The position numbers and the translations under genes are program-made. A stretch of 64,000 bases of DNA from Sulfitobacter mediterraneus. Its GTDB lineage: Bacteria; Pseudomonadota; Alphaproteobacteria; Rhodobacterales; Rhodobacteraceae. Positions 1 to 64,000 of this stretch are shown piece by piece. The notes under the pieces are model-generated. The model had not been told where the DNA came from. It searched no databases and worked only from the letters and a program-made list of their open reading frames with translations. Within the stretch, counting starts at the first letter, position 1; every line of letters begins with the position of its first letter. The DNA is taken from positions 1,674,001 through 1,738,000 of the forward strand of contig NZ_CP069004.1 of the NCBI RefSeq assembly GCF_016801775.1, read 5' to 3'.

Positions 1-1
1 G

Positions 2-442
2 TTTGTAACCAACGGTGAGTTTGTCTGGGCCCTGATGGCGGCCTACCTGATCGCCAATGTCTTGATGTTCGCCATGATGGTTCTTGCGCTGCCGGCATTG
101 GCACGGATCGTGCGGATCAAAACCGCCTACCTGATGCCTGCCATCTTTGTGTTCTGCGTCATCGGTGCTTTTGGTCTGTCGAACCGGATGTTTGATGTCT
201 ACGTGGTGATCGGGTTTGGCCTCGTTGGGGTCTTGCTCGAACGGGCAAAGGTGCCTGTCGGCCCCTTCGTCATCGGCTTTGTGCTGGCCAGCATTCTGGA
301 AGCAGAGCTGCGGTCCGGCTTGCAGGCCTCTGGCGGGTCTTATCTGCCCATGCTGACCCGGCCTGTCAGCCTTTTCTTTGTGCTTTCTGCCGGGGTTCTG
401 CTGGCCCTGCAAATGATCCCCCGGCGCGGCGACAAAACATGA
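2..442 (+). CDS. tctA: Tripartite tricarboxylate transporter large permease TctA, C-terminal part (5' end outside window)
   Basis: The reading frame is open from the first bases, so the gene begins upstream of the window; 146 residues are visible. They contain several hydrophobic helices and the family's usual C-terminal ending, in which a glycine/proline-rich loop (VPVGPFVIGFVLAS) precedes ELRSGLQASGG and a 'tRPvSlff' helix. TctA is the large membrane subunit of TTT carriers, which import organic acids using a periplasmic binding protein (TctC). Its stop codon overlaps the start of the next gene in an ATGA, so the transporter and the following amidohydrolase are translationally coupled and the imported acid is probably their substrate. 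The substrate itself cannot be read from this fragment. Confidence 0.85.
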   Translation, partial: FVTNGEFVWALMAAYLIANVLMFAMMVLALPALARIVRIKTAYLMPAIFVFCVIGAFGLSNRMFDVYVVIGFGLVGVLLERAKVPVGPFVIGFVLASILEAELRSGLQASGGSYLPMLTRPVSLFFVLSAGVLLALQMIPRRGDKT

Positions 443-1278
443 CGAACCGCTGCACAGAAACACTTCGGCTGCGCCCCGATGCCGGGGCCTGCGACACCCA
501 CATCCATTTCTTTGCGGCAGGGGTAAAACGGGCCAAGAGCGCGCAAAAACCGTTGCCCCCACCCTGCGGGCGCAGCGAATATACCAAGGTGCAAGAGGCG
601 TTGGGGCTCAGCCGGGCGATTCTGGTCCAGCCCACACATTACGGGCAAGACAATTCTGTGCAGCTTGGCGCTGTGGCGCAGTTCGACGGCAATGCACGTA
701 TGGTGGCGGTGGTTTCCCCCGATGTCTCCGATGCGCAGCTTCACGATCTGCACCAGCGCGGAGTACGCGGCTTGCGCTATTTTTTGCTGGATGGGGGGGC
801 AGTTACCCGCGACGGGCTGGTGCAAACCGCCCAGCGCATCGCACCCTTGGGGTGGCACATTGAGATACAGGTCAACGGGCGCGAACTGCCCGATCTGGTT
901 TCGACACTTTGTGCTCTGCCTTGCGATGTCGTCATCGCACATATCGGCAGGTTCCTCCCTCCTGTCAAAGTCACACATCATGCGTTCCGCACATTGCTCA
1001 CGCTTGTGGACGCCGGGGCCTGGGTGAAAATCTCGGCGCCCTATGTCAATTCGCGCAGCGGCGGACCGGATTTTGAGGATGTCGCCGCAGAGGCACGTGC
1101 CTTGATTGCACATGCGCCCGGCCGGATGCTTTGGGCTTCAAACTGGCCGCATACCAACGATGTCCCCGCCCCGTCAGAAACGCATTTGCTCAACCTTCTG
1201 CTGGATTGGTGTAATGAGGATCCGGAGACCTACAACCGGATACTCTGCGCCAACCCCGCGCAGCTTTACGGGTTCTGA
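439..1278 (+). CDS. Amidohydrolase family protein (COG3618-like; sugar-lactone or dicarboxylate-lactone hydrolase/isomerase)
   Basis: This 279-residue protein has a TIM-barrel amidohydrolase pattern: the N-terminal metal-binding motif CDTHIHFF (about residues 18-25), a mid-protein IAHIGRF strand, and a C-terminal MLWASNWPHTN motif carrying the catalytic Asp-region of the family. This branch includes 2-pyrone-4,6-dicarboxylate lactonase (LigI) and D-galactarolactone isomerase, so a lactone of a sugar acid or dicarboxylate is a likely substrate. It overlaps the TctA gene by 4 bp and is followed 19 nt later by a UxaA-type dehydratase, which fits a sugar-acid pathway such as uronate or aldarate breakdown. 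The exact reaction is inference. Confidence 0.75.
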   Translation: MTNRCTETLRLRPDAGACDTHIHFFAAGVKRAKSAQKPLPPPCGRSEYTKVQEALGLSRAILVQPTHYGQDNSVQLGAVAQFDGNARMVAVVSPDVSDAQLHDLHQRGVRGLRYFLLDGGAVTRDGLVQTAQRIAPLGWHIEIQVNGRELPDLVSTLCALPCDVVIAHIGRFLPPVKVTHHAFRTLLTLVDAGAWVKISAPYVNSRSGGPDFEDVAAEARALIAHAPGRMLWASNWPHTNDVPAPSETHLLNLLLDWCNEDPETYNRILCANPAQLYGF

Positions 1279-1297
1279 AACCGGTCAGGAAAATGCG

Positions 1298-2464
1298 ATG
1301 ACGGCCCTGCAAGACTTTGATGGATATCACAGGCCCAATGGTTTGGTGGGCGTCCGCAACCATGTTCTTGTGCTGTCCGTGACGGGGCTGACCACCGCCC
1401 CCGCCCGGCAGATCGGCGCAGCAGTGCAAGGGTGCCACGTCGTAACGATGCCCTATTCGACCGGATTGATCGGCCAGGACCGAGAAGTACATTACCGCGC
1501 CCTTGTCGGCCTGGCCTGCAACCCCAACAATGGCGCCGTTCTCCTGATAAGCGACCACAAGCCCAAAGCGGAAACACTGGCCCAAGCCATCAAGGCAGAA
1601 GGTCAAACTGTCCAGATCCTGACCTTGAACGAGGTGGAACAAGACCCCGTCGATCTTGTTGCGAAAGGCACACGCATGGCTGCGCAACTGGCCAAAGACC
1701 TGTCCAGCCAGCGCCGCGCACCCGCGCCGGTTTCTGCACTGCGCGTTGGATTGAAATGCGGGCGGTCCGACCCCAGTTCAGGTCTGATCGCCAATCCCAG
1801 CACCGGGGCTTTTATCGACCAATTGATTGCACAGGGCGGCACCGCCATCTTTGGCGAGGTCGTTGAATGGATCGGGGCGGAGCATCTCTTGGCAGCGCGG
1901 GCCGCGTCAGCAGAAATTGCAGATCGGCTTGTCACCCTCCCCGCAGGGCGCGAAGCCTCTGCCATGACCACCGGTCTCGACCTGATGGGCAGCAATCCCA
2001 GCCCCACAAACATCGCCGCAGGGCTTTCCAGCATCGAAGAAAAGTCACTGGGCGGTATTTCAAAGACCGGATCAACCCCGATCATGGGCGTTCTGGACTA
2101 TGCAGAAACGCCCCAAGGCAGCGGATTGTTCGCCATGGACACGCCAAACTATGCACCCGAACACCTAACCGCGCTGGCCGCTGCCGGGTGCCAAATCGCG
2201 CTTTTCACAACGGGTGCGGGGAACAGCTTTGTCAGCGGGCTCATGCCCACGATCAAGATCTGCGGGAACAAGGTGAGTTGTCAGCGACTGTTCCAGCAGT
2301 TCGATGTGCGGCTTGACGACTTGATTGAGACAGCAGCCCCCCTGCCGACCGGGTCAAGGCGGATCGCAGAGGCAACCCTTGATGTGGCCAATGGCCAGAT
2401 GACATGGGGCGAAATATTGAAACAGGGCGATGATGTTGTCAGCCGTTTTGGAGCGGCACTTTGA
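1298..2464 (+). CDS. UxaA-family dehydratase, large subunit (altronate/galactarate dehydratase-like C-terminal domain)
   Basis: The protein has 388 residues when started at the ATG preceded by an AGGA ribosome site; the longer open frame upstream overlaps the previous gene and is not family-like. It begins with the family signature GYHRPNGLVGVRNHVLVLS, continues with LRVGLKCGRSDPSSGL and ends with LMPTIKICGN, all typical of the C-terminal part of altronate and galactarate dehydratases. These enzymes remove water from hydroxy-acids to give 2-keto-3-deoxy acids. The N-terminal SAF domain is missing here and is encoded by the next gene, so the enzyme is a two-subunit form. Two-subunit relatives also include sulfolactate sulfo-lyase (SuyAB), so the substrate is open. 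Confidence 0.8.
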   Translation: MTALQDFDGYHRPNGLVGVRNHVLVLSVTGLTTAPARQIGAAVQGCHVVTMPYSTGLIGQDREVHYRALVGLACNPNNGAVLLISDHKPKAETLAQAIKAEGQTVQILTLNEVEQDPVDLVAKGTRMAAQLAKDLSSQRRAPAPVSALRVGLKCGRSDPSSGLIANPSTGAFIDQLIAQGGTAIFGEVVEWIGAEHLLAARAASAEIADRLVTLPAGREASAMTTGLDLMGSNPSPTNIAAGLSSIEEKSLGGISKTGSTPIMGVLDYAETPQGSGLFAMDTPNYAPEHLTALAAAGCQIALFTTGAGNSFVSGLMPTIKICGNKVSCQRLFQQFDVRLDDLIETAAPLPTGSRRIAEATLDVANGQMTWGEILKQGDDVVSRFGAAL

Positions 2465-2763
2465 GCAAGGCATCCCCGCAAAAGACCGTCCCCGCCATCG
2501 TCCTGCATCCGGACGATACTGTTGCAACACTGCTGGCCGGTGCCAAGACAGGCGACAATATTGCCATTGGGTCTCACCAACCATTGGTCGCTAAAGAGGA
2601 TATTCCGATCTACTTCAAACTCTGCTTGAGCGATCAGAAGGCCGGTAGCGACGTGATCAAATACGGTCAAACCATTGGCACCGCACAGACTGCCATTCGC
2701 AAGGGCGAGAAAGTTCATATCCACAATATGACGTCCAAGCGCGGCCGTCACTCTGGGCACTGA
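2461..2763 (+). CDS. UxaA-family dehydratase, small subunit (SAF domain)
   Basis: This 100-residue protein matches the N-terminal SAF domain of altronate dehydratase: HPDDTVATLLAGAKTGDNI, then IPIYFKLCLSDQKAGSDVIKYG-type spacing and a final GEKVHIHNM motif. The start is a TTG whose last bases overlap the TGA of the large-subunit gene, a 4-bp coupling. Small and large subunits together should form the complete iron-dependent dehydratase. The gene order (large before small) is unusual compared with the domain order in fused enzymes. The C-terminus after HNM is short and basic and may bind the partner. No further operon member follows; a 306-bp gap comes next. Confidence 0.75.
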   Translation: MSKASPQKTVPAIVLHPDDTVATLLAGAKTGDNIAIGSHQPLVAKEDIPIYFKLCLSDQKAGSDVIKYGQTIGTAQTAIRKGEKVHIHNMTSKRGRHSGH

Positions 2764-3069
2764 CCGGCCAAGAAAACTTGCCCAGAATGGCAGAATCGCA
2801 GCGGTATCCCTGCCCCATGACATCAACCGGAATACGATCCGAAAACGGGCGCAGTCGCACCCGAAATACGCCCGACAGTGATCATTTTACCGGCAACTGC
2901 CCCCAATCCTGATCCGCTTTTCCCGCCGAACCACAGGCAGAACGTCCACATCCCATGATCGCAGGGCGGCCTTGCATAAAGGGATTTCCAACACGCTTGT
3001 GAGATTTCAAATTAAATGATAAGCATATCATTAAACCTCATGTCAGAGGGTTCTTTGGGAGGGGAACAG
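2764..3069. other. Intergenic region between dehydratase and GPH transporter operon
   Basis: No credible gene was found in these 306 bp. They carry a near-start inverted repeat (listed separately) and a strong GGGAGGGG ribosome site just before 3070. The short open frames on either strand lack ribosome sites and family-like sequence. Confidence 0.6.
3015..3032. promoter_or_regulatory. Inverted repeat upstream of the GPH transporter operon (possible operator)
   Basis: AATGATA and TATCATT form perfect 7-bp arms around the 4-nt spacer AGCA, ending 37 nt before the transporter start codon. Size, symmetry and position suit binding of a dimeric repressor. It differs from the TetR palindrome at 7014-7035, although both contain GATA/TATC arms, so the cognate regulator is unknown. 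Confidence 0.5.
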
Positions 3070-4461
3070 ATGACCAAGACCAAATCCGCAGGAGGGTTGT
3101 CGATTGGCCGCAAAATGGCCTATGGCGCAGCCGAATTGAACGTCGGCCTCGCCTTTATCGCGATCAACTCATGGCTGCTGTATTTCTTTGTGAACATCGC
3201 GGCGATCCCGCCATTTCTGGCAGGTATCGCCTTTCTGACGGGGCGCCTGTTTGATGCGGTGATGGATCCGGTGATCGGGCGTTGGTCGGACCGGATGCGC
3301 CATGCTGTCGGCCGGAAACCGGCGATCAAATGGGCCCTGTTGCCCGGTGCGCTCAGCTATGTTGCGATCTGGGCACTGCCTGTTTTGGTCGACGGCACAG
3401 CCGCCAAATTCGTTCTGGCGACTTTAGGTTTCATGACTTTCTCGTTGTTCTTTACCATGATCTCGATCCCGCGCCTGGCCTTGGTGCCGGATCTCGAACC
3501 GACCTACCATGGCCGTACCAAGCTGTTGTCGGTCAATTTCATGTTCAACTTCCTCGCCGTGCTGATCGCCATCGCTGTCACGCCCGGCTTGGTGCTGGCA
3601 CTTGGGCAGGCCACTGATCTGGCTGCATCCCCCGCATCAGCTTGGATCACGGTTGCCACTGTGTTCGCGGCGGTAGGCGCGGTCTCATTGGTCCCCTTCC
3701 TTTGGGCCATTCCCGATGCAAAGACCGGAGCGGATGCCCTGCCGAGCAAGCCGTTTTGGGCTGAGGTCAAAAGCCTGTTCCGAACGCCGGGTTATACCCG
3801 CATCGTGTTGATTTTGCTTTTGTCAGTGCTGGGCACGTTGATTGTGCAATCCATGGTGCCGTTCTATCTCGAAAGCGTGATCGGCGTGCCGGGCCCGGCA
3901 CAGGGGCCGATCCTGGGGGCGATCTTTCTGTTGTCGATCCTGTCCTTCCCGCTCTGGGCCTTTGTCGGCGGCAAGATCGGCAAACACCGCGGCTTGATCG
4001 CAGGTTTCGTGGTCTATGGCGTGTTCCTTGCCATGATCCCCTTCATCCCAAGGGACGGGGTGACGCCCACGCTTATGATTGCTGCCGCGATCTCTGGCAT
4101 CGGGATCTCTGCCATCAATCTGTTTCCTTGGGCGATGCTGCCTGACGCCGTGGACATGGACGCGCAGACGCACGGGGCCAAACGCGAGGGGCTGGTGTCG
4201 TCGGTCTTTGTTTTTGCGCAAAAGATCGCCGGATCGCTGGCGATCTTCTGGAATGCCATGATGTTGTCGGTCTTTGATCATCAAGCCGGGCAAGTTGTCC
4301 AAAGTGAGGGCACGTTGACCGCCTTTGTCTGGATGACCGGCCCGATCCCGCTGGCGATCTTTCTTGTCGCGATGGTTCTGACCTTTGGATATCCGATCAC
4401 CCGCGCTGTGCAACAAGGCCTGCGAACAAATACGGCCCAGCCTCAGGACGGAGAGGCATGA
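3070..4461 (+). CDS. MFS transporter of the GPH (glycoside-pentoside-hexuronide:cation symporter) family
   Basis: The chosen ATG follows a strong GGGAGGGG site; an upstream in-frame ATG at 3016 lies inside the inverted repeat and has no ribosome site. The product (463 residues) has about twelve hydrophobic segments and the GPH hallmark near the N-terminus: LSIGRKMAYGAAELNVGL, then a cytoplasmic loop with LFDAVMDPVIGRWSDR. GPH proteins symport sugars, glycosides or related compounds with H+ or Na+. The stop codon overlaps the next gene in an ATGA and a dehydrogenase follows, so transporter, hydrolase and dehydrogenase form one operon that probably imports an ester or glycoside, cleaves it and oxidises the product. 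The substrate is unknown. Confidence 0.85.
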   Translation: MTKTKSAGGLSIGRKMAYGAAELNVGLAFIAINSWLLYFFVNIAAIPPFLAGIAFLTGRLFDAVMDPVIGRWSDRMRHAVGRKPAIKWALLPGALSYVAIWALPVLVDGTAAKFVLATLGFMTFSLFFTMISIPRLALVPDLEPTYHGRTKLLSVNFMFNFLAVLIAIAVTPGLVLALGQATDLAASPASAWITVATVFAAVGAVSLVPFLWAIPDAKTGADALPSKPFWAEVKSLFRTPGYTRIVLILLLSVLGTLIVQSMVPFYLESVIGVPGPAQGPILGAIFLLSILSFPLWAFVGGKIGKHRGLIAGFVVYGVFLAMIPFIPRDGVTPTLMIAAAISGIGISAINLFPWAMLPDAVDMDAQTHGAKREGLVSSVFVFAQKIAGSLAIFWNAMMLSVFDHQAGQVVQSEGTLTAFVWMTGPIPLAIFLVAMVLTFGYPITRAVQQGLRTNTAQPQDGEA

Positions 4462-5402
4462 TGGCGCAAGCTCACACCACTGCCAGAGATCTGGCGGCAA
4501 AGATTGCCACCTGCGAGACCGACATCGAGGTGGGCGGCGATCTTGTACATGTCTGGGTCAAACGGGCACAAGACGTATCTGGCAAACAGCCAGCCATCGT
4601 TCTGGCGCATGGATTTTCTGGGGTGATCCATGAACCGCTTTTGCGGTATGGCGATCATTTCGCCGCAGCCGGATTGACCGTGGTTTTGTTTGACTACCGC
4701 ACCTTTGGCAGATCCGGTGGCCTGCCCCGTCAGTGGATGGATATTCCAAGACAGCAAGAGGAATGGCGTGCGGTGATTGACTGGACCCGCGCCCGCGACG
4801 ATGTGGATCCCGCGCGTGTGGCGATTTGGGGGTCGTCCTTTTCCGGCGGTCACGTCATGGATATTGCCCGCACCGCGCCCGTGGCGGCCGCCATCGCCCA
4901 AGCGCCCTTTGCCGACGGACGCCAAAACACGGGCGATCCCAAAACCGCGTTTCGCCTATTCATCGCCGCGCTGCGGGACCGCTGGCGCGAAAAACGTGGC
5001 AAATATCCTTATTACGTCGGCGCAACAGGCCATCCCGGCACACTCTGCGCCATGACAACGCCCGACGCCATTCAGCCCGATTGGTGGCAAAAGGATCAAG
5101 GCTCTACCATGGAAAACCGGATCACCCCGCGCGTCTTTCTGCAGATGCTGAAATGGCGGCCCGGCACGACCACTGCCGAAATTCCCTGCCCATTACTGGT
5201 GCAAATCGCAACCAAGGATGCCGTGACGCCCCCCGAACCGGCCCGCGCCGCGGCGGCAAACGCGCCCAAGGGGAGACATATCGACTATCCGATTGAACAT
5301 TTCGAAATTTATCACGGTGCGCCCTTCAAAGCCGCGATCGCCGATCAGATTGCATTTTTGCAAAGCGCCCTGAACATGGAGACCGCCAATGTCAACGCTT
5401 GA
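4458..5402 (+). CDS. Alpha/beta hydrolase
   Basis: This 314-residue protein shows the alpha/beta hydrolase layout. An oxyanion strand, IVLAHGFSGV, appears near residue 50; the nucleophile elbow is GSSFSGG (around residues 123-129); a late acid is in QIATKDAVTPP; and a catalytic histidine is in IEHFEIYHGAPF near the end. It resembles cytoplasmic esterases/acyl-hydrolases that accept small ester or lactone substrates. There is no signal peptide. It starts within the stop codon of the transporter gene (ATGA) and its own end overlaps the dehydrogenase gene by 14 bp, so the three genes are tightly coupled. The substrate cannot be named from sequence. Confidence 0.85.
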   Translation: MMAQAHTTARDLAAKIATCETDIEVGGDLVHVWVKRAQDVSGKQPAIVLAHGFSGVIHEPLLRYGDHFAAAGLTVVLFDYRTFGRSGGLPRQWMDIPRQQEEWRAVIDWTRARDDVDPARVAIWGSSFSGGHVMDIARTAPVAAAIAQAPFADGRQNTGDPKTAFRLFIAALRDRWREKRGKYPYYVGATGHPGTLCAMTTPDAIQPDWWQKDQGSTMENRITPRVFLQMLKWRPGTTTAEIPCPLLVQIATKDAVTPPEPARAAAANAPKGRHIDYPIEHFEIYHGAPFKAAIADQIAFLQSALNMETANVNA

Positions 5403-6276
5403 GAACCGCGTCATTCTGATCACCGGTCCGGCCCGCAATGTGGGCCGTGCGATGGCCCGCGCCATGCACGCAGAAGGCGCGCATATCGTTCTGGCCGGTC
5501 TTGAACCTGAACTGTTGCAGGCACTTAAGAACGAACTCGGCGGGCTCACGATGGCCGTGGATATGGACGTGACCGACGATGCCTCTGTCAAGACAGCGTT
5601 TGAAGCCGCAGCACAGGAGTTTGGTCGCATCGATGCGGTGGTGTCAAATGCCGGCATCATGGGCACCGGCAGCGTTGAAGCTGCGCCGCCAGCGACGATG
5701 GAACGTATGGTTTCCGTCAATCTCACCGGCACTTACCGCGTCGCCCATGTCGCCCTGCCCTACCTGATGATGAGCCGGGGGTATTTCCTATCTGTTTGTT
5801 CAACCGCTGCAGTCGCCCATTCGCCGCTGCAGGGCCAATATTGCGCAGCCAAAGCAGGCGTCTGGGCGCTTATGGATTGCATGCGCCAGGAAGTGCGGCA
5901 CCGGGGCGTTGATGTAGGCGCGCTCTGCCCCAGCTTTGTCGTGCCCGACCCTGACGAAATTCGTCCGGTGGATCAGGTCATGGTGCATCTTTGGGGCGAG
6001 CCGAACCTTGGCGGCAAACAATCCGTTTCTGCCCGTGACGTGGCACAGGTGGCCGTGGGAATGGTGAAGAAACGGGAACGCGAAGCCGTTGCGCCGCGCC
6101 GGATGAACTATGTCATTCGCTGGCCCCGCTTTGTGCAGAGAATGCTGGAACGCGCCTATAAGGATGAAAACATCGAGGCCGCAATGACAGCCTCGCGCAA
6201 GCTGGCGGAACAGGGACGTATCGTATCTACGGATCTGGGTCACGAGGATGACGGAGCGCTCGACAAGGCGGGTTAG
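5389..6276 (+). CDS. Short-chain dehydrogenase/reductase (SDR)
   Basis: The 295-residue product is a classical SDR. It has an N-terminal dinucleotide-binding motif ITGPARNVGRA, the structural VSNAGIMG motif, a VNLTGTY segment, and the catalytic pair in the YCAAKAG (YxxxK) motif preceded by a serine-containing strand (SVCSTAAVAHS). It should oxidise or reduce an alcohol/ketone with NAD(P). The C-terminal ~70 residues are longer than in a minimal SDR and rich in Arg and Lys. It is the last gene of the GPH transporter operon and converges on the TetR gene, with 27 bp between their stops. A small ACACC/GGTGT hairpin lies in that gap. Confidence 0.88.
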   Translation: MSTLENRVILITGPARNVGRAMARAMHAEGAHIVLAGLEPELLQALKNELGGLTMAVDMDVTDDASVKTAFEAAAQEFGRIDAVVSNAGIMGTGSVEAAPPATMERMVSVNLTGTYRVAHVALPYLMMSRGYFLSVCSTAAVAHSPLQGQYCAAKAGVWALMDCMRQEVRHRGVDVGALCPSFVVPDPDEIRPVDQVMVHLWGEPNLGGKQSVSARDVAQVAVGMVKKREREAVAPRRMNYVIRWPRFVQRMLERAYKDENIEAAMTASRKLAEQGRIVSTDLGHEDDGALDKAG

Positions 6277-6303
6277 TTAAGGTCACACCTTGGTGTCTTG
6301 TCC

Positions 6304-7008
6304 CTAGGCTTGATCAACCTGCCGGGCAAACATCCCTGCGGCTGCGGCACTGACACCAAACACCGCAGTCTGTTCGGCCAAAAGCCGGGCCGCGGCGGTG
6401 CGGGCCAGTTGCCCTTCCCGCCACATGCGGACCCCCTCAAATGTCTGGCGCACAAGAAAATGCGCCATGACGAAGCAAGCCTGACGCCGGTCTTTTGCAC
6501 TGCGATGGGCCAGCGCCGGGGCACCTGCATCCGCTGGCATGATTGCATCCAGGTGATCGGTAAGATCCTCCACCAGCGCCGCCTCACCTTGATCCAGCAC
6601 CGCGCCCAACGGGCTGCGATCCTGCCGGTAGCGCAGGAACAATTCCATCAGTGGGCCGGTGTCTTCGATCAGATCGAACAGCCCCTCGTAATAGGGGGTC
6701 AACGTCGCTGCATCACTTGGGTTGGACTGCCGCAGCGCCGCCATTCGTTCTGCAATGGGCGCCCGAACCGATGCTTCGATCCGCAGCGCAAGGGCCGAGA
6801 TACAGTCGTCCATGTTCTTGAAATGCGCGTAAAAACCGGACTGCACAATATCCATCGCCCGCGCAATGCGCACCGTCGAGAGGGCCTCTGGCCCATTCTC
6901 AAGCGCCAGCATGATCGCAGCGTCCAGAATACTGCTGCGATTGATGTTGGAATTGGGTTTGCGCCCTCTGCGCCGCGGCGGCTTGGCGGTCTTGGTTTCG
7001 TCAGTCAT
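6304..7008 (-). CDS. TetR/AcrR-family transcriptional regulator
   Basis: The product has 234 residues from the ATG at 7008. The open frame extends to 7083, but that would place a 22-bp palindrome inside the gene and add a non-family leader, so the shorter start is preferred. A basic tail (PPRRRGRKPN) precedes a TetR helix-turn-helix around residues 25-75 (AAIMLALENGPEALST, then ARAMDIVQSGFYAHFKN). The C-terminal helical domain should bind a small ligand. It converges on the GPH transporter-hydrolase-SDR operon and is a likely local regulator, though that operon's promoter carries a different inverted repeat. Autoregulation through the palindrome immediately upstream is probable. Confidence 0.88.
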   Translation of the reverse strand: MTDETKTAKPPRRRGRKPNSNINRSSILDAAIMLALENGPEALSTVRIARAMDIVQSGFYAHFKNMDDCISALALRIEASVRAPIAERMAALRQSNPSDAATLTPYYEGLFDLIEDTGPLMELFLRYRQDRSPLGAVLDQGEAALVEDLTDHLDAIMPADAGAPALAHRSAKDRRQACFVMAHFLVRQTFEGVRMWREGQLARTAAARLLAEQTAVFGVSAAAAGMFARQVDQA

Positions 7009-7013
7009 ACCAT

Positions 7014-7035
7014 TTGGATAGCACATGCTATCCAA
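7014..7035. promoter_or_regulatory. Perfect 22-bp palindrome, likely TetR operator
   Basis: The arms TTGGATAGCA and TGCTATCCAA are exact reverse complements, each 10 bp, separated by CA. The site lies 5 nt upstream of the TetR start codon, where a bound dimer would block transcription or translation initiation. TetR regulators commonly bind palindromes of this size. No second copy was noticed in the window. Confidence 0.75.
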
Positions 7036-7130
7036 GCGCGGACAGGCGAAATTTCGGCCTGTTTCCGGTGTGAAAGGCTGCAAACGCCTGGTTCTGACGC
7101 GCGGTTATGGCCATTCCCGCCAAATCGCGG

Positions 7131-8411
7131 TTACGCCCCAAAGCCTGCAATCGGCGGGGCAGCGGCCAGCACCGGCCTGCGCGTGGTCAAGCTGCGCCGT
7201 GCCTCTTCGGTCAGGCCAAGCTTGAGCAGGACATTGGCGTAGGTCAGTTCCAGCAGATCACGTTGGGCGCGGCTGCCGCCAAGCCGCTCCGTTGTTCCCA
7301 TAACCATGACCAGCTCCTCCAACGCCGCCTGCCAATCCTGACGCGCAATTGCCCCCCATGCCCGCGCGACAGGCTGTACAAGATCGCCGGCAAAGCCCTT
7401 GGCAGTGTCGCAGATATAGGCCAGACGATCTGCGTTCCCCGCCATGGCATGGGCCAAGGCCGCATGCATATCGGCGAAGCTTTGGCCGGTTTCGGGGAAA
7501 AATTGTGTGGCATACTCACTCAATTCCGACCAGCGTTTCGGGGCAACGGGCAGGCCCGCAAGTTCGGCCCGGTAAAAGATCGCGGCGGTATCCGTCAGCA
7601 CATTGATCGGCAGGCCCTTCGCCGCCTGCGGACCGACGCCAGCATCAATCGCCGCCCACATGCCCTCCGCATCGCCGTCATGAAGCGCCCAAAGTGCTGC
7701 ATGCCAGCTCAGGTGCCCATGCAGCACGGCGCGGTCGTCATAATCCACAAGCCAATCGGCCAGATACCGACGCCCCGCCGCCGCATCTCCGGCCTCATAT
7801 TGCGCGTGTGATTTGAAATGGGCCGCATTGGCATTGCGCGCATTCAAGGCCAGCGATTTGTCCATCAACTGCATCGATGCGTCGATCTGACCGGTCTCAC
7901 AGAGGGACAGCGCATGCATCGACATCATCCACCAATCCTCGCCATAGTGCGGCAAGAGGGCCGAGGTATAGGCCAGCAATTCGGCCTCGCGACCCACTTC
8001 GCCAGAAAACCCGATCAATCCGAACACATTCGCGCAAAGCTGGGCTGCAAGCGCATCCCGTGGATAGGCGCGCACATGGCTCTTCACCATTGCGCGGGCT
8101 TTGTGCGGTTGGCCCGCAAACAGCAGGGCAAAGCACTCGACATGCTGGCGCTGCCGTGTATCCAGTCTGGCCGCGAGAGTTTGGGCGCGGGCCATCGCGG
8201 CCTTGGCCGCTGGCATTTGGCCGGACATCATCAACGCCCGCGCCAGCCCCACATGCCCAAGCGCAAAACCTTCATCCTGATCAACGGCCGTTTGAAACGC
8301 CTCTGCCGCGCCAAAATCTGCCGCCAGGAACTGTCTGACACCCAGGTCGTATTGATCCAGTGCCGCTTGGGACGTGACCGTAATTTGGTTGCCATAGCTA
8401 TCGGTCAACAT
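7131..8411 (-). CDS. Tetratricopeptide-repeat protein, TTC38-like
   Basis: This 426-residue soluble protein is almost all alpha-helical and contains repeated helix pairs with the TPR spacing of Ala/Gly/Leu, for example LGVRQFLAADFGAAEAFQTA and GLARALMMSGQMPAAKAAM near the N-terminus. The middle part (PHYGEDWWMMSMHALSLCE and HGHLSWHAALWALHDGD) resembles the TTC38 family found from bacteria to animals, whose biochemical role is not established. The ATG at 8411 follows an AAAGGAT ribosome site. It lies upstream of the TetR gene on the same strand with a 122-bp gap, so read-through is possible but they need not be an operon. Confidence 0.75.
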   Translation of the reverse strand: MLTDSYGNQITVTSQAALDQYDLGVRQFLAADFGAAEAFQTAVDQDEGFALGHVGLARALMMSGQMPAAKAAMARAQTLAARLDTRQRQHVECFALLFAGQPHKARAMVKSHVRAYPRDALAAQLCANVFGLIGFSGEVGREAELLAYTSALLPHYGEDWWMMSMHALSLCETGQIDASMQLMDKSLALNARNANAAHFKSHAQYEAGDAAAGRRYLADWLVDYDDRAVLHGHLSWHAALWALHDGDAEGMWAAIDAGVGPQAAKGLPINVLTDTAAIFYRAELAGLPVAPKRWSELSEYATQFFPETGQSFADMHAALAHAMAGNADRLAYICDTAKGFAGDLVQPVARAWGAIARQDWQAALEELVMVMGTTERLGGSRAQRDLLELTYANVLLKLGLTEEARRSLTTRRPVLAAAPPIAGFGA

Positions 8412-8813
8412 GGATTTATCCTTTCACAAGGGGCTCGTTGTCCCTGAATGGTTTTCGAGCGACCATAGGGCGTTTCTCTTCAAATGTCTGCGGCTGGAGA
8501 TGCATTTCCTGCTGCGCCGCGCCGTGCATTTCGTTGAGGCGCAAGTCGCCCAAGCACGATGAGACTGTGCGACCGGGGTGTTTCGGCTCATTTACAGACC
8601 GGCAGCGAGCCCACCTTAAATCACTGATATATGGCCACAAAAAGAGATCTACCTGTCAAAATCGGCCACCAACCACCCATTACCACAGCCGCATCAAGCG
8701 CTGGAATCCGGCCTTGGCCTCGTGACATTTCATAGGCCGATAATAAAGATTTACAACTGGTATGATGACATGATATTGATACCGCATAAAGCAAAACGAA
8801 TAGGGGGAAGACA
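8412..8813. other. Intergenic promoter region upstream of the apiose-type ABC transporter
   Basis: These 402 bp separate the divergent TPR gene and the solute-binding-protein gene. The part near 8750-8783 holds a probable promoter (TTTACA at 8750 and a GATATT-like box 16 bp later) overlapping the TGGTAT-type site. GGTAT (8759-8763) and ATACC (8779-8783) also form an outer inverted repeat. The two overlapping short open frames between 8416 and 8725 have no ribosome sites or recognisable sequence and are not called. Confidence 0.5.
8754..8768 (+). promoter_or_regulatory. Putative GntR operator upstream of the ABC transporter operon
   Basis: CAACTGGTATGATGA matches 13 of 15 bases of the site before the apnL operon (reverse strand 23462-23448, CAACTGGTATAATCA). 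The core T-N-G-T-N3-A-N2-A resembles FadR-type GntR sites. It ends 45 nt before the start codon and overlaps the likely promoter. Confidence 0.55.
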
Positions 8814-10154
8814 ATGTCAAAGGCACTATCAAGATTGGGCTGCGCGGTCAGTTTCGCGGTTGCAGGCCTGACCGGAATGGCCGCTGCACAAGAGACCGTG
8901 CTGGAAGTTTCGGCCACTCAACCAGAGTATTTTGCCCAGGATCGGGCGATCTGGGATCTCTACGAGGAAGAAAATCCCGGCGTAAAGATCGAGCTGTTTG
9001 CAATCAACGAAGACACCGAAGCAGCCTTTCAAGCGCGTGTAGCCGCTGGCGATCCACCCGACATTCGCGGCCTGACATTTCCTACACAAGACAATTACAA
9101 GACATACCTGAACCTCATGGAAATTGATTTTCCGTGGTGGGACAAGGCCAACTACGACGCCCGCCAGATCTTTGAAAAAACCCATGGCGTAAAAGGCTAT
9201 GCCCCCGCATTCAACGTGCAGGGTGGCTTGTTCCTGAACATGATCTACTACGCCGACGAGATGAAGTTGGCCGGACTTGACCCTAAATCAGTGAAATCCG
9301 TCGATGACTTGCGGGCGCTTCTCGAAGAACTCAAGGTCTACGTCGAGGGCCGCGACGATCTGGAATATGTTCTTGATATCGGTTGGCATCCACGTTTCTG
9401 GGGCCGCTGGATGTTGGAAGCATGGGCCGTTGGCCTCGGCGCCTCCAAAGAAGATGTGCGCGATTTGTGGACCGGCAAAATTGCCTGGACCGATGAGGCG
9501 AACAACCCATTGGTGCCGGCCCTGAAACTGGCCAAAGAGTTCACCGAAAAGGGTTATTTCCCGAACAACTGGTGGAATCGCGCATGGGAGCAGGAGTTTG
9601 AAGCCAGCTTTATCACCGGCAAATCCATCCTTGCTGTCCACGGACCTTGGCTTTGGAACAAGGTGATGGCGCAGAATCCCGATGTGGAACTTGACGGCAT
9701 CTTTTTCCCGCCAAATGCCGATGGCGTCGTGTGGCAGGATGCAACAACCGCTGATCGTGGCTCTGCCCTTTATGCGGCCAACAAAGACGATCCGAACTTT
9801 GACGCGGCGAAGAAGGCATTTTACTGGTGGACCTCCCCGGAGATCGTCAAACTGCGCGCCGAAGCTGTTGGCTATGTCCCCGCCATGGATCTGTCCGAAC
9901 AGGGCGGTGTGGAATTGCAAAACCCGCAATATCTCAAGCTGGTCGGGCCATCCCTTGACGCAGGCGAGATCACTTTTGACAGCTCCCTTGGTGGTCAGGC
10001 TGCGGCCGGTCCGATGCAAAAAAGTGGCACACCTTTCGTGATCGAAGATAACGTGATGGCATCTGAAATCGGTGATTACGTTTCCGGTGAACAAAGCCTC
10101 GCTGATTTGCTTGCTCTGATGCAGGAACGTTGGGACCAAGCTTACGGGCAATAG
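8814..10154 (+). CDS. ABC transporter solute-binding protein, family 1 (MalE-like)
   Basis: The 446-residue product has a clear signal peptide (residues 1-25, cleavage after GMAAA) and no lipobox, so it should be a free periplasmic protein. The mature part has the family 1 extracellular binding-protein pattern: an early strand VLEVSATQPEYF, RVAAGDPPDIRG, and late AANKDDPNFDAAKKAFYWW. Family 1 proteins mostly bind oligosaccharides or larger sugars, unlike the ribose-type proteins that were used to discover the D-apiose pathways. Start: ATG with an AGGGGGA site. It opens a run of permease, permease, ATPase genes and then catabolic genes, so it probably delivers the island's substrate. Confidence 0.9.
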   Translation: MSKALSRLGCAVSFAVAGLTGMAAAQETVLEVSATQPEYFAQDRAIWDLYEEENPGVKIELFAINEDTEAAFQARVAAGDPPDIRGLTFPTQDNYKTYLNLMEIDFPWWDKANYDARQIFEKTHGVKGYAPAFNVQGGLFLNMIYYADEMKLAGLDPKSVKSVDDLRALLEELKVYVEGRDDLEYVLDIGWHPRFWGRWMLEAWAVGLGASKEDVRDLWTGKIAWTDEANNPLVPALKLAKEFTEKGYFPNNWWNRAWEQEFEASFITGKSILAVHGPWLWNKVMAQNPDVELDGIFFPPNADGVVWQDATTADRGSALYAANKDDPNFDAAKKAFYWWTSPEIVKLRAEAVGYVPAMDLSEQGGVELQNPQYLKLVGPSLDAGEITFDSSLGGQAAAGPMQKSGTPFVIEDNVMASEIGDYVSGEQSLADLLALMQERWDQAYGQ

Positions 10155-10203
10155 GATCACCCGCTAACCACCTTTTCCACCGGCTATTGCGACGGAGCAA
10201 GGC

Positions 10204-11184
10204 ATGAATACGAGCAGTCAACACGGGCGCGTGGCCTCCAATAAGGCCACGCGCGATCAAGCCGCAAAGGCACGTAGCAGGCGGGAGTTTCTAACCGATC
10301 TGATTTACATCGCACCGCAGTATATCATCTACATCGGCCTGCAGATCCTGCCCTTCGCGATTGCGCTTCCGATCATTTTTACCGATCAGGTGGACTTCCT
10401 TGATCAGGACGTCAATTGGGTCGGGTTCGACAATATCGCCTCGTTGTTTCAGGGGCCGCTTGATGAACGGCTTTTTGCAGCATTGCGGCGCACGATCATC
10501 TTTTCCTGTGTGAATTACGTGATGGTCTTTCTGTTCGGCTTTTTGCTGGCGCTCGCCATGTTCGAATTGGTGTCAAAGCTGAAGGGGCTGTTCTTTACCA
10601 TCATCTATATGCCCTGGATGTTGTCCGGCATCGGGGTTGGCCTGATCATGGTCATGCTGTTTTCCACGGACACCGGATCGTTCAATCTGATTTTGTCCGA
10701 GGCAGGGTTCAGCAACAATGCCTTTGATGCCAAAAGCGAGACAACCTCACTTTATGTCCTGCCCTTCATGTACGGCTGGAAAGCGGCCGGATTTAACATG
10801 GCGCTGTTTCTGGGTGGGTTGCTTGCTATTCCCAGTGAGACAATCGAATCTGCACGCATGGACGGCGCCCGCTATTGGCAGCGTGTCTGGTACATATACC
10901 TGCCGCAGATCGTGCCCAGCATGATCATCGCGACCATCTTTTCCATCATCAATTCTTTCGGGATCTTTGATGAACTTGTCGGCCTCGGTGCATTGGCTGG
11001 CAATCAGAACGGTGAATTCATGTCTATCTTCATCTATCAGCTTGGTTTCGGGTCTGCGACGATGGGCGGCGCCAAGATTGGCACCCTCGCGCAAGGTATA
11101 ACCGCGTCGATGGTGATTTTCCTGCCACTCGTGTTTCTCGCGTTCTGGCTCAACCGGCTGCAAAAGAAATTGAGCTATCACTGA
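10204..11184 (+). CDS. ABC sugar transporter permease (MalF-like)
   Basis: This 326-residue protein has six or so membrane helices and the coupling EAA loop typical of carbohydrate permeases, IPSETIESARMDGARYWQRV, followed by YLPQIVPSMIIA. It is the first of two permeases and should form a heterodimer with the next gene product in the inner membrane. A hydrophilic ~30-residue tail rich in Arg, Lys, Ser and Thr precedes the first helix on the cytoplasmic side. It lies 49 nt after the binding-protein gene; its last base is shared with the ATG of the second permease (TGATG), so the two are translated together. Confidence 0.93.
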   Translation: MNTSSQHGRVASNKATRDQAAKARSRREFLTDLIYIAPQYIIYIGLQILPFAIALPIIFTDQVDFLDQDVNWVGFDNIASLFQGPLDERLFAALRRTIIFSCVNYVMVFLFGFLLALAMFELVSKLKGLFFTIIYMPWMLSGIGVGLIMVMLFSTDTGSFNLILSEAGFSNNAFDAKSETTSLYVLPFMYGWKAAGFNMALFLGGLLAIPSETIESARMDGARYWQRVWYIYLPQIVPSMIIATIFSIINSFGIFDELVGLGALAGNQNGEFMSIFIYQLGFGSATMGGAKIGTLAQGITASMVIFLPLVFLAFWLNRLQKKLSYH

Positions 11185-12185
11185 TGCGTAAAACTACCCG
11201 GAAAAAGTACCTGCTGATTGCCTTCCTATCGGCTTATTGTCTGTTGACGCTGACACCCTTCTATATTCTGGCGGTGCGGGCTTTCACGCCGACAATTGAG
11301 TCCACCGAATTGCACCTTTGGATCCCCGAGCGCCGCGACCTGTCGATGAATGCGCGGATCGGTGATCTATCAACGATCTACAACGTCGATGCTCGCGCCT
11401 TCCGGCGCGAGATGGGGATCAAAGGGTATCTGAACCCCCAGCTGAAACTGAGCCAGATCGCCGAGAAGTATGAGATCGAGCCGGAGAGCATCCGCAGCTA
11501 TCTCGAACCGTTTGTCCAATACAATGGGATTTATACCATTGTGAACAATGGCTTTGTCCGCTCACTCATAGCCACAATCGTTGTTACTGGTGCCTCCGTT
11601 CTGGTCGGGGCCCTTTTGGGGATCATGACCGGATCAGCCCTGGCCGGGTTCCGGCGGCGATGGCATATGTTCGTTTACAACACCTACCTATTGAACATGA
11701 TCATTCCACCCATGATGGTCATCTTGCCCCAATACATCATCATCACGCGGTATCTGGGGTTGGAAAACAGTCTGCTGTCGCTGGTCTTGCTGCACATCAA
11801 AGGCGGCGCCCTGTCCACGATGGTATTTACCTCCTACATCGCAACAGTTCCGCGCGAATTGAAAGAGTCCGTCTATATGGATGGAGGCAAACACTATCAC
11901 TATTTCCTCTACATCCTGCTGCCGCTTATGGGGACACCCTTTGCCGTCTTTGCGTCCATTACCATGCCCTGGTTCTGGAACGATCTGCTACATGCGCTGG
12001 TGCTGCTGAGACCTGACAACTACACCCTGCCCGCATTTGTGGCATCTATAGGCGGCACGTTCACCACCAACTTCGAGGCGATCTTCTCGGGCGTGCTGTT
12101 GTCACTGCTGCCGATCCTGGTCGTTTATCTGGTGTTCCAGAAATTGTTTATTCGCTCGGCCATGGCCGGCGCGGTCAAAGGATAG
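11184..12185 (+). CDS. ABC sugar transporter permease (MalG-like) with a large periplasmic loop
   Basis: The product has 333 residues. Helix 1 (about residues 8-30) is followed by some 85 hydrophilic residues before the next helices, then the usual MalG-type core with the EAA loop VPRELKESVYMDGGKHY and YILLPLMGTPFAVF. The long loop contains charged helical stretches (LKLSQIAEKYEIEPESI) and probably faces the periplasm, where it could touch the binding protein. Such a loop is much longer than in MalG. The start codon overlaps the stop of the previous gene. It partners with that permease and the ATPase gene 4 nt downstream. Confidence 0.92.
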   Translation: MRKTTRKKYLLIAFLSAYCLLTLTPFYILAVRAFTPTIESTELHLWIPERRDLSMNARIGDLSTIYNVDARAFRREMGIKGYLNPQLKLSQIAEKYEIEPESIRSYLEPFVQYNGIYTIVNNGFVRSLIATIVVTGASVLVGALLGIMTGSALAGFRRRWHMFVYNTYLLNMIIPPMMVILPQYIIITRYLGLENSLLSLVLLHIKGGALSTMVFTSYIATVPRELKESVYMDGGKHYHYFLYILLPLMGTPFAVFASITMPWFWNDLLHALVLLRPDNYTLPAFVASIGGTFTTNFEAIFSGVLLSLLPILVVYLVFQKLFIRSAMAGAVKG

Positions 12186-12189
12186 GCCC

Positions 12190-13275
12190 ATGACACAAGT
12201 AACCCTTACCAAAGCCGTCAAACGTTATGGTTCCGTTGAAGTATTGCATGGCATTGATCTGGAAATTGAGGCCAACAAGCTGACGGTCCTGCTTGGCCCG
12301 TCAGGCTGCGGCAAGTCCACCCTGCTGCGGATGATCGCGGGCCTGGAAGACATCAGCGATGGCGAATTGCAGATCGGGGACCGGATCGTGAATGAGGCCG
12401 ACCCGTCGGAACGCGGATGTGCCATGGTGTTTCAGAACTATGCGCTTTACCCGCACCAGACTGTTTTCAAGAACATGGCCTTTCCCCTGAAAATGAAGGG
12501 CACGCCAAAGTCAGAAATTGACATCAAGGTGCGCGAAACCGCCCGTGTGCTTGAGCTTGAGCCGCTTCTGGACAGGCTGCCGCGTGACCTGTCAGGCGGC
12601 CAACGCCAGCGGGTTGCCATGGGCCGTGCGATGATCCGCAATCCCAAGGTGTTCTTGTTCGATGAACCGCTGTCTAACCTTGACGCCGAATTGCGGGTCA
12701 AGATGCGGCTCGAAATTGCCAGATTGCAAAAGGAACTGGGTGCCACAATGATCTTTGTCACCCATGACCAGGTCGAGGCGATGACCCTCGCCGACAACGT
12801 GGTGATCCTGAACAGTGGCTATGTTCAACAGGTCGGTGCGCCGCTTGATATCTACAACCATCCCGCAAACCGATTTGTTGCGGGGTTCATCGGCTCACCC
12901 TCGATGAATTTCCTGCCCGTCGAAAAAGTGGACAACGGGCCAAAAGGATCGGTTGTGTATCTGCAAGGCGGCCTTCAGGCAAAGTTCAAGCGGCAAGTGC
13001 CACAAGGCACCCGCACCTTGGGTGTGCGCCCTGAACATGTGATTGTCGGCGGGAGCACGGTAAACATTGCTGCTGCCGATTTTACCGAACTGGGGGCAGA
13101 GCATTTGGGCGACCGGGCCTATCACCATATTTCGCTGCCGTTTGGCGACTTCACTATTTTGCAGGCCGAAGGTGGGTCGATACCTTCAAGCGATGCATTG
13201 TCCTTGGGTTTTGCCGAAGCGCGGCTTCATTTCTTTGATGATGGCGGCCTCGCACTGACGGGCAAAGACATATGA
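12190..13275 (+). CDS. ABC transporter ATP-binding protein (MalK/UgpC type)
   Basis: The 361-residue product carries all ATPase motifs: Walker A GPSGCGKST (36-44), Q-loop VFQNYALYPH (80-89), signature LSGGQRQR (134-141), Walker B VFLFDEP (154-160) and switch HD in FVTHDQVEAM. A C-terminal TOBE/MalK-type regulatory domain follows (NFLPVEKV, then LGVRPEHV), which is usual for sugar importers of the CUT1 class. CUT1 carriers mostly import oligosaccharides or glycerol-phosphate-like compounds. It follows the permeases by 4 nt and overlaps the next gene in an ATGA. Confidence 0.95.
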   Translation: MTQVTLTKAVKRYGSVEVLHGIDLEIEANKLTVLLGPSGCGKSTLLRMIAGLEDISDGELQIGDRIVNEADPSERGCAMVFQNYALYPHQTVFKNMAFPLKMKGTPKSEIDIKVRETARVLELEPLLDRLPRDLSGGQRQRVAMGRAMIRNPKVFLFDEPLSNLDAELRVKMRLEIARLQKELGATMIFVTHDQVEAMTLADNVVILNSGYVQQVGAPLDIYNHPANRFVAGFIGSPSMNFLPVEKVDNGPKGSVVYLQGGLQAKFKRQVPQGTRTLGVRPEHVIVGGSTVNIAAADFTELGAEHLGDRAYHHISLPFGDFTILQAEGGSIPSSDALSLGFAEARLHFFDDGGLALTGKDI

Positions 13276-14006
13276 TCGCTGCCTTGCTCCGCCGGTCCTT
13301 GGTTGATCTGTGGGACAATGCCGTTTTCTGTTTCGGCCTGAATATCGCTGTGCTGAGCCTTGCCGCGCTTTTTCTATACCCGATCTCGCTGACCTATGCG
13401 TTGTCGCCGGTGTTGTTTGCGCCCGCGATGGTGGTCGCGGTTTGGTTTGGCCTTGTGGCATTGGCCGCCACTGCAGAACTGGTAAACCAAGTTGCGGCGC
13501 GGGCCGATATCAACGTTTCAGCGATGCGGCCCGACTGGCTGTTTTGCCTTGTTTTGGCCTTCACCTTGGTCGGGCTTGGCGGGGCGGCAATGCTTCTGCT
13601 GCTGGGCGCTGATGCGGGCTCTGCCCAAGGGGTAGCGCGGGCCGTGGGCGGCGGTTGGCTGATCCTCGTCGTGCTGGAACTTGCCGTATTGTCACCCGCC
13701 TTTGCCTTGGATCGCGCCGCCGCCCTGCCCCGCAGACTTGCCGAACTTGCCGGGATTGTCCTGCGGTATCCGCTGGCCTGCTTTACCATTCTGGCATTGT
13801 CGATTTTGGCCATGGCAGCCACGGTTGGCCTGCTCCCCGGCCCTGCTGGCGCGGCCTATCTCTATCTGCGGTCCGGCCGCATGATGCGCGTGGGATTGAA
13901 CGCAGCGGGCAATCCAAATCCGATGACCGAAGCCATTCATCATGAACGGCAGCGTGTCGCCAACCGCACACCGCGTAATTTGTTGCAGCCATGGCGTACG
14001 TCGTAG
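13272..14006 (+). CDS. Integral membrane protein, possibly YesL/DUF624-like
   Basis: This 244-residue protein has about five or six hydrophobic helices and little else; the C-terminal ~40 residues are hydrophilic and basic (HHERQRVANRTPRN). A small membrane protein of the YesL/DUF624 type often accompanies CUT1 sugar ABC genes, and the layout here, including a short N-terminal cytoplasmic stretch (LLRRSLVDLWDNAVFCF), fits that group, but the match is by eye only. It overlaps the ATPase gene by 4 bp, so it is part of the transport operon. A role in transporter assembly or sensing is inference. Function unknown. Confidence 0.55.
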   Translation: MIAALLRRSLVDLWDNAVFCFGLNIAVLSLAALFLYPISLTYALSPVLFAPAMVVAVWFGLVALAATAELVNQVAARADINVSAMRPDWLFCLVLAFTLVGLGGAAMLLLLGADAGSAQGVARAVGGGWLILVVLELAVLSPAFALDRAAALPRRLAELAGIVLRYPLACFTILALSILAMAATVGLLPGPAGAAYLYLRSGRMMRVGLNAAGNPNPMTEAIHHERQRVANRTPRNLLQPWRTS

Positions 14007-14033
14007 TTGCCAGATCAAACCAAAGGAAACTGA

Positions 14034-15467
14034 ATGAGCCGGCCTAACATTCTTGTCATCGTAACCGACCAACAAAGGGTGGATTCCGTCGGGGCCTACG
14101 GGTCCACTGTCTGCCGGACCCCGAACATGGACAAGGTTGCCAAAGCCGGCATGCGATTTGACAAGGCCTTTACGCCCACAGGCCTGTGCTCGCCCGTGCG
14201 GTGTTCCCTGCTCAGTGGTGTTTATCCGCATGAACATCGCGTGTTGACCAATGTGGGCCTGCATCCGGTGCGCGCCCAACTTGAACCTGCCGATGACCGG
14301 ATGTCTGCCGCTTTGAAGTCGGCAGGATACCGGATGGGCTATGTTGGCAAATGGCATGTCTCAAAGATCGACCCGCCGGGGTTTGGCTACGAAGATTATG
14401 TCAGTCTGGGCGACTACATGACTTGGCGGCAGGATCAGGGGTTAGCCGTGCCTGACGCCTTTAACGATTACCTCACCCAACGCGCTGTCAGGGACGAGGC
14501 ACCTGCCGACAAAAGCCGCCCCGCCTTTCTGGCCGACAATGCCATTCGACTGATCGACAAACACCATGCGGGTGATGATCCATTTTTCCTGCGCCTTGAT
14601 TTTCACGGGCCGCATTTCCCCAATGTTGTGCCAGAGCCCTATTTTTCGATGTACGACCCGGCGGATATCCCGCAATGGCCGAACAATGCCGACACCCTGG
14701 AGGGAAAACCCTCGGTCCAGAGCATCAAACAAAAGCACTGGCGCACCGAAAACCTGCCCTGGGCCGATTGGGCCAAACTGATCTCGGCCTATTACGGCGA
14801 GATCACAATGATCGACGATCAGGTCGGGCGTGTGCTTGACCACCTCACGGCTCTGGGGCTCGACGATGATACGCTGGTAATCTGGACATCCGATCACGGC
14901 GACACCATCGGGGCCCATGGAATATGCAACAAAGACTACACGATGTACGAAGAGATCTACCGCGTGCCGATGCTCATGCGGTGGCCCGGAGTGATCCCGC
15001 AGGGCAGCACCTGTGACGCCTTCGTGCATCATTTTCTCGACATTTGCGGCACGGTCATGGAAATCGCCGGTGCCGAAAGGCCAGACGTATTTCATGGCCG
15101 GTCCCTGCTCAGCCAAATGAAAGGCGCCCCACCCCCGGACGACTGGCCAGATAGCGCCTATTGCGAATTTCACGGCAGCCATATGGGGCTGTATTCCATG
15201 CGGCTGCTGACCACCGACGATTGGGCCTACATCTACCACACCAACGATATCGACGAGCTTTATGATCGCAAGGAAGACCCGTGGCAGATGGTCAATCTGG
15301 CCGAAAGCAAGGACCACGCAGACGTCTTGGATATGCTCAAACGCAAGATGGTCGGATGGATGGCCGATACAAATGACCATTTGCACAATGAATGGACCGT
15401 TGATTGGCTGACCAAAGATCCAGAACTGATAGCGCAGGCGCCCGGACGCCGGCGGACCAAATGGTGA
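14034..15467 (+). CDS. Sulfatase (type I, formylglycine-dependent), cytoplasmic
   Basis: The 477-residue product has the sulfatase fold motifs. N-terminal RPNILVIVTDQQ supplies metal ligands (D12, Q13). The maturation motif CSPVR (52-56) carries the cysteine to be converted to formylglycine. GYVGKWH-type and HGDTIGAHG segments follow, and the C-terminus ends in DPWQMVNLAES as in many S1-class enzymes. There is no signal peptide, so it should act in the cytoplasm on an imported sulfate ester. An AAAGGAA ribosome site precedes the ATG. It sits between the transport genes and the sugar dehydrogenase, 4 nt before the latter, which implies that the imported substrate is sulfated. Substrate position and sugar are not known. 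Confidence 0.9.
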   Translation: MSRPNILVIVTDQQRVDSVGAYGSTVCRTPNMDKVAKAGMRFDKAFTPTGLCSPVRCSLLSGVYPHEHRVLTNVGLHPVRAQLEPADDRMSAALKSAGYRMGYVGKWHVSKIDPPGFGYEDYVSLGDYMTWRQDQGLAVPDAFNDYLTQRAVRDEAPADKSRPAFLADNAIRLIDKHHAGDDPFFLRLDFHGPHFPNVVPEPYFSMYDPADIPQWPNNADTLEGKPSVQSIKQKHWRTENLPWADWAKLISAYYGEITMIDDQVGRVLDHLTALGLDDDTLVIWTSDHGDTIGAHGICNKDYTMYEEIYRVPMLMRWPGVIPQGSTCDAFVHHFLDICGTVMEIAGAERPDVFHGRSLLSQMKGAPPPDDWPDSAYCEFHGSHMGLYSMRLLTTDDWAYIYHTNDIDELYDRKEDPWQMVNLAESKDHADVLDMLKRKMVGWMADTNDHLHNEWTVDWLTKDPELIAQAPGRRRTKW

Positions 15468-15471
15468 CAAC

Positions 15472-16473
15472 ATGGGACTGAGAATTGGACTATCCGGCGC
15501 TGGCTATATCGCGCCCGTACATATCGAGGCATGGCGCCGCGCAGGTGCAGAAGTGGTGGCCATCGCGGACCCGGACCTTGCACGGACACATTTCACCGCG
15601 GATCACTACCAGATTGGCAAAATCCACACGGATGCACGCGCCATGATAGATGCAGGCGAGATTGACGTGCTGGACGTCGCGGCCCCACGACAGGTGCACA
15701 TCGAACAATCGCTGGCCGGTCTCGCGGCCGGATTGCCTGTCATTTGTCAAAAACCGCTTGCACCCTCACTGGCCGAGGCGGAAGAGTTTGCGCAAAAGCT
15801 GTGCGCGGAAGACCGGTTTATGGTGCATGAAAACTGGCGGTTCCGTCAGCCCTACCGCCGGATCAAACAATGGATTGACCAGGGTCTTGTCGGTGACATT
15901 CGCCATGTCTCGATGGCGATGCGGTCCACCGCGATGCTGCCTGATGAGACCGGCATGCGGCCTGCGGCTGGCCGCCAGCCGTTCATGTTGAAAGAGCCCC
16001 GCCTCGTGCTTGCCGAAGTGTTGATCCACAACATCGACACGGTTCGTTTCCTTGTCGGGGATCTCAATCTGATCTCTGCCCGCGCCGCCCGCGTGGATCC
16101 TCAAATCACCGGCGAAACCTCGGCAACCTTATATGCAGAAACCACCAACGCGGTTCCGGTGTTGATCAGCGGCGATATGACCGCACATGGCACCCCAAAC
16201 GGCGCAAGCGATTGGCTGGAAATACTGGGTTCGAAGGGGCGCGTGACCCTTGAAAACACTTTGCTGCGCCTGCATGGGCCGCAACCTCAGGAAATCGACT
16301 TTGGTGAGGACAACCTGCTTGCCGAGGCCGCATCCGCGACCATCGCGCATTTTGTTGAACAACTGGAAAGCGGCGGCGCCTTTGAGACCGGTCTTGAGGA
16401 CAATCTCAAAACGCTGCGTCTGGTCGAACAAGCCTATGCGCTTTCTGCCCCGATAGGTGCGGCGCCGCAGTAA
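15472..16473 (+). CDS. apsD: Gfo/Idh/MocA-family oxidoreductase, probable D-apiose dehydrogenase
   Basis: The 333-residue protein has the Rossmann motif GLSGAGYIAPVH (about 6-17), the family's lysine motif in VICQKPLAPS (around residue 88), and a substrate-domain segment with HENWRFRQPYRRI and LIHNIDTVRFLVGD. Family members oxidise or reduce sugars and inositols with NAD(P). D-apiose dehydrogenase (ApsD), which makes D-apionolactone, belongs to this family, and the pathway enzymes downstream of it (lactonase, oxidoisomerase, kinase, RuBisCO-like decarboxylase) are encoded next door; that context is the main reason for the name. It is the last gene of the plus-strand transport operon and converges on the GntR gene. 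Confidence 0.65.
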   Translation: MGLRIGLSGAGYIAPVHIEAWRRAGAEVVAIADPDLARTHFTADHYQIGKIHTDARAMIDAGEIDVLDVAAPRQVHIEQSLAGLAAGLPVICQKPLAPSLAEAEEFAQKLCAEDRFMVHENWRFRQPYRRIKQWIDQGLVGDIRHVSMAMRSTAMLPDETGMRPAAGRQPFMLKEPRLVLAEVLIHNIDTVRFLVGDLNLISARAARVDPQITGETSATLYAETTNAVPVLISGDMTAHGTPNGASDWLEILGSKGRVTLENTLLRLHGPQPQEIDFGEDNLLAEAASATIAHFVEQLESGGAFETGLEDNLKTLRLVEQAYALSAPIGAAPQ

Positions 16474-16493
16474 CCATCCGTGCGAGAGGGTTG

Positions 16494-17219
16494 CTAGGAA
16501 TCGCTGCGGGCGTTGGCCTGATCGTACAGGGCATTGCTGCGCATCAGGTGCCGTTTCATCGCGCTGCGCGCCTGCGCCGGATCCCCCTGGGCGATGGCAT
16601 CAAAAATCTCTTGATGCTCCGACAGGGTCAGTTCTTCGAGGCCCGGCGTGCGCACATTGGCGACGTGAAACACCGAAAGCCAGTCGAAAATCGCATGGGT
16701 CACAGCACTGTAAAGCGGATTGCCGGGTATCTCGGCGATTGCCTGATGGAAACGGCCGTCCAAAGTCATGAATTTCACCGGCGCATCCCGCGCATCCCGC
16801 AGCGCATCCATGATCTCGGCCAGATGATCCAATTGCGCCTGCGTGCGCATATCTGCGGCCCGGCCCACCAAATAGCATTCCAGCCCGATCCGGGCTTCCT
16901 TGAGATGCTCAAGCGTGGTCCCGGAATGCGACAGGATATGCTTCATTGTCAGGCTCATCTGATCCAGCGCACCATCCATGGACGGTTCTGCGACCCGCGG
17001 CCGTTCGCCGTGGCGCACCTCGATCAAACCCATGCTTTGCAGCGATTGCATCGCCTCTCGAATCGCGGGTCGGCCAACGCCATACTGGTTCATCAACTCG
17101 CGCTCTGACGGCAGGATATCCCCCGGCCCCAAAGCCTCGCGTTGAATGGTCTCAAGAATGCGCTCTTTGACTTCGTCGCTCAGCTTTCGACGTCGTATCG
17201 GTTGGGTCTGGGGGGCCAA
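16494..17219 (-). CDS. GntR-family regulator, FadR/FCD subfamily (probable repressor of the apiose island)
   Basis: The 241-residue protein has an N-terminal winged helix (KERILETIQREALGPGDILP, then SERELMNQYGVGRPAIREAM, residues ~18-60) and a C-terminal FCD ligand domain. The FCD domain keeps a likely metal/ligand set: Asp and His in DGRFHQAIAE, His in LSEHQEIFDAI, and His in MKRHLMRSN. FCD regulators sense sugar acids and related compounds. The start is a TTG with GAGG 5-6 nt upstream; no in-frame ATG occurs nearby. It lies inside the island between dehydrogenase and oxidoisomerase genes, and related TGGTAT/TTGTAT sites occur upstream of itself and the other three transcription units, so it is probably the local regulator. 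Confidence 0.88.
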   Translation of the reverse strand: MAPQTQPIRRRKLSDEVKERILETIQREALGPGDILPSERELMNQYGVGRPAIREAMQSLQSMGLIEVRHGERPRVAEPSMDGALDQMSLTMKHILSHSGTTLEHLKEARIGLECYLVGRAADMRTQAQLDHLAEIMDALRDARDAPVKFMTLDGRFHQAIAEIPGNPLYSAVTHAIFDWLSVFHVANVRTPGLEELTLSEHQEIFDAIAQGDPAQARSAMKRHLMRSNALYDQANARSDS

Positions 17220-17261
17220 GGTTGCCTCGCTATCTCAAGATCTTCCGATCGCTCATTGCAC

Positions 17262-17272
17262 TTGTATGACAT
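17262..17272 (-). promoter_or_regulatory. Putative GntR autoregulatory operator
   Basis: TTGTATGACAT is an imperfect palindrome (TTGT-N3-ACAT) close to the FadR-type consensus T-N-G-T-N3-A-C-N-A. It lies 42 nt upstream of the GntR start codon, at a distance similar to the three other candidate sites in this island. Confidence 0.45.
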
Positions 17273-17345
17273 GTAAACCAGTGAACCCGACGTTTCCAGC
17301 CCTTTGGCCGCAGTGTTGACTTATCCCGGGGTTTGCCGCATAAAG

Positions 17346-17355
17346 TGGTATACTA
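17346..17355 (+). promoter_or_regulatory. Putative GntR operator upstream of apnO
   Basis: TGGTATACTA is a near-perfect palindrome around GTATAC and shares the TGGTAT half-site with the sites at 8754-8768 and 23448-23462. It ends 43 nt before the apnO start codon, within an AT-rich stretch (TATGTTAATCACATAAT) that may contain the promoter. Confidence 0.5.
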
Positions 17356-17398
17356 TGTTAATCACATAATCTCTATCTGAAATCCAAACGGTAAGTAC

Positions 17399-18235
17399 AT
17401 GAACAATAAAATTGCGATACTCGGTGCAGGCGGAAAAATGGGTGCGCGAATTTCGCGAAAAATCCATGAATCTCAATATGATCTGGTTGCGATCGAAATT
17501 TCTGACGAAGGCCGGGAACGCCTTGGCAATGCAGGCATTCCGGTGACCGATGGCGATGATTGGATCAAAACGGTTGATGCTGTTGTGCTTGCCCTGCCGG
17601 ATTCTGTTATCGGGCAGGTCGCGGACAAATTGGTGCCACGCCTCAAGCCTGGCACGATTGTACTGATCCTGGACGCGGCTGCGCCCTATGCCGGGGTCTT
17701 GCCCGAACGCGAGGATATCACCTACTTTATCGGCCATCCGTGTCATCCGCCCATTTTCAACGACGAAACCGATTGGGAGGCCCGCCGCGACTATCACGGC
17801 GGTGTGGCCAATCAAGCCATCGTTTGCGCCTTGATGCAGGGACCAGAGGAACACTACGATATTGGCCGCGAGATTTGTGAAACCATGTGGTCGCCGATCA
17901 TCCGCACGCACCGGGTGACCACCGAACAACTGGCCATTCTTGAGCCGGGCTTGTCCGAGATGGTCGCCATGCCCTTCATCGACGTCATGGTCGAAGCGGT
18001 GGATGAATGCGAAAAGACCTACGACATCGACCGGCAAGCCGCATTTGATTTCCTGATCGGGCATCTCAACGTCGAATTGGCCATGTGGTTCGGATTCTCA
18101 CCCAAAGTGCCGTCTGACGCTGCGCTTCGGTTGATGGAATTTGCCAAGAAAGTGGTGGTCAAGGATGACTGGCGCCGCGCCCTCGACCCCAAAGTGGTCA
18201 AGGAAGCCTCTGAGCTGATCGTTCGCGGCGGTTGA
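17399..18235 (+). CDS. apnO: D-apionate oxidoisomerase (phosphogluconate-dehydrogenase-like)
   Basis: The 278-residue product has an N-terminal NAD-binding motif ILGAGGKMGARISR (GxGxxG at residues 9-15) and a helical C-terminal domain (QAAFDFLIGHLNVELAMWFG) typical of the family annotated as 'phosphogluconate dehydrogenase (decarboxylating) C-terminal'. D-apionate oxidoisomerase belongs to this group; it oxidises D-apionate and moves a hydroxymethyl group to give 3-oxo-isoapionate. A conserved active-site stretch IGHPCHPPIFNDE (around residue 114) is visible. The call leans on that family plus the neighbouring lactonase, kinase and RuBisCO-like genes. The next gene begins 3 nt after its stop, so both form a short operon. 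Confidence 0.8.
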   Translation: MNNKIAILGAGGKMGARISRKIHESQYDLVAIEISDEGRERLGNAGIPVTDGDDWIKTVDAVVLALPDSVIGQVADKLVPRLKPGTIVLILDAAAPYAGVLPEREDITYFIGHPCHPPIFNDETDWEARRDYHGGVANQAIVCALMQGPEEHYDIGREICETMWSPIIRTHRVTTEQLAILEPGLSEMVAMPFIDVMVEAVDECEKTYDIDRQAAFDFLIGHLNVELAMWFGFSPKVPSDAALRLMEFAKKVVVKDDWRRALDPKVVKEASELIVRGG

Positions 18236-18238
18236 TCC

Positions 18239-19072
18239 GTGACGCTTGCAGTTTCCACGGTTCTCTACGATGGCTACAGCTTTGATGCCGGTCTCGCCGA
18301 TATAGCCGAGGCCGGTTTCACGCTGGTCGAACCTGCCTATATTCATGGCTATGTCGATTTTGGTGAGACCGACCTTTCCGAGCCCGCCGCCCGGCAATTG
18401 CGGCACCGCGCCCAGACCGAAGGCCTGGGCATTCGCGCGGTGTCGGCACATCTGGATTTGGGCGAGGCGGACGCGGCAGAAATGCTGCGCCGCCGGGTTC
18501 GTTTTGCGGCGGAACTGGGCGCGGAATTCCTGATCACCAATTCTGCGTCTCATGCCCGAATGGACAGTTTTCGCGCCGCGCTTGAGACTGCGCAAGATGA
18601 ATGCGAGGCAACGGGCGTTGTTCTGGCCCTGGAAAACCCCGGGCACGGGGCGGACAACCTGATTGGTACGCTTGCCGAGGGCAACGCGTTGCTTGACCGG
18701 ATCGGCGCTGATTGGATCGGATTGAACTACGATATCGGCAATGTTTTCACATATTCACGCGGCGCATGTGACCCGCTTGACGATCTGGCCGGTGATCTGC
18801 GGCACGTCGTTCACTACCACCTCAAAGACATTGCAACCGTCGCCGATGATTGGGTGTTTACGCCCATTGGCCAAGGCGATTTGCCCTATGACCAGATCAT
18901 TCCTGCACTGATGCAGCATGGGGATGTCCCCGCCTCGTTGGAAATGCCATTGCGCCTGGCGCGTCCGGGCCGCGCGGATCCGGCGCGGCGCGAACATCCG
19001 TGCAGCCGCACCGAAATTGCGGCGGCCCTCACCACCTCACGCGCATTTTGCCGTAGTTACGGGTTGGTGTGA
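18239..19072 (+). CDS. oiaC: Sugar phosphate isomerase/epimerase-family TIM barrel, possible 3-oxo-isoapionate decarboxylase
   Basis: The 277-residue protein is a xylose-isomerase-like TIM barrel: an N-terminal strand LAVSTVLYDGYSF, the EAGFTLVEPAYIHGY segment, metal-ligand strands VLALENPGHG and IGLNYDIGNVF, and VHYHLKDIA. In apiose pathways 3-oxo-isoapionate decarboxylase (OiaC) comes from this superfamily and yields L-erythrulose without phosphorylation. The position directly after apnO (GTG start 3 nt beyond its stop) supports this, but an isomerase for a downstream tetrose-phosphate is an alternative. The gene's 3' end overlaps the end of the convergent kinase gene by 16 bp. The last third is unusually Arg-rich (RLARPGRADPARREH). 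Confidence 0.5.
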   Translation: MTLAVSTVLYDGYSFDAGLADIAEAGFTLVEPAYIHGYVDFGETDLSEPAARQLRHRAQTEGLGIRAVSAHLDLGEADAAEMLRRRVRFAAELGAEFLITNSASHARMDSFRAALETAQDECEATGVVLALENPGHGADNLIGTLAEGNALLDRIGADWIGLNYDIGNVFTYSRGACDPLDDLAGDLRHVVHYHLKDIATVADDWVFTPIGQGDLPYDQIIPALMQHGDVPASLEMPLRLARPGRADPARREHPCSRTEIAAALTTSRAFCRSYGLV

Positions 19073-20424
19073 TCCCGCACACCGTCGCGCAAGTCACAAA
19101 AAAAGCTGGTGCGCCCCATCTGCCCGCCCTTCAACGCGATCTCTAGCCCGTCTGTTGCCGGATCGTCCGACGCCGCACGAAACATCGCCGCCCCCGGCGA
19201 AACCGGTGCAAGCGCCTCAAGCGCAAATATGTTCAGCTCTTGGGCGGCATGGCTGGAACTGTCGCCGCCGGATATGACAACCCGCGACGCGCCGGTCTGT
19301 GCAATGAGATCTTGCAGAAGTCGGCCAAGGACATGCCCGATGCGACGGTTCGTTTCGTGCAGTGTCAGGCCAGCTGCCGCGACTGACCGCCGGTACCGCT
19401 CAACCGCGGGATCGTCAGGCCCGCGCGCCGTGTAGATCAGCGGGCTTTGCCCAGACTGGAATGCCTTGACTGCAGCGCCGCGCGCGGCGTCCAGCGCCCT
19501 GCGCGATGCCGGACCATCTACAGCAATCTCAGCAGCATCAAGGGCGATCCCGACGAATCCGTGTGAAGTGGCATGTGCAATCTGCGCCGCAGTGACCGCA
19601 GAAACAGAGCCTGACACCGCGAGTATATTCTGCACCGGAGCGAGGCGCGGCAGCGCGGGCGCCGTTGGGATAACGCCGGTCGCGGCCCAATGGGCCACCA
19701 GTGCGTAAGCCACCCCCTGCGAGCCGACCGCGAATTGCGGCGCTTGGCGGTTGTCCCAGATCAACTTGCCGCAACGGGACATGTCAGCCTCGCTCTGCGC
19801 ATCCAAACTGATGATTTCCGCGCCGCTTTGCACGGCATTGGCCAGACAGGACGCAGCCCCTTCATCATCAACCAACGCTGCCAGATCAACCAACCCGAAC
19901 TGCCGCCCGGTCTGGCGTGAGAGGTGCAGCGCAACATCGGATTCCTGCATCGGCGTGACCGGATGCCGGGCCATCACGGGATGCCGGTCCAACCGGTACA
20001 CTTTGGTCGGCGCACCGGCAAAAAGATGGCCAAAGCACTGGTAGCGGCGCATTTGCGGTGCCGCGACGAGGCAGGGCACCCATGCATTGTCAAAAACCCG
20101 CTGGCCAATATCAATGGCCCGGCCAATTGACCCGACCTGCGGGGCGGAATCCAGTGTGGAGCAAACCTTGTAAAGCGCGATCTCCGCCCCGCTCTGATGC
20201 AACCACTCAAAGGCCACTGGCAGATTGGCCTCCATCCATTCTGGCGTTTGCGCCCGCGCCGCCCCCGCAAGTCCAACCGCCCGTGCAGCGCTAAATCGGT
20301 CCCTTTGCTGGTCGGTTGGCGGCTTTAGGAACAAGACCCCGGACACCCCTGCAAAAGCCAATACCTCCAGCACTGCGGCTGATCCGGTGAAGTCGTCACC
20401 ATACCACGCCATCAAGGGGGTCAT
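19057..20424 (-). CDS. oiaK: Four-carbon acid sugar kinase family protein, probable 3-oxo-isoapionate kinase
   Basis: The 455-residue product shows both domains of the DUF1537 / four-carbon acid sugar kinase family. The N-terminal sugar-binding domain has YGDDFTGSAAVLE (8-20). The C-terminal nucleotide-binding domain has ISGGDSSSHAAQELNI and a terminal LKGGQMG motif. Members phosphorylate tetronates and related acids with ATP; OiaK phosphorylates 3-oxo-isoapionate at C4. The gene overlaps the RuBisCO-like gene upstream by 4 bp (ATGA), the same kinase-plus-RuBisCO-like pairing known from apiose clusters. It is the last gene of the minus-strand operon and its stop lies inside the 3' end of the convergent TIM-barrel gene. 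Confidence 0.82.
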   Translation of the reverse strand: MTPLMAWYGDDFTGSAAVLEVLAFAGVSGVLFLKPPTDQQRDRFSAARAVGLAGAARAQTPEWMEANLPVAFEWLHQSGAEIALYKVCSTLDSAPQVGSIGRAIDIGQRVFDNAWVPCLVAAPQMRRYQCFGHLFAGAPTKVYRLDRHPVMARHPVTPMQESDVALHLSRQTGRQFGLVDLAALVDDEGAASCLANAVQSGAEIISLDAQSEADMSRCGKLIWDNRQAPQFAVGSQGVAYALVAHWAATGVIPTAPALPRLAPVQNILAVSGSVSAVTAAQIAHATSHGFVGIALDAAEIAVDGPASRRALDAARGAAVKAFQSGQSPLIYTARGPDDPAVERYRRSVAAAGLTLHETNRRIGHVLGRLLQDLIAQTGASRVVISGGDSSSHAAQELNIFALEALAPVSPGAAMFRAASDDPATDGLEIALKGGQMGRTSFFCDLRDGVRDHTNP

Positions 20425-21668
20425 TGATCAAACGCCTTGATTGCCGCCGCCAGCGCCGGATTGCCCCGCGCCGCTTCGCCGATAGGAATACCATTCATGG
20501 CCGCATCCCATGCCGCCCGCATCGCCCGAACACCGGCGGCCGCGCCGTGGGGGTGGCCTGCAATGCCGCCCCCAGCCGCGTGGATCAGATCTGCGCTGCC
20601 CAATTGCCGATAGGTTTCCGCCGCCTGCAACGGGGTCTGCGCCGAAGAGAAGACAGGCATCGCAAGGCAGGGCGCCTCAGGCCTCAGCGGCGTCAAACAA
20701 GCCCGCGCCGAACGGATCACACTTTCGTCGGCCTCGCAAAATTTGTTGCGCAGCCCGTTTACATGCATGTGGTCCGCACCCGCCAGCCGCCAAAACTTTT
20801 GCCACGCCACGTAAGACCACCCAAGCATCGGTTCACGGCTCAGATATCCCCACCCATTCCGGTGCGCATGGATCGGCAATTCGGAATGCCGCGCCAAGGC
20901 CAACATCCCTGACAGTCCGACAGAGTTGAGCGATACCATCACACAGGTTCCGCCAAAATCCCGTATCAGATCATGCCGGCGGCGCATCTCGTCCACTTCT
21001 CCTGTCAGATTGAATGCAAACATAACCTTGCGGCCCGTCCGGTCTGCGGCGCGGTTGATCACCTCCATGACTGCACGCGCCCGATCTTCGAAGGGGCAGG
21101 CAGGACCATCGGCCTGTAATTCGTCATCCTTGATAAAATCAACGCCAGCTTCGGCAAGGTCCGCAACCATCGCAGCGGTTTGTGTTGGGTCAAGTCCGAC
21201 GGATGGTTTGATAATCGTGCCAATCAAGGGCCGCTTATGCACCCCGCTCAACCGGCGGGTGCCCTCTATGCCAAATTTTGGGCCGGGGTTGTGGCTGGTG
21301 AATGCGGCGGGCACCCGCAGATCCAGAATGCGCAGCCCGGTGAACTGGCGCAGCTCGAACAGATTGCCTGAGATCGTTGCCATCAGATTGGGTAGTGACG
21401 GCCCCAGGTTTTCCAGCGGCCAGGACAGGGTCACCTTGGCCACGGCATAGGATTGCGCCGGGATCGCCCCCGGCAACGAGGGCTGCGCAACGGTGTCTAT
21501 TGTCTCGACATATTCGACCCGCGCTGCGGCGCGTTCGATCAATTCGGGCGTCTCCGATGCCAGTTTCACGAAGGTTCCTGACGATTGCTCTCCTGCCATT
21601 ACGGCGGCGGCATCTGCAGGATCAATCGGGGTTTCGATCAAATAGTCAGCTTCTATTCGGTCACTCAT
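20421..21668 (-). CDS. oiaX: RuBisCO-like protein, probable 3-oxo-isoapionate-4-phosphate decarboxylase
   Basis: The 415-residue product has the RuBisCO large-chain fold: SGNLFEL (100-106), GTIIKPSVGL (150-159) with the catalytic lysine K154, and DFIKDDELQ (177-185), where K180, D182 and E183 match the carbamylated lysine and magnesium ligands. The magnesium site is therefore intact. In apiose pathways RuBisCO-like proteins act as decarboxylase (OiaX) or transcarboxylase/hydrolase (OiaT) on 3-oxo-isoapionate 4-phosphate; I favour OiaX but sequence reading alone does not separate them. The ATG at 21668 overlaps the end of apnL by 8 bp; the longer open frame to 21803 lies within apnL and is not family-like. 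Confidence 0.8.
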   Translation of the reverse strand: MSDRIEADYLIETPIDPADAAAVMAGEQSSGTFVKLASETPELIERAAARVEYVETIDTVAQPSLPGAIPAQSYAVAKVTLSWPLENLGPSLPNLMATISGNLFELRQFTGLRILDLRVPAAFTSHNPGPKFGIEGTRRLSGVHKRPLIGTIIKPSVGLDPTQTAAMVADLAEAGVDFIKDDELQADGPACPFEDRARAVMEVINRAADRTGRKVMFAFNLTGEVDEMRRRHDLIRDFGGTCVMVSLNSVGLSGMLALARHSELPIHAHRNGWGYLSREPMLGWSYVAWQKFWRLAGADHMHVNGLRNKFCEADESVIRSARACLTPLRPEAPCLAMPVFSSAQTPLQAAETYRQLGSADLIHAAGGGIAGHPHGAAAGVRAMRAAWDAAMNGIPIGEAARGNPALAAAIKAFDQ

Positions 21669-23412
21669 CTGCGCGGCTCCGGTTTTGAGGCAAAGGTCTG
21701 TCTGGATGCATAGAGATGTGGCAGGACATCGCAGGCAGCACGCGATGGGTGCCTGCGGCGGCGTCTGTGCCAACCAACAAAGTGCCAATGGGCGAAATGC
21801 CATCGGGCAACGTCTGCGAGGTAAGACTGCAATTTGCGGTTATCGCTGTTGTGCCTGCGCAGAGGCGGTAAACACCGTTGTCATAGGCCGCTGTCACATT
21901 ACGCCCTGACAAACCTGCCAACTGGCCAACCACATGGCCAATCGGATGCAGGCGCCGGTTTTGGTCAGCGATAGAAAACGGACCATCCAGCGCCCCGAGG
22001 CAGATCGCCTCCGCCCCGGCACGGGCTGCAAGGGTTGCCGCAGCGACGGCATATGCGGCACCAAAGCTGGTGCGCTGCCGAGGATCATCATCGGTCATGG
22101 TCATCTGTGCGCCATCCGGGTTGGGCAGCAGCCCATCTGCATGCGGATTGCTGCGCATCGCGATCGCCACCAGACCAAGTCGATATGCCCGATCAACGGC
22201 TATGGCGCAGGCACTGCGCATCACGTGGCGCAACCCCGTGAGGGTTTCAAGAACGGATTGATCATCGGCGGAATGCACAATTGCGGCATTGCCATGGGTT
22301 ACATACGCCCCCAGTCCTCCAGGTGGCCGGCGACGGTTCAGCTCCGTGAAATGGGTCAAGGCGCCAACGCCCAAACCTGCGCCTCGAAAGGCTTGCGCGG
22401 CAAGGTCGGCAGCCGCGGCAAGGCCAAGCCCCGAAGGGACGGCCCCATCCGGCGGCAGCCGTTTGAGATACCCCGAAGGAAGCGCAACAACATGTGCCAC
22501 TTCAACGCCCGCGTCTCTCAGATCTTGGGCAAGTCCGCGCATAAAATATTCGGCCCGCGCCGGATCGGGCGGCAGGATAATCTCTGCATCAATGGGGGTG
22601 CCACCGGACAGATTGCCCAATTCAGCATCCGTCCAAGGTGCATCTGAATCAAACCGGACCAACCGTCGCGCGCCTTTCGGAAGGGCCGTCTGGGGGGCCG
22701 GTTTGCCCGCGACAAGCAAGATCTCCGGCATCCGGACGCTGCGCGGTTGGGTGGTCTTGACCGTTGCCATTTTTTGCGGTGCGCCAGTGATCTTGACGGT
22801 CACGCGCTGGCAAATCACCTCCCCTGCTTCAAACCGTCTGGGACGCGGATCGGCAAGTGGCGGACAATAGGCCTTGAAGGATGCATCAGACCAGTTCCGC
22901 TGATCCTCCAACTCAAAAACCTCGCCCTCAAAAGTGAGGGCAACCTTTGCCGACTGCACGGTATATTCGATGCCCTGCATATCGAAAAACGGCTGTTCGG
23001 GGCTGATCAGCTCTGGAAACCTCGCCAATTCAACCCTACCGTTTGAATGCAGGACGTTTGCAGATCTCCCGGCAAGATCGTCGATGGGGAACAAGACATT
23101 GAACCCGGCGCGATTGACCTCAAAGGCCCGCCTGCTGGTCAGCGACATCTCAAGTGAGATCAAACCGCTGTCTTGCGCCGTGACCGACAGACAGCTCTCG
23201 AAATTGTCCGCAAACACCTCGCGACGGGTCCAATGAAACTGCTCTGGCGTTGTGGTTTGGACCTCTTCGACATCCTGTGATGGCAAGACTTCCCACTTAA
23301 GACCACGAACCGCAAAGAACACCGAGTGCAGGATATTGACCCCGCCCCAAGAAAGATCGCGCAGACCCGCGCCTGCCGTCGAAAACGTCAGTTGGTTGAG
23401 GTTCACTGCCAA
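21661..23412 (-). CDS. apnL: D-apionate lactonase (probable)
   Basis: The 583-residue protein has an N-terminal beta-rich domain (about 1-210; GVNILHSVFFAVRGLKWEV, then a strand-rich region to ICQRVTVKITG), a middle TIM-barrel-like domain (about 230-500; EYFMRGLAQDLRDAGVEVAH, VGALTHFTELNRR) and a short C-terminal beta domain, without signal peptide. This three-part layout is that of D-apionate lactonase, which opens D-apionolactone to D-apionate, and it heads an operon with RuBisCO-like and kinase genes. The start codon appears to be TTG (23412) or GTG (23406); no ATG is available and no strong ribosome site is visible, so the exact start is uncertain. A TGGTAT operator-like site lies 35 nt upstream. 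Confidence 0.72.
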   Translation of the reverse strand: MAVNLNQLTFSTAGAGLRDLSWGGVNILHSVFFAVRGLKWEVLPSQDVEEVQTTTPEQFHWTRREVFADNFESCLSVTAQDSGLISLEMSLTSRRAFEVNRAGFNVLFPIDDLAGRSANVLHSNGRVELARFPELISPEQPFFDMQGIEYTVQSAKVALTFEGEVFELEDQRNWSDASFKAYCPPLADPRPRRFEAGEVICQRVTVKITGAPQKMATVKTTQPRSVRMPEILLVAGKPAPQTALPKGARRLVRFDSDAPWTDAELGNLSGGTPIDAEIILPPDPARAEYFMRGLAQDLRDAGVEVAHVVALPSGYLKRLPPDGAVPSGLGLAAAADLAAQAFRGAGLGVGALTHFTELNRRRPPGGLGAYVTHGNAAIVHSADDQSVLETLTGLRHVMRSACAIAVDRAYRLGLVAIAMRSNPHADGLLPNPDGAQMTMTDDDPRQRTSFGAAYAVAAATLAARAGAEAICLGALDGPFSIADQNRRLHPIGHVVGQLAGLSGRNVTAAYDNGVYRLCAGTTAITANCSLTSQTLPDGISPIGTLLVGTDAAAGTHRVLPAMSCHISMHPDRPLPQNRSRADE

Positions 23413-23447
23413 GGGCTCAGACTTTTCTCGAAAAACAAAAGATCACC

Positions 23448-23462
23448 TGATTATACCAGTTG
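23448..23462 (-). promoter_or_regulatory. Putative GntR operator upstream of the apnL-oiaX-oiaK operon
   Basis: Read on the minus strand the site is CAACTGGTATAATCA, 13/15 identical to the site upstream of the ABC transporter operon (8754-8768). It lies 35 nt before the apnL start. The shared extended core CAACTGGTATRAT argues for one regulator acting at both operons. Confidence 0.6.
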
Positions 23463-23543
23463 CCTCTTGAATATGGGCTGGGTGTTCATTTGTCAATCAA
23501 TCGGGGCCGCTGGGCCGATTGCGCGGGACCACGCTGCGATCGG

Positions 23544-23933
23544 CTACTGGCCGTTTCGGGCGATGGCCTGCTCAAAACTCGCAAGTGCGTTGGGAAAGCC
23601 GATGGTCACGCTGTCTTCATTCTCGTCGCAGATCGCCGCCCATGGCCGCCCCGCCATGAACCCGCCGTAGGTCAGGACAAAACCATTGAGCATCGGCAGG
23701 GTGATCCTCTGTGTCTCGCCGGTACGGTGCTCTACCCCGGCGTTGGCCCAATCAGCCGCCGTCGGCTCTGCGTTTCCGAGCAACATCAACTGTTCATTGC
23801 GCTCCGCAATCTTGGCCCGCCATATCCCCGGTGAGGCGCTGCCGCGCAGGTATCCAACCACTGGCGGCGCGGGGGCTGGCAGATAGTATTGGTTCAACAC
23901 AGCGCGAAGCTGTAGAAAAAGGTTATGGTCCAT
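23544..23933 (-). CDS. Uncharacterised small protein near the T6SS locus
   Basis: I do not recognise this protein. From the ATG at 23933 it has 129 residues; a TTG seven codons earlier (23954) is an alternative start. It has no signal peptide or membrane helix. It contains a Pro/Ala-rich stretch near the N-terminus (YYLPAPAPPVVGYL), a polar middle (KIAERNEQLMLLGNAEP), and a Trp/Gly-containing C-terminal half (NGFVLTYGGFMAGRPWAAI). It lies 185 bp downstream of the membrane-anchored M15-type peptidase gene on the same strand, so co-transcription is possible. A T6SS immunity or adaptor role would be speculation. Confidence 0.5.
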   Translation of the reverse strand: MDHNLFLQLRAVLNQYYLPAPAPPVVGYLRGSASPGIWRAKIAERNEQLMLLGNAEPTAADWANAGVEHRTGETQRITLPMLNGFVLTYGGFMAGRPWAAICDENEDSVTIGFPNALASFEQAIARNGQ

Positions 23934-24118
23934 CGCATTGTCCAATTTGCGCAAAGAGACACGGCAGGCCTCTGGCCGCCACAGATCACCGCCCGCCTCT
24001 GAGCGCAGAAATTTCGCTTGCTCTATGGGCCGGATTTACTCCGCCCCTCTACTCTACGCAGGCCGATCTTAGCACAATCACAAGGAAAAGTCGCGGGACG
24101 GGCAATCGTCCTGTCAGA

Positions 24119-24976
24119 TCAAAGCTGTCCGTCCTTGATCCATTGGTCCAGCAATTGACGGCTGACCTCAAAATGCATGCTGTCTTCGCGCCCCCATGCG
24201 GCGCCCCAGACCCAGCCTTCGCTGCGGAAAAAATCAGCCAGAATGGTCAAGCCCAGCTGGGTCTTGCCATCGCCCAATGTGTCGAGCACTCCGTCGATGT
24301 TCAGATCTACCGCGAGGCCAAAGGAATGGGTCGATGCCCGTCCTCGCGTGCCGCGGATCTGCCGGACACATAATGCCCCTGCGGTGTTGATCCGCGCATA
24401 AAGATCAGGGTCGGTCACCTGAATATTCTGCATGATCTTATGCAAGGACTCGATGGCCGGTTTGAGCATCCGAACCCGAATGGGACCGACCTTTTCGGTG
24501 ACCAGTTTCCCCTTCAATCGGGGGTTTGTCATCGCTTCGCAATTGTCCGACAACACTTCGCGCGGTGGGCCGAACACCTTGGTCAGATGCCGCGGACCGG
24601 CAATGACCAAACCCTCGTTCACCTTGCGCCGGTTCGCAATCAGAACAACCTGCGCGTATGAATCTATGATCTCATTTGGTCCGCTTTGGCGAAAGGTATC
24701 GGCATCATCGGGCACCGAATTCAACCCGCCGCCGCCTCCCATCGGCGCACGCGATGCCTGCGCTGCGACATTGGACAATTCCGAGCTAAGCTCTTCAATC
24801 TGGATTTGCAGATCCTCGACCCGCTGGTTGAGCATCTCAATCTCGATACGGGCACCGGAATCAATGGCGGGGCCGTCGATCAGGTTCTCTTCGACCAGCA
24901 CAGCAGGCAATAGCAGCCAAATGACCGGCGCGATGACAATCGCGAGGCTGATGAGGATCGCTGGAAGCAAGCGCAT
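24119..24976 (-). CDS. Membrane-anchored M15-type peptidase (D-Ala-D-Ala carboxypeptidase/endopeptidase-like)
   Basis: Started at the ATG at 24976, the protein has 285 residues: an N-terminal membrane helix (about 4-28), a coiled-coil-like segment (44-72, Leu/Glu-rich), a Gly-rich linker (80-85), and a C-terminal domain with the M15 zinc motif STHSFGLAVD (215-224; H217, D224) and REDSMHFE (263-270; H268). M15 enzymes cleave cross-links or stem peptides of peptidoglycan. The helix would tether it to the inner membrane facing the periplasm. The gene is divergent from the OmpA-like/PpkA pair of the T6SS, so local cell-wall opening for the secretion apparatus is a reasonable guess. The long N-terminal extension of the open frame crosses the promoter region and is rejected. 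Confidence 0.8.
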   Translation of the reverse strand: MRLLPAILISLAIVIAPVIWLLLPAVLVEENLIDGPAIDSGARIEIEMLNQRVEDLQIQIEELSSELSNVAAQASRAPMGGGGGLNSVPDDADTFRQSGPNEIIDSYAQVVLIANRRKVNEGLVIAGPRHLTKVFGPPREVLSDNCEAMTNPRLKGKLVTEKVGPIRVRMLKPAIESLHKIMQNIQVTDPDLYARINTAGALCVRQIRGTRGRASTHSFGLAVDLNIDGVLDTLGDGKTQLGLTILADFFRSEGWVWGAAWGREDSMHFEVSRQLLDQWIKDGQL

Positions 24977-25153
24977 GATCTGAGGTCCACAAGATGCTGC
25001 CGAAACAGGATAGTGTGAGTAAAGCCTGCTTCGGCCTTGCGGCCAAGCGGAAACCACCTCAGAGTTGAACACCCGCCTCAAAAACGTTGTGAGACAGGGC
25101 AGCCTAGGATAGACTTTGCATATTATCCCGATCCCTTTGAAAGGAAGCGCGTT

Positions 25154-25732
25154 ATGATTTCTCGCAGTAGAACATGTATGGGTGTAACGCTTGCAGTTGC
25201 AATTTCTGCGATGCCATTGACCTTTGCCGCCGCGCAGACCTCTTCTGAGATGACCGCAGAAGAGATCACTCAGGCTTTCGAAAAACAAAAGACCCGTGGT
25301 CTTGTTCTGGTGCCCGCAGACGGGTCAGACACAGGTGCAACAACGGAAACTGCGGCGGTCAAACCGGCACAGACCACCTATTCCCAGGTTGCCAAGGCAG
25401 ATCAGGTGAACATCAAGATCAAGTTCGATTTTGACAGTGCCTCGTTGCGGGATGACCAGAAATCGAAGCTCGACACGCTGTGCCAGGTGATGAATGCGGT
25501 TGACGTCAAACTGTTTCAGATCGTCGGTCACACCGACAGTTCAGGGTCTGCGTCCTATAACAAGAACCTGTCATTGCTGCGCGCTCAAGAGGTCAAGCGC
25601 CATCTGGTGAACGAATGCGCCGTTGATGAAAACCGCCTCGAAGCGATTGGTCTGGGCGAAAGTGCACCTTTTGACACCTCCGATCCCCGCAGCGATGACA
25701 ACCGGCGCGTTGAATTTCAGGCATTAGGTTGA
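25154..25732 (+). CDS. OmpA-family periplasmic/outer-membrane protein
   Basis: The 192-residue product begins with a signal peptide (1-27, cleavage after TFAAA) and has a C-terminal OmpA-like peptidoglycan-binding domain (about 75-190): IKFDFDSASLRDDQKSKLD, IVGHTDSSGSASYNKNLSLL and GLGESAPFD, with a final DNRRVEF motif. No lipobox or beta-barrel is evident, so it is probably a soluble or loosely attached wall-binding protein. The ATG is supported by AAGGAAG 7 nt upstream; an upstream in-frame start is rejected. It precedes ppkA by 34 nt, which suggests co-expression, and it may help anchor T6SS components to the wall. Confidence 0.85.
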   Translation: MISRSRTCMGVTLAVAISAMPLTFAAAQTSSEMTAEEITQAFEKQKTRGLVLVPADGSDTGATTETAAVKPAQTTYSQVAKADQVNIKIKFDFDSASLRDDQKSKLDTLCQVMNAVDVKLFQIVGHTDSSGSASYNKNLSLLRAQEVKRHLVNECAVDENRLEAIGLGESAPFDTSDPRSDDNRRVEFQALG

Positions 25733-25766
25733 TGGGCCTCGCCGTCTCTGCGGCAGCGACAGCACC

Positions 25767-27938
25767 ATGACCAAATCCCTTCCCAGTGACCTGTTCCAGA
25801 TTGGTGATCTGGTCAACAATACCTACCGGGTCGAGGCCATTCTGGGCCGGGGCGGCACGTCCGACGTTTATCGCGCCCGGTCAGAGATCTCTGGCCGACT
25901 GGTTGCGCTAAAGGTTCTCAAGACCGAATTTGCCAATAACGATGACTATCTGCTGTTGCTCACCCGCGAAGAGGCGATGCGTGAGATCCGGCATGACGCG
26001 GTGGTGCGCTATGCCGAGAACAACCGCACGCCCGATGGGCATGTTTATCTGCTGATTGACTATGTCGATGGCCCGGGCCTTGATAAAAAGCTCAAAGAAG
26101 GGCCGATGTCTGCCGAGGACCTGTTGGTCATCTGCCGCCGGGTTGCCGAAGGGCTGCAGGCCGCACATGCCCATAATATTTGCCACCGCGATCTGTCGCC
26201 CGACAACATCATCCTGCGCGGCGGCGATCCGGCGCAGGCAGTGATCATCGATTTTGGCATCGCCAAAGACACCAACCCCGGCGCGGAAACTATTGTCGGC
26301 AACGAATTCGCTGGCAAATACGCCTATGCCGCGCCCGAACAGATGGCCGGCCACACCGATGAACGGACAGATATCTATTCCTTGGGCGCGCTTTTGTTGG
26401 CCAATTTCCGGGGCAAATCCCCCGACATCGGCAACAATCCAATGGAGGTGGTCAAGAACAAGGCATTGCCCCTTGATACCGATGGTGTGCCTGAGCCGCT
26501 GAAATCCCTGCTGGATAAGATGACTGATCCGGTGCCGGACAACCGTTATCAATCCGCGGCGGCGGTTCTGGCGGCCTTGGATGGCTCAGCCGCAGATGCC
26601 ACCCCGGACGAAGATGATGATTTATCAGACGCGACAATCATCGCGCCCCTGCCAAAGAAACAACCAAAGGCACCAACCGCTGCCCAAGCCAAGCCAGCCG
26701 CCCCCGCCAAATCCAAAGCCGATCCACAGAAATCCCGCATCCTGATTCCGGTGATAGGCGGGCTGGTTGCAGTGGCCGTAGGGATCGGGCTGTTCCTGTC
26801 GGGCGTCTTTTCCTCGGCCCCCGCCCTGCCCGTCGCGGATCCATACCGCCTGTCCATGGCCCGCGCCAAAGACGCCCTGCCCCGCGCTGTTGGATTTGTC
26901 CCGTCCGACATGGTGGCAGACGAAATTCGCGAACGCATTCGCGCGGCCAACGGCACCACCGATCTGACCCTTGCCAGCGGCGCAATTGCGGAAAGCTGGG
27001 GCGCAGATATCCTGACAATTCTGGACGCCGTAGATGATCTGGAGGTCTGGCGCGTCTCCGTGTCCGGCAATGACGTTGTGATCGAAGGTGAGACAACGGA
27101 CAAAGCCGATTATGACCAGCTTCAAACCCTGTTTGATGCAGGCACCATTGGCGAACTTCAGACAGATGCGGCCTTCCGACTGAACGAACTTGTCCTGCCG
27201 GCGGAACGGTTGACCCCGATCCTCAAGGCGCGGGCCGATTGCGGGCCTCTGTCGCTCATCGACCCACCTGCGGTGGGTTACGGGCTGGGCAGCGCAATCA
27301 CGGTTGGTGGCACGATGGCCAGCCCGCAAAGCCGTGATGCGCTCAGTGCCGCGCTTGGCGATGTGGCGGGCGACCGGCCAGTGAACATCTCAGTTGATCT
27401 GCTGAATCCAACATTGTGCCTGATGGAAAGCATTCTGCCCAAGGCTCCGACCAGCGACATCGACGTGGTCTTTTATCAGGGCGACAATGACAACGCCCCA
27501 AACCTGACCGGCGACTTTGTCGTTGGTGAAAACCCTGTGATTGATGTGCAACTGCCGCCCGAGGTGAATTCAGGCTACCTTTCGGTTTCAGTGCTGGACG
27601 TGTCTGGCAACGTCTTTCACCTGCTGCCGAATATCAACCGCGCCAGCAACGCCGTAGCAGACCTGCGCGAGGGCGCGGAGGGGGCACAGACCATTCGCGT
27701 GGCATACGCCGTGAACAGCCCCCGCGAAAACGGCGAGATCGCGTTTCGGGTGGACGATTCAACTGTCGGGAAATCCAAGATCATCGTGATCCACTCCAGC
27801 GCGCCCTTGTTCGATGAAATGCGCCCCACAAGCGAATCCGCGCTCAGTTATTCAGAGGCACTGCTGGCCCAAGAAGGGGTGAACCAGGCGGAGATCTATT
27901 CGCTCGACAGCAAGATCCTTACGACCTCGACCCGCTAG
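25767..27938 (+). CDS. ppkA: T6SS serine/threonine protein kinase PpkA with periplasmic BON-like/DUF4384-like module
   Basis: The 723-residue product has an N-terminal Hanks-type kinase domain (about 20-275): glycine loop LGRGGTSDVY (27-36), K49, catalytic HRDLSPDN (140-147) and IDFGIAK (161-167). A Pro/Ala/Lys linker and one membrane helix (about 325-346) follow. The periplasmic part has strand-helix segments resembling BON domains and a C-terminal region with GNVFHLLPN and SAPLFDEMRP, shared with the TonB-like protein at 54477-56024. In Agrobacterium and Pseudomonas PpkA phosphorylates T6SS components and is opposed by PppA. The linker motif DATIIAP (288-294) resembles a motif in TssL. It converges on pppA with 17 bp between stops. 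Confidence 0.9.
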   Translation: MTKSLPSDLFQIGDLVNNTYRVEAILGRGGTSDVYRARSEISGRLVALKVLKTEFANNDDYLLLLTREEAMREIRHDAVVRYAENNRTPDGHVYLLIDYVDGPGLDKKLKEGPMSAEDLLVICRRVAEGLQAAHAHNICHRDLSPDNIILRGGDPAQAVIIDFGIAKDTNPGAETIVGNEFAGKYAYAAPEQMAGHTDERTDIYSLGALLLANFRGKSPDIGNNPMEVVKNKALPLDTDGVPEPLKSLLDKMTDPVPDNRYQSAAAVLAALDGSAADATPDEDDDLSDATIIAPLPKKQPKAPTAAQAKPAAPAKSKADPQKSRILIPVIGGLVAVAVGIGLFLSGVFSSAPALPVADPYRLSMARAKDALPRAVGFVPSDMVADEIRERIRAANGTTDLTLASGAIAESWGADILTILDAVDDLEVWRVSVSGNDVVIEGETTDKADYDQLQTLFDAGTIGELQTDAAFRLNELVLPAERLTPILKARADCGPLSLIDPPAVGYGLGSAITVGGTMASPQSRDALSAALGDVAGDRPVNISVDLLNPTLCLMESILPKAPTSDIDVVFYQGDNDNAPNLTGDFVVGENPVIDVQLPPEVNSGYLSVSVLDVSGNVFHLLPNINRASNAVADLREGAEGAQTIRVAYAVNSPRENGEIAFRVDDSTVGKSKIIVIHSSAPLFDEMRPTSESALSYSEALLAQEGVNQAEIYSLDSKILTTSTR

Positions 27939-27955
27939 CGTTATACTGGTCCGGC

Positions 27956-28678
27956 CTAATCGACATCCACGACAATAACGGTGATGTTGTCCGCGCCGCC
28001 GCCATCCAATGCGATCTGGATCAACCGGTCCGTGATCGTCTCAAGCGGGGATTGCGCCAGAACCTTTTCGAGCATCCCAAAGGTCGCATATTTGGTCAGC
28101 CCGTCAGAGCATAGCAAGAACCGGTCGCCCGGCTCCACTTCGCCGCGCACTTTGTCCAGCTCCAGCTCTTCGCCCACCCCAACCGCGCGGGTGATGGCAT
28201 TGGATTGCGGATGCTGTTCGGCCTCGTCCCAGGTCAACTGACCAGATTGCACCAAAGTTGCAACGATAGAATGATCTGCCGTCAGCATCTGAATTTCCCC
28301 ATCGCGAAAGCGGTAGATGCGGCTGTCACCGGCCCAGATCCCGACAAAGTGGGAATTGGCCAGAACCAGACAGGCAACCGTTGCGCCGATCACCTCAACC
28401 TGCCGGGTCTCGGCTTCGGCTAGGATCATCGCATGGGCGCTTTGGATTGCACCGCGCAGGGCATGCATCGTATCGGCGGCAGGCAGGTCGGGGTCGATTG
28501 TGGCAATCAACCCGGTGATCAATTGGCTGGCGTAATCCCCTGCCGCATGGCCGCCCATACCGTCGGACACCACCCAGATCTTCTGCTCTGGCAGGGCCAA
28601 AAGCGAATCTTCATTTACGGCCCGTTTGAGCCCGACATGGGATCGCGCGTTATAGCGCACTTGTGTGATGTCGCTCAT
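27956..28678 (-). CDS. pppA: PP2C-type serine/threonine phosphatase PppA
   Basis: The 240-residue product carries the PP2C motifs: SHVGLKRAVNEDSLL (13-27), VVSDGMGGHAAGDYAS (metal-binding Asp), WAGDSRIYRF, a DHS segment, LLCSDGLTKY and a C-terminal DNITVIVVDVD. These residues coordinate the two metal ions used for dephosphorylation of Ser/Thr. In T6SS loci PppA reverses phosphorylation by PpkA. It is the last gene of the long minus-strand operon and overlaps tagF by 4 bp (ATGA). Confidence 0.95.
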   Translation of the reverse strand: MSDITQVRYNARSHVGLKRAVNEDSLLALPEQKIWVVSDGMGGHAAGDYASQLITGLIATIDPDLPAADTMHALRGAIQSAHAMILAEAETRQVEVIGATVACLVLANSHFVGIWAGDSRIYRFRDGEIQMLTADHSIVATLVQSGQLTWDEAEQHPQSNAITRAVGVGEELELDKVRGEVEPGDRFLLCSDGLTKYATFGMLEKVLAQSPLETITDRLIQIALDGGGADNITVIVVDVD

Positions 28679-29358
28679 GTCGCCTCCTCCGTCCAGACCG
28701 CTGCGTCGAAATCAAACAGCGCCTGCATGTTCGGGCCTTCTGGCAGACCTTCGCAAACCAAAATCCGTTGATCCCCGTCAATTTGCGCAGACCAAACGCT
28801 GGGCGCGGTCAGATGGGCGGGCATTGACCGTCCTGCCAATGCTGCCAGTAGATCGGCCTCCGATCCGGACTGCTGCATTGTCATCCGGCTCGCCCCTTGC
28901 GACACTTTTGCCGCCGCGCCAGCCACTGGGCCGTTTAACGTGGACAAAGCAGCCTCCAGCCCGTCCCGGCCGGTTTCATCATCAAGGGAGGCCAGCGCTA
29001 TATCTTCAAGCCGGGAAAAGAGATCCGCGTTGGAGAAATGATCGGACAACACAGGCGCGGCGGATATCAGCGGCGCCATCAATGTCAGCGGAAACCGCCG
29101 CCCGACCCGATCCACCGATGGCATCAGAACACCGATGATCTTACCCGCCCCGGCCAGCCCCGGCGACAGGCAAAACCGCCAGATCGGTACCGACATATAA
29201 AGCGCGTCCCATTGGCCGCCGTATGTATGGGTGCCCGACACCAAACAGCGCTGCAACCAATTGTCCCAGACAGAAACAAAACCCGGTGGAGGGTCCAGAC
29301 GGAAAAAATCCCCGATGCTGGGAATTTTGCCATAGGCTCCGAACCCAGCCGACCCCAT
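28675..29358 (-). CDS. tagF: T6SS post-translational regulator TagF
   Basis: The 227-residue product matches the TagF family (BMA_A0400-like). It has the N-terminal GFGAYGKIPSIGDFFR motif (5-20), a Trp-rich WDNWLQRCL segment, and RFPLTLMAPL in the middle. TagF represses T6SS assembly in Pseudomonas and Agrobacterium, in some cases by binding Fha. It overlaps tssM by one base (TGATG) and pppA by four. It is a stand-alone TagF; in some bacteria TagF is fused to PppA, and here the two genes are adjacent but separate. Confidence 0.93.
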   Translation of the reverse strand: MGSAGFGAYGKIPSIGDFFRLDPPPGFVSVWDNWLQRCLVSGTHTYGGQWDALYMSVPIWRFCLSPGLAGAGKIIGVLMPSVDRVGRRFPLTLMAPLISAAPVLSDHFSNADLFSRLEDIALASLDDETGRDGLEAALSTLNGPVAGAAAKVSQGASRMTMQQSGSEADLLAALAGRSMPAHLTAPSVWSAQIDGDQRILVCEGLPEGPNMQALFDFDAAVWTEEAT

Positions 29359-32300
29359 CAGAATGTCTTTGGGCAGCTGAATTTCGACAAGGCAGGCAAA
29401 GCAAAGGGGTTGATCACCGATCCGGACTGCAGCTGGAAGATCGCGATGCGCCCCCCGACCGTAAAGATCACCCGCTTGCGATCAGACACATTTGTGCGCC
29501 GCACCGTCGCTGCATTCAACAGACGGAACCACGCCCAGGGGCCGTCGCGTTGCAGCACGCTTTCGATGTTGCGCGGTTGCGGGGCAAACACCAGCCGCGC
29601 CAGCCCAACACCGCCCGGCCATTCCACCGCCACCGGTGTTGGCGCCCTGTCCCCATGGGAAAAGTTTACCTGACTGCCGTGAATTTCCAGCGCCACAGAC
29701 TTGGCCTTGGGGTCAAGCGCCTGCGGCATGATCTGGAACTGGATCGTCGGTGTGGCCCCGCCAGCAAAGAATGCCTCACGGATTTCAGCGGCATATTGCA
29801 GTTGTTTGAGGACCGCAGGGCTGATCCCCAGATCAACGTCATTTACACGTTTCCACGACCAGGGCCGTGTGCGGGTGTCGATATACTTGAGCAGGTTTTC
29901 ATTGACGAAACTGTCAATCAGGCCGGTTGGCCCGAACAATTTCTGAAAATCCGCAATCGCCACGTCAGCCCGCGCTCTTTGGTTGAACGGATAACGGTCG
30001 GTCAGCGCCTGCTGGCAGAAAGGCAGAATGCTGGACTGCCACCGCGCATTGATCCCTGATCGGGTGCTGTCCGAAGTGATCCCTGACGACCCGGACGCGA
30101 TCTGTGTCGCCCAACGTTCAAGCGGCCCATCCGCACGGGCAGCAGCGTCAAGGAACCGTTTGATTGCAATGCCGCCCTCACCCCCCGTGGACGAGCCGGA
30201 GAAGCTCATCTTGTTCAGCTCTTGATACAGCTCTGTCAGCAGGGTCATCAACTCGCCCAGCTGCGACGGCAGGCCCGGCTCCGGCGCTTCTGTCAGGCGG
30301 TGCAACCATTCGAACCGCTCTTCCACATAGGTGCCCGGTGCCTTGGGGGGCGGTGCGCCCGTTGCGGCAGCGGATTTTGACAGCGCCTCAAGCAAGATAC
30401 GTGTCCGGTAGCTGACTGAACGCTGCACCTCATTGTCAGCTGCCTGACCAAGGTCGGCCGCAACACCAGATCCACCGGTTGCCCCTGTCTCCGAAGCCAG
30501 CTTGGTTTCTTCCGCTATTGCTTCAAGCAGATTGACAATTGGTGAGGTAGGGCCAGACAGGACATTTGTCACCTCAACCGCGTGGCTGAGAGATTCAAGC
30601 GGGATGATGTCCACATCGCCCAGAATCGCATCGTAGCGCGAGATGTAATCGTTGTAGTAAAGATCCAGTACATCGCGGCTGAGCGCGGACAGCGCCTGTT
30701 CGGTTTGCTCTGCCTCGCCGCGGGGGCCAAGAACCCAGCTTTCACGCTGGATACGCGCGGCCACCCCCAATGCTTCGTCCAAGAATACCCGGTTGAACCC
30801 CGCGTGGGTAAAGATGCCCTCGATACCTTCGTTCAACGCCTTGCCGGAGGACCGCACAAATACCCGCGACACCGCAGGGCCGCTGACATCCGTGATCCGC
30901 CATTTCGGCAGTTCGGCGGCGGCAGGGCTGTTGATGATGCCGTTATAGACCCGCTGTGCCAGAGGCATTTCAGACAGCAAGCCCTGCACTTGTTCGACCA
31001 ATGGCCCGTTTAGTGCGATCTCCTGCATAGGCTGGGTCAACAGTGCCTCAAGATGCGCCTCAAGATCGGCGCGAAAGGCATCACGGGACGGTCCGGGATA
31101 GGCTAGCGACCAGTCCAGCACCATCCATTCACGCACCAGATCCTGGTTCATTGGCCCTTGCAGACCCAGCATCAGATAGATTTTCAACGCCTCATAAAGC
31201 AGATCTGGGTTGTTCATATTGCCGCTGATCTGTTCCTCAAGGCGCAGCAGGAGCCGTGGCAAGAACCGCTGGTTCAAGGCCCGCCGATAGGTCTGCGCCG
31301 CTTGCGATCCGATGACCTCGCCTTGATACAAACCGTAGGTCAGCTTGGTTTCCGGCTTGGGCGCCCCAACAGTAGGGTTGTCCGGAAGCATCTTCAGCAC
31401 ATTCAGCGCCTCAACCACCGGCACCAGATCGGTATCGCCGATCGGACTGATGGGCAGTGATGCCGCCACAACACTATAATTCGCAACATTTTCGTTGGCC
31501 TCGGCGATCAGCGCACTGTTGCCCTGAAAGGACCGCACCAAAAGCGCCCCAACGCCGACCGCGACCAATACGGTCGCGGCAATGGCAGCCCATTTTGTGA
31601 TCTTGTAGCGGCGTTCAACCTTGGCATCGGCAGACACCAGACCCGCCTCGGGAAAGATTACCTGTTCAAACAGGCGGGTCAGGAAATAGGACCGCCCCGC
31701 GCCCTGCCCACTGCCGATGGCCTGCCGGCCAATCCCGAAGGTCCGCGCCATGCTGAGCATCAGACGGTCGATGGGCGTGCCTTCCTGCGTGCCGGAGGTG
31801 AAATAGGCCCCGCGCAGCATTTGCCGCTGCTGATAACGATTTTCCTGAAAGACTTCGTTCAAAAAGGTGCGGGCGACGCCGCGCATAGATGCAACCTGAC
31901 TTGGAAACCCTGCAATCAGCGACCGGCGCTGCGGGTCGGTTTCGGCTTGCATTTTTTCAAGGGATTGCGAATTGAGCCGCTCCAACAGCGCCGCAAACTG
32001 TTCATCAAAACCGGCCACGGGGGAGGCATCGCCCTTGGCTGTATCCAGCTCAAAGGTGAAGCCCCAGACCTGTTCGCGGTCCTCCTTGCCCAAACTGTCA
32101 TGGAATTCCATGAAACCCGCGATCAGGTCCGCCTTGGTGAACAGCACATAAACAGGGAACCGCGCCGCGAGGGTCTCGCGCAGTTCAACCAAACGCTTGC
32201 GCACCGCATTGGCATGGCCATTCTGGGTGATCTCATCCTGCAAAGCCAGATCGCTCAGGCTGATGGCAATGATCGCGCCGTTGATCGGCTGGCGTTTGCG

Positions 32301-32918
32301 GAATTTCTTGAGCAACCGCAAAAAGCCAAGCCAAGCGGCATTGTCCGCCTTGGCGTCGCTTTCCTGAGTTGTATAGCGGCCCGCCGTATCGATCAGCACG
32401 GCATCATTGGCAAACCACCAGTCGCAATTGCGCGTGCCGCCCACACCGCCAATGGCCGCCTTGCCCATTTTTTCGGCCAGCGGAAATTGCATGCCTGAAT
32501 TGACGATCGCCGTTGTCTTGCCCGCGCCGGGCGGGCCAATCATGATGTACCACGGCAATTCGTTCAGATGCGTCCGCCCGTTCTTGGACTTGCGCAAATC
32601 TGCCATCGCGGTTTTCAGCTTGGTCCGCAGCTCAGAAATTTCATCGCCAACAACGTCATCGCCCGCATCGGTGCTTTCGGCGATCTCTTCAACCATTGCT
32701 GTTTCTTGTTTGCGCCGCTTTAGAAAAATCCCAAGCGAGATCCCCCCGAACACCAGCAACACAGCAGCAACAACGACCAGACGCACCAGCACAGACCCAA
32801 GTGGCCTGATTTCATCGCCACCAAAGAGCGGACCAAAATACCAGATGCACAACGACAGCACGACGGCAAAGAACGCCAGTACAAAGTGGATGGATTGGAA
32901 AAAGCGGAGAAACTTCAT
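29358..32918 (-). CDS. tssM: T6SS membrane-complex protein TssM (IcmF)
   Basis: The 1,186-residue protein has two N-terminal membrane helices (about 10-28 and 42-64), a cytoplasmic NTPase-like domain with Walker A GPPGAGKTT (128-136) and IDTAGRY, a third helix near residue 445 (AAIAATVLVAVGVGALLV), and a large periplasmic IcmF/DUF1215-type region ending in a beta-rich C-terminus. TssM spans the inner membrane and periplasm and forms the T6SS membrane complex with TssL. Length and layout are normal for the family, and the intact Walker A suggests nucleotide binding. Its ATG overlaps the stop of tssL (ATGA). Confidence 0.96.
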   Translation of the reverse strand: MKFLRFFQSIHFVLAFFAVVLSLCIWYFGPLFGGDEIRPLGSVLVRLVVVAAVLLVFGGISLGIFLKRRKQETAMVEEIAESTDAGDDVVGDEISELRTKLKTAMADLRKSKNGRTHLNELPWYIMIGPPGAGKTTAIVNSGMQFPLAEKMGKAAIGGVGGTRNCDWWFANDAVLIDTAGRYTTQESDAKADNAAWLGFLRLLKKFRKRQPINGAIIAISLSDLALQDEITQNGHANAVRKRLVELRETLAARFPVYVLFTKADLIAGFMEFHDSLGKEDREQVWGFTFELDTAKGDASPVAGFDEQFAALLERLNSQSLEKMQAETDPQRRSLIAGFPSQVASMRGVARTFLNEVFQENRYQQRQMLRGAYFTSGTQEGTPIDRLMLSMARTFGIGRQAIGSGQGAGRSYFLTRLFEQVIFPEAGLVSADAKVERRYKITKWAAIAATVLVAVGVGALLVRSFQGNSALIAEANENVANYSVVAASLPISPIGDTDLVPVVEALNVLKMLPDNPTVGAPKPETKLTYGLYQGEVIGSQAAQTYRRALNQRFLPRLLLRLEEQISGNMNNPDLLYEALKIYLMLGLQGPMNQDLVREWMVLDWSLAYPGPSRDAFRADLEAHLEALLTQPMQEIALNGPLVEQVQGLLSEMPLAQRVYNGIINSPAAAELPKWRITDVSGPAVSRVFVRSSGKALNEGIEGIFTHAGFNRVFLDEALGVAARIQRESWVLGPRGEAEQTEQALSALSRDVLDLYYNDYISRYDAILGDVDIIPLESLSHAVEVTNVLSGPTSPIVNLLEAIAEETKLASETGATGGSGVAADLGQAADNEVQRSVSYRTRILLEALSKSAAATGAPPPKAPGTYVEERFEWLHRLTEAPEPGLPSQLGELMTLLTELYQELNKMSFSGSSTGGEGGIAIKRFLDAAARADGPLERWATQIASGSSGITSDSTRSGINARWQSSILPFCQQALTDRYPFNQRARADVAIADFQKLFGPTGLIDSFVNENLLKYIDTRTRPWSWKRVNDVDLGISPAVLKQLQYAAEIREAFFAGGATPTIQFQIMPQALDPKAKSVALEIHGSQVNFSHGDRAPTPVAVEWPGGVGLARLVFAPQPRNIESVLQRDGPWAWFRLLNAATVRRTNVSDRKRVIFTVGGRIAIFQLQSGSVINPFALPALSKFSCPKTF

Positions 32919-34348
32919 GCGTCTTTCTCCTGCACGAGGATCACTTCAATGCGGCGGTTGGTGGCCCGCCCTTCTCGTGTGCCGTTGTCGGCAATGGGTT
33001 CGGCATCCGCGCGGCCTTCGGCGCTGAGGCGGTCGGTCTTCTGTACGGTCGCGGCCATGGACTTCATAACGGACTTGGCCCGCGCGAGCGACAGATGCAT
33101 GTTCGAGGGAAACCGCGAAGACCGAATGGGAACATTGTCCGAATGCCCCACAATGATGATCTTGCCGGGCTCGTCGCGCAGCGCCTCGGCCACCCGTGCA
33201 ATCGGTTTTTCAAAGGCATCAACCAGCCGGTCAGAACCAGACCCGAACATGCCAGACCCAGCAATACGTATGACCAATGTGTTGCCCTTGCCAAAGACTT
33301 TGACCAACCCTTCGTTGATCTCTGGCTCCAGAAAGGACACGACCTTTTCGATCTGGATGTCTTTGGTCGGAATGGGCGGTGGTGGCGGCGCACGGCGTTC
33401 CAGCTCGGCCACCGGACCCGCGTCAATCACCGACAATTGCCCGATCAAGTTCTCGGTCCGGTTGGACAGAACATAGCTCAATCCGGCAAATTCGGCGATC
33501 AGCAAGATACCTGTGACAGCAAGCGCGATCCAAACTGGTTTCCACGCCGACATAGCGCGATGGGGTTTGTCGACACCCTTCCATTGCGGTGAGAGATCTC
33601 TTTCAAAATCCCCGCGCTGCGCCCGGATCAATTGCGCCAGCCCAAGCCGGATACGCTGATGCTTTTCCGGCCCGCCCTGTTCGACCCGCAAGCGCCCCTC
33701 AAAACCAAGCGAGAGGCACATGTAAAGAAACTCCAGCAATTCCAGATTGTTGCCAGCGTCCTTTTGCAGCCGCGCCAGAAGATCATAGAAACGATCGCCG
33801 CCGACTGTTTCGCGGTGAAACGTGCCGACCATGGATTGCAGACCCCAGTTGGATTGCCCGCCCCAAGGTGTGTTCAGCACGATATCATCTATCGTCGCGC
33901 ATAGCGCATAGCGCGCGGCCTTCACCGTTTGGGCCGCAATCCCCGCCTGCAATGCTCGATTTTCAAAGGCCCGTACCTCGGACACAACCGATTGGCGCAG
34001 CTTTTCCGCGTCCATATGCTGTGCCTGGTTCTGGATACGGCTGACCAAAGCAAAAAGCGGCGCCGCGCAAGCGTTCAGCGTGTTCATGCCCGTCAGGACA
34101 AGCTCTGGTTCATTGTGGGATTTGCGGGTCTGCGCCGCGCTGCGCTGGCCGCCTTGTGGGTTGGGAACGCCAAAAGCTTCCGGGCCGCCCTCCCGCGCAG
34201 TGCTATGTTCTTGCGGCATGGGCGCTGGAGCTGCGGGCGCTGGCGCCGCAGGTTGCGATTGCCCCGCAGACCGACGCCCGCCGGGGTTGGGTTTAATCAC
34301 CGTCTTGTCGGTATCGCCAGGTTCGGCGAACGGGTCGTCATCAGACAT
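32915..34348 (-). CDS. tssL: T6SS membrane-complex protein TssL with C-terminal OmpA-like domain
   Basis: The 477-residue protein has a disordered N-terminus, a DotU-type helical cytoplasmic domain (about 70-250), one membrane helix (about 268-290; WIALAVTGILLIAEFAGLSY) and a C-terminal OmpA-like peptidoglycan-binding domain (IIIVGHSDNVPI, LSLARAKSVM, NRRIEVI). Such 'extended' TssL proteins anchor the complex to the wall directly. The N-terminus carries GDTDKTVIKPNPGG (11-24); in Agrobacterium a threonine near residue 14 of TssL is phosphorylated by PpkA and then bound by Fha, and T16 (or T13) is the matching candidate here. It overlaps tssM by 4 bp. Confidence 0.95.
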   Translation of the reverse strand: MSDDDPFAEPGDTDKTVIKPNPGGRRSAGQSQPAAPAPAAPAPMPQEHSTAREGGPEAFGVPNPQGGQRSAAQTRKSHNEPELVLTGMNTLNACAAPLFALVSRIQNQAQHMDAEKLRQSVVSEVRAFENRALQAGIAAQTVKAARYALCATIDDIVLNTPWGGQSNWGLQSMVGTFHRETVGGDRFYDLLARLQKDAGNNLELLEFLYMCLSLGFEGRLRVEQGGPEKHQRIRLGLAQLIRAQRGDFERDLSPQWKGVDKPHRAMSAWKPVWIALAVTGILLIAEFAGLSYVLSNRTENLIGQLSVIDAGPVAELERRAPPPPPIPTKDIQIEKVVSFLEPEINEGLVKVFGKGNTLVIRIAGSGMFGSGSDRLVDAFEKPIARVAEALRDEPGKIIIVGHSDNVPIRSSRFPSNMHLSLARAKSVMKSMAATVQKTDRLSAEGRADAEPIADNGTREGRATNRRIEVILVQEKDA

Positions 34349-34363
34349 CGCGGCAGACCTCTC

Positions 34364-35704
34364 CTAGCTGTTTCGGATCGCCCAAAGTTCCATCTCTAGG
34401 CCGGGGTATTGCCCCGACACATGCACGGCGATCCCGCCCGAGGTGGTCATCTTGCCCCAATAGGGGCTTTCTGCATCCAACTCGAAATAGACGGTGCCCG
34501 CATGATACGCGACCTGGCGGGGGGCAATCGGCAAGGGCCGCAAGGTGATCCCCGGAAGTGCCGAGTTGACCAACTGCCGGATCTCCTCAACCGGACCGAT
34601 CTTGGATTGTCCGGCAAAATGCCGGCGAATGTCTTCGGCAGGCACGTCGGCTTTGACCGCCAAAACAAAACCGGCGTTGGACAGCAGCTTGCGGTCGGCA
34701 ATGATGCCCACACTGATGCCGTATTTACGCTCTTCCAGAGCGATGGACACCGCCGTTTGTTCCAGCACCGCGCTCAGGTATTGCCGCAAGGCGCGGAACA
34801 CCGGGTTGAAGGTGCCGCGCAGATCGTCATGCTGATAGGCCGGAAACAACGGCGCTTCTTTGTTGTCGCTCATAAAAGCGGCCAGTTCACCGGCCAGCGA
34901 CACACAGGCCCGATAGGCGGCCTCTGGATGCAGGTTTTCGATGTTGGCAAAATGGCGGAACACCGGCAGCGCCCTGTTCACCGTCATCAACAACAGAAAA
35001 TCGGAAATATCCGCCGTGCCCCGCGCAGGCCCGCTTTCAGACAAACGCCCGGCAAGCGCCTGCATCCGGTGCGACAGCAGCCCTTCCAACTCGCTGATAA
35101 AACCAGCCAAAGCAGGGGCGGCACGCACATCCAGGCAACTGGGAATAAACGACCGGTCCAGCAACACCTCTTTGTCGGGACGCACCTCAATGATCCGCGC
35201 AATGGGAATCGCCAGCATGTCCGACAGGTCATCCACCGCCAGCGCGAATTTCAGGCGCAGCTTGCCCACGCCAATCGTCACAGGTTTTTTGCCAGCGCCT
35301 GCTGCATCGGTAACTTCAATCTCGGAGGGCAACAACCGGCTGGCGGAATGGCCTCCATCGGTCATATCAACCTCGCTGGCCCCTTGGCGGCGTTGCGGGA
35401 TTGTCAAAAGAACGACGCAATCCTTGATGTTTTCAGGCACCTCCAGCGACGGCGGGTGATCCTCGGCTTGCGGTACCCGAAAGACCGTGCCGTCCTGCGT
35501 CAGCCCGGAACAGTTCTTGAGGCTGAACTTGCCAACTTTCAGCGCCTCCTCGTCGATTTCTAGCGATGAAAAGCCCCATGAATAGGGCAGCGTTCGACGC
35601 GCGATACCTGCAATCAGCGATTCAGTATATCGATCAGCCTGCTGGAAATGATGGGGTTGCAAAAACAGCCCCTCGGTCCAAAGCACTTTGTTGTCCCAGG
35701 ACAA
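34364..35704 (-). CDS. tssK: T6SS baseplate protein TssK
   Basis: The 446-residue product starts with the TssK signature VLWTEGLFLQPHHFQQADR (7-25) and continues with the shell and neck domains of the family (SWGFSSLEIDEEALK) and a C-terminal trefoil-like domain (YFELDAESPYWGKM). TssK trimers link the baseplate to the TssL/TssM membrane complex. Length is typical. The gene lies 15 nt upstream of tssL and 33 nt downstream of the fha gene. Confidence 0.96.
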   Translation of the reverse strand: MSWDNKVLWTEGLFLQPHHFQQADRYTESLIAGIARRTLPYSWGFSSLEIDEEALKVGKFSLKNCSGLTQDGTVFRVPQAEDHPPSLEVPENIKDCVVLLTIPQRRQGASEVDMTDGGHSASRLLPSEIEVTDAAGAGKKPVTIGVGKLRLKFALAVDDLSDMLAIPIARIIEVRPDKEVLLDRSFIPSCLDVRAAPALAGFISELEGLLSHRMQALAGRLSESGPARGTADISDFLLLMTVNRALPVFRHFANIENLHPEAAYRACVSLAGELAAFMSDNKEAPLFPAYQHDDLRGTFNPVFRALRQYLSAVLEQTAVSIALEERKYGISVGIIADRKLLSNAGFVLAVKADVPAEDIRRHFAGQSKIGPVEEIRQLVNSALPGITLRPLPIAPRQVAYHAGTVYFELDAESPYWGKMTTSGGIAVHVSGQYPGLEMELWAIRNS

Positions 35705-35737
35705 TCGCCGGCCTCCCGTTTGTTGCGCAAAATAGCA

Positions 35738-37144
35738 CTATTTCAGTTTATCGAGCTGCTCTTTGTAAGCCCGAGCAAATTCCCGGCTGAACAACTCATG
35801 GAAATCGTTCTCAGCCTGGTCGGATATCTGAGAATACATTTTTTCGTATACTTCCCAGTAACGGGCTTTCTTGCCTTTGAACATACTGCCAAAGGCACCC
35901 GAGGTTTCAATCTGGCCCGCCAGTTCCTGTGGGTCAAGCTTGCTCAGAACCCCTTTGATGGCCGCCTGCATGCCCGTGACCATCGCAACCTCGTGGGCTT
36001 TGATGTCATCCAGCGCCTCTTCGGTCGCGCTTTCGGGGGAAAGATAGCCTTTGGACTTGGGTTTGACCAAGGCCTCAATGGCGTGATCTTCGCTCAGGGA
36101 GAACTTTAGCGGGTTATTTCCACCGGCGCTGATCATCGTTTGATCAATGCGGAACTCGGACTTGATCGACGTCCGCGTCATCAGGATTTCGCGCAGGCCA
36201 ATGATCATTGTGCGCATCACACGGCCCAGACGGGCCATGGTTTGATCCAGATCCGCATCGGCGACCGCCAGATCCTCACAATCCAGTGCCTCGATAAAGC
36301 GTTTAGCCGCCGTTTGATCACCGCCACCGGATTGAGGTGCGGCGGCAACTGGTGCGGGCGCAGGCTGTGCAACGGGTGCAGACGCTGGCGGGACAGGCGC
36401 TTGGGCCACTTCTGGCTTCGGCACCACGGTCTCTGGCGTTTTCGTCGGGGCCGGATTGTCAGGTTCCAGCAAATTGTCCCAATCATCCGGGATCAGCGAG
36501 GTATCAAACGCCGCGCCCGGTTTGAAACTGTCATTGGTCGAGGGACTGTGCATCTCCAGCGATGCACCGCTGCCTTCGGTGCCGTCCTCGGGGTGTTTGA
36601 AGAACGGATCTTCTTCGTCACCCATCGGCAAGAGCAGCTCATCAATGGGATCAGATGTGTCAATCTGGGTCGGCCCTTTTGGACCGCCCTCTGCACCCAG
36701 AAGGTCATCCAGAAAATCGCCTTCGATGCTGGGATCGTCCAGTACCGCCAAGGGATCGGAGGACGTATCCGCATTGCCCGGAAACGCCGAGGCTGTGGGG
36801 GCGGGAATATCCATCAGATCAGGCAATTCCGCGCCAATCTCAACCACCAGCTCATAACCGCCAGCCGACAAAACATCACCGCTGTTCAGGGGCTTGGGCG
36901 TCCGGCCCAATGGCACCTTGGAATAGTTCAGAAAGGTGCCATTGGTGGATAAATCTACAATGACGTACCGCCCGTTATGTTCTTCTAGGACAAAATGGTT
37001 TTTGGACAGCATCCTGTCCGGATCGGGTAAAACCAGATCATTGGCGGGGCCGCGCCCGACGGTCAGGCTGCCGCCACGCATCGTGACAGGTTGGCCACTG
37101 CCGGGCACCATGCCCGAGGATTGAAATTTAAGCGTTACCGTCAT
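35738..37144 (-). CDS. fha: T6SS FHA-domain protein (Fha/TagH)
   Basis: The 468-residue protein has an N-terminal FHA domain (about 20-105) with phosphothreonine-binding motifs GRGPANDL, LSKNHF and STNGTFLN. A long Pro/Ala/Asp-rich linker follows, then a helical C-terminal T6SS-specific domain (about 285-468; AKRFIEALDCEDLA, MRTMIIGLREILM). FHA domains bind phosphorylated threonines; in T6SS this protein reads out PpkA activity by binding phosphorylated TssL or other partners and promotes assembly. The kinase, phosphatase, TagF and a candidate phospho-site in TssL are all encoded in this locus, so the full switch seems present. Confidence 0.94.
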   Translation of the reverse strand: MTVTLKFQSSGMVPGSGQPVTMRGGSLTVGRGPANDLVLPDPDRMLSKNHFVLEEHNGRYVIVDLSTNGTFLNYSKVPLGRTPKPLNSGDVLSAGGYELVVEIGAELPDLMDIPAPTASAFPGNADTSSDPLAVLDDPSIEGDFLDDLLGAEGGPKGPTQIDTSDPIDELLLPMGDEEDPFFKHPEDGTEGSGASLEMHSPSTNDSFKPGAAFDTSLIPDDWDNLLEPDNPAPTKTPETVVPKPEVAQAPVPPASAPVAQPAPAPVAAAPQSGGGDQTAAKRFIEALDCEDLAVADADLDQTMARLGRVMRTMIIGLREILMTRTSIKSEFRIDQTMISAGGNNPLKFSLSEDHAIEALVKPKSKGYLSPESATEEALDDIKAHEVAMVTGMQAAIKGVLSKLDPQELAGQIETSGAFGSMFKGKKARYWEVYEKMYSQISDQAENDFHELFSREFARAYKEQLDKLK

Positions 37145-37153
37145 CGTGGAAAA

Positions 37154-37453
37154 TCAGCCCCCCACCAGCACGGTAAATTCGCCCAGTGCAATTGGACCGC
37201 CACAGGCGCAGTTGTCACCGATCCGCGCGGCCAACAATTTGCCGATCAACACCGTGCCGGACCCTTTGACGATCGGATGCGGCGGCACGGCCATTGTCAT
37301 GTCGGTGACCCGCGCCGCAGGCAACTTGCCAATCATCACGGTTGGCAGGCAGGGTGGCGCAATCGGGATCGGCACGGGCAAAACCGGTGGTGGCGGCGTG
37401 GTCGGCAAGGCACAGGCGTGCAGATCGGTCATTCTGGCTTGTGGCATACCCAT
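37154..37453 (-). CDS. PAAR-domain spike-tip protein
   Basis: The ATG at 37453 follows AGAAGGAT; the open frame extends further upstream but into the previous gene. The product has 99 residues and three PAAR-type features: MPQARMTDLHAC, then a Pro-rich loop, IGKLPAARVTDMT and IGKLLAARIGDN with nearby Cys and His residues for the zinc site. PAAR proteins cap the VgrG spike and can carry effectors. This one is only the cone, with no extra toxin domain. It lies 4 nt after the DUF6931-like gene and is downstream of vgrG. Confidence 0.92.
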   Translation of the reverse strand: MGMPQARMTDLHACALPTTPPPPVLPVPIPIAPPCLPTVMIGKLPAARVTDMTMAVPPHPIVKGSGTVLIGKLLAARIGDNCACGGPIALGEFTVLVGG

Positions 37454-37457
37454 GATC

Positions 37458-38063
37458 TTATCCTTCTTGTTTCGTTTCTGAGGCGTCAAAGACACCGTTC
37501 CCGCCTTTGGCAATGTCCAACGCACGGTCCACCAAGAGCTGTGTATAGCTGTCGAACTGATCCATCTTCTTGCCAAGCGCCTCAATATTCATAGCAAAGG
37601 CCGCCACGGATGATCCACCCGCCGGACCGGGATATTGCGCCATTTCGCCCGGCCCCAATGTTCCGTCCGCATACATCACGCTCAGGGCGCAATTGACAGT
37701 GTCATCCTGCACCGGCGCATAGTCCAGACTTGCAATCGCCGCCTCGCGGTTTTCATCGGTGGGCTGAAAAACCCATGCCTCGGCGGCGGCCAGCGACGGT
37801 GTGGCATTTGCCGCGCCCGCCCCGACAATATCTCGCGCCGCAAGACAGGCCCACCAGACCCGTTCACGCGCAGGCAAAACAACAGACATCAGACGCAGAA
37901 TATCTATCGGCGCATCCTTGGCGTCCAACTCTTCGAGCACCACGCCAATCGGCGCACTGGCGGGCGCGGACAACTGGGTTCCCAGCTTTGCGTTTTGTTC
38001 TGCCAACATCTTTGCCGCAGGCTCCGATGGCAATTTTGTCAGGTTTTCGAAACGTTTATCCAA
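37458..38063 (-). CDS. DUF6931-like T6SS accessory protein
   Basis: The 201-residue soluble protein resembles the DUF6931 family found between vgrG and PAAR genes in T6SS loci; the resemblance is judged by eye (SVVLPARERVWWACLAAR, ALSVMYADGTLGPGEMAQYP). Its role is not established; the position suggests an adaptor or chaperone for loading the VgrG/PAAR spike. The start is a TTG (38063) with AGGA 9-10 nt upstream, overlapping the end of vgrG, and PAAR follows 4 nt after its stop. No signal peptide or membrane helix is seen. Confidence 0.75.
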   Translation of the reverse strand: MDKRFENLTKLPSEPAAKMLAEQNAKLGTQLSAPASAPIGVVLEELDAKDAPIDILRLMSVVLPARERVWWACLAARDIVGAGAANATPSLAAAEAWVFQPTDENREAAIASLDYAPVQDDTVNCALSVMYADGTLGPGEMAQYPGPAGGSSVAAFAMNIEALGKKMDQFDSYTQLLVDRALDIAKGGNGVFDASETKQEG

Positions 38064-38074
38064 TGCACTGCATC

Positions 38075-40078
38075 CTAGTTGATAAAGACCACACCGCCCT
38101 TAAGCGTGAGCATCGTATCGGCTTTGACCGTTGTCAGCGGGCTGGTCACATCGGCCTTGATATCGGCCTGCACGGTGACGGTCGGACTTTTCACTGTGAT
38201 CGATTTGGGATCCATCTTGATCGAGGAACCGCCCACCTTGAACTCGATGGATTTCATCGCCGTGACGACAATCTTGCCCGATTTCACATCGACCTTCATG
38301 TCGCCCATCTTGAGCAAAGTTTCATGATCGCCCTTGTCCAGCGTGGTCTTGTGATCGCCCTTTTTGACCTTTTCAGTATAGTTGCCTTCGTTGATGGTCT
38401 CGTTCACATCGTTGTGCACCACAACATCGAGATTGCCGTCGTCCTTTTTCTCAAGGCCGATCTTGACCGATGCATTGTTCTTGACGATCTGCTCATAGTC
38501 TTTTTCCGACTGGAACCGGACCAGTTCATCGTCTTTCTTGTCCTCAAACATCAATTCGTTGAACCCGCCCCCCTTGAGAGAGCTGTTGGTCTTCACGCCT
38601 GATTGGGTCTTGTTGTCCGGCAAGCTGTAGGGCGGCATGGTTTTGTCATTGTACAGCATGCCTATACACAGCGGGCGATCCGGATCGCCCTCTTCGAACT
38701 GGATCACCACCTCTTGGCCGATGCGCGGGATCGCAATCGCGCCCCAACGTTTGCCGGTCCAAGGCATCATCGTGCGCACCCAGCAGGAAGACTTGTCATC
38801 GTTCTCGCCGTCCCGGTCCCAGTGAAACTGGATCTTGATCCGGCCAAATTTATCAGTCCAGATTTCCTCTCCGGCGGGACCGGTGACAACTGCGGTATGG
38901 ATGCCGCCGATATTTGGCCATGGGGTGATTTGAGGGCTGCGATACTGCGCATCGCTGGCAATCGCCTTGAAGCGCACCAAATGCGCGTCGTTGTGGTCGG
39001 CCTGGGGGTCATCAACGCCCAGCGTCTTGAACAGATTGCCCAGCACCGCATCGCCCAGCGCCTGAACCTGCAAAAACTGGTGTTCGCATTCCAGCACCAT
39101 CACATCCGTCGGATCATCCGGGCGGGGCGATTTATCCAAGGTAAATGTCTGACCGACCCCCATCATCACCGCGTCCGACAACCCCACAACCGTCTTGTGC
39201 TGCACACCTTCGCTTTCCATGCGGACCTTGGCAAACTCCTCGCCCAAAGGCGCCTTGCGATAGTGGCCGGGGTAGTCATAGCGTTCGTGTTCCTGATCGA
39301 TGTAGGCAACGCCCGATCTCGTGCTTTCGGTCGTCAAATCGGCGGTGGTGTTCTCGAAATCATAGTCCTCCAGCGTCACCTTGCCGCTGCGAACCTGTTC
39401 GGCGTTGTTCCATTCGAAGACCACCGGATCGGTCACTTCGATTGTGGATTTGATGGTCTGCGGCATGAACAACAGCTTCGACGGCTTGGCGATGGGTTCA
39501 TGCGCACTGGGCGCATCTGCGAGAACCAGCTTTTCGGTGTCCCCTTCGTGCCGGAAGAAATAATAGATCCCCTCTTCCTCCATCAGGCGGCTGATGAAAT
39601 CAAAGTCGGTCTCGCGGTATTGTGTGCAATATTCACGCGGTTGGTAGCTGGCGTTCAGCTTTTTCTGGATGTGACCGGAAAAGCCGTACTCCTGAATCAC
39701 TTCCGTAATGATTTCAACAACGGTCTTTTTCTGATAGATTCGCACATCGGTCCGGCGTGTCAGGAACCACAGCCATGGACGGATCTCGGCGCGGTAATGT
39801 GCCCCGACCTCCACCTTTCCCACAAACTCGGCCGAGATGCAGGTGCCGCGAAACCAGCGTTTTTGCGCGTCTTTGTCGTCAGCCGCAACAAGGTGCATGG
39901 ATTTGCCAACAATATCTGTCAGGGCCAGTTTGGCGTTCTCGCAGAAGAACTCGACTGTGACGCTGGAAATGGTGCTGACGCCCTCGCGCACCTGCGCAAC
40001 CAGCGGCAGCAGTTTTTTGTCGTTGACATCCCCTTCAAGCCGTAGCGGAAAACCGGCAGGATCAAGATTCTTTAGCAT
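38075..40078 (-). CDS. vgrG: T6SS spike protein VgrG (TssI)
   Basis: The 667-residue protein has the gp27-like N-terminal part (REYCTQYRETDFDFISRLME, the family signature, near residue 155) and the gp5-like OB-fold region (KFGRIKIQFHWDRDG, RWGAIAIPRIGQEV). A repetitive beta-helix needle follows (many GDHET, MKVDVKSG, ITVKSPTV units), ending in LTLKGGVVFIN. There is no additional enzymatic domain at the C-terminus, so any effector must be carried non-covalently. The long plus-strand open frame of 480 codons over this gene is an antisense shadow. Confidence 0.97.
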   Translation of the reverse strand: MLKNLDPAGFPLRLEGDVNDKKLLPLVAQVREGVSTISSVTVEFFCENAKLALTDIVGKSMHLVAADDKDAQKRWFRGTCISAEFVGKVEVGAHYRAEIRPWLWFLTRRTDVRIYQKKTVVEIITEVIQEYGFSGHIQKKLNASYQPREYCTQYRETDFDFISRLMEEEGIYYFFRHEGDTEKLVLADAPSAHEPIAKPSKLLFMPQTIKSTIEVTDPVVFEWNNAEQVRSGKVTLEDYDFENTTADLTTESTRSGVAYIDQEHERYDYPGHYRKAPLGEEFAKVRMESEGVQHKTVVGLSDAVMMGVGQTFTLDKSPRPDDPTDVMVLECEHQFLQVQALGDAVLGNLFKTLGVDDPQADHNDAHLVRFKAIASDAQYRSPQITPWPNIGGIHTAVVTGPAGEEIWTDKFGRIKIQFHWDRDGENDDKSSCWVRTMMPWTGKRWGAIAIPRIGQEVVIQFEEGDPDRPLCIGMLYNDKTMPPYSLPDNKTQSGVKTNSSLKGGGFNELMFEDKKDDELVRFQSEKDYEQIVKNNASVKIGLEKKDDGNLDVVVHNDVNETINEGNYTEKVKKGDHKTTLDKGDHETLLKMGDMKVDVKSGKIVVTAMKSIEFKVGGSSIKMDPKSITVKSPTVTVQADIKADVTSPLTTVKADTMLTLKGGVVFIN

Positions 40079-40169
40079 GTTCTGCCCTCTCTGACTCTGA
40101 TGAGCCTAGCCCAACCGGCGTTCACTGACCAACTCTCGGACCGCAGTCTTTTGACCCCGGCCCGCAGTC

Positions 40170-42881
40170 TCAGTCAAAACCGTAGCTGAACTCTCCATCT
40201 GTTACATCAATCGCCACTTTGCTGACTGTCTCGCCGACCATCATCCGGCGCAAAAACTCAGACGAGATGTCCGGCAGCATCGAATTGGTCACGATGGCGT
40301 CAATCATCCGTCCGCCAGATTCCAGCTCCTGACAACGTGACACGATCGTATCAACAACGGCGTCCGTATAGGTGAACGGCACCCCATGTGCCTCTGAAAC
40401 CCGCTTCTCGATCCGGCCCAGTTGCAGCCGTGTGATCTTGCCGATCATATCAGGCGACAACGGATAATAGGGTATCGTGACAAGCCGCCCCAGCAACGCC
40501 GCCGGGAAAATCTTGAGCAATGGATCGCGCAGTGCTTTTGCGATGCCTTCAGGTTCCGGCATCAGGTCAGGATCGGCGCACATGTCCATAATCAAATCGG
40601 ACCCCGCATTCGACGTCAGCAGGATCAGCGTGTTCCTGAAATCAATCGACCGTCCCTCGCCATCTTCCATCACACCTTTGTCGAAGACCTGAAAGAACAG
40701 CTCGTGCACATCTGGATGCGCTTTTTCGACCTCATCGAGAAGAACAACCGAATAGGGTTTGCGCCGCACCGCTTCGGTCAAGACGCCCCCCTCCCCGTAA
40801 CCCACATAACCCGGAGGCGCACCTTTCAGGCTGCTGACGGTATGGGATTCTTGATATTCGGACATGTTGATGGTGATGACGTTCTGTTCGCCGCCATACA
40901 GCACCTCGGCAAGGGCAAGCGCGGTTTCAGTTTTGCCGACGCCGCTGGTCCCTGCCAGCAAGAAGACACCGATGGGCTTGTTCGGGTTGTCCAGTTCGGC
41001 GCGGCTGGTCTTGATACGCTTGGCGATCATTTCCATCGCGTGGTCCTGTCCGATCACCCTTTTGGACAGATGCTCTTCGAGGTTCAGCACAGTTGCCAGT
41101 TCATCGCTGACCATGCGTCCCACGGGGATGCCTGTCCAATCGCCCACAACGCTGGCCACGGCATGGGCATCGACGATGGGCAGGATCAGTGGCGTCTGGC
41201 CCTGCAGTTCTTCAAGCTCGGCGTTTTTGGCCTTGAGCTGCGTCAACAGATCGGCGCGTTCCTCCGCTGTCATCGGGCTTTGCTTAACCGCGTCTTCGCT
41301 GTCGGCATCAGGTGTATCCACCGGCGCGCCGCCTTCGCGCAATTTGCTGCGCAGCTCCAGAATGCCGCTGACCACAGCTTTCTCGGCCTCCCAGCGTTCG
41401 TCAAGCGTGGCAAGACGCGCCTCTTCCTCGGCTTTGAGGGCTGTGATCGCCTCGCGCCGGTCGGCCACATCCATGCCTGCGGTCTCATCGCGGCCTATGA
41501 TCTCTAGCTCTGTGGTCAAAGCATCAATCCGCTTGCGGCTATCGTCCACCTCGGCAGGTACGGCATGTTGGCTCACGGCCACACGGGCGCAGGCCGTGTC
41601 CAGAACGCTGACCGATTTGTCGGGCAACTGGCGGGCCGGAATATACCGCGCCGACAGCGACACCGCCGCTTCGATGCCTTCGTCCAGCACTTGCACCTGA
41701 TGGTGGCTTTCCAACATCGTGGCAATCCCGCGCATCATCATGATGGCCTTGGGAATATCCGGCTCTTCGACCTGAACCACCTGGAAACGGCGCGTGAGGG
41801 CCGGATCTTTTTCGATATGTTTTTTGTACTCGGCCCAGGTGGTCGCACCAATGGTGCGCAATGTGCCTCGCGCCAGCGCGGGCTTGAGCAGATTCGCCGC
41901 ATCCCCGGTGCCCGCCGCACCGCCCGCGCCCACGAGGGTGTGGGTTTCATCCACAAACATGATGATCGGCACGGTTGAGGCCTGAACCTCGTCAATGACC
42001 TGACGCAAACGGTTTTCGAATTCGCCCTTCATCGAGGCGCCAGCCTGCAGCAGCCCCACATCGAGCGTCAGCAACCGTGCCTCACGCAATGCTGGCGGCA
42101 CGTCGCCGCGCGCGATGCGCAGTGCAAAGCCCTCAACGACCGCCGTCTTGCCCACGCCGGCCTCACCGGTCAGGATCGGATTGTTCTGGCGTCTGCGCAT
42201 CAGCACATCAACGATCTGGCGGATTTCTTCATCACGGCCAACAATCGGATCAATCTCGCCGTTGCGGGCCTGTTCCGTCAGATCGGTGCAGAACTGCTGC
42301 AACGCCTCTTCCTTGCCCATCGCGCCGGGGGCCATAGCGCCGGAGGCCTCGCCCGGCACTGCGCCGCCGCCGGTTTGCGAGCCGTCCTGCGGCCGCAATG
42401 CGTCTTCGATCGAGCCGTCCACGATGGCGTCGAAGTTGTCGGAAAAGTCATCCACCTTGATCTTGGCAAATTCGCCCGAGATATTCATCAGAATTGGCCG
42501 CAGATCCGGCGTCTTGAGCAGCCCCAGAATCAAATGCCCGGTGCGAACCTGATTGGAGTTGTAGAGCAGCGATCCGTAAACCCAGGCCCGTTCCATCGCA
42601 CTTTGCAAATGCGCCGAAAGATCTGAAATTGAACTGGCACCGCGCGGAAGAGCATCCAACGCGCGGGTCATATCCGCCGAAAGTTTGGCCGGGTCCAGAT
42701 CGTAATGCTGCATCACCTTTGCCAGATCGCAATTGTCGACCTGCACCAATTGCGCCAACCAATGAATGAGTTCGACGTAAGGGTTGCCGCGCATCTTGCA
42801 AAACACGGTCGCGCCTTCGATGGATTGATATCCAATCTTGTTCAGCTTGCCAAAAAGGGCAACACGGCTGATTTCGGTCAT
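40170..42881 (-). CDS. tssH: T6SS sheath-recycling AAA+ ATPase TssH (ClpV)
   Basis: The 903-residue product has an N-terminal Clp-repeat domain (about 1-150), a first AAA+ module with Walker A GEAGVGKTAVVEG, a coiled-coil middle region (about 430-530) and a second AAA+ module with GTSGVGKTETALA and the ClpB-type C-terminal domain. ClpV disassembles the contracted TssB/TssC sheath. The early helix region (VALFGKLNKIGYQSIEGAT) is the sheath-binding type rather than general ClpB. It lies 38 nt after tssG and 91 nt before vgrG. Confidence 0.97.
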   Translation of the reverse strand: MTEISRVALFGKLNKIGYQSIEGATVFCKMRGNPYVELIHWLAQLVQVDNCDLAKVMQHYDLDPAKLSADMTRALDALPRGASSISDLSAHLQSAMERAWVYGSLLYNSNQVRTGHLILGLLKTPDLRPILMNISGEFAKIKVDDFSDNFDAIVDGSIEDALRPQDGSQTGGGAVPGEASGAMAPGAMGKEEALQQFCTDLTEQARNGEIDPIVGRDEEIRQIVDVLMRRRQNNPILTGEAGVGKTAVVEGFALRIARGDVPPALREARLLTLDVGLLQAGASMKGEFENRLRQVIDEVQASTVPIIMFVDETHTLVGAGGAAGTGDAANLLKPALARGTLRTIGATTWAEYKKHIEKDPALTRRFQVVQVEEPDIPKAIMMMRGIATMLESHHQVQVLDEGIEAAVSLSARYIPARQLPDKSVSVLDTACARVAVSQHAVPAEVDDSRKRIDALTTELEIIGRDETAGMDVADRREAITALKAEEEARLATLDERWEAEKAVVSGILELRSKLREGGAPVDTPDADSEDAVKQSPMTAEERADLLTQLKAKNAELEELQGQTPLILPIVDAHAVASVVGDWTGIPVGRMVSDELATVLNLEEHLSKRVIGQDHAMEMIAKRIKTSRAELDNPNKPIGVFLLAGTSGVGKTETALALAEVLYGGEQNVITINMSEYQESHTVSSLKGAPPGYVGYGEGGVLTEAVRRKPYSVVLLDEVEKAHPDVHELFFQVFDKGVMEDGEGRSIDFRNTLILLTSNAGSDLIMDMCADPDLMPEPEGIAKALRDPLLKIFPAALLGRLVTIPYYPLSPDMIGKITRLQLGRIEKRVSEAHGVPFTYTDAVVDTIVSRCQELESGGRMIDAIVTNSMLPDISSEFLRRMMVGETVSKVAIDVTDGEFSYGFD

Positions 42882-42919
42882 CGCAATCTCCTCCGCTGTG
42901 GCGCGGTTAAGGTTTCAAT

Positions 42920-43963
42920 TCAGGCCGCCTGCACCTCATGAGCGGGCCGGGCGACCAAGGGTTCTAGATACAAATCGGCAACTTCCTCGGGATGCGGATC
43001 CGAACCGATCCAGCTGGTTAGCCCCAATTGGGTCGTGGCCCCCAACTGCGCTTGCGGGACATCTTTGCCGTGCAGGACAAGGTTCACATCCCAATCGAGT
43101 TGATCTCCGATATAATTGCGCACAATCGCCCGCAGCCGTTCCAACGCGGGGGAGCCGGGCAACAGGTTTTGATAATCCTCCATCGACAGGGGTCCAATCC
43201 GCAGACGGAACTTCGACGACTGCGACCAAACCCGCGCCCCGATACAGGCGGTCTGCCCCAGTGTTGCAGGCCCGCCAAGGATCCAATGATCGGACGGCTC
43301 AAGCGTCAGCCATTCGCCAACAAATTCTTCCAATGTCACGGGCGCGTCAAAGAAGCCGTTGAGGATCGCGACCAGCCCATCGGCATTGCGCGGTCCATTG
43401 GCCAGCAACCCGACATAATGGCGTTTCGCCATTTCAGGCATCGCGTCCCGGTTCCGCAGGTTCTTGCCGTGATACCCACCCAGCGCCGCGATCTTGTTTT
43501 CGGTTTCGCTGTTCTCGCCGCGATCAAAGGCGGCTGTCGGCTGGCCCTGCACCCAAGCGCGATACAGCAGGGTCATCAGCCGGTGCGTCAGCATATCGGC
43601 AAAGGCCACAAAGGTAGGATCGTTGTAGTTCAACTTCCGGCTGCGGGCATATTCCGTCAGGTGCAGCGGCAAAGGGCCATGTGGCCCAAAAAAACCGAAA
43701 AAGAAGTTTCGCAGTTTTGACGGTCTCGCTTTGGTAGGTTTGTCAAAGCCCTGGATAGTTGAGGGTGGAAACCCAAGATAGGGTTCCTGACCAAAACGCA
43801 CACCATCCTGCCGCGGACGCCGGGACTGGCCGAACCGCGGGCCGCCCTGCCCCTGTGCATCAAGAAGGCGCATGGCGTGGAAAATATGATGGGCTTCGGG
43901 ATCACGGATCAGACGTTCAAGGTGGGTCAGATCGCGCGATGTGTCCCCTTCCTTGGTGACCAT
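42920..43963 (-). CDS. tssG: T6SS baseplate protein TssG
   Basis: The 347-residue protein matches TssG (ImpH/VasB): HHIFHAMRLLDAQ (25-37), FGPHGPLPLHLTEYA (the family signature), LLYRAWVQGQPTAAF and WILGGPATLGQ. With TssF it forms the wedge of the baseplate. The ATG at 43963 has a good AGGAGAG site, so the gene truly overlaps the end of tssF by 37 bp. Confidence 0.95.
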   Translation of the reverse strand: MVTKEGDTSRDLTHLERLIRDPEAHHIFHAMRLLDAQGQGGPRFGQSRRPRQDGVRFGQEPYLGFPPSTIQGFDKPTKARPSKLRNFFFGFFGPHGPLPLHLTEYARSRKLNYNDPTFVAFADMLTHRLMTLLYRAWVQGQPTAAFDRGENSETENKIAALGGYHGKNLRNRDAMPEMAKRHYVGLLANGPRNADGLVAILNGFFDAPVTLEEFVGEWLTLEPSDHWILGGPATLGQTACIGARVWSQSSKFRLRIGPLSMEDYQNLLPGSPALERLRAIVRNYIGDQLDWDVNLVLHGKDVPQAQLGATTQLGLTSWIGSDPHPEEVADLYLEPLVARPAHEVQAA

Positions 43964-45807
43964 CTTGTGATCTCTCCTCTTTGTTGGGTTTTCAGGACCA
44001 TCTCGGTAAAACTGTTGATGGTCGCATATTTTTGAAAGAACCGCTCCAACACCGCCGCGAGGGACAGCACCGAACTGCCCTCGAACAGGGTTTCGTCCAG
44101 TTCCAGCGTGATTTCCAGGCCGCGCACTGCGGTGGACAAGGTGCCCTCATGGATGCGCCGGACAATCGGGCGTGTATTGACTGCGACGATCCCTTCAAGT
44201 TGCTGCTCCATCGCGCGGTCGCCGATGGGCGCGTAAAGTCCAATGAGCTCGCGAAGCGCCGCCGCGCCGCCGCCGTCGGCCCCGGTGTCATCCGAGATTG
44301 ACAGGTAATTCAGGCTCAGATGGCTGACCGCCCGCCAGGCAGCATCCCCCTGGGCAATGCAGGGCTTGGGCTTGGTTGGGCCGACAGGCGTTCGAATTGT
44401 CGTAACCGGCCCGCCTTCGGGCAAGTGAAACACGTTATCAACCCCATTGGGCAGCAGCATCGGCAGATCGCGGTTGGTCACCATCGCCTCAACTGCCAAT
44501 TGGCCAAGATGGGCCGGATAGGGCGCTTCATGCGCATCCACAATCGACAGATAGCTCTCGGAACCAAGGTAATTGGTGCGCATCCCCTTGAGGGTTTCGG
44601 CTGCGCTGCGCTGGCGCAAATGGCGCTTGTGGGTGTAATACGCCCCGCCCCCACCCGCCGCTGCGGTCATCTCATCGGCGGAATAAAACGCCTTCAGCGG
44701 CAGATCGTCTTTGCCTTCTTTGCTGATACCCGTGACTTTGGAAATTGAAAAAACCTCGAAATCCTTGGGCGCGGTTCGGTCCGCGACGAGGTGATATTCT
44801 GTAAACCGCTCGGACACGGGCACGCGGTCACATCGTTTCGGGAAAAGATTGATCGCAGGCACACAATGCAGCTTCAGCGCATCCGGCGTGATGTTCGGCG
44901 CAATCTCCGGCTTGCTGTCCCGCATCAGGAAATAAAGATCAAGACTGTCTTCATCGCAGCGCGTGATCACCGATTGCAGGCCCGACACCTCAACAAACAG
45001 ATTGCGTTCCGGCATCGCAAAATGTTCCTGCAACAACCTGTAGCCATCAAAGGACGGGCGCGGCGTGGGCAACAACGCCTCATCCCGGTCCAGGCCGCGT
45101 GGGCGGATCGGGTTTTGCAACCTTTGGGTCCAGCCGTCCCGCCGGTTCGGCGATTTGGCCACCACGGTTGCGGGGCTGGCGCAGAGCATTTCGAACAAGG
45201 ACCAACCGGTGCTGAGCTGTCCACCCAGAAAGAACGTCAGCCGATCCAGCGGCAATTCCTTGATCGGCAATCCGCCATGCCGGGTCAGCCTCAATCGGAC
45301 AGCGGCGCGGGCGTCGGGGTCTTGCGCAACGCCCGCGGCAACCAGCGCACCGCGCCCGTCGATATATTCCGCCTCTGTCACAGTGATGGGCCACAAATCC
45401 AAGTCATGGGCCGTGCGGAACTGGCAGGCTTTTTGAGCACCGCTGACCGTCTTGGACCGCAACGTGGTGTCGCGGGGCAGCTCATAGCCCTGCGCGAGGT
45501 CGGCATTGGTCAGATCGGGAAGCAACTCTGCCACCATCATCGAGGGTGTCGGCGCCAGAAAATGTGGGAACACCACGTCAAGCAAATGGCTGGTGAAGGC
45601 CGGATATTGCATCTCCAGCTCTAACTGGACACGCGCCGTCAGAAACGCCGTACCTTCCAGCAATCGCTCAACATAGGGATCTAGGATTTCGAGACCGTCC
45701 ATGCCCAGGCGCGAAGCGATCTTGGGATAGGCATCTGCAAATTCCGCGCCCATCTCCCGCAGGAAGGCAAGCTCGGTCTCGTAATGTCTCAGCAGGCGGC
45801 TATCCAT
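43927..45807 (-). CDS. tssF: T6SS baseplate protein TssF
   Basis: The 626-residue product begins with the TssF hallmark LLRHYETELAFLREMGAEFA (4-23), continues with YPKIASRLGM and DPYVERLLEGTAFLTARVQ, and ends with LAAVLERFFQKYATINSFTE typical of the ImpG/VasA family. It pairs with TssG in the baseplate wedge. It follows tssE by 6 nt. Confidence 0.96.
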   Translation of the reverse strand: MDSRLLRHYETELAFLREMGAEFADAYPKIASRLGMDGLEILDPYVERLLEGTAFLTARVQLELEMQYPAFTSHLLDVVFPHFLAPTPSMMVAELLPDLTNADLAQGYELPRDTTLRSKTVSGAQKACQFRTAHDLDLWPITVTEAEYIDGRGALVAAGVAQDPDARAAVRLRLTRHGGLPIKELPLDRLTFFLGGQLSTGWSLFEMLCASPATVVAKSPNRRDGWTQRLQNPIRPRGLDRDEALLPTPRPSFDGYRLLQEHFAMPERNLFVEVSGLQSVITRCDEDSLDLYFLMRDSKPEIAPNITPDALKLHCVPAINLFPKRCDRVPVSERFTEYHLVADRTAPKDFEVFSISKVTGISKEGKDDLPLKAFYSADEMTAAAGGGGAYYTHKRHLRQRSAAETLKGMRTNYLGSESYLSIVDAHEAPYPAHLGQLAVEAMVTNRDLPMLLPNGVDNVFHLPEGGPVTTIRTPVGPTKPKPCIAQGDAAWRAVSHLSLNYLSISDDTGADGGGAAALRELIGLYAPIGDRAMEQQLEGIVAVNTRPIVRRIHEGTLSTAVRGLEITLELDETLFEGSSVLSLAAVLERFFQKYATINSFTEMVLKTQQRGEITRWSPRKGTHRAI

Positions 45808-45813
45808 CGTGGG

Positions 45814-46311
45814 TTATGCCCCCTGCTCTAGCGTGACCTGACCGGTTGTGGTGTCAAACTGGCTGCGCAGATACAATTCGGTCGGCAGGGGCTGGGCCCA
45901 CATATCGCCGACGATATCAAAGGTGATCACCGGCTCGCGCTTGGCATCCTTGGTCCGGCTGATCACGTTAAGGGATCCATCAATCAGACGCGGCTCAAAA
46001 AGTTCGACAGCCTTTTGAATGGCATCGCGCACATTGGCCGCACGGCGCAGGTTTGCGTAATCGCCCGTCGCGTCCGGCACACCATAGTTCAGGACCGATT
46101 GCGAGACATTGGGATAGAGATCGGCGTCGATCTCGCTGTCAATGTTACCGGTGTTCAGCAGCCAAGACAGATCACGCTGAATGATCTCGCGCAGACGCCG
46201 GATATCGATCATCCGCTCCGATGCTGTTTCGGTCTTTTTGTGCGGTGCTTCGTCGGTGAGCCGATCCAGGATCGACGGTTGAAGGCGCTCTGTAAGGGTC
46301 CGATCAGCCAT
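45814..46311 (-). CDS. tssE: T6SS baseplate protein TssE (gp25-like)
   Basis: Started at the ATG at 46311 after a GAGGGGG site, the protein has 165 residues. It has LTERLQPSILDRLTDE, then DIRRLREIIQRDLSWLLNT, and FDIVGDMWAQPLPTELYLRS at the C-terminus, as in gp25-like TssE. The open frame continues upstream to 46356 inside tagJ, but the added residues are not family-like. The gene overlaps tagJ by 8 bp. Confidence 0.95.
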   Translation of the reverse strand: MADRTLTERLQPSILDRLTDEAPHKKTETASERMIDIRRLREIIQRDLSWLLNTGNIDSEIDADLYPNVSQSVLNYGVPDATGDYANLRRAANVRDAIQKAVELFEPRLIDGSLNVISRTKDAKREPVITFDIVGDMWAQPLPTELYLRSQFDTTTGQVTLEQGA

Positions 46312-47140
46312 CCCCCTCGTCCCCATCCGGTGCCGCCGAACCGGACGGCGCAGCAAACTGGATGTTACGCGCGTCCATCAACGGAACTTCCGCCGCATCA
46401 GTCACCAAAAGCCTCTGACCCAGACCGGCAAACAACCCTTCGCCCAGATCATCCCATTGCGTGGTTCGCGACAACAGCATCGCATCCTCGCCCGTCGCCA
46501 CAGTTCCGGCATAGCGGGTCGGAATGAGCCCGACCAATTCGCCGCCGTTGTTCAATGTCAGATTGGCGGCCGTCCAAACGGTATCACGCAAATCCTCCGG
46601 CGCCTCGATCCGGAGACTGGAAAGGACATTGAAGGGCATCCAGAAGTACTTGCCGTTAATGACAATTTCCAATACCGGACCCAGCCGCATATCGGCGTCC
46701 GCGATCCATTCAAAATCCTGCCCATCGATTTCGCCTGAGGCGGCAGGTGCCTTGTCAAAGGCCTCTTCGCGCAGCTGTGCGGCTTGGGCGGTATCACCTT
46801 TTGCAAGCGCCCGAAGCGCCTGTGCCAGCAAAGCCAGCCAATCCTGAGGTTCCCCAAAAATCAGCGCATCTTTCTCGCCCTTGAATACCTTCTCGCGGAA
46901 TACCTCACAGATAATCGCCTCGCGGTAGGTTTGGGCCATCGGCAAGGCCGAAGCGTCCAGTTGCGCACATAGTTTAAGCTGCGCAATGGCGCGTTCCCAG
47001 TTCCCCTGCACACAAAGCAATTGAAACAGAAAAATGCGCAATTTGGCATCTTCGGGCCGCGACCGGACATCGTTCTGCAAAGCAGCCAATGCACCGGCCA
47101 AATCCCCGGATTTCAAAAGATCTTGTGCGGTATTTTCCAC
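46304..47140 (-). CDS. tagJ: T6SS accessory protein TagJ (ImpE/SciE family)
   Basis: The 278-residue protein has N-terminal TPR-like helices (AQDLLKSGDLAGALAALQND, KLRIFLFQLLCVQGNWERA) and the ImpE-type C-terminal domain (FEWIADADMRLGPVLEIVIN, KYFWMPFNVLSSLRIE, LIPTRYAGT). TagJ binds the N-terminal region of the sheath protein TssB in Pseudomonas and modulates ClpV access, but it is not essential in all systems. It lies between hcp and tssE. Confidence 0.93.
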   Translation of the reverse strand: MENTAQDLLKSGDLAGALAALQNDVRSRPEDAKLRIFLFQLLCVQGNWERAIAQLKLCAQLDASALPMAQTYREAIICEVFREKVFKGEKDALIFGEPQDWLALLAQALRALAKGDTAQAAQLREEAFDKAPAASGEIDGQDFEWIADADMRLGPVLEIVINGKYFWMPFNVLSSLRIEAPEDLRDTVWTAANLTLNNGGELVGLIPTRYAGTVATGEDAMLLSRTTQWDDLGEGLFAGLGQRLLVTDAAEVPLMDARNIQFAAPSGSAAPDGDEGDG

Positions 47141-47200
47141 AAGTGCGCTCCGTCAGAAATGTGCAAGGAAGGTCGCCGCGACCAGGTCGCGGCGCACCCT

Positions 47201-47692
47201 TTAGCCGAACTTTGGTTCGTTCTCGGCCATGTTCCATTCGAAAGTCTTCGCAGCATCGCCGCTGCCGTCTTTCTTCTGTGGTACATATTCAACCTTGCAG
47301 GACCGGAAGTTCAGCGTGACATTTTCCGTCAGCTTGTCTTCTCCGCCCGAACCACCTGTGGACACAGATGTGATCAGAACGTCTTTCATGGAGATGATGA
47401 TATATTCCAGCGGCTTTTTGCCGGCCTTGCGAACCGTCAGCTTGGCTTCAGCGAAGTGATCACCATTGGCGCAATACACCATCAGAATGGCGGATGCTTT
47501 ATCCACCCATTTTGTGATCGAGATGTCTTGGAAGTTTGCCTTGCCGGAACCGCCGCCACCACCAACGTGGAAGCTGCCGGACTGGCTCATGCCCCATGAC
47601 CAAGCCAGAACATCAATTTCGTTCTTGTGTTTCGCATCCTGCGATTCACCTTCAATTTCACCCGTGATATCGAGAAACATGTCGACGGCCAT
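47201..47692 (-). CDS. hcp: T6SS inner-tube protein Hcp (TssD)
   Basis: The 163-residue protein is a standard Hcp: MAVDMFLDITGEIEGES at the start, then DVLAWSWGMSQSG, a Gly-rich loop (HVGGGGGSGKAN), ISITKWVDKASA and NVTLNFRSCKVEYVPQ. Hexamers stack into the tube that carries effectors. An AAAGGAC ribosome site precedes the ATG. A hairpin followed by a T-run sits between tssC and this gene and may adjust its expression, since Hcp is usually needed in large amounts. Confidence 0.97.
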   Translation of the reverse strand: MAVDMFLDITGEIEGESQDAKHKNEIDVLAWSWGMSQSGSFHVGGGGGSGKANFQDISITKWVDKASAILMVYCANGDHFAEAKLTVRKAGKKPLEYIIISMKDVLITSVSTGGSGGEDKLTENVTLNFRSCKVEYVPQKKDGSGDAAKTFEWNMAENEPKFG

Positions 47693-47736
47693 TACGAACG
47701 TCCTTTCATGGATAGAGCGGATCTTCCGCGTTTAAA

Positions 47737-47770
47737 AAATTGGCGGGTCGCACCGACAACCGGAGCGACC
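47737..47770 (-). terminator. Hairpin with T-run between tssC and hcp (attenuator or processing site)
   Basis: On the minus strand GGTCGC-T-CCG pairs with CGG-T-GCGACC around a 5-nt GTTGT loop (47770-47746), with one T-T mismatch, and CGCCAATTTTTT follows. This looks like a weak intrinsic terminator or an RNA-stabilising stem inside the operon. Because the genes further along are needed for the same machine, partial termination or mRNA processing is more likely than a full stop. Confidence 0.55.
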
Positions 47771-47779
47771 TCAATTTTC

Positions 47780-49273
47780 TTACTGTTTTTCAGAAGGCAA
47801 CTTCGACACAAGCCGCAGTGAAACGGACAGGCCTTCCAATTGGTAATGCGGGCGCAGATAGAATTGCGAGCGGTAGTAGCCCGGATTTTCCTCGTCCGCC
47901 TCGACAACAACCTCGGCCGCCGCAAGAGGCTTGCGCGCCTTGGTGTCTTCGCTCGATGTGCCCGGGTTGCCGTCGACGTATTGCATAATCCAGTCGTTCA
48001 GCCACCGCTCCATTTCAGCCCGTTCTTTGAATGAACCCACCTTATCACGAACCATGCATTTTAGATAATGCGCAAAACGGCAGGTCGCGAAAAGATAGGG
48101 CAAACGTGCCGCAAGGTTGGCATTCGCTGTTGCATCCGGATCGTCATATACGGCCGGTTTATGCAGCGATTGCGCCCCGATAAATGATGCCACATCCGTG
48201 TTTTTACGGTGCAAAAGCGGCATCAGACCCGCCTTGGCCAGTTCGGCCTCGCGGCGGTCACCGATGGTCACTTCGGTTGGGCATTTCATGTCCACGCCGC
48301 CGTCATCTGTCGGGAAGGTATGGGTTGGCAGACCTTCGATTGTGCCGCCCGACTCAACTCCGCGGATACGGCTGCACCACCCATATTCCTTGAAGGATCG
48401 GTTGATGTTCATCGCCATCCCATAGGCTGCGTTGACCCATGCAAACTTGGATGAATCGCCGTCGCCGGTTTCCTCTTCAAAGGCGAATTCTTCCACCGGG
48501 TTCGACTTGGCCCCATAAGGCTGACGGCCCAAGAACTTTGGCATCGCCAGACCCAGATATTTGCTGTCCTCGCTGTCGCGCAGACTGCGCCAACCAGCAT
48601 ATTCCGGCGTCTGGAAAATCTTGGTCAGATCGCGCGGGTTGGACAGCTCACCCCAGTTTTCAAACTGCATCAAGGATGGGGCTGCCGCAGCAAGGAATGG
48701 CGCGTGGCCAGCGGCACTGATCTTGGCCATTTCACCAAGCAGTTCCACATCCGGCGGCGTGTGGTCAAAGTAATAGTCCCCGACCAGACAGCCATAAGGT
48801 TCGCCGCCGATTTGGTCGTATTCTTCGCCGTAAAGTTTTTTGAAGATCGGCGATTGATCCCAAGCCGTGCCTTTGAACTTGCGCACTGTCTTGTGCAGTT
48901 CTTTCTTTGAGATATTGAACACCCGGATCTTCAGCATCTCATCGGTTTCGGTGTTGTTCACCAAGAAATGCAAACCCCGCCACGCGCTTTCCAGCTCTTG
49001 GTATTCGTCATGGTGGATGATCTGGTTGATCTGTTCTGACAGCTTACGATCAATTTCCGCCACCATCGCTTCGAGCGACAGCAGAACATCCTCTGAAATA
49101 AGGGATGCGTTCTCAAGGGCTTGCTGCGCCAATGTGGTGACAGCAGTTTCAACGGCAGTTTTGGCCGTCTCCGTGCGCGGGCGAAACTCTTTCTGCAGCA
49201 GGCTGGAAAAATCAGACTCTTCCGTCTGAACCGCGCCTGCGCCGCCTTCGACTTCTGTTGCTTCTTCGGCCAT
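47780..49273 (-). CDS. tssC: T6SS sheath large subunit TssC
   Basis: The 497-residue product has the TssC/VipB signature: LSEQINQIIHHDEYQELESA (about 95-115), WRGLHFLVNNTETDE, GDYYFDHTPPDVELL, FGAKSN-like NPVEEFAFEE and RFAHYLKCMVRDKVGSF. With TssB it forms the contractile sheath. The N-terminal ~30 residues are acidic and likely flexible. The gene begins 3 nt after tssB. Confidence 0.97.
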   Translation of the reverse strand: MAEEATEVEGGAGAVQTEESDFSSLLQKEFRPRTETAKTAVETAVTTLAQQALENASLISEDVLLSLEAMVAEIDRKLSEQINQIIHHDEYQELESAWRGLHFLVNNTETDEMLKIRVFNISKKELHKTVRKFKGTAWDQSPIFKKLYGEEYDQIGGEPYGCLVGDYYFDHTPPDVELLGEMAKISAAGHAPFLAAAAPSLMQFENWGELSNPRDLTKIFQTPEYAGWRSLRDSEDSKYLGLAMPKFLGRQPYGAKSNPVEEFAFEEETGDGDSSKFAWVNAAYGMAMNINRSFKEYGWCSRIRGVESGGTIEGLPTHTFPTDDGGVDMKCPTEVTIGDRREAELAKAGLMPLLHRKNTDVASFIGAQSLHKPAVYDDPDATANANLAARLPYLFATCRFAHYLKCMVRDKVGSFKERAEMERWLNDWIMQYVDGNPGTSSEDTKARKPLAAAEVVVEADEENPGYYRSQFYLRPHYQLEGLSVSLRLVSKLPSEKQ

Positions 49274-49276
49274 GGT

Positions 49277-49798
49277 TTACTCCTCGTCTTTCGCGTCACC
49301 CTGATCGTCAGCCGGAGCAGCTTGCGCCGCCAACGACTTGAGCAATGCAGGATCGTTCATCGCTTTTGAAATCAGCTCTTCCGCACCGGGTTTGCCGTCC
49401 ATGTAGGTCATCAGATTCGACAACTCGTTGCGCGCCTCCATCAACTTGCGCAGCGGCTCAACCTTGCGGGCAATGGCACCGGGCGAAAAATCGTCCATGC
49501 TTTCAAAGCTGACATCGACCGACAGATTGCCTTCGCCGGTCAGCGTGTTTGGTACGGAAAACGCCACGCGCGGTTTCATCGCTTTCATCCGGTCATCGAA
49601 GTTATCGACATCAATTTCCAGGAACTTGCGATCCGCAACGCCTGGCTGTTCCACTTCGGACTTGCCCGCGAGATCAGACATGACCCCCATAACAAATGGC
49701 AGCTGAACTTTTTTCTCGGCACCGTAGAGTTCAACGTCATATTCGATTTGCACCCTCGGGGCGCGGTTTCTGGCGATGAATTTCTGTGAGCTGGACAT
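49277..49798 (-). CDS. tssB: T6SS sheath small subunit TssB
   Basis: The ATG at 49798 (MSSSQKFIARNRAPRVQI) is chosen because the GGGGGAG ribosome site overlaps the earlier ATG at 49813. The product has 173 residues with TssB/VipA motifs: RVQIEYDVELYGAEKKVQLP, VMGVMSDLAG, FLEIDVDNFDDRM and LSVDVSFESMDDFSP. TssB and TssC interlock to form the sheath; the C-terminal acidic tail is typical. Confidence 0.96.
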   Translation of the reverse strand: MSSSQKFIARNRAPRVQIEYDVELYGAEKKVQLPFVMGVMSDLAGKSEVEQPGVADRKFLEIDVDNFDDRMKAMKPRVAFSVPNTLTGEGNLSVDVSFESMDDFSPGAIARKVEPLRKLMEARNELSNLMTYMDGKPGAEELISKAMNDPALLKSLAAQAAPADDQGDAKDEE

Positions 49799-49860
49799 TG
49801 TCGTCTCCCCCATTTTTGATGTTTTTAATTGGCTGTCCCGCCCCGGAAATCAGAGGCGGC

Positions 49861-50901
49861 TTATTCGCTGTAGTCTTCTTCTATGCCTCCCACGAGGTTG
49901 ACATTCTCTAGGCCCAAGGGCGCGATATCATTGACGATTGTCAGGAAATCCGCCCCGATCAACCGCCGCGCCCGTGCGAGCAGAATAGGCAATGGGCTAG
50001 AGGGTTCGTTTCGCTTGTAATACGCAATGATGCTGTCAAGGGCGCTGGCCACATCGGCGGGTGATGCGATCTGCCCCGGCGCGCTGACCGCCGCGCCGCC
50101 TGTCCCGCCACTTTGAGGCGCTTGGCCGGTTCCCGCATCGGTTTCGGCATCGCTGCCCTCGGTGGCGGGTGTATCTGCGCCGGTTTCTTTGGCCAGAATG
50201 CCGACAATATCGCCCAACATCTTTTGCAGCGGGTCAAGTGATGGACCAAAGCCAGGTGTTTTCTCAAGGAACACCGCATCAATGGCGTTCACATCTTCAA
50301 AGGCTGATCTTGCAGCGTCATAGTAGGCCATCAGTTGTTCTGATGGCGTATCCTTAAAGGCCGCCTGCACATCCGACATCGGCATCGGTGTCTCATCATC
50401 CGCTGGCGGGGTATCGCCGTTCGACACCTCAATGTCGCGCAATGTGACCTGCCCAAACGCCCGGCTGTTGGTCAAAGGTGCCCAGCGACGCAAAGACCGC
50501 AGCACAGTGGCCCGGCCCGCGAGGTTGGTAACCGCATTGATCCGCATGGTTGGATCATTGTCATCATCCGCATCCAGTTCCGGATGGCAGGTGTCCCAAT
50601 GCTCCTCAAGGCAGAAACGTATAAATCTTGTGACCTCGGCAAACCCTTCCAGCCCGTTAATCCGTAGCTCGCTGTCGGCCAGATAGATCGCCGCGCGGAT
50701 CTCGTGGCTGCGGTCCAGCACTTCCCGCGCCTTTTGCGCCAGCGCTTTGTAGTCCGGATCACTGCCCGCAACAATTTCGCTGCCCGCCTGGCGCTCTTCT
50801 TCCGGCTGCGCTTCAAGCTCCATCGCTGTGAAGGCCGGATCATACTCCAAATTTTCACCGCTTGGCGTTTCATCGCCATGGGTCTTCATCAAGTCAGACA
50901 A
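49861..50901 (-). CDS. tssA: T6SS assembly cap protein TssA (ImpA N-terminal domain)
   Basis: The 346-residue protein carries the ImpA N-terminal domain (about 10-130): PSGENLEYDPAFTAME, ARE­VLDRS-type helix, IRAAIYLADSELRINGLEGFA and CHPELDADDDNDPTMR. The C-terminal part has a helical region (YYKRNEPSSPLPILLARARRL, residues ~300-320) that resembles short TssA variants. TssA organises baseplate and sheath growth. It is the first gene of the long operon; a 241-bp gap upstream should contain the main T6SS promoter, but I see no convincing -35/-10 or sigma-54 site there. Confidence 0.94.
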   Translation of the reverse strand: MSDLMKTHGDETPSGENLEYDPAFTAMELEAQPEEERQAGSEIVAGSDPDYKALAQKAREVLDRSHEIRAAIYLADSELRINGLEGFAEVTRFIRFCLEEHWDTCHPELDADDDNDPTMRINAVTNLAGRATVLRSLRRWAPLTNSRAFGQVTLRDIEVSNGDTPPADDETPMPMSDVQAAFKDTPSEQLMAYYDAARSAFEDVNAIDAVFLEKTPGFGPSLDPLQKMLGDIVGILAKETGADTPATEGSDAETDAGTGQAPQSGGTGGAAVSAPGQIASPADVASALDSIIAYYKRNEPSSPLPILLARARRLIGADFLTIVNDIAPLGLENVNLVGGIEEDYSE

Positions 50902-51142
50902 AGCACAAAACCTTAATTACTGAGGACACCAAAAGAACGAGGAACAAAGCAGACCGTAAAGAAATTATGGTACCAACTCCTGCGAGAAAAGCTAGGTCTA
51001 GAATTGGTTGAGCGGGATTTAGCAAAGAGGCCTGTCGGAAATTCCCCGTTGATACGGCACAGTTGGCCCGCATCGCAGGCTTCGCCAAACCCCGCACCTA
51101 TCGCGGGGACCTCAGTTTGCATCGTGCCTTAGGGTCAGGGCC

Positions 51143-52276
51143 CTAGTATCGCGGTTTCTTGTAGCGGTCTGGAATATCAAAGCCGTTGGCACGTGACACC
51201 ACCAACAGCGGGTCCCAAACCGAAGACAGCAGCGCATCATCCGGTTTCACGATATAGGGGCCCATTTTCTCTGCCTTGATCCGAAGGCTTTTGGCCTGCT
51301 TTTGTGACATCCCAGCGACATAGACAGCACCGCCAATATGGCCGCAGCCCAGCGCCTCATGACGGGCCGGAAAACTGACGTATGGTGCAACCAATACCGT
51401 GCCGGGACGCGCCTGTGTGGCAATCGCTTGCTCCATCTCGATCAGCAGGGTTTCTTCGCTGATTGGGCGGTAGAAATAGATAACATCGTAGTTCCCGTAC
51501 CCCTCAAAGGTCAGCGCGTCTTGTTCAAACACCTGGCAATTGAGACCATCATCCTTGGAAAGCAGATGATTGGCGGCGTCCAGATAGGCGGGATCAAAAT
51601 CAAACCCGTGGGTTTCCGGGAAATAGCGAAAGGCGGTCAGGACCTTGAGCCCACCACCACAGCCGACATCCAAGAACCGCACAGGTTCATTCCGGCGTTG
51701 CGCCAGGATCACCCGATAAGCGGCATGCAAATGCTCGTGAAACTCACTGTTGGACAGCGCAATATCTGGGAAACACGCGTGATCGCGGGCGGCATCGCTT
51801 TGCTCTGACGGGTTCAACATCGCATGCAACCAATGGAACACATCATCGCTCGCGCCCATCTGTGTGTAAGTCGTTTTCGCCAGCTTGGCCTGCGGCGGAT
51901 AAAGCGGCAGTCGTCTGGTCTGGCGCTGTTCCTGAACCAGCCCCCGGATGGTGGCCCATCTGTTGATTTCGAGACGAAACAGATTGGTTCGGGCACCCAC
52001 AACGCCCCAAACGCGTTTGATGTCCATCGCCTCGTCTGGGGTGCTCGCCGCGGCCTCTTGTGCAATCCGCGCGGTGTTCATTGCCGTCAGAAAAAGCAGG
52101 TACTCGCGGGTCAGACGGTCAATCTCTGTACACAGGAAATCCACTTGCCGTGCGTTCCGGCGGGATGGTTTTGCAAGCTCTGCCTCGAGCTTTTGAATGA
52201 TCCCTTTCAGGCGCCCGTCAAACCCGCCAAGTTGCTTGAAATAGCTGTCAGGGCCGCCGCTTTGCTCGTGCATCAC
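51143..52276 (-). CDS. Class I SAM-dependent methyltransferase
   Basis: The 377-residue product has a helical N-terminal half (about 1-170) and a Rossmann-type methyltransferase domain: motif I FLDVGCGGGLKVLTAF (around residue 200), the acidic strand-2 end GFDFDPAY, and a strand-4 region YDVIYFYRPISEE. The substrate is unknown. The start is GTG (52276) or the ATG directly after it, both reachable from AAAGGAC. It lies upstream of tssA on the same strand, so transcripts might reach the T6SS genes, and is divergent from the ExbB/ExbD operon. A role in modifying a T6SS component or effector is only a possibility. Confidence 0.82.
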   Translation of the reverse strand: MMHEQSGGPDSYFKQLGGFDGRLKGIIQKLEAELAKPSRRNARQVDFLCTEIDRLTREYLLFLTAMNTARIAQEAAASTPDEAMDIKRVWGVVGARTNLFRLEINRWATIRGLVQEQRQTRRLPLYPPQAKLAKTTYTQMGASDDVFHWLHAMLNPSEQSDAARDHACFPDIALSNSEFHEHLHAAYRVILAQRRNEPVRFLDVGCGGGLKVLTAFRYFPETHGFDFDPAYLDAANHLLSKDDGLNCQVFEQDALTFEGYGNYDVIYFYRPISEETLLIEMEQAIATQARPGTVLVAPYVSFPARHEALGCGHIGGAVYVAGMSQKQAKSLRIKAEKMGPYIVKPDDALLSSVWDPLLVVSRANGFDIPDRYKKPRY

Positions 52277-52566
52277 ATTGGTCCTTTCAAAGACTGCAAA
52301 TTAAACTCAGGTCGCATCACCGCACCCCTAATTGGTGCGATCGCGGATGCGCGTGGACCTCATTCTTGAACCGGCCTTGACCAAAATGCAAACTTGTCGT
52401 TCACTTTGCCCCATTGTGTAAGCGGCCCAATTCTTGGGCGAATTACCGCGCAGCCAAAGCGAAATATCGGCCCGATCAGGACAGAAACACAATGCCGGGC
52501 ACGCCTGACATTGCGCTACATTCGATCAGTTCACGGCGACGCGGTCACTATTTTTGGGGGAAAGAT

Positions 52567-52989
52567 GTGAAACGAATTTCGACAATCGCCGCAGGTGCGA
52601 TCATGGGATTGATGGCAACCGGCGCATGCGCCGAAAGCGGCGATCTCACCGTGGAATTGAACAAGTTCGAACCGGGTGAAACCGGCGGATGCCAAGCGTT
52701 CTTTTTGTTTCGCAACGAGGTCGGCAAAAGCTTTGAAGGCTTTGAGATGAGCCTGGCCATTCTTGATTCCCAAGGTGTGATTGACCGGCTTTTGTCCATC
52801 GACGCCGCCCCCCTGCCGATTGAACGCACCACGTTGAAACTTTTTGCGATCCCACAGATTGCCTGCACAGACATCTCGGAGATCCTGCTGCACGACATCA
52901 CGACCTGCAAACCCCAGAATGAGCCTGAGGCGGATTGTTTCTCCTTTCTAAAACTGAACAGCAAGACCACAACAAAGTTGGTCAAATAA
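52567..52989 (+). CDS. Small exported protein heading the ExbB/ExbD-like operon
   Basis: The GTG at 52567 follows GGGGGAAAG and gives a 140-residue protein with a signal peptide (MKRISTIAAGAIMGLMATGACA-like, residues 1-22), so the mature protein is periplasmic; a longer open frame upstream has no ribosome site. The mature part is about 118 residues with four cysteines (GGCQAFF, QIACTDI, TTCKPQ, ADCFSF) that could form two disulfides, and a beta-rich pattern (LTVELNKFEPGETGGC). I do not recognise the family. It begins 3 nt before the ExbB/TolQ-like gene, so it probably belongs to that complex. Confidence 0.7.
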   Translation: MKRISTIAAGAIMGLMATGACAESGDLTVELNKFEPGETGGCQAFFLFRNEVGKSFEGFEMSLAILDSQGVIDRLLSIDAAPLPIERTTLKLFAIPQIACTDISEILLHDITTCKPQNEPEADCFSFLKLNSKTTTKLVK

Positions 52990-52992
52990 CCG

Positions 52993-53616
52993 ATGTTTGG
53001 CTTGTTTGAGAGCATCGGAACCGGCGGTCCCATCATTGCAGTGCTGATCGTGTTGTCGGTGTTTTCCCTCACGGTGATTGCCGTCAAGACGCTGCAACTT
53101 TGGTCGGTGACCTCTGGGTCGGACCTGCGCACGGCTGCGATTGAGGCATATGCCAAGGGCGACACCACATCCGCCGCCACACAAAGCGGCGCAGGAAAGG
53201 CACCCGCAGATCGGGTTCTAAGCTACGCCATGCAAGCGCTGAAAGATGGCTATTCCGGCCCACCCTTGATGACGGAGCTCACCCGCCGCGGCAACGAGGA
53301 ATTCGCGCAGATGAACAAACAGATCCAGTTTCTGGAATTGATCGCGATGATTTCGCCGCTGATCGGTCTGCTGGGGACTGTTCTGGGCATGATCCAGTCC
53401 TTTCAGGAATTGGAACTGGCACAGGGTGCGGCAAATGCCTCTGTTTTGGCGGGCGGTATCTGGCAGGCACTTCTGACCACAGCCGCCGGATTGCTGGTCG
53501 CTATTCCCGCGGCGGTCGGGGCGTCCTTGTTGTCGGCCCGCGCAGAACGCGGGGCACAATGCATCGAAGGGGCCATCGCGCAGTTGATGTTGGTCCACGA
53601 ACAACACCCCAAGTGA
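52993..53616 (+). CDS. MotA/TolQ/ExbB-family proton channel protein
   Basis: The 207-residue product has the ExbB/TolQ layout: helix 1 near the N-terminus (GGPIIAVLIVLSVFSLTVIA), a cytoplasmic loop, then two helices with the conserved LIAMISPLIGLLGTVLGMIQSF and ALLTTAAGLLVAIPA motifs. Such proteins form a pentamer around a pair of ExbD/TolR proteins and turn proton flow into motion in the envelope. It sits in an operon with two ExbD-like genes and a TonB-like gene next to a T6SS locus. Confidence 0.92.
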   Translation: MFGLFESIGTGGPIIAVLIVLSVFSLTVIAVKTLQLWSVTSGSDLRTAAIEAYAKGDTTSAATQSGAGKAPADRVLSYAMQALKDGYSGPPLMTELTRRGNEEFAQMNKQIQFLELIAMISPLIGLLGTVLGMIQSFQELELAQGAANASVLAGGIWQALLTTAAGLLVAIPAAVGASLLSARAERGAQCIEGAIAQLMLVHEQHPK

Positions 53617-53626
53617 GGCGGCAGGC

Positions 53627-54067
53627 ATGACCCATGATCCTGCCCCAGTACTGCACCGGCCCAAACGGCCCAAGGCGCTGATTTCCATGGTGCCGATGAT
53701 CGACGTCATGTTGATCTTGTTGATCTTCTTTATGGTCACATCGACCTATATCAATCTCGACATGATCCCCGCGCTGCAACGGGCAGATGATGCCCCTGAC
53801 GATGCGCCACCCGCCCAAGTGGGTGGCGGCGGGGTCTTGATGGTGCGGATCGGGGCGGACGGAACACCCACCCTGCGCGGGCAAGCTTATGCGCTGGCCG
53901 ATCTGAAACAGCTTTTTGAGGACAAGATACAACAGAACGCAGACCAACAGGTGCTGATCCTGCCGTCAGGATCGGCCAGTATGCAGGCGCTGGTTTCGGT
54001 GATGGACATAGCCACCCTATCCGGTGTGACCCAATTGCAAATTGTCCGGCTGGATGCCTCCCCATGA
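53627..54067 (+). CDS. ExbD/TolR-family protein, first copy
   Basis: The 146-residue protein has a short cytoplasmic N-terminus, one membrane helix with the proton-carrying aspartate in SMVPMIDVMLILLIFFMV (about 20-37), and a periplasmic domain (about 60-146) with the ExbD beta-alpha pattern (VLMVRIGADGTPTLRGQ, DQQVLILPSGSASMQALV). It overlaps the second ExbD-like gene by 4 bp (ATGA). Two different ExbD-like subunits would allow a heterodimer inside the ExbB ring. Confidence 0.9.
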   Translation: MTHDPAPVLHRPKRPKALISMVPMIDVMLILLIFFMVTSTYINLDMIPALQRADDAPDDAPPAQVGGGGVLMVRIGADGTPTLRGQAYALADLKQLFEDKIQQNADQQVLILPSGSASMQALVSVMDIATLSGVTQLQIVRLDASP

Positions 54068-54480
54068 GATTGTCCCGCCGCCCATCCCGCACCCCGCCAG
54101 AGACCATCGTGGCCCTGATTGATGTGGTCTTTTTTCTGCTGGTTTTCTTCATGTTGATCGGCCGCATGGATGCAACGGCACCCTTTGATGTAATCCCGCC
54201 AACCGCATTGACCGGCGCGGATATGCCATCGGGCGGGATGACCGTTTCGGTCTCTGCCTCCGGCACTGTGGCGCTGGATGGCGCATTGGTCACGCTTTCC
54301 CAAATGGACAGCCGCCTGGCACGGGCATTGGCCGACGCCCCGCAAACCCTGATCCGCATCAACGCCAACAGTGCCGTCGAACTGCGCCATGTCCTGCCTT
54401 TGCTCAGACGGATCGAAGCCTTGGGCGCACAGGAGGTGGCATTGGTTGTCACCCCCGAACCCCACGATCCAACCCAATGA
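54064..54480 (+). CDS. ExbD/TolR-family protein, second copy
   Basis: The 138-residue protein has the helix ETIVALIDVVFFLLVFFMLI (about 10-29) with the conserved aspartate, and a periplasmic domain (MTVSVSASGTVALDGALVTL, RINANSAVELRHVLPLLRRI). It differs clearly from the first copy, so the two are paralogues with distinct places rather than a recent duplication. It is coupled to both neighbours by ATGA overlaps. Confidence 0.9.
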   Translation: MRLSRRPSRTPPETIVALIDVVFFLLVFFMLIGRMDATAPFDVIPPTALTGADMPSGGMTVSVSASGTVALDGALVTLSQMDSRLARALADAPQTLIRINANSAVELRHVLPLLRRIEALGAQEVALVVTPEPHDPTQ

Positions 54481-56024
54481 TGCGCGGCGCGGGTCTTTGG
54501 GGTGCGGGCACGGTTGCCTCTGTTGCCTCCCATGCCGCCGCCGCGGCGCTTTTGATCTGGGCGATCAAACCCGGGCCCGTGGAGGATCAGCCCAAGCCGC
54601 AAACCAAGCTGAATATGACAACCTATCAGGTGGCGCGCAGCGCGGCCAAAGAAGCCACGCCAGAATTGACCGCGGCCCGGCAGAACACGGCGGAAAGCAG
54701 CAGACTTGCCGCCCATGGTCCGGCCCTGCAACGCTCGCAAGCGGTTAAGGCGAGATCCGAGAAAATACCGCAAGCCCCGCCTGTGTCCCAGACCGCACCC
54801 CGGATTGCGGCCCGATCGACGCCCCTCACCAACACAGTGGCGCAAAGCGCGCCCCCGGCGCAGGCCTTGAACCTTCCTGCCCCCACGCTGGCCAGTGCCG
54901 TGACTGTTCAAAACATCGCTCAAGCTGTTTCTGTTTCGGCAACCGAAGCGCAGCCGATCGCCGCCGCCTCTGTACAAACCCAGACAATCACCCTGCTGCA
55001 ACCGGCAAGCGATACGGCAAAACTGGTCGTCTCGGCGGCCCTCACACTGCCGCCGGCACCGCTTGCAGCACCCCCTGCCCCCACCGCCAATTTGTCCACA
55101 ACACAAGCCATTGCAAACACCCCTCAAGCCATGGCCAGCGCCGATGTTCCGCTTTCTGCAGACGCGGCAGTCCCGTTGGCCCTGCCTGCACTTGAGGGTC
55201 AAGCCACCCTCGCATTCGCCGCCCCGGGGGACGGACCCGTCGATCCCGTTTCGCTGACCGCCTTTCAAAGTTTTATGCGGCCCGGCGATTTGAGAGGATC
55301 TTCAAATGACGTCAAAGACGATCTCGCCTCGGTGATCAGCGGCGTCCCGTGTTCGCGCGTTCAGGTTCGGTTTGAGCCTCTGGACAATGCACTGGTTGTA
55401 TCCGGCCATGTGCCGGAAGACGCCCTGCGAGGATCGGTTCTGCAGGCAATGCAGGAAAAAATGGGCGCTGACATACCAGTGTTGGACAACCTGTTGATCC
55501 TGCCCAGCCCCCAATGCGGTGCATTGGCTGGCATCGCTGGGGTCGGCCTGCCGCAATCGACCGATCAAATCACCAATCCGCTGTTGGTTGGCGATGACAC
55601 CCACGCCAGGGAATTCCGATATGTCGCGGAACAGCCGATGGTTCTGACGCTGCAAGGGGCCGATTACGACGCCTACGTCTATGTGGATTACTTCGATGCG
55701 GCGGGGAACGTCATTCACCTGTTGCCCAACGCCCATACACCGATGAAGCGTGCACCGAAACAATCCGCCATAAAAGTCGGCTCGGACCGCGCCTTGCAGC
55801 CGGGAGAGACCGGATTGTTCATGAAGGTTGGCCCGCCCTACGGGCAGGAAATCGCAGTGGCCTTTGCCGCGTCAGCACCGCTTTATGACGGGGTACGCCC
55901 CTTAAGCGAGCCGGCCGCGCCCTATCTGGATTGGCTGAAGGACAAGGTGGCCGAGGCCAAATCGACCCATCCGGATTTCAAAGGGGAATGGGTCTATTTC
56001 TTTGTGTCCACCTCGGCCGAATAA
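54477..56024 (+). CDS. TonB-like protein with BON-like and DUF4384-like C-terminal module
   Basis: The 515-residue protein has one N-terminal membrane helix (about 9-30), a long Pro/Ala/Gln-rich stretch (about 35-255) that could span the periplasm, a BON-like segment (RVQVRFEPLDNALVVSGHVP) with a following Cys-containing strand, and a C-terminal domain (about 390-515) with GNVIHLLPNAHTP and SAPLYDGVRPLSEP. The last two segments match the periplasmic part of PpkA (GNVFHLLPN, SAPLFDEMRP). The helix-plus-proline-rich design is that of TonB-type energy transducers, but the C-terminus is not a TonB domain. It is the last gene of the operon. Confidence 0.75.
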   Translation: MMRGAGLWGAGTVASVASHAAAAALLIWAIKPGPVEDQPKPQTKLNMTTYQVARSAAKEATPELTAARQNTAESSRLAAHGPALQRSQAVKARSEKIPQAPPVSQTAPRIAARSTPLTNTVAQSAPPAQALNLPAPTLASAVTVQNIAQAVSVSATEAQPIAAASVQTQTITLLQPASDTAKLVVSAALTLPPAPLAAPPAPTANLSTTQAIANTPQAMASADVPLSADAAVPLALPALEGQATLAFAAPGDGPVDPVSLTAFQSFMRPGDLRGSSNDVKDDLASVISGVPCSRVQVRFEPLDNALVVSGHVPEDALRGSVLQAMQEKMGADIPVLDNLLILPSPQCGALAGIAGVGLPQSTDQITNPLLVGDDTHAREFRYVAEQPMVLTLQGADYDAYVYVDYFDAAGNVIHLLPNAHTPMKRAPKQSAIKVGSDRALQPGETGLFMKVGPPYGQEIAVAFAASAPLYDGVRPLSEPAAPYLDWLKDKVAEAKSTHPDFKGEWVYFFVSTSAE

Positions 56025-56045
56025 TTCCACGCCGCCGCCGCGAAA

Positions 56046-56723
56046 TCAGTTCTCGGCTGCGGTTTCGCGCCGCCGTTGGCGGCGGCCAAGCTGGCTGTAT
56101 TTGGTATGCATGACGTTCACCGCCCCTTGCGGTTTGAAATCTTTGTCCGGGTGCCAGCATACAATCGCCTTGCCCTTCAAATTGACCTCAAAAAGCGTGC
56201 CTTTCCAAACCGTATATCTGGCCAAGGTCGCAGAAAAACTGGGTTGATCGACCAGTTCGATATAAACCGCCAAACGGTGATCGCGGTTCTGTTCAATCAC
56301 CGCCACCAGCGTATCAGCATCCTTTGAATAGGATTTTTGGGCACTCTGGAAGACCATGCCACGAACGAAATCAACCACATGCGAAATCGCCTCGATCTGG
56401 GTCCCGAATTGAGCGCCGGGAATGGCGGCATAAGCATCAAGAACACCGTCGATCCAGCCATGCGCCATGGCCTGATCAAGCCGCCCAGACAGATCCTTGG
56501 CCAGTTTATCCAGCCCTTTCGATTCCAGATTATGCAGCCCCTGCGACTTTGCCATAATGTGTCCGTTGTCTGTTCGTGCGCATCTTATCACATCCACCGC
56601 AAAGCGCGAAATCAAGGGCTCCATGGTGGCCTTTGGCAACCAATTGCGGGCGGCAACCTTGCTTTGTTTTTCCGACAGGCTTACCATCTTCCGGATAACT
56701 CCAATCGTTTGAACATCTCGCAT
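56046..56723 (-). CDS. Uncharacterised protein
   Basis: I do not recognise this protein. The full open frame gives 225 residues; the true start may be one of several internal ATGs (56685, 56622 or 56555), of which 56622 has the best ribosome site (AAAGG 5 nt before it). The C-terminal half has a beta-rich pattern (TLVAVIEQNRDHRLAVYIEL, TVWKGTLFEVNLKGKAIVCW) and a Gln/Arg-rich tail. No signal peptide or membrane helix is seen. It converges on the TonB-like gene with 21 bp between stops. Confidence 0.55.
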   Translation of the reverse strand: MRDVQTIGVIRKMVSLSEKQSKVAARNWLPKATMEPLISRFAVDVIRCARTDNGHIMAKSQGLHNLESKGLDKLAKDLSGRLDQAMAHGWIDGVLDAYAAIPGAQFGTQIEAISHVVDFVRGMVFQSAQKSYSKDADTLVAVIEQNRDHRLAVYIELVDQPSFSATLARYTVWKGTLFEVNLKGKAIVCWHPDKDFKPQGAVNVMHTKYSQLGRRQRRRETAAEN

Positions 56724-56791
56724 TGCGCACAGAAATGTGTGATTTCAGTTCGTTCGATATGTTCAAATTCTCAGTGGAAAGCGCTGTATCA

Positions 56792-57502
56792 ATGATTTCA
56801 AATAAATATACCCGCCTTGCTGTTGTCCTGGTCGCACCCCTTGGTCTGGTTGCGACGCCGGTTTTTGCCAATACCCCAAAACATGCCCAATCGCCCGATT
56901 TTCAAGACGCCCAGGCAACTGCGATTGAGTTGATCTACCCACGCTACGCACAGGTCGGCGGCGAGCCGATTGAGCCGGAGCCTGAGTATGAAATGGAAGA
57001 GGAAGAAGGCGAAGGCCCCGCCGGACACGAACCCGAGATTGAAGCGACAGATGCTCAAACTGCGGCCTTTGTCACGCAGATCCAGCAGATTGGCGACATT
57101 TGCGAAGCCGCGCCCGATGAATACCAGATCGGTTGTTATGCCGCGATGTACCGCGAGCTCGCTGCGGACATCCCGGCCAATGGTGATTATGCCGAGGTAA
57201 AACAAATCCTTGAGGACACAGCGCGGGATCTCACCTCACTGACCCGCGCCAACGCAGACAAGGCCAAGCCAAGAGTGCGCGTCAGCACAACAAAGAACAA
57301 TGGTCAGACCTTGACCACGCCGCCCATCACACCGGTAAAGCCAGAAACCATGGTCCCGCTGCGGCAGGCGGCGGCAAATGTGATGGAAGAGGCCGAAACC
57401 AAGCTTTTGCGGGCGGCAAGTTCGGATGCCAAACGGGCGATCCACTATCAAAAGATCGCGGCGGCAGTCGGATCAAACAAGGTTCTGTTGCGGTCCGCGT
57501 AA
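56792..57502 (+). CDS. Uncharacterised exported acidic protein
   Basis: From the ATG at 56792 the product has 236 residues with a signal peptide (1-26, cleavage after TPVFA). A GGAAAG stretch lies about 12 nt upstream; a longer frame beginning at 56723 would hide the signal sequence behind 23 residues. The mature part has a Glu/Pro-rich stretch (about 50-75, EYEMEEEEGEGP), two cysteines in a helical region (ICEAAPDEYQIGCYAAMY), a Pro-rich linker and a helical C-terminus. Function unknown. A strong hairpin follows its stop codon. Confidence 0.65.
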   Translation: MISNKYTRLAVVLVAPLGLVATPVFANTPKHAQSPDFQDAQATAIELIYPRYAQVGGEPIEPEPEYEMEEEEGEGPAGHEPEIEATDAQTAAFVTQIQQIGDICEAAPDEYQIGCYAAMYRELAADIPANGDYAEVKQILEDTARDLTSLTRANADKAKPRVRVSTTKNNGQTLTTPPITPVKPETMVPLRQAAANVMEEAETKLLRAASSDAKRAIHYQKIAAAVGSNKVLLRSA

Positions 57503-57533
57503 GCCGCGCCAAAACAGAAACACAAGACCTGCA

Positions 57534-57562
57534 AAGGCCGGCCCTCGAAAAGGGTCGGCCTT
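57534..57562. terminator. Strong hairpin between convergent genes, probable bidirectional terminator
   Basis: AAGGCCGGCCCT (57534-57545) pairs with AGGGTCGGCCTT (57551-57562) over 12 bp with one G-T wobble, around the loop CGAAA. It lies between the stop codons of the acidic exported protein (+) and the caspase-like protein (-), overlapping the latter's stop by two bases. T-runs are short on both sides, so termination efficiency is uncertain. Confidence 0.7.
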
Positions 57563-59072
57563 ATCCGTCTTCCAGGCCGTATGCCGCGCGGATGCTGCGA
57601 TTGGTGCCGGGGCCAAAATCGCCATCAATGCTGCCGGCGTAAAAGGCGTTGTTCTTCAGGAGCTTTTGCAATTCACGGCGGGTTTCCTCTTTGAACATGG
57701 TGGGCCGCTGCAACAAAAGGTTCAGCACATCCTCACTGCCCGACCGCAATGCCGCATAGAGATATCCAGCCGCCTCTGGCGGGCCCTTCTTGGCGATCAG
57801 CCCATCATCAATCAATGCTGCAAAATTGAACTGCGCCTCGGGCTGGCGCAGATCTGCAGCCCGCTCGAACAGCTCAAGCGCCTTTGCCGGATCAGCCCGC
57901 AGACCCAAACCGCCCTGATAATACAAGAACCCGAGATCATTGATTGCATCGGCAAAGTCCTGGTCCGCCGCAGCGCGATAAAGCTCCAGCGCGCGTTTCT
58001 CGTCAATTTCCACGCCAAGGCCCTGTTCAAAAAGCTTGGCCAGTTCCATCTGCGCCTCTGGAGATCCTCGCGCGGCGGCCCGTTCCAGAAACTCGACCGC
58101 TGCGGCGGGATCAAAACGCGAATCTTCCGGGTTCAACCGGATATAGGCCAATCCCAGCATGGACCGCGTGTCCCCCAGATCGGCCAGCGCCAAAAGCTGC
58201 GATTCCTGATCGGGGCGCAGCTTGGACCACGCGGTTGCAGGCTCCGCGCCTGAAATATCGGGTTGGCCTTCGCTGTTGCCGGACAGATAAAACGGAGTGC
58301 CGGACAGGCTGCCGTAGGTGTGCGGCTCTTGCAAATTGCCGGTTTCCCGCAGCACCGCATCCCGGACCTGCCGGAACATCAGGCTGATCTCCAGGCCCGG
58401 CTCGGCCATCTTGTCAATCAACGCACGGGCATAGGGGCTGTTACCGCGGTTGCCATCAAGAGCGACCTGCCCGTCCTTGGCCGCAAAGGCGACCAATGTG
58501 CCGCGATCCGGGTTCGCTGCGGCAAGCCCGCCAACGCCGCGAGTGGCCTCGTCCACCGGTTGCTGGTTCGACGTGTCAGTCTGGGCAAGGCTAATCCCCC
58601 CGCCCAAGGGATTGTTTCGGCAACTGTCGAGGATCACGATCCGCATCTTTCGCGCCCGTTCCACCACGGCCAGCATCTCTTTGAGGGAAATGGATTGTTG
58701 CTGTACATCATCGTTGCTGCGTGGCCGCGCATCGATGGGGATCAGGAAATTCTCGCCCTGCACCTCAATCCCGTGCCCGGCAAAATAGACCAAAGCCAGA
58801 TCCGCCGTTTCAGAGCGGAAGGCAAACTCCCGCATCATCTCACGCAGCTCAGCTGCGGTCTTGTCCAAACCCAAAGTCACATCAAACCCGATATCGGTCA
58901 GCGTCTTTGCGAGAGCCTCTGCATCGTTGCTGGTGTTGGTCAGAGGCTCAATCGACTGATACTGCGCCATGCCCAGAACCAGTGCCACCCGTTCAGGGCT
59001 GGCATGGGCCAAATGGACGGTCCCGGCGCACAACGCCAAAGCAAAGAGAAACGCACGCAGCAGAGTTTTCAT
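57561..59072 (-). CDS. Exported caspase-like (C14) protein with Sel1-type repeats and peptidoglycan-binding-like end
   Basis: The 503-residue protein has a signal peptide (1-24), a caspase-like domain (about 25-265) with catalytic His in YFAGHGIE (H100) and Cys in ILDSCRNNP (C151), then Sel1-like repeats (about 290-430; LGLAYIRLNPEDSRFDPAAA, AQMELAKLFEQGLGVEIDE, AINDLGFLYYQGGLGL). The C-terminal segment (FYAGSIDGDFGPGTNRSIRA) resembles the short peptidoglycan-binding motif. Both catalytic residues are present, so it may be an active cysteine peptidase in the periplasm. Caspase-like proteins with Sel1 repeats are known in alphaproteobacteria but their substrates are mostly unknown. Confidence 0.85.
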   Translation of the reverse strand: MKTLLRAFLFALALCAGTVHLAHASPERVALVLGMAQYQSIEPLTNTSNDAEALAKTLTDIGFDVTLGLDKTAAELREMMREFAFRSETADLALVYFAGHGIEVQGENFLIPIDARPRSNDDVQQQSISLKEMLAVVERARKMRIVILDSCRNNPLGGGISLAQTDTSNQQPVDEATRGVGGLAAANPDRGTLVAFAAKDGQVALDGNRGNSPYARALIDKMAEPGLEISLMFRQVRDAVLRETGNLQEPHTYGSLSGTPFYLSGNSEGQPDISGAEPATAWSKLRPDQESQLLALADLGDTRSMLGLAYIRLNPEDSRFDPAAAVEFLERAAARGSPEAQMELAKLFEQGLGVEIDEKRALELYRAAADQDFADAINDLGFLYYQGGLGLRADPAKALELFERAADLRQPEAQFNFAALIDDGLIAKKGPPEAAGYLYAALRSGSEDVLNLLLQRPTMFKEETRRELQKLLKNNAFYAGSIDGDFGPGTNRSIRAAYGLEDG

Positions 59073-59397
59073 AGCAGGCCAACTTTCGAAATTCCCGTTG
59101 ATCGCGCCATCATAGGGTGATCACCTTGGCGCACCATACACCTTTTTTTGAACGGATGCAGCCACCCCGACGGCCGGGGTGCCGATGCCTGAACGCTTGA
59201 CTTGCAGCCCAATTCGGCTTCTGCTCGCAAAATAGTCCGGGGGGGCTGGTCATGACTTATTCCGCCTCTTCAAGCAATTAGATCGTGCTGACATGCCGGT
59301 ATTGCGCGAAATTTCTACGCGCTCACCGGTGCAATTTGATCAGAAAAATCTCGTTGCGAATTGCAAATGACACCACCAGATCGAAGATTGGTTTGCC
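59073..59397. other. Intergenic region between caspase-like gene and giant repeat protein
   Basis: These 325 bp separate divergent genes and should hold both promoters. I see no clear -35/-10 pair, palindrome or small gene. The frame of the giant protein is open back to 59371, but no earlier ATG, GTG or TTG start with a ribosome site is present. Confidence 0.5.
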
Positions 59398-62300
59398 ATG
59401 CCCGATGATTTTGACGCTTCCATCCTGACCGCTGCCTCTGTCGCGATTGGTGACGCCGCAACTGGAGTGATCGAAACCATCGGCGATCAGGATTGGTTTT
59501 CTGTCTCGATGCTGGCGGGGCAAACCTATGAGATCCGCATTGATGGCATTTACAGTGATGATCTCAACACCCTGTTCGATCCCTTCTTGCGCGGCATGTA
59601 TGATAGCACCGGCATCGCCATTCCCGGCCAGGCTGACGACGACAGTGACCCAGCCACCCGTAGCGCCAGTATAATCTACACCGCCACCTACGACGGCCCA
59701 CATTTCATCGCGGCTTCGGCCTATAATCAGGGCACCGGCAGTTATACCCTATCGGTCAGTGACCTTGGAACCTTTGACGATTATGCCGCGAGCACATTCA
59801 CCACGGGCAGTGTATTTGCGGGAGGCTCGGCGTTTGGAGCATTCGAGACCCAGGGCGATTCCGACTGGTTCCGCGCGGACCTCGTTCAGGGCGTAACTTA
59901 CCGGTTCGAATTGTTTGGTGATGGTGCTGGCACATGGGCCACGGCCCCTGCCGTCAGCATGGGTTTGCTGCGCGACGCCAACGGAGATGCCATTTCAAAC
60001 AGTCTGGATATCAGCGGATCCAGCGTGTCTCCTGTTTCCAGTTTTTTCGAATACACCGCAACCTATTCGGGCGTTCACTATGTTGACGCCTCGACCTCCG
60101 GCTCGGATGTGGGACGTTACCAGTTAGACCTCACCGATCTGGGCTATCTTGACGACTACACCGACAGCAGCCTCGGATCCGGATTTGTTGCCGTAAACGG
60201 CAGCACCACGGGCGAAATCGAAGCTGACGGAGACGTCGATTGGATCGAGGTCACGCTGACCGCGGGCGAGACCTATGACATCTACGCCTTAGGACTGGAC
60301 ACCGCCGATGGCACATTGGATTTTCCCGTTATCGAAGCAATAATCGACCCGCTTGGGTCAGCTGTCCCCTATGCCTTTAATGGTGGTGCATCTGGTGGCA
60401 ACAGCGCCCTGCGCTATCTCGCGACCGCTTCGGGCGCGCACCATATCGCGATTGCATCCTATGTCGGTCATACTGGCACCTATACCGTTGAGGTCGACGA
60501 GATTGCGGTCATTGATGACTATGGCAACAACCCGTCAAGCGATGGTGATCTGCCGATCAACGCCGTCGTCGGCGGAGAAATCGAAACCGCATTTGATCGC
60601 GACTTTTTCCTTGTCGAACTGACCGCTGGCACGGTCTATCAGTTTGATCTCAACAGCTCTGGTTTTGTGGACCCCTATATTTACGGGCTCTACAGCTATG
60701 CCTGGAACAACTACTATAACCACCCTGACAACCTGATCCCCGGCACGGGCAATGATGATATTGAAGACGGCAATCTGGACAGCCAGATCATCTTTACCGC
60801 CCCGACCACCGGCGATTATTTCATCTCGGCAGGTGCTTTCTCATCGACGACCGGCTCTTACACTCTAAGCCTGCTGACCATCGGCTCCGCACTGGATGAC
60901 TATGCCAACACCACCCTGACCTCCGGATCCCTGACCATCGGCGGCAGTGTGACCGGAACCAATGAAACCGAAGACGACGAAGACTGGTTTGCCGTCAGTC
61001 TGGAAGACGGGTTCGCCTACACCTTCTCCTTTCTCGGCGAAGACAGCTACCGGTCCGATTTCGACCTGCCAGCCTTGCGCGTCTATGATTCGTCCGGCTT
61101 TCAAGCCTTTGGCGTGAGTGGTGAAAGCTTCACTTACAACAGCGGCCAGATTACCTTTACCGCCGATGAAACCGGCACCTTTTACATCGCCGTTGGCGAC
61201 GATGGCGCACAAAACGGGACGGGCTATTATCAGCTGAGCGCGGCGTTGATCGGGCCCGTGGACGACTTTGCCGATGATATCACCACCACCGGCACTTTTG
61301 CTCCAGGCGGCTTTGCAAATACCCATGTCACAGGCACCATCGAAACCTTTGACGACGTGGATTGGTTTGCGGTCTCACTCGTCCAAGGCAGCCTTTACGA
61401 CATCCACCTCAAGGGCGAAGAAACCGGCGTTGGCACCCTCGAAGATCCGCTGTTCCTTGGGGTCTATGACAATCTCGGCGCCTTTCTTGGTGGCGAAGAC
61501 GACGACAGCGGCGAAGGGCTGAACAGTTTTTCCACCTATGAGGCCACCTATACCGGCACCCATTATTTCGCGGTCAGCGCCTCGCCCAGCGAAGGCTCAG
61601 ACACCGGCAGCTATGTTCTGCAATACGATGAACTTGGCCCGCCTCTGGACGATCCCCTGCTGGAGGAGACCATAAACGAGGGGGTAACATTCAACGCCAG
61701 CCTCACCTTGGAAGATGTCGGTTTCAGTGCCGACACCGTGGTGGATTGGGATGTGACAAGCGTCCTATTCGCAGGCAGCGCCCTGTCGCCAGATGATTAC
61801 ATATTCTCCAGCAGTGTCGGCGACACATTGGATATCTCGGTGCAGGCGGTGGACGATGATCTCGTCGAGGATGACGAGACACTGACCATTGACGCAATCG
61901 GCTATGTTGATTGGGTTGGTCCGGCGGGCAACAACGGCGGCGCGACCTATGAAAACGTCAATGGCGGGCAGGTTTTTGGCCAACTGCAGCGGACCGAGGT
62001 CGACCTGTCTTTGGAATTTACCATCAACTCTGCGCCCGAAGGGGCGACATCGGAAATTTTTGACTATCAGTTTACCGATCCCGAAGTGATCGGAAATGTC
62101 CTGATCGAATATCTCGATGGCAGCGGCGAGGATTTCTCTGTTTTGCCGTTTACCTTTGGCGGCGCTCTGACCGGATCAATGGCCGCAAATGGCGATATCA
62201 CCGTCAACAGCGCGGCGGCGGCCCCTGGGTCAAGGCTGGTTATTCCTTTCACCGTGATCGACTCGCGTGGCGCGACGACTCTCGGCAACCAGTTCATTAC

Positions 62301-64000
62301 GATGGCGGAACTGGCGGACGACTATCTGCCCGGCGATGACGCAAGCCAATATGGCAATCTGACACTGACGGCCCCGGCCACGGGCAGTATTGAGACGCTA
62401 GGCGACCGCGACAGGTTCCTGATTTCTCTGGAGGCGGAGCAGGTCTATTCCCTCTCGCTGGCTTCGGCGGATCTGAGCAATGACCCTCTCTTGGATCCTG
62501 CAATTATTGGACTTTTTGATGCGCTCGGCCTGTTGGTCGATGGCACAGCGGACGACAACAGCGGCACCGGAAATGATGCGCTTGTCTCGGGCTTCACAGT
62601 CCCAGAGGATGGCATCTACGAGGTCGAGGTCGCCGCTTCTGGCGATCTGGCCACGGGGGATTATGCTCTGACGGCGACGGCCCTTGGCGCAGTGGATGAT
62701 TACCTGCCGGGATTGTTCGCCACGTCAAATGGCGCAATATCCGTGGGGCAAGCTGCGACAGGGCGGCTGGAGACCGAAGCAGACCGCGACAGGTTCACTG
62801 TTGAGCTGACCGCGGGCCATACCTACGAGCTGAACCTGACAGCCAATGGCATTTCCAACGATCCGCTTTTGAACCCCGAACTCTACGGTGTGTTTGACCC
62901 ACTTGGCACCTTGGTGGCAGGCACCACGGATGACGACAGCGGTCAACGCTTTGATGCGCGCGTTGACAGCTTCCGTGTCACCGCGGACGGGCTTTATGAG
63001 ATCGAGGTCGGATCGTCGGGAGACGGGTTTGCGGGCGATTACGCGCTCAGCATCGAGACGAAGGACGACTTCCTGCCAGGCACCGCCGTGGATATTCCCG
63101 CCTCGCAGTTTGGCACTTTGCTGGTTGACGGAACCGCCGATGGCCACATCGATTTTGAAGGCGACCGCGATCGTTTTTCCGTTGATCTGAATGCAGGCGA
63201 TTTTTACGCGCTCACGGTTATCGGCACATCGGGCATCAGTGACCCGTCCTTGATCGGTGTCTTTGACATCGAAGGTGAAATGGTCGCCGGGACTGCAGAT
63301 GGTGACGACAACCCCATCCCAGACGGAATCGTGCCGATCTTTTCGGTCGAAGCCACAGACACCTACCAAGTCGAAATTGGCAGCCACGGCCCGCAGGGTG
63401 GCGGGTACCGTGTTGAACTGATCAACTTGGGCACCGAAGACGATTATTTGCCCGGCCCATTTGCCACCCAATTTGGCAACATTGCCGCCGGTCAGACAGA
63501 AGTTGGCAGTATCGAAAGCGCCGGGGACACAGACAGGTTTTTGGCCACGCTTGAGGCTGGCAAACTCTACACCATTTCCCTTCAAGGCAGTGACAGCGCC
63601 GGTGGCACATTAAGCGATCCTGCGCTCTTGGGTGTTTATGACCCGCTGAACCAACTTGTGAGCGGCTCAAACGACGACAATTCAGGCACCGGAACAGATG
63701 CGCTGGTGGCAAGTCTTAATGTCAGCGCAGACGGGGTCTACGAGATCGAGGTTGGATCGATCCTGCAAGGCGCAACGGGCAGCTATTCCCTGAGCCTGAT
63801 CGAAGACGGCTTCATTGACGATTTCCTACCCGGCGGCACCGCAAGTCAACTGGGCAACGTTGCTGCAGACAATAGCGCCACGGGTGCCATCGAATTTGAC
63901 ACAGACCGCGACAGGTTCCAGGTCAGCTTGGAGGCGGGTTTGGTCTATGAGATCACAGTTTCAGGCGATTCCGGCGGCGGCGGCAGCCTGCCAGACCCGG
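59398..64000 (+). CDS. Giant acidic repeat protein with pre-peptidase C-terminal-like (PPC) domains (3' end outside window)
   Basis: The frame is open from the ATG at 59398 to the window end: 1,534 codons, no stop. The visible part holds about eleven ~125-residue units, each with a DDY/DDF opening, a G-x-I-E strand, a GDxDWF or DRDRF core, an AGxxY strand, a GLYD/GVFD strand, a DDDSG turn and a GxYxLxL end. This is the pattern of the bacterial pre-peptidase C-terminal domain. One unit is replaced by a Calx-beta-like segment (61648-62316). The protein is very acidic, lacks an N-terminal signal peptide, and I see no cysteine; these features suit a secreted, calcium-binding protein exported by a type I system, but the C-terminus that would prove it is missing. 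Function (adhesin, protease, matrix protein) is open. Confidence 0.85.
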   Translation, partial: MPDDFDASILTAASVAIGDAATGVIETIGDQDWFSVSMLAGQTYEIRIDGIYSDDLNTLFDPFLRGMYDSTGIAIPGQADDDSDPATRSASIIYTATYDGPHFIAASAYNQGTGSYTLSVSDLGTFDDYAASTFTTGSVFAGGSAFGAFETQGDSDWFRADLVQGVTYRFELFGDGAGTWATAPAVSMGLLRDANGDAISNSLDISGSSVSPVSSFFEYTATYSGVHYVDASTSGSDVGRYQLDLTDLGYLDDYTDSSLGSGFVAVNGSTTGEIEADGDVDWIEVTLTAGETYDIYALGLDTADGTLDFPVIEAIIDPLGSAVPYAFNGGASGGNSALRYLATASGAHHIAIASYVGHTGTYTVEVDEIAVIDDYGNNPSSDGDLPINAVVGGEIETAFDRDFFLVELTAGTVYQFDLNSSGFVDPYIYGLYSYAWNNYYNHPDNLIPGTGNDDIEDGNLDSQIIFTAPTTGDYFISAGAFSSTTGSYTLSLLTIGSALDDYANTTLTSGSLTIGGSVTGTNETEDDEDWFAVSLEDGFAYTFSFLGEDSYRSDFDLPALRVYDSSGFQAFGVSGESFTYNSGQITFTADETGTFYIAVGDDGAQNGTGYYQLSAALIGPVDDFADDITTTGTFAPGGFANTHVTGTIETFDDVDWFAVSLVQGSLYDIHLKGEETGVGTLEDPLFLGVYDNLGAFLGGEDDDSGEGLNSFSTYEATYTGTHYFAVSASPSEGSDTGSYVLQYDELGPPLDDPLLEETINEGVTFNASLTLEDVGFSADTVVDWDVTSVLFAGSALSPDDYIFSSSVGDTLDISVQAVDDDLVEDDETLTIDAIGYVDWVGPAGNNGGATYENVNGGQVFGQLQRTEVDLSLEFTINSAPEGATSEIFDYQFTDPEVIGNVLIEYLDGSGEDFSVLPFTFGGALTGSMAANGDITVNSAAAAPGSRLVIPFTVIDSRGATTLGNQFITMAELADDYLPGDDASQYGNLTLTAPATGSIETLGDRDRFLISLEAEQVYSLSLASADLSNDPLLDPAIIGLFDALGLLVDGTADDNSGTGNDALVSGFTVPEDGIYEVEVAASGDLATGDYALTATALGAVDDYLPGLFATSNGAISVGQAATGRLETEADRDRFTVELTAGHTYELNLTANGISNDPLLNPELYGVFDPLGTLVAGTTDDDSGQRFDARVDSFRVTADGLYEIEVGSSGDGFAGDYALSIETKDDFLPGTAVDIPASQFGTLLVDGTADGHIDFEGDRDRFSVDLNAGDFYALTVIGTSGISDPSLIGVFDIEGEMVAGTADGDDNPIPDGIVPIFSVEATDTYQVEIGSHGPQGGGYRVELINLGTEDDYLPGPFATQFGNIAAGQTEVGSIESAGDTDRFLATLEAGKLYTISLQGSDSAGGTLSDPALLGVYDPLNQLVSGSNDDNSGTGTDALVASLNVSADGVYEIEVGSILQGATGSYSLSLIEDGFIDDFLPGGTASQLGNVAADNSATGAIEFDTDRDRFQVSLEAGLVYEITVSGDSGGGGSLPDP
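59401..61647 (+). repeat. PPC-like repeat block 1 (D-W/F-F subtype)
   Basis: Six units open at the start of the gene and at 59776, 60151, 60514, 60895 and 61261, spaced 363-387 bp. Their core strand reads DQDWF, DSDWF, DVDWI, DRDFF, DEDWF, DVDWF. Units are diverged at DNA level, so this block is older than block 2. Confidence 0.75.
62317..64000 (+). repeat. PPC-like repeat block 2 (D-R-F subtype)
   Basis: Units open at 62317, 62695, 63064, 63439 and 63817, spaced 369-378 bp, each with DD(Y/F)LPG. Their core strand reads DRDRF or DTDRF. Several share long near-identical DNA such as GACCGCGACAGGTTC (near 62404, 62787 and 63904), which suggests recent duplication. The block continues beyond the window. 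Confidence 0.8.

Follow-up and report, generated by a model that had tools for sequence, protein, structure and literature searches.

An island of genes in the 64,000-nucleotide window (the whole stretch of DNA that was analysed), from a marine bacterium, joins a front end, made up of a CUT1 ABC importer and a sulfatase, to a back end of apionate genes for the breakdown of apiose, a plant sugar. The same element, AACTGGTATRAT, precedes three operons (importer-sulfatase, ApnO and ApnL), and its presence in common suggests that the genes work as one pathway. We hold the chances to be evenly balanced for the proposal that the island serves, as a single regulon, a small apiose compound that carries sulfate, such as apiose O-sulfate or a short apioside with a sulfate group; on the best reading of the sequences, cytoplasmic desulfation would precede oxidation. 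The fuller scheme, in which CUT1 uptake, cytoplasmic desulfation and an independently derived second type of apiose dehydrogenase would lead into ApnL, ApnO, OiaK and OiaX under one regulator, is offered more tentatively. All named island genes lie where the original prediction had placed them (Table 1).

Table 1. Features of the island, with positions in the window (L004, Rhodobacteraceae CCMM004; L005, a Rhizobiaceae MAG)
Feature	Position	Strand	Remarks
Shared upstream element before importer-sulfatase operon	8755..8777	+	AACTGGTATGATGACATGATATT; also precedes binding-protein gene in L004 and L005
CUT1 substrate-binding protein	8814..10154	+	SBP_bac_8
CUT1 permease 1	10204..11184	+	BPD_transp_1; UgpA-like
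CUT1 permease 2	11184..12185	+	BPD_transp_1; UgpE-like
UgpC/MalK-type ABC ATPase	12190..13275	+	NF008653 451 bits (UgpC cut-off 432)
Membrane protein, about 5 hydrophobic segments, linked to CUT1 importer	13272..14006	+	No Pfam family above cut-off
Cys-type sulfatase (CSPVR), cytoplasmic type	14034..15467	+	PF00884 (E 2.8e-51), PF16347
Gfo/Idh dehydrogenase, sulfatase-linked clade, probable apiose-type dehydrogenase	15472..16473	+	
NanR-like GntR/FCD regulator	16494..17219	-	NF003011 281.5 bits (NanR cut-off 260); co-occurs with element
Shared upstream element before ApnO	17343..17365	+	Variant AAGTGGTATACTATGTTAATCAC
ApnO-like D-apionate oxidoisomerase	17399..18235	+	PF16896 (PGDH_C) E 2.2e-60
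AP_endonuc_2 TIM-barrel protein (xylose-isomerase-like)	18239..19072	+	PF01261
OiaK-like 3-oxo-isoapionate kinase	19057..20424	-	NF042436 501 bits (NCBIfam equivalog cut-off 700)
OiaX-like RuBisCO-like decarboxylase	20421..21665	-	NF042437 447 bits (NCBIfam equivalog cut-off 700); PDB 3nwr E 8e-122
ApnL-like D-apionate lactonase	21661..23412	-	NF049900 327 bits, E 1.7e-97 (cut-off 750); nested in ApnL tree
Shared upstream element before ApnL-OiaX-OiaK operon	23439..23461	-	AACTGGTATAATCAGGTGATCTT

Profile scores, the ApnL tree and identity to counterparts support the family assignments of ApnL, ApnO, OiaK and OiaX. The OiaK-, OiaX- and ApnL-like proteins scored below their cut-offs, as did both OiaK controls from other clusters (452 and 519 bits), both ApnL controls (633 and 646 bits) and one of two OiaX controls (420 bits; the other, at 774 bits, scored above). 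By these control scores OiaK and OiaX are in the usual range and ApnL is clearly more divergent; the lactonase is nested in a 23-row ApnL tree and has the invariant residues in common with it. The OiaX-like gene, whose open frame reaches 21803 with the ATG at 21665 as the preferred start, encodes the GTIIKP and KDDE motifs, and its sequence places the product in the OiaX family, a match that does not distinguish OiaX from OiaT activity. The ApnO-like protein gave no match to the NCBIfam ApnO model and is 46-50% identical to its counterparts in L005, L025, L026, L028 and L030.

The upstream element, which resembles an extended -10 promoter box, was first described by a pattern chosen by eye, and counts of two patterns within the window were weak (2 matches each, equalled in 2 of 100 and in 13 of 100 shuffles). 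Across OiaK loci, the strict element was found at 26 of the 33 with a NanR-like regulator versus 0 of the 11 without one, and it stands before the binding-protein gene in L004 and L005 and, as a weaker copy, in L006. The regulator, scoring above the NanR cut-off, probably controls both halves of the island via this element. The importer, sulfatase, Gfo/Idh and apionate genes recur together in L004 and L005, which makes the island more than chance; in both, as in the window, the sulfatase gene is part of the operon and has the importer on one side and the dehydrogenase on the other, the position that had been described. Through the shared element and recurrence in three genomes, the sulfatase and importer are coupled to the apionate genes, which upholds the coupling proposed in the original prediction. 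Of 45 further OiaK loci sampled from Rhodobacteraceae, 44 had no sulfatase in the fetched slice.

The importer comprises the MalE-type binding protein, two permeases and UgpC/MalK ATPase of a CUT1 system, the ATPase scoring above the UgpC cut-off. Its CUT1 type had been taken as distinctive, a claim weakened by CUT1 permease or binding-protein genes in the slice at 7 of the 44 other (sulfatase-free) OiaK loci and, at L060, directly adjoining a cluster that includes ApsD and ApnL. The island proteins scanned matched no family of glycoside hydrolases, in line with the earlier statement that none is encoded here, so an oligosaccharide substrate is unlikely and the better fit is a small sulfated sugar or an apioside. 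We regard it as distinctly unlikely that the island is of the usual apiose kind, its CUT1 system importing apiose and its sulfatase only releasing sulfate from a side substrate or being carried along. The CUT1 genes near other OiaK loci would suit such an island, as would the sulfatase relatives in L007 (66%) and L008 (61%), which have different neighbouring genes and whose genomes gave no strong match to OiaK; the place of the sulfatase within the operon, flanked by importer and dehydrogenase in three genomes, argues against it, as do importer and sulfatase homologues that repeatedly had the same longest-contig figure (54360, 635973, 12879). The sulfatase has a type I (formylglycine) fold with CxPxR (CSPVR at residue 52) and the metal and sulfate residues, and of the 102 family rows at least 101 have each of C52, R56, K106, H108, H194, D287, H288 and K300 (C52 in 101, R56 in 102), and 100 have D12. 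A signal peptide was judged absent solely by where the protein starts and by a crude measure of hydrophobicity; these agree with the N-termini of the family (101 of the 102 rows are longer by no more than 10 residues) on the cytoplasmic type that had been proposed. Very unlikely, in our estimate, is a hydrolase that is no sulfatase in practice, its cysteine unmodified or its activity the cleavage of a phosphate or phosphonate ester. It would accord with the window genome having no recognised maturase (no match to PF03781 or TIGR03942, that is, neither FGE nor anaerobic maturase); CCMM004 likewise had no FGE and no maturase match better than 24 bits. Set against it are the kept CxPxR residues, the nearest solved relatives, which are sugar sulfatases (the top-scoring, exo-2S-iota-carrageenan sulfatase PDB 6pt4, at 184 bits with catalytic motifs aligned, versus 115 and 111.5 bits for phosphonate/phosphodiester hydrolases), and E. 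coli, in which, according to the part of the source consulted, sulfatases are modified by an enzyme not yet identified (PMC5870055). The choline-sulfatase model gave 179 bits (cut-off 433).

The Gfo/Idh dehydrogenase had been called a probable ApsD. It falls outside the 21-row ApsD clade (support 96/99) and is only 30-32% identical to ApsD (tblastn), a placement that rules it out as a canonical ApsD, though neither the window genome nor that of CCMM004 has a canonical ApsD, the former contains no other ApsD-like gene, and the predicted fold of the protein is nearest to 5uhw, with ApsD residues kept. On sequence it is a probable apiose-type dehydrogenase, whose substrate may differ given its position outside the clade. 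We give hardly any credence to its being an NAD-dependent glycoside cleaver, similar to an oxidoreductive sulfoquinovosidase, that frees apiose from a sulfated apioside. Somewhat unlikely is a non-apiose small sulfated sugar handled by importer, sulfatase and Gfo/Idh, with the acid or lactone entering ApnO, OiaK and OiaX. Consistent with such a sugar are the placement of the Gfo/Idh; the genome of L005, where ApnL was not found at E 1e-10; the 25 of 44 other OiaK loci whose slice lacks both ApsD and ApnL, by which the back end alone is no proof of apiose; and the importer-sulfatase locus of Co_bin.244, where TctC, another sulfatase and a Gfo/Idh are present as well, with no apionate gene on the sequence pieces examined. 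Retention of ApnL in the window and CCMM004 speaks against it, as do the likeness of the modelled dehydrogenase to 5uhw and its ApsD residues.

In the sulfated-apiose reading, which we prefer, the importer would take up a sulfated apiose compound and the sulfatase, its class given by family and its substrate conjectural, would strip the sulfate in the cytoplasm. The Gfo/Idh might then oxidise the freed sugar to a lactone. Going by family membership and the published pathway, ApnL would open the lactone, ApnO would yield 3-oxo-isoapionate, and OiaK would phosphorylate this before decarboxylation by OiaX, the NanR-like regulator acting on both halves by putative binding to the element seen in the sequence. 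Against this explanation stand the clade of the Gfo/Idh, the lack of ApnL in L005, the sulfatases of L007 and L008 elsewhere, the missing recognised maturase, the many OiaK loci lacking both ApsD and ApnL, and the element's likeness to a promoter box, its choice by eye and its weak counts in the window. The literature searched also yielded no sulfated apiose, a further point against it, and the structures given in the part of a review consulted carry no sulfate on apiose; seagrass apiogalacturonan as the source is only a guess.

The oxidative D-apiose pathway ApsD-ApnL-ApnO-OiaK-OiaX was reportedly described by Carter et al. 2018 (cited in PMC6302742). The window shares its ApnL, ApnO, OiaK, OiaX and NanR-like regulator families (comparison clusters, Salipiger L026 and Martelella L030) but has a CUT1 importer in place of a ribose-type one, adds the sulfatase, membrane protein and TIM protein, and has a Gfo/Idh of another clade. 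BetC acts in the cytoplasm once choline-O-sulfate has been imported. Like the window enzyme it is a Cys-type class I sulfatase for a small sulfate ester, according to the section consulted (PMC5870055), but subfamily, importer and product differ. The 6pt4 sulfatase (S1) acts on carrageenan, whereas the window enzyme has no N-terminal extension and adjoins apiose genes. Strain LCG007, a marine Rhodobacteraceae like the window strain, is described in the available text as growing on D-apiose with an apiose cluster of lactonase, dehydrogenase, oxidoisomerase, kinase and decarboxylase genes; the word 'sulfatase' is absent from the main text of that paper, and the window island has one (PMC11747546).

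Sulfated sugars and apiose have so far been handled as separate topics. If the proposal is true, the genes of the island predict that a molecule, sulfated apiose or apioside, exists in nature; it would also imply a second type of apiose dehydrogenase, a swappable front end plugging into a common apionate back end via one upstream element, an unrecognised marine pool of sulfated apiose, and maturation of the sulfatase by a route other than the known maturases. With this element and a complete set of genes to start from, the question is open to direct test.

Additions to the genes originally listed are a 244-aa membrane protein, the TIM protein, the likely role of the regulator and the upstream element. 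The TIM protein has a 61% identical counterpart in L004, with none in L005 or at the 44 other OiaK loci; isomerase and OiaC-like decarboxylase are guesses at its function. The membrane protein is 60% identical in L004 and 48% in L005, and in L006 its place is taken by a 247-aa ORF that gave no alignment at E 1e-10.

We read the island as a version of the oxidative apiose pathway that includes a sulfatase, the pathway itself being that of Carter et al. 2018, as cited in PMC6302742. The genes and their families, the recurrence in other genomes and the shared element are direct observations; we infer the order of steps and the substrate, the latter most likely a small sulfated apiose compound. 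The genes lie in two blocks, facing away from and towards one another, with a regulator between; the importer-sulfatase block is likely one operon because its intergenic gaps are small or its genes overlap.

Features of the island and its surroundings (window positions)
Feature	Position	Strand	Remark
MFS_2 sugar transporter, alpha/beta hydrolase, short-chain dehydrogenase	3016-6276		gene row upstream of island
Shared element	8755		before binding-protein gene
Binding protein, two permeases, ATPase, 244-aa membrane protein, sulfatase, Gfo/Idh dehydrogenase	8814-16473	+	importer-sulfatase block
NanR-like GntR regulator	16494-17219	-	
Shared element, variant	17343		before ApnO
ApnO-like gene, TIM-barrel gene	17399-19072	+	next after regulator
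ApnL, OiaX, OiaK	23412 down to 19057	-	ends overlap
Shared element	23461	-	before ApnL
Type VI secretion genes	25767-42881		
Protein kinase	25767-27938	+	listed with type VI secretion genes
IcmF	29358-32918	-	type VI secretion
ClpV-like AAA protein	40170-42881	-	type VI secretion

Against NCBIfam equivalog models, the window OiaK, OiaX and ApnL scored 501, 447 and 327 bits, each below its cut-off. The same models were applied to two yardstick clusters, a ribose-type cluster of Salipiger (L026) and an ApsD-bearing cluster of SC52 (L028), which gave 452 and 519 bits for OiaK, 774 and 420 for OiaX, and 633 and 646 for ApnL, respectively; of the three window proteins, therefore, ApnL alone is unusually distant. 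When 23 ApnL proteins taken from fetched loci were placed in a tree, the window protein paired with that of Rhodobacteraceae CCMM004 (support 100/100), adjoined by L060 (99/94), within the ApnL family; all 23 share 32 invariant positions that are polar or glycine. The window OiaX-like protein matched the RuBisCO-like protein 3nwr (E 8e-122).

A scan of 84,980 species (one genome each) yielded 8 loci, of which 6 carry the sulfatase (61-86% identity). The CCMM004 locus (L004) and a Rhizobiaceae MAG locus (L005) share the importer, membrane protein, sulfatase, Gfo/Idh, regulator, ApnO, OiaK and OiaX; ApnL is present in L004 as well, and a search of the L005 genome found none. Kinship to CCMM004 places the host of the window in the Rhodobacteraceae. 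L006 and L009, from one bin (Co_bin.244; 658-base overlap at 92.7%), carry importer, sulfatase, TctC, second sulfatase and Gfo/Idh genes, with OiaK on a different contig. L007 and L008 hold the sulfatase alone, surrounded by other genes; OiaK searches of the two genomes gave no strong match, with nothing in one and 146 bits in the other. Among protein-database homologues, identical longest-contig values recurred for importer and sulfatase (54360, 635973, 12879), importer and Gfo/Idh (11034, 11557), and sulfatase and Gfo/Idh (15462, 4930), which suggests, read indirectly, location on the same contig. A 1005-aa open frame in L009 (2216-5233), whose sulfatase domain spans residues 248-665, adjoins the same Gfo/Idh type.

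Within 394 Rhodobacteraceae genomes, the sulfatase (E 1e-80 or better) was found in 2 and OiaK (E 1e-70) in 46, including both sulfatase-bearing genomes. We fetched 44 of the 45 other OiaK places (L054-L097) as slices of 5.9 to 19.5 kb (36 over 19 kb), so that the counts overlook genes past the edge of a slice or contig. The remaining place, in G162, had coordinates identical to L027, a locus in which neither annotation nor search showed a sulfatase. ApsD and ApnL occurred together in 15 slices, ApsD alone in 2, ApnL alone in 2 and neither in 25. Two inspected loci among these 25 had FAD-linked oxidase, PfkB kinase, 2-hydroxyacid dehydrogenase or epimerase genes nearby. ApnO was present in 39 slices, OiaX in 42, the GntR gene in 33, CUT1 parts in 7 and ribose-type binding proteins in 10; none of the 44 contained the sulfatase, the window's TIM-barrel protein or its membrane protein. 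By these counts, the apionate back end is coupled to varied front ends, of which the sulfatase type is rare, and the ApnO-OiaK-OiaX module may serve substrates beyond apiose.

Searches for the formylglycine-type maturase FGE (PF03781) found none in the window genome or CCMM004, the latter being the exception among 7 genomes checked (present in 6); the anaerobic maturase (TIGR03942) was absent from the window genome, and its best CCMM004 match reached only 24 bits. Sulfatase activity is compatible with the missing maturases because E. coli is described in PMC5870055 as making the sulfatase modification through an unknown enzyme. The window genome also encodes a second Cys-type sulfatase (CAPGR). 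Both it (G000) and G404 are nearly complete genomes in which Cys-type sulfatases are accompanied by neither a recognised FGE nor a recognised anaerobic maturase.

The shared element, AACTGGTAT(G/A)AT, lies 49-59 bases upstream of the gene starts in the window and is likewise present in L004, L043 and L005, with a shorter match in L006. A loose pattern matched 3 times within the island and nowhere else in the window, and a matrix based on 6 sites across L004, L043 and L005 (one preceding the L004 TctC gene) ranked the three window sites 1-3 among 127,956 positions, which is not a blind test because the pattern was initially chosen by eye. Simple pattern counts within the window alone are weak; the 44 other OiaK loci are the better test. 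They held 38 loose matches versus 2.65 simulated (maximum 6) and 31 strict matches, in 26 loci, versus 0.1 simulated; 33 of the 38 adjoin the start of a cluster gene, ApnO in 14 cases. The strict element occurred in 26/33 loci with the GntR gene versus 0/11 without (Fisher p 4e-6) and the loose element in 28/33 versus 1/11 (p 1e-5), p values that are too small because the loci are related. The element core resembles an extended -10 box and may therefore be a promoter as well as an operator; in either case, the importer-sulfatase operon bears the mark of the proposed apionate regulon. In CCMM004 the same element (L004 16359-16383, - strand) precedes a TctC-type binding protein gene, which suggests that a tripartite tricarboxylate-type transporter is part of the regulon there.
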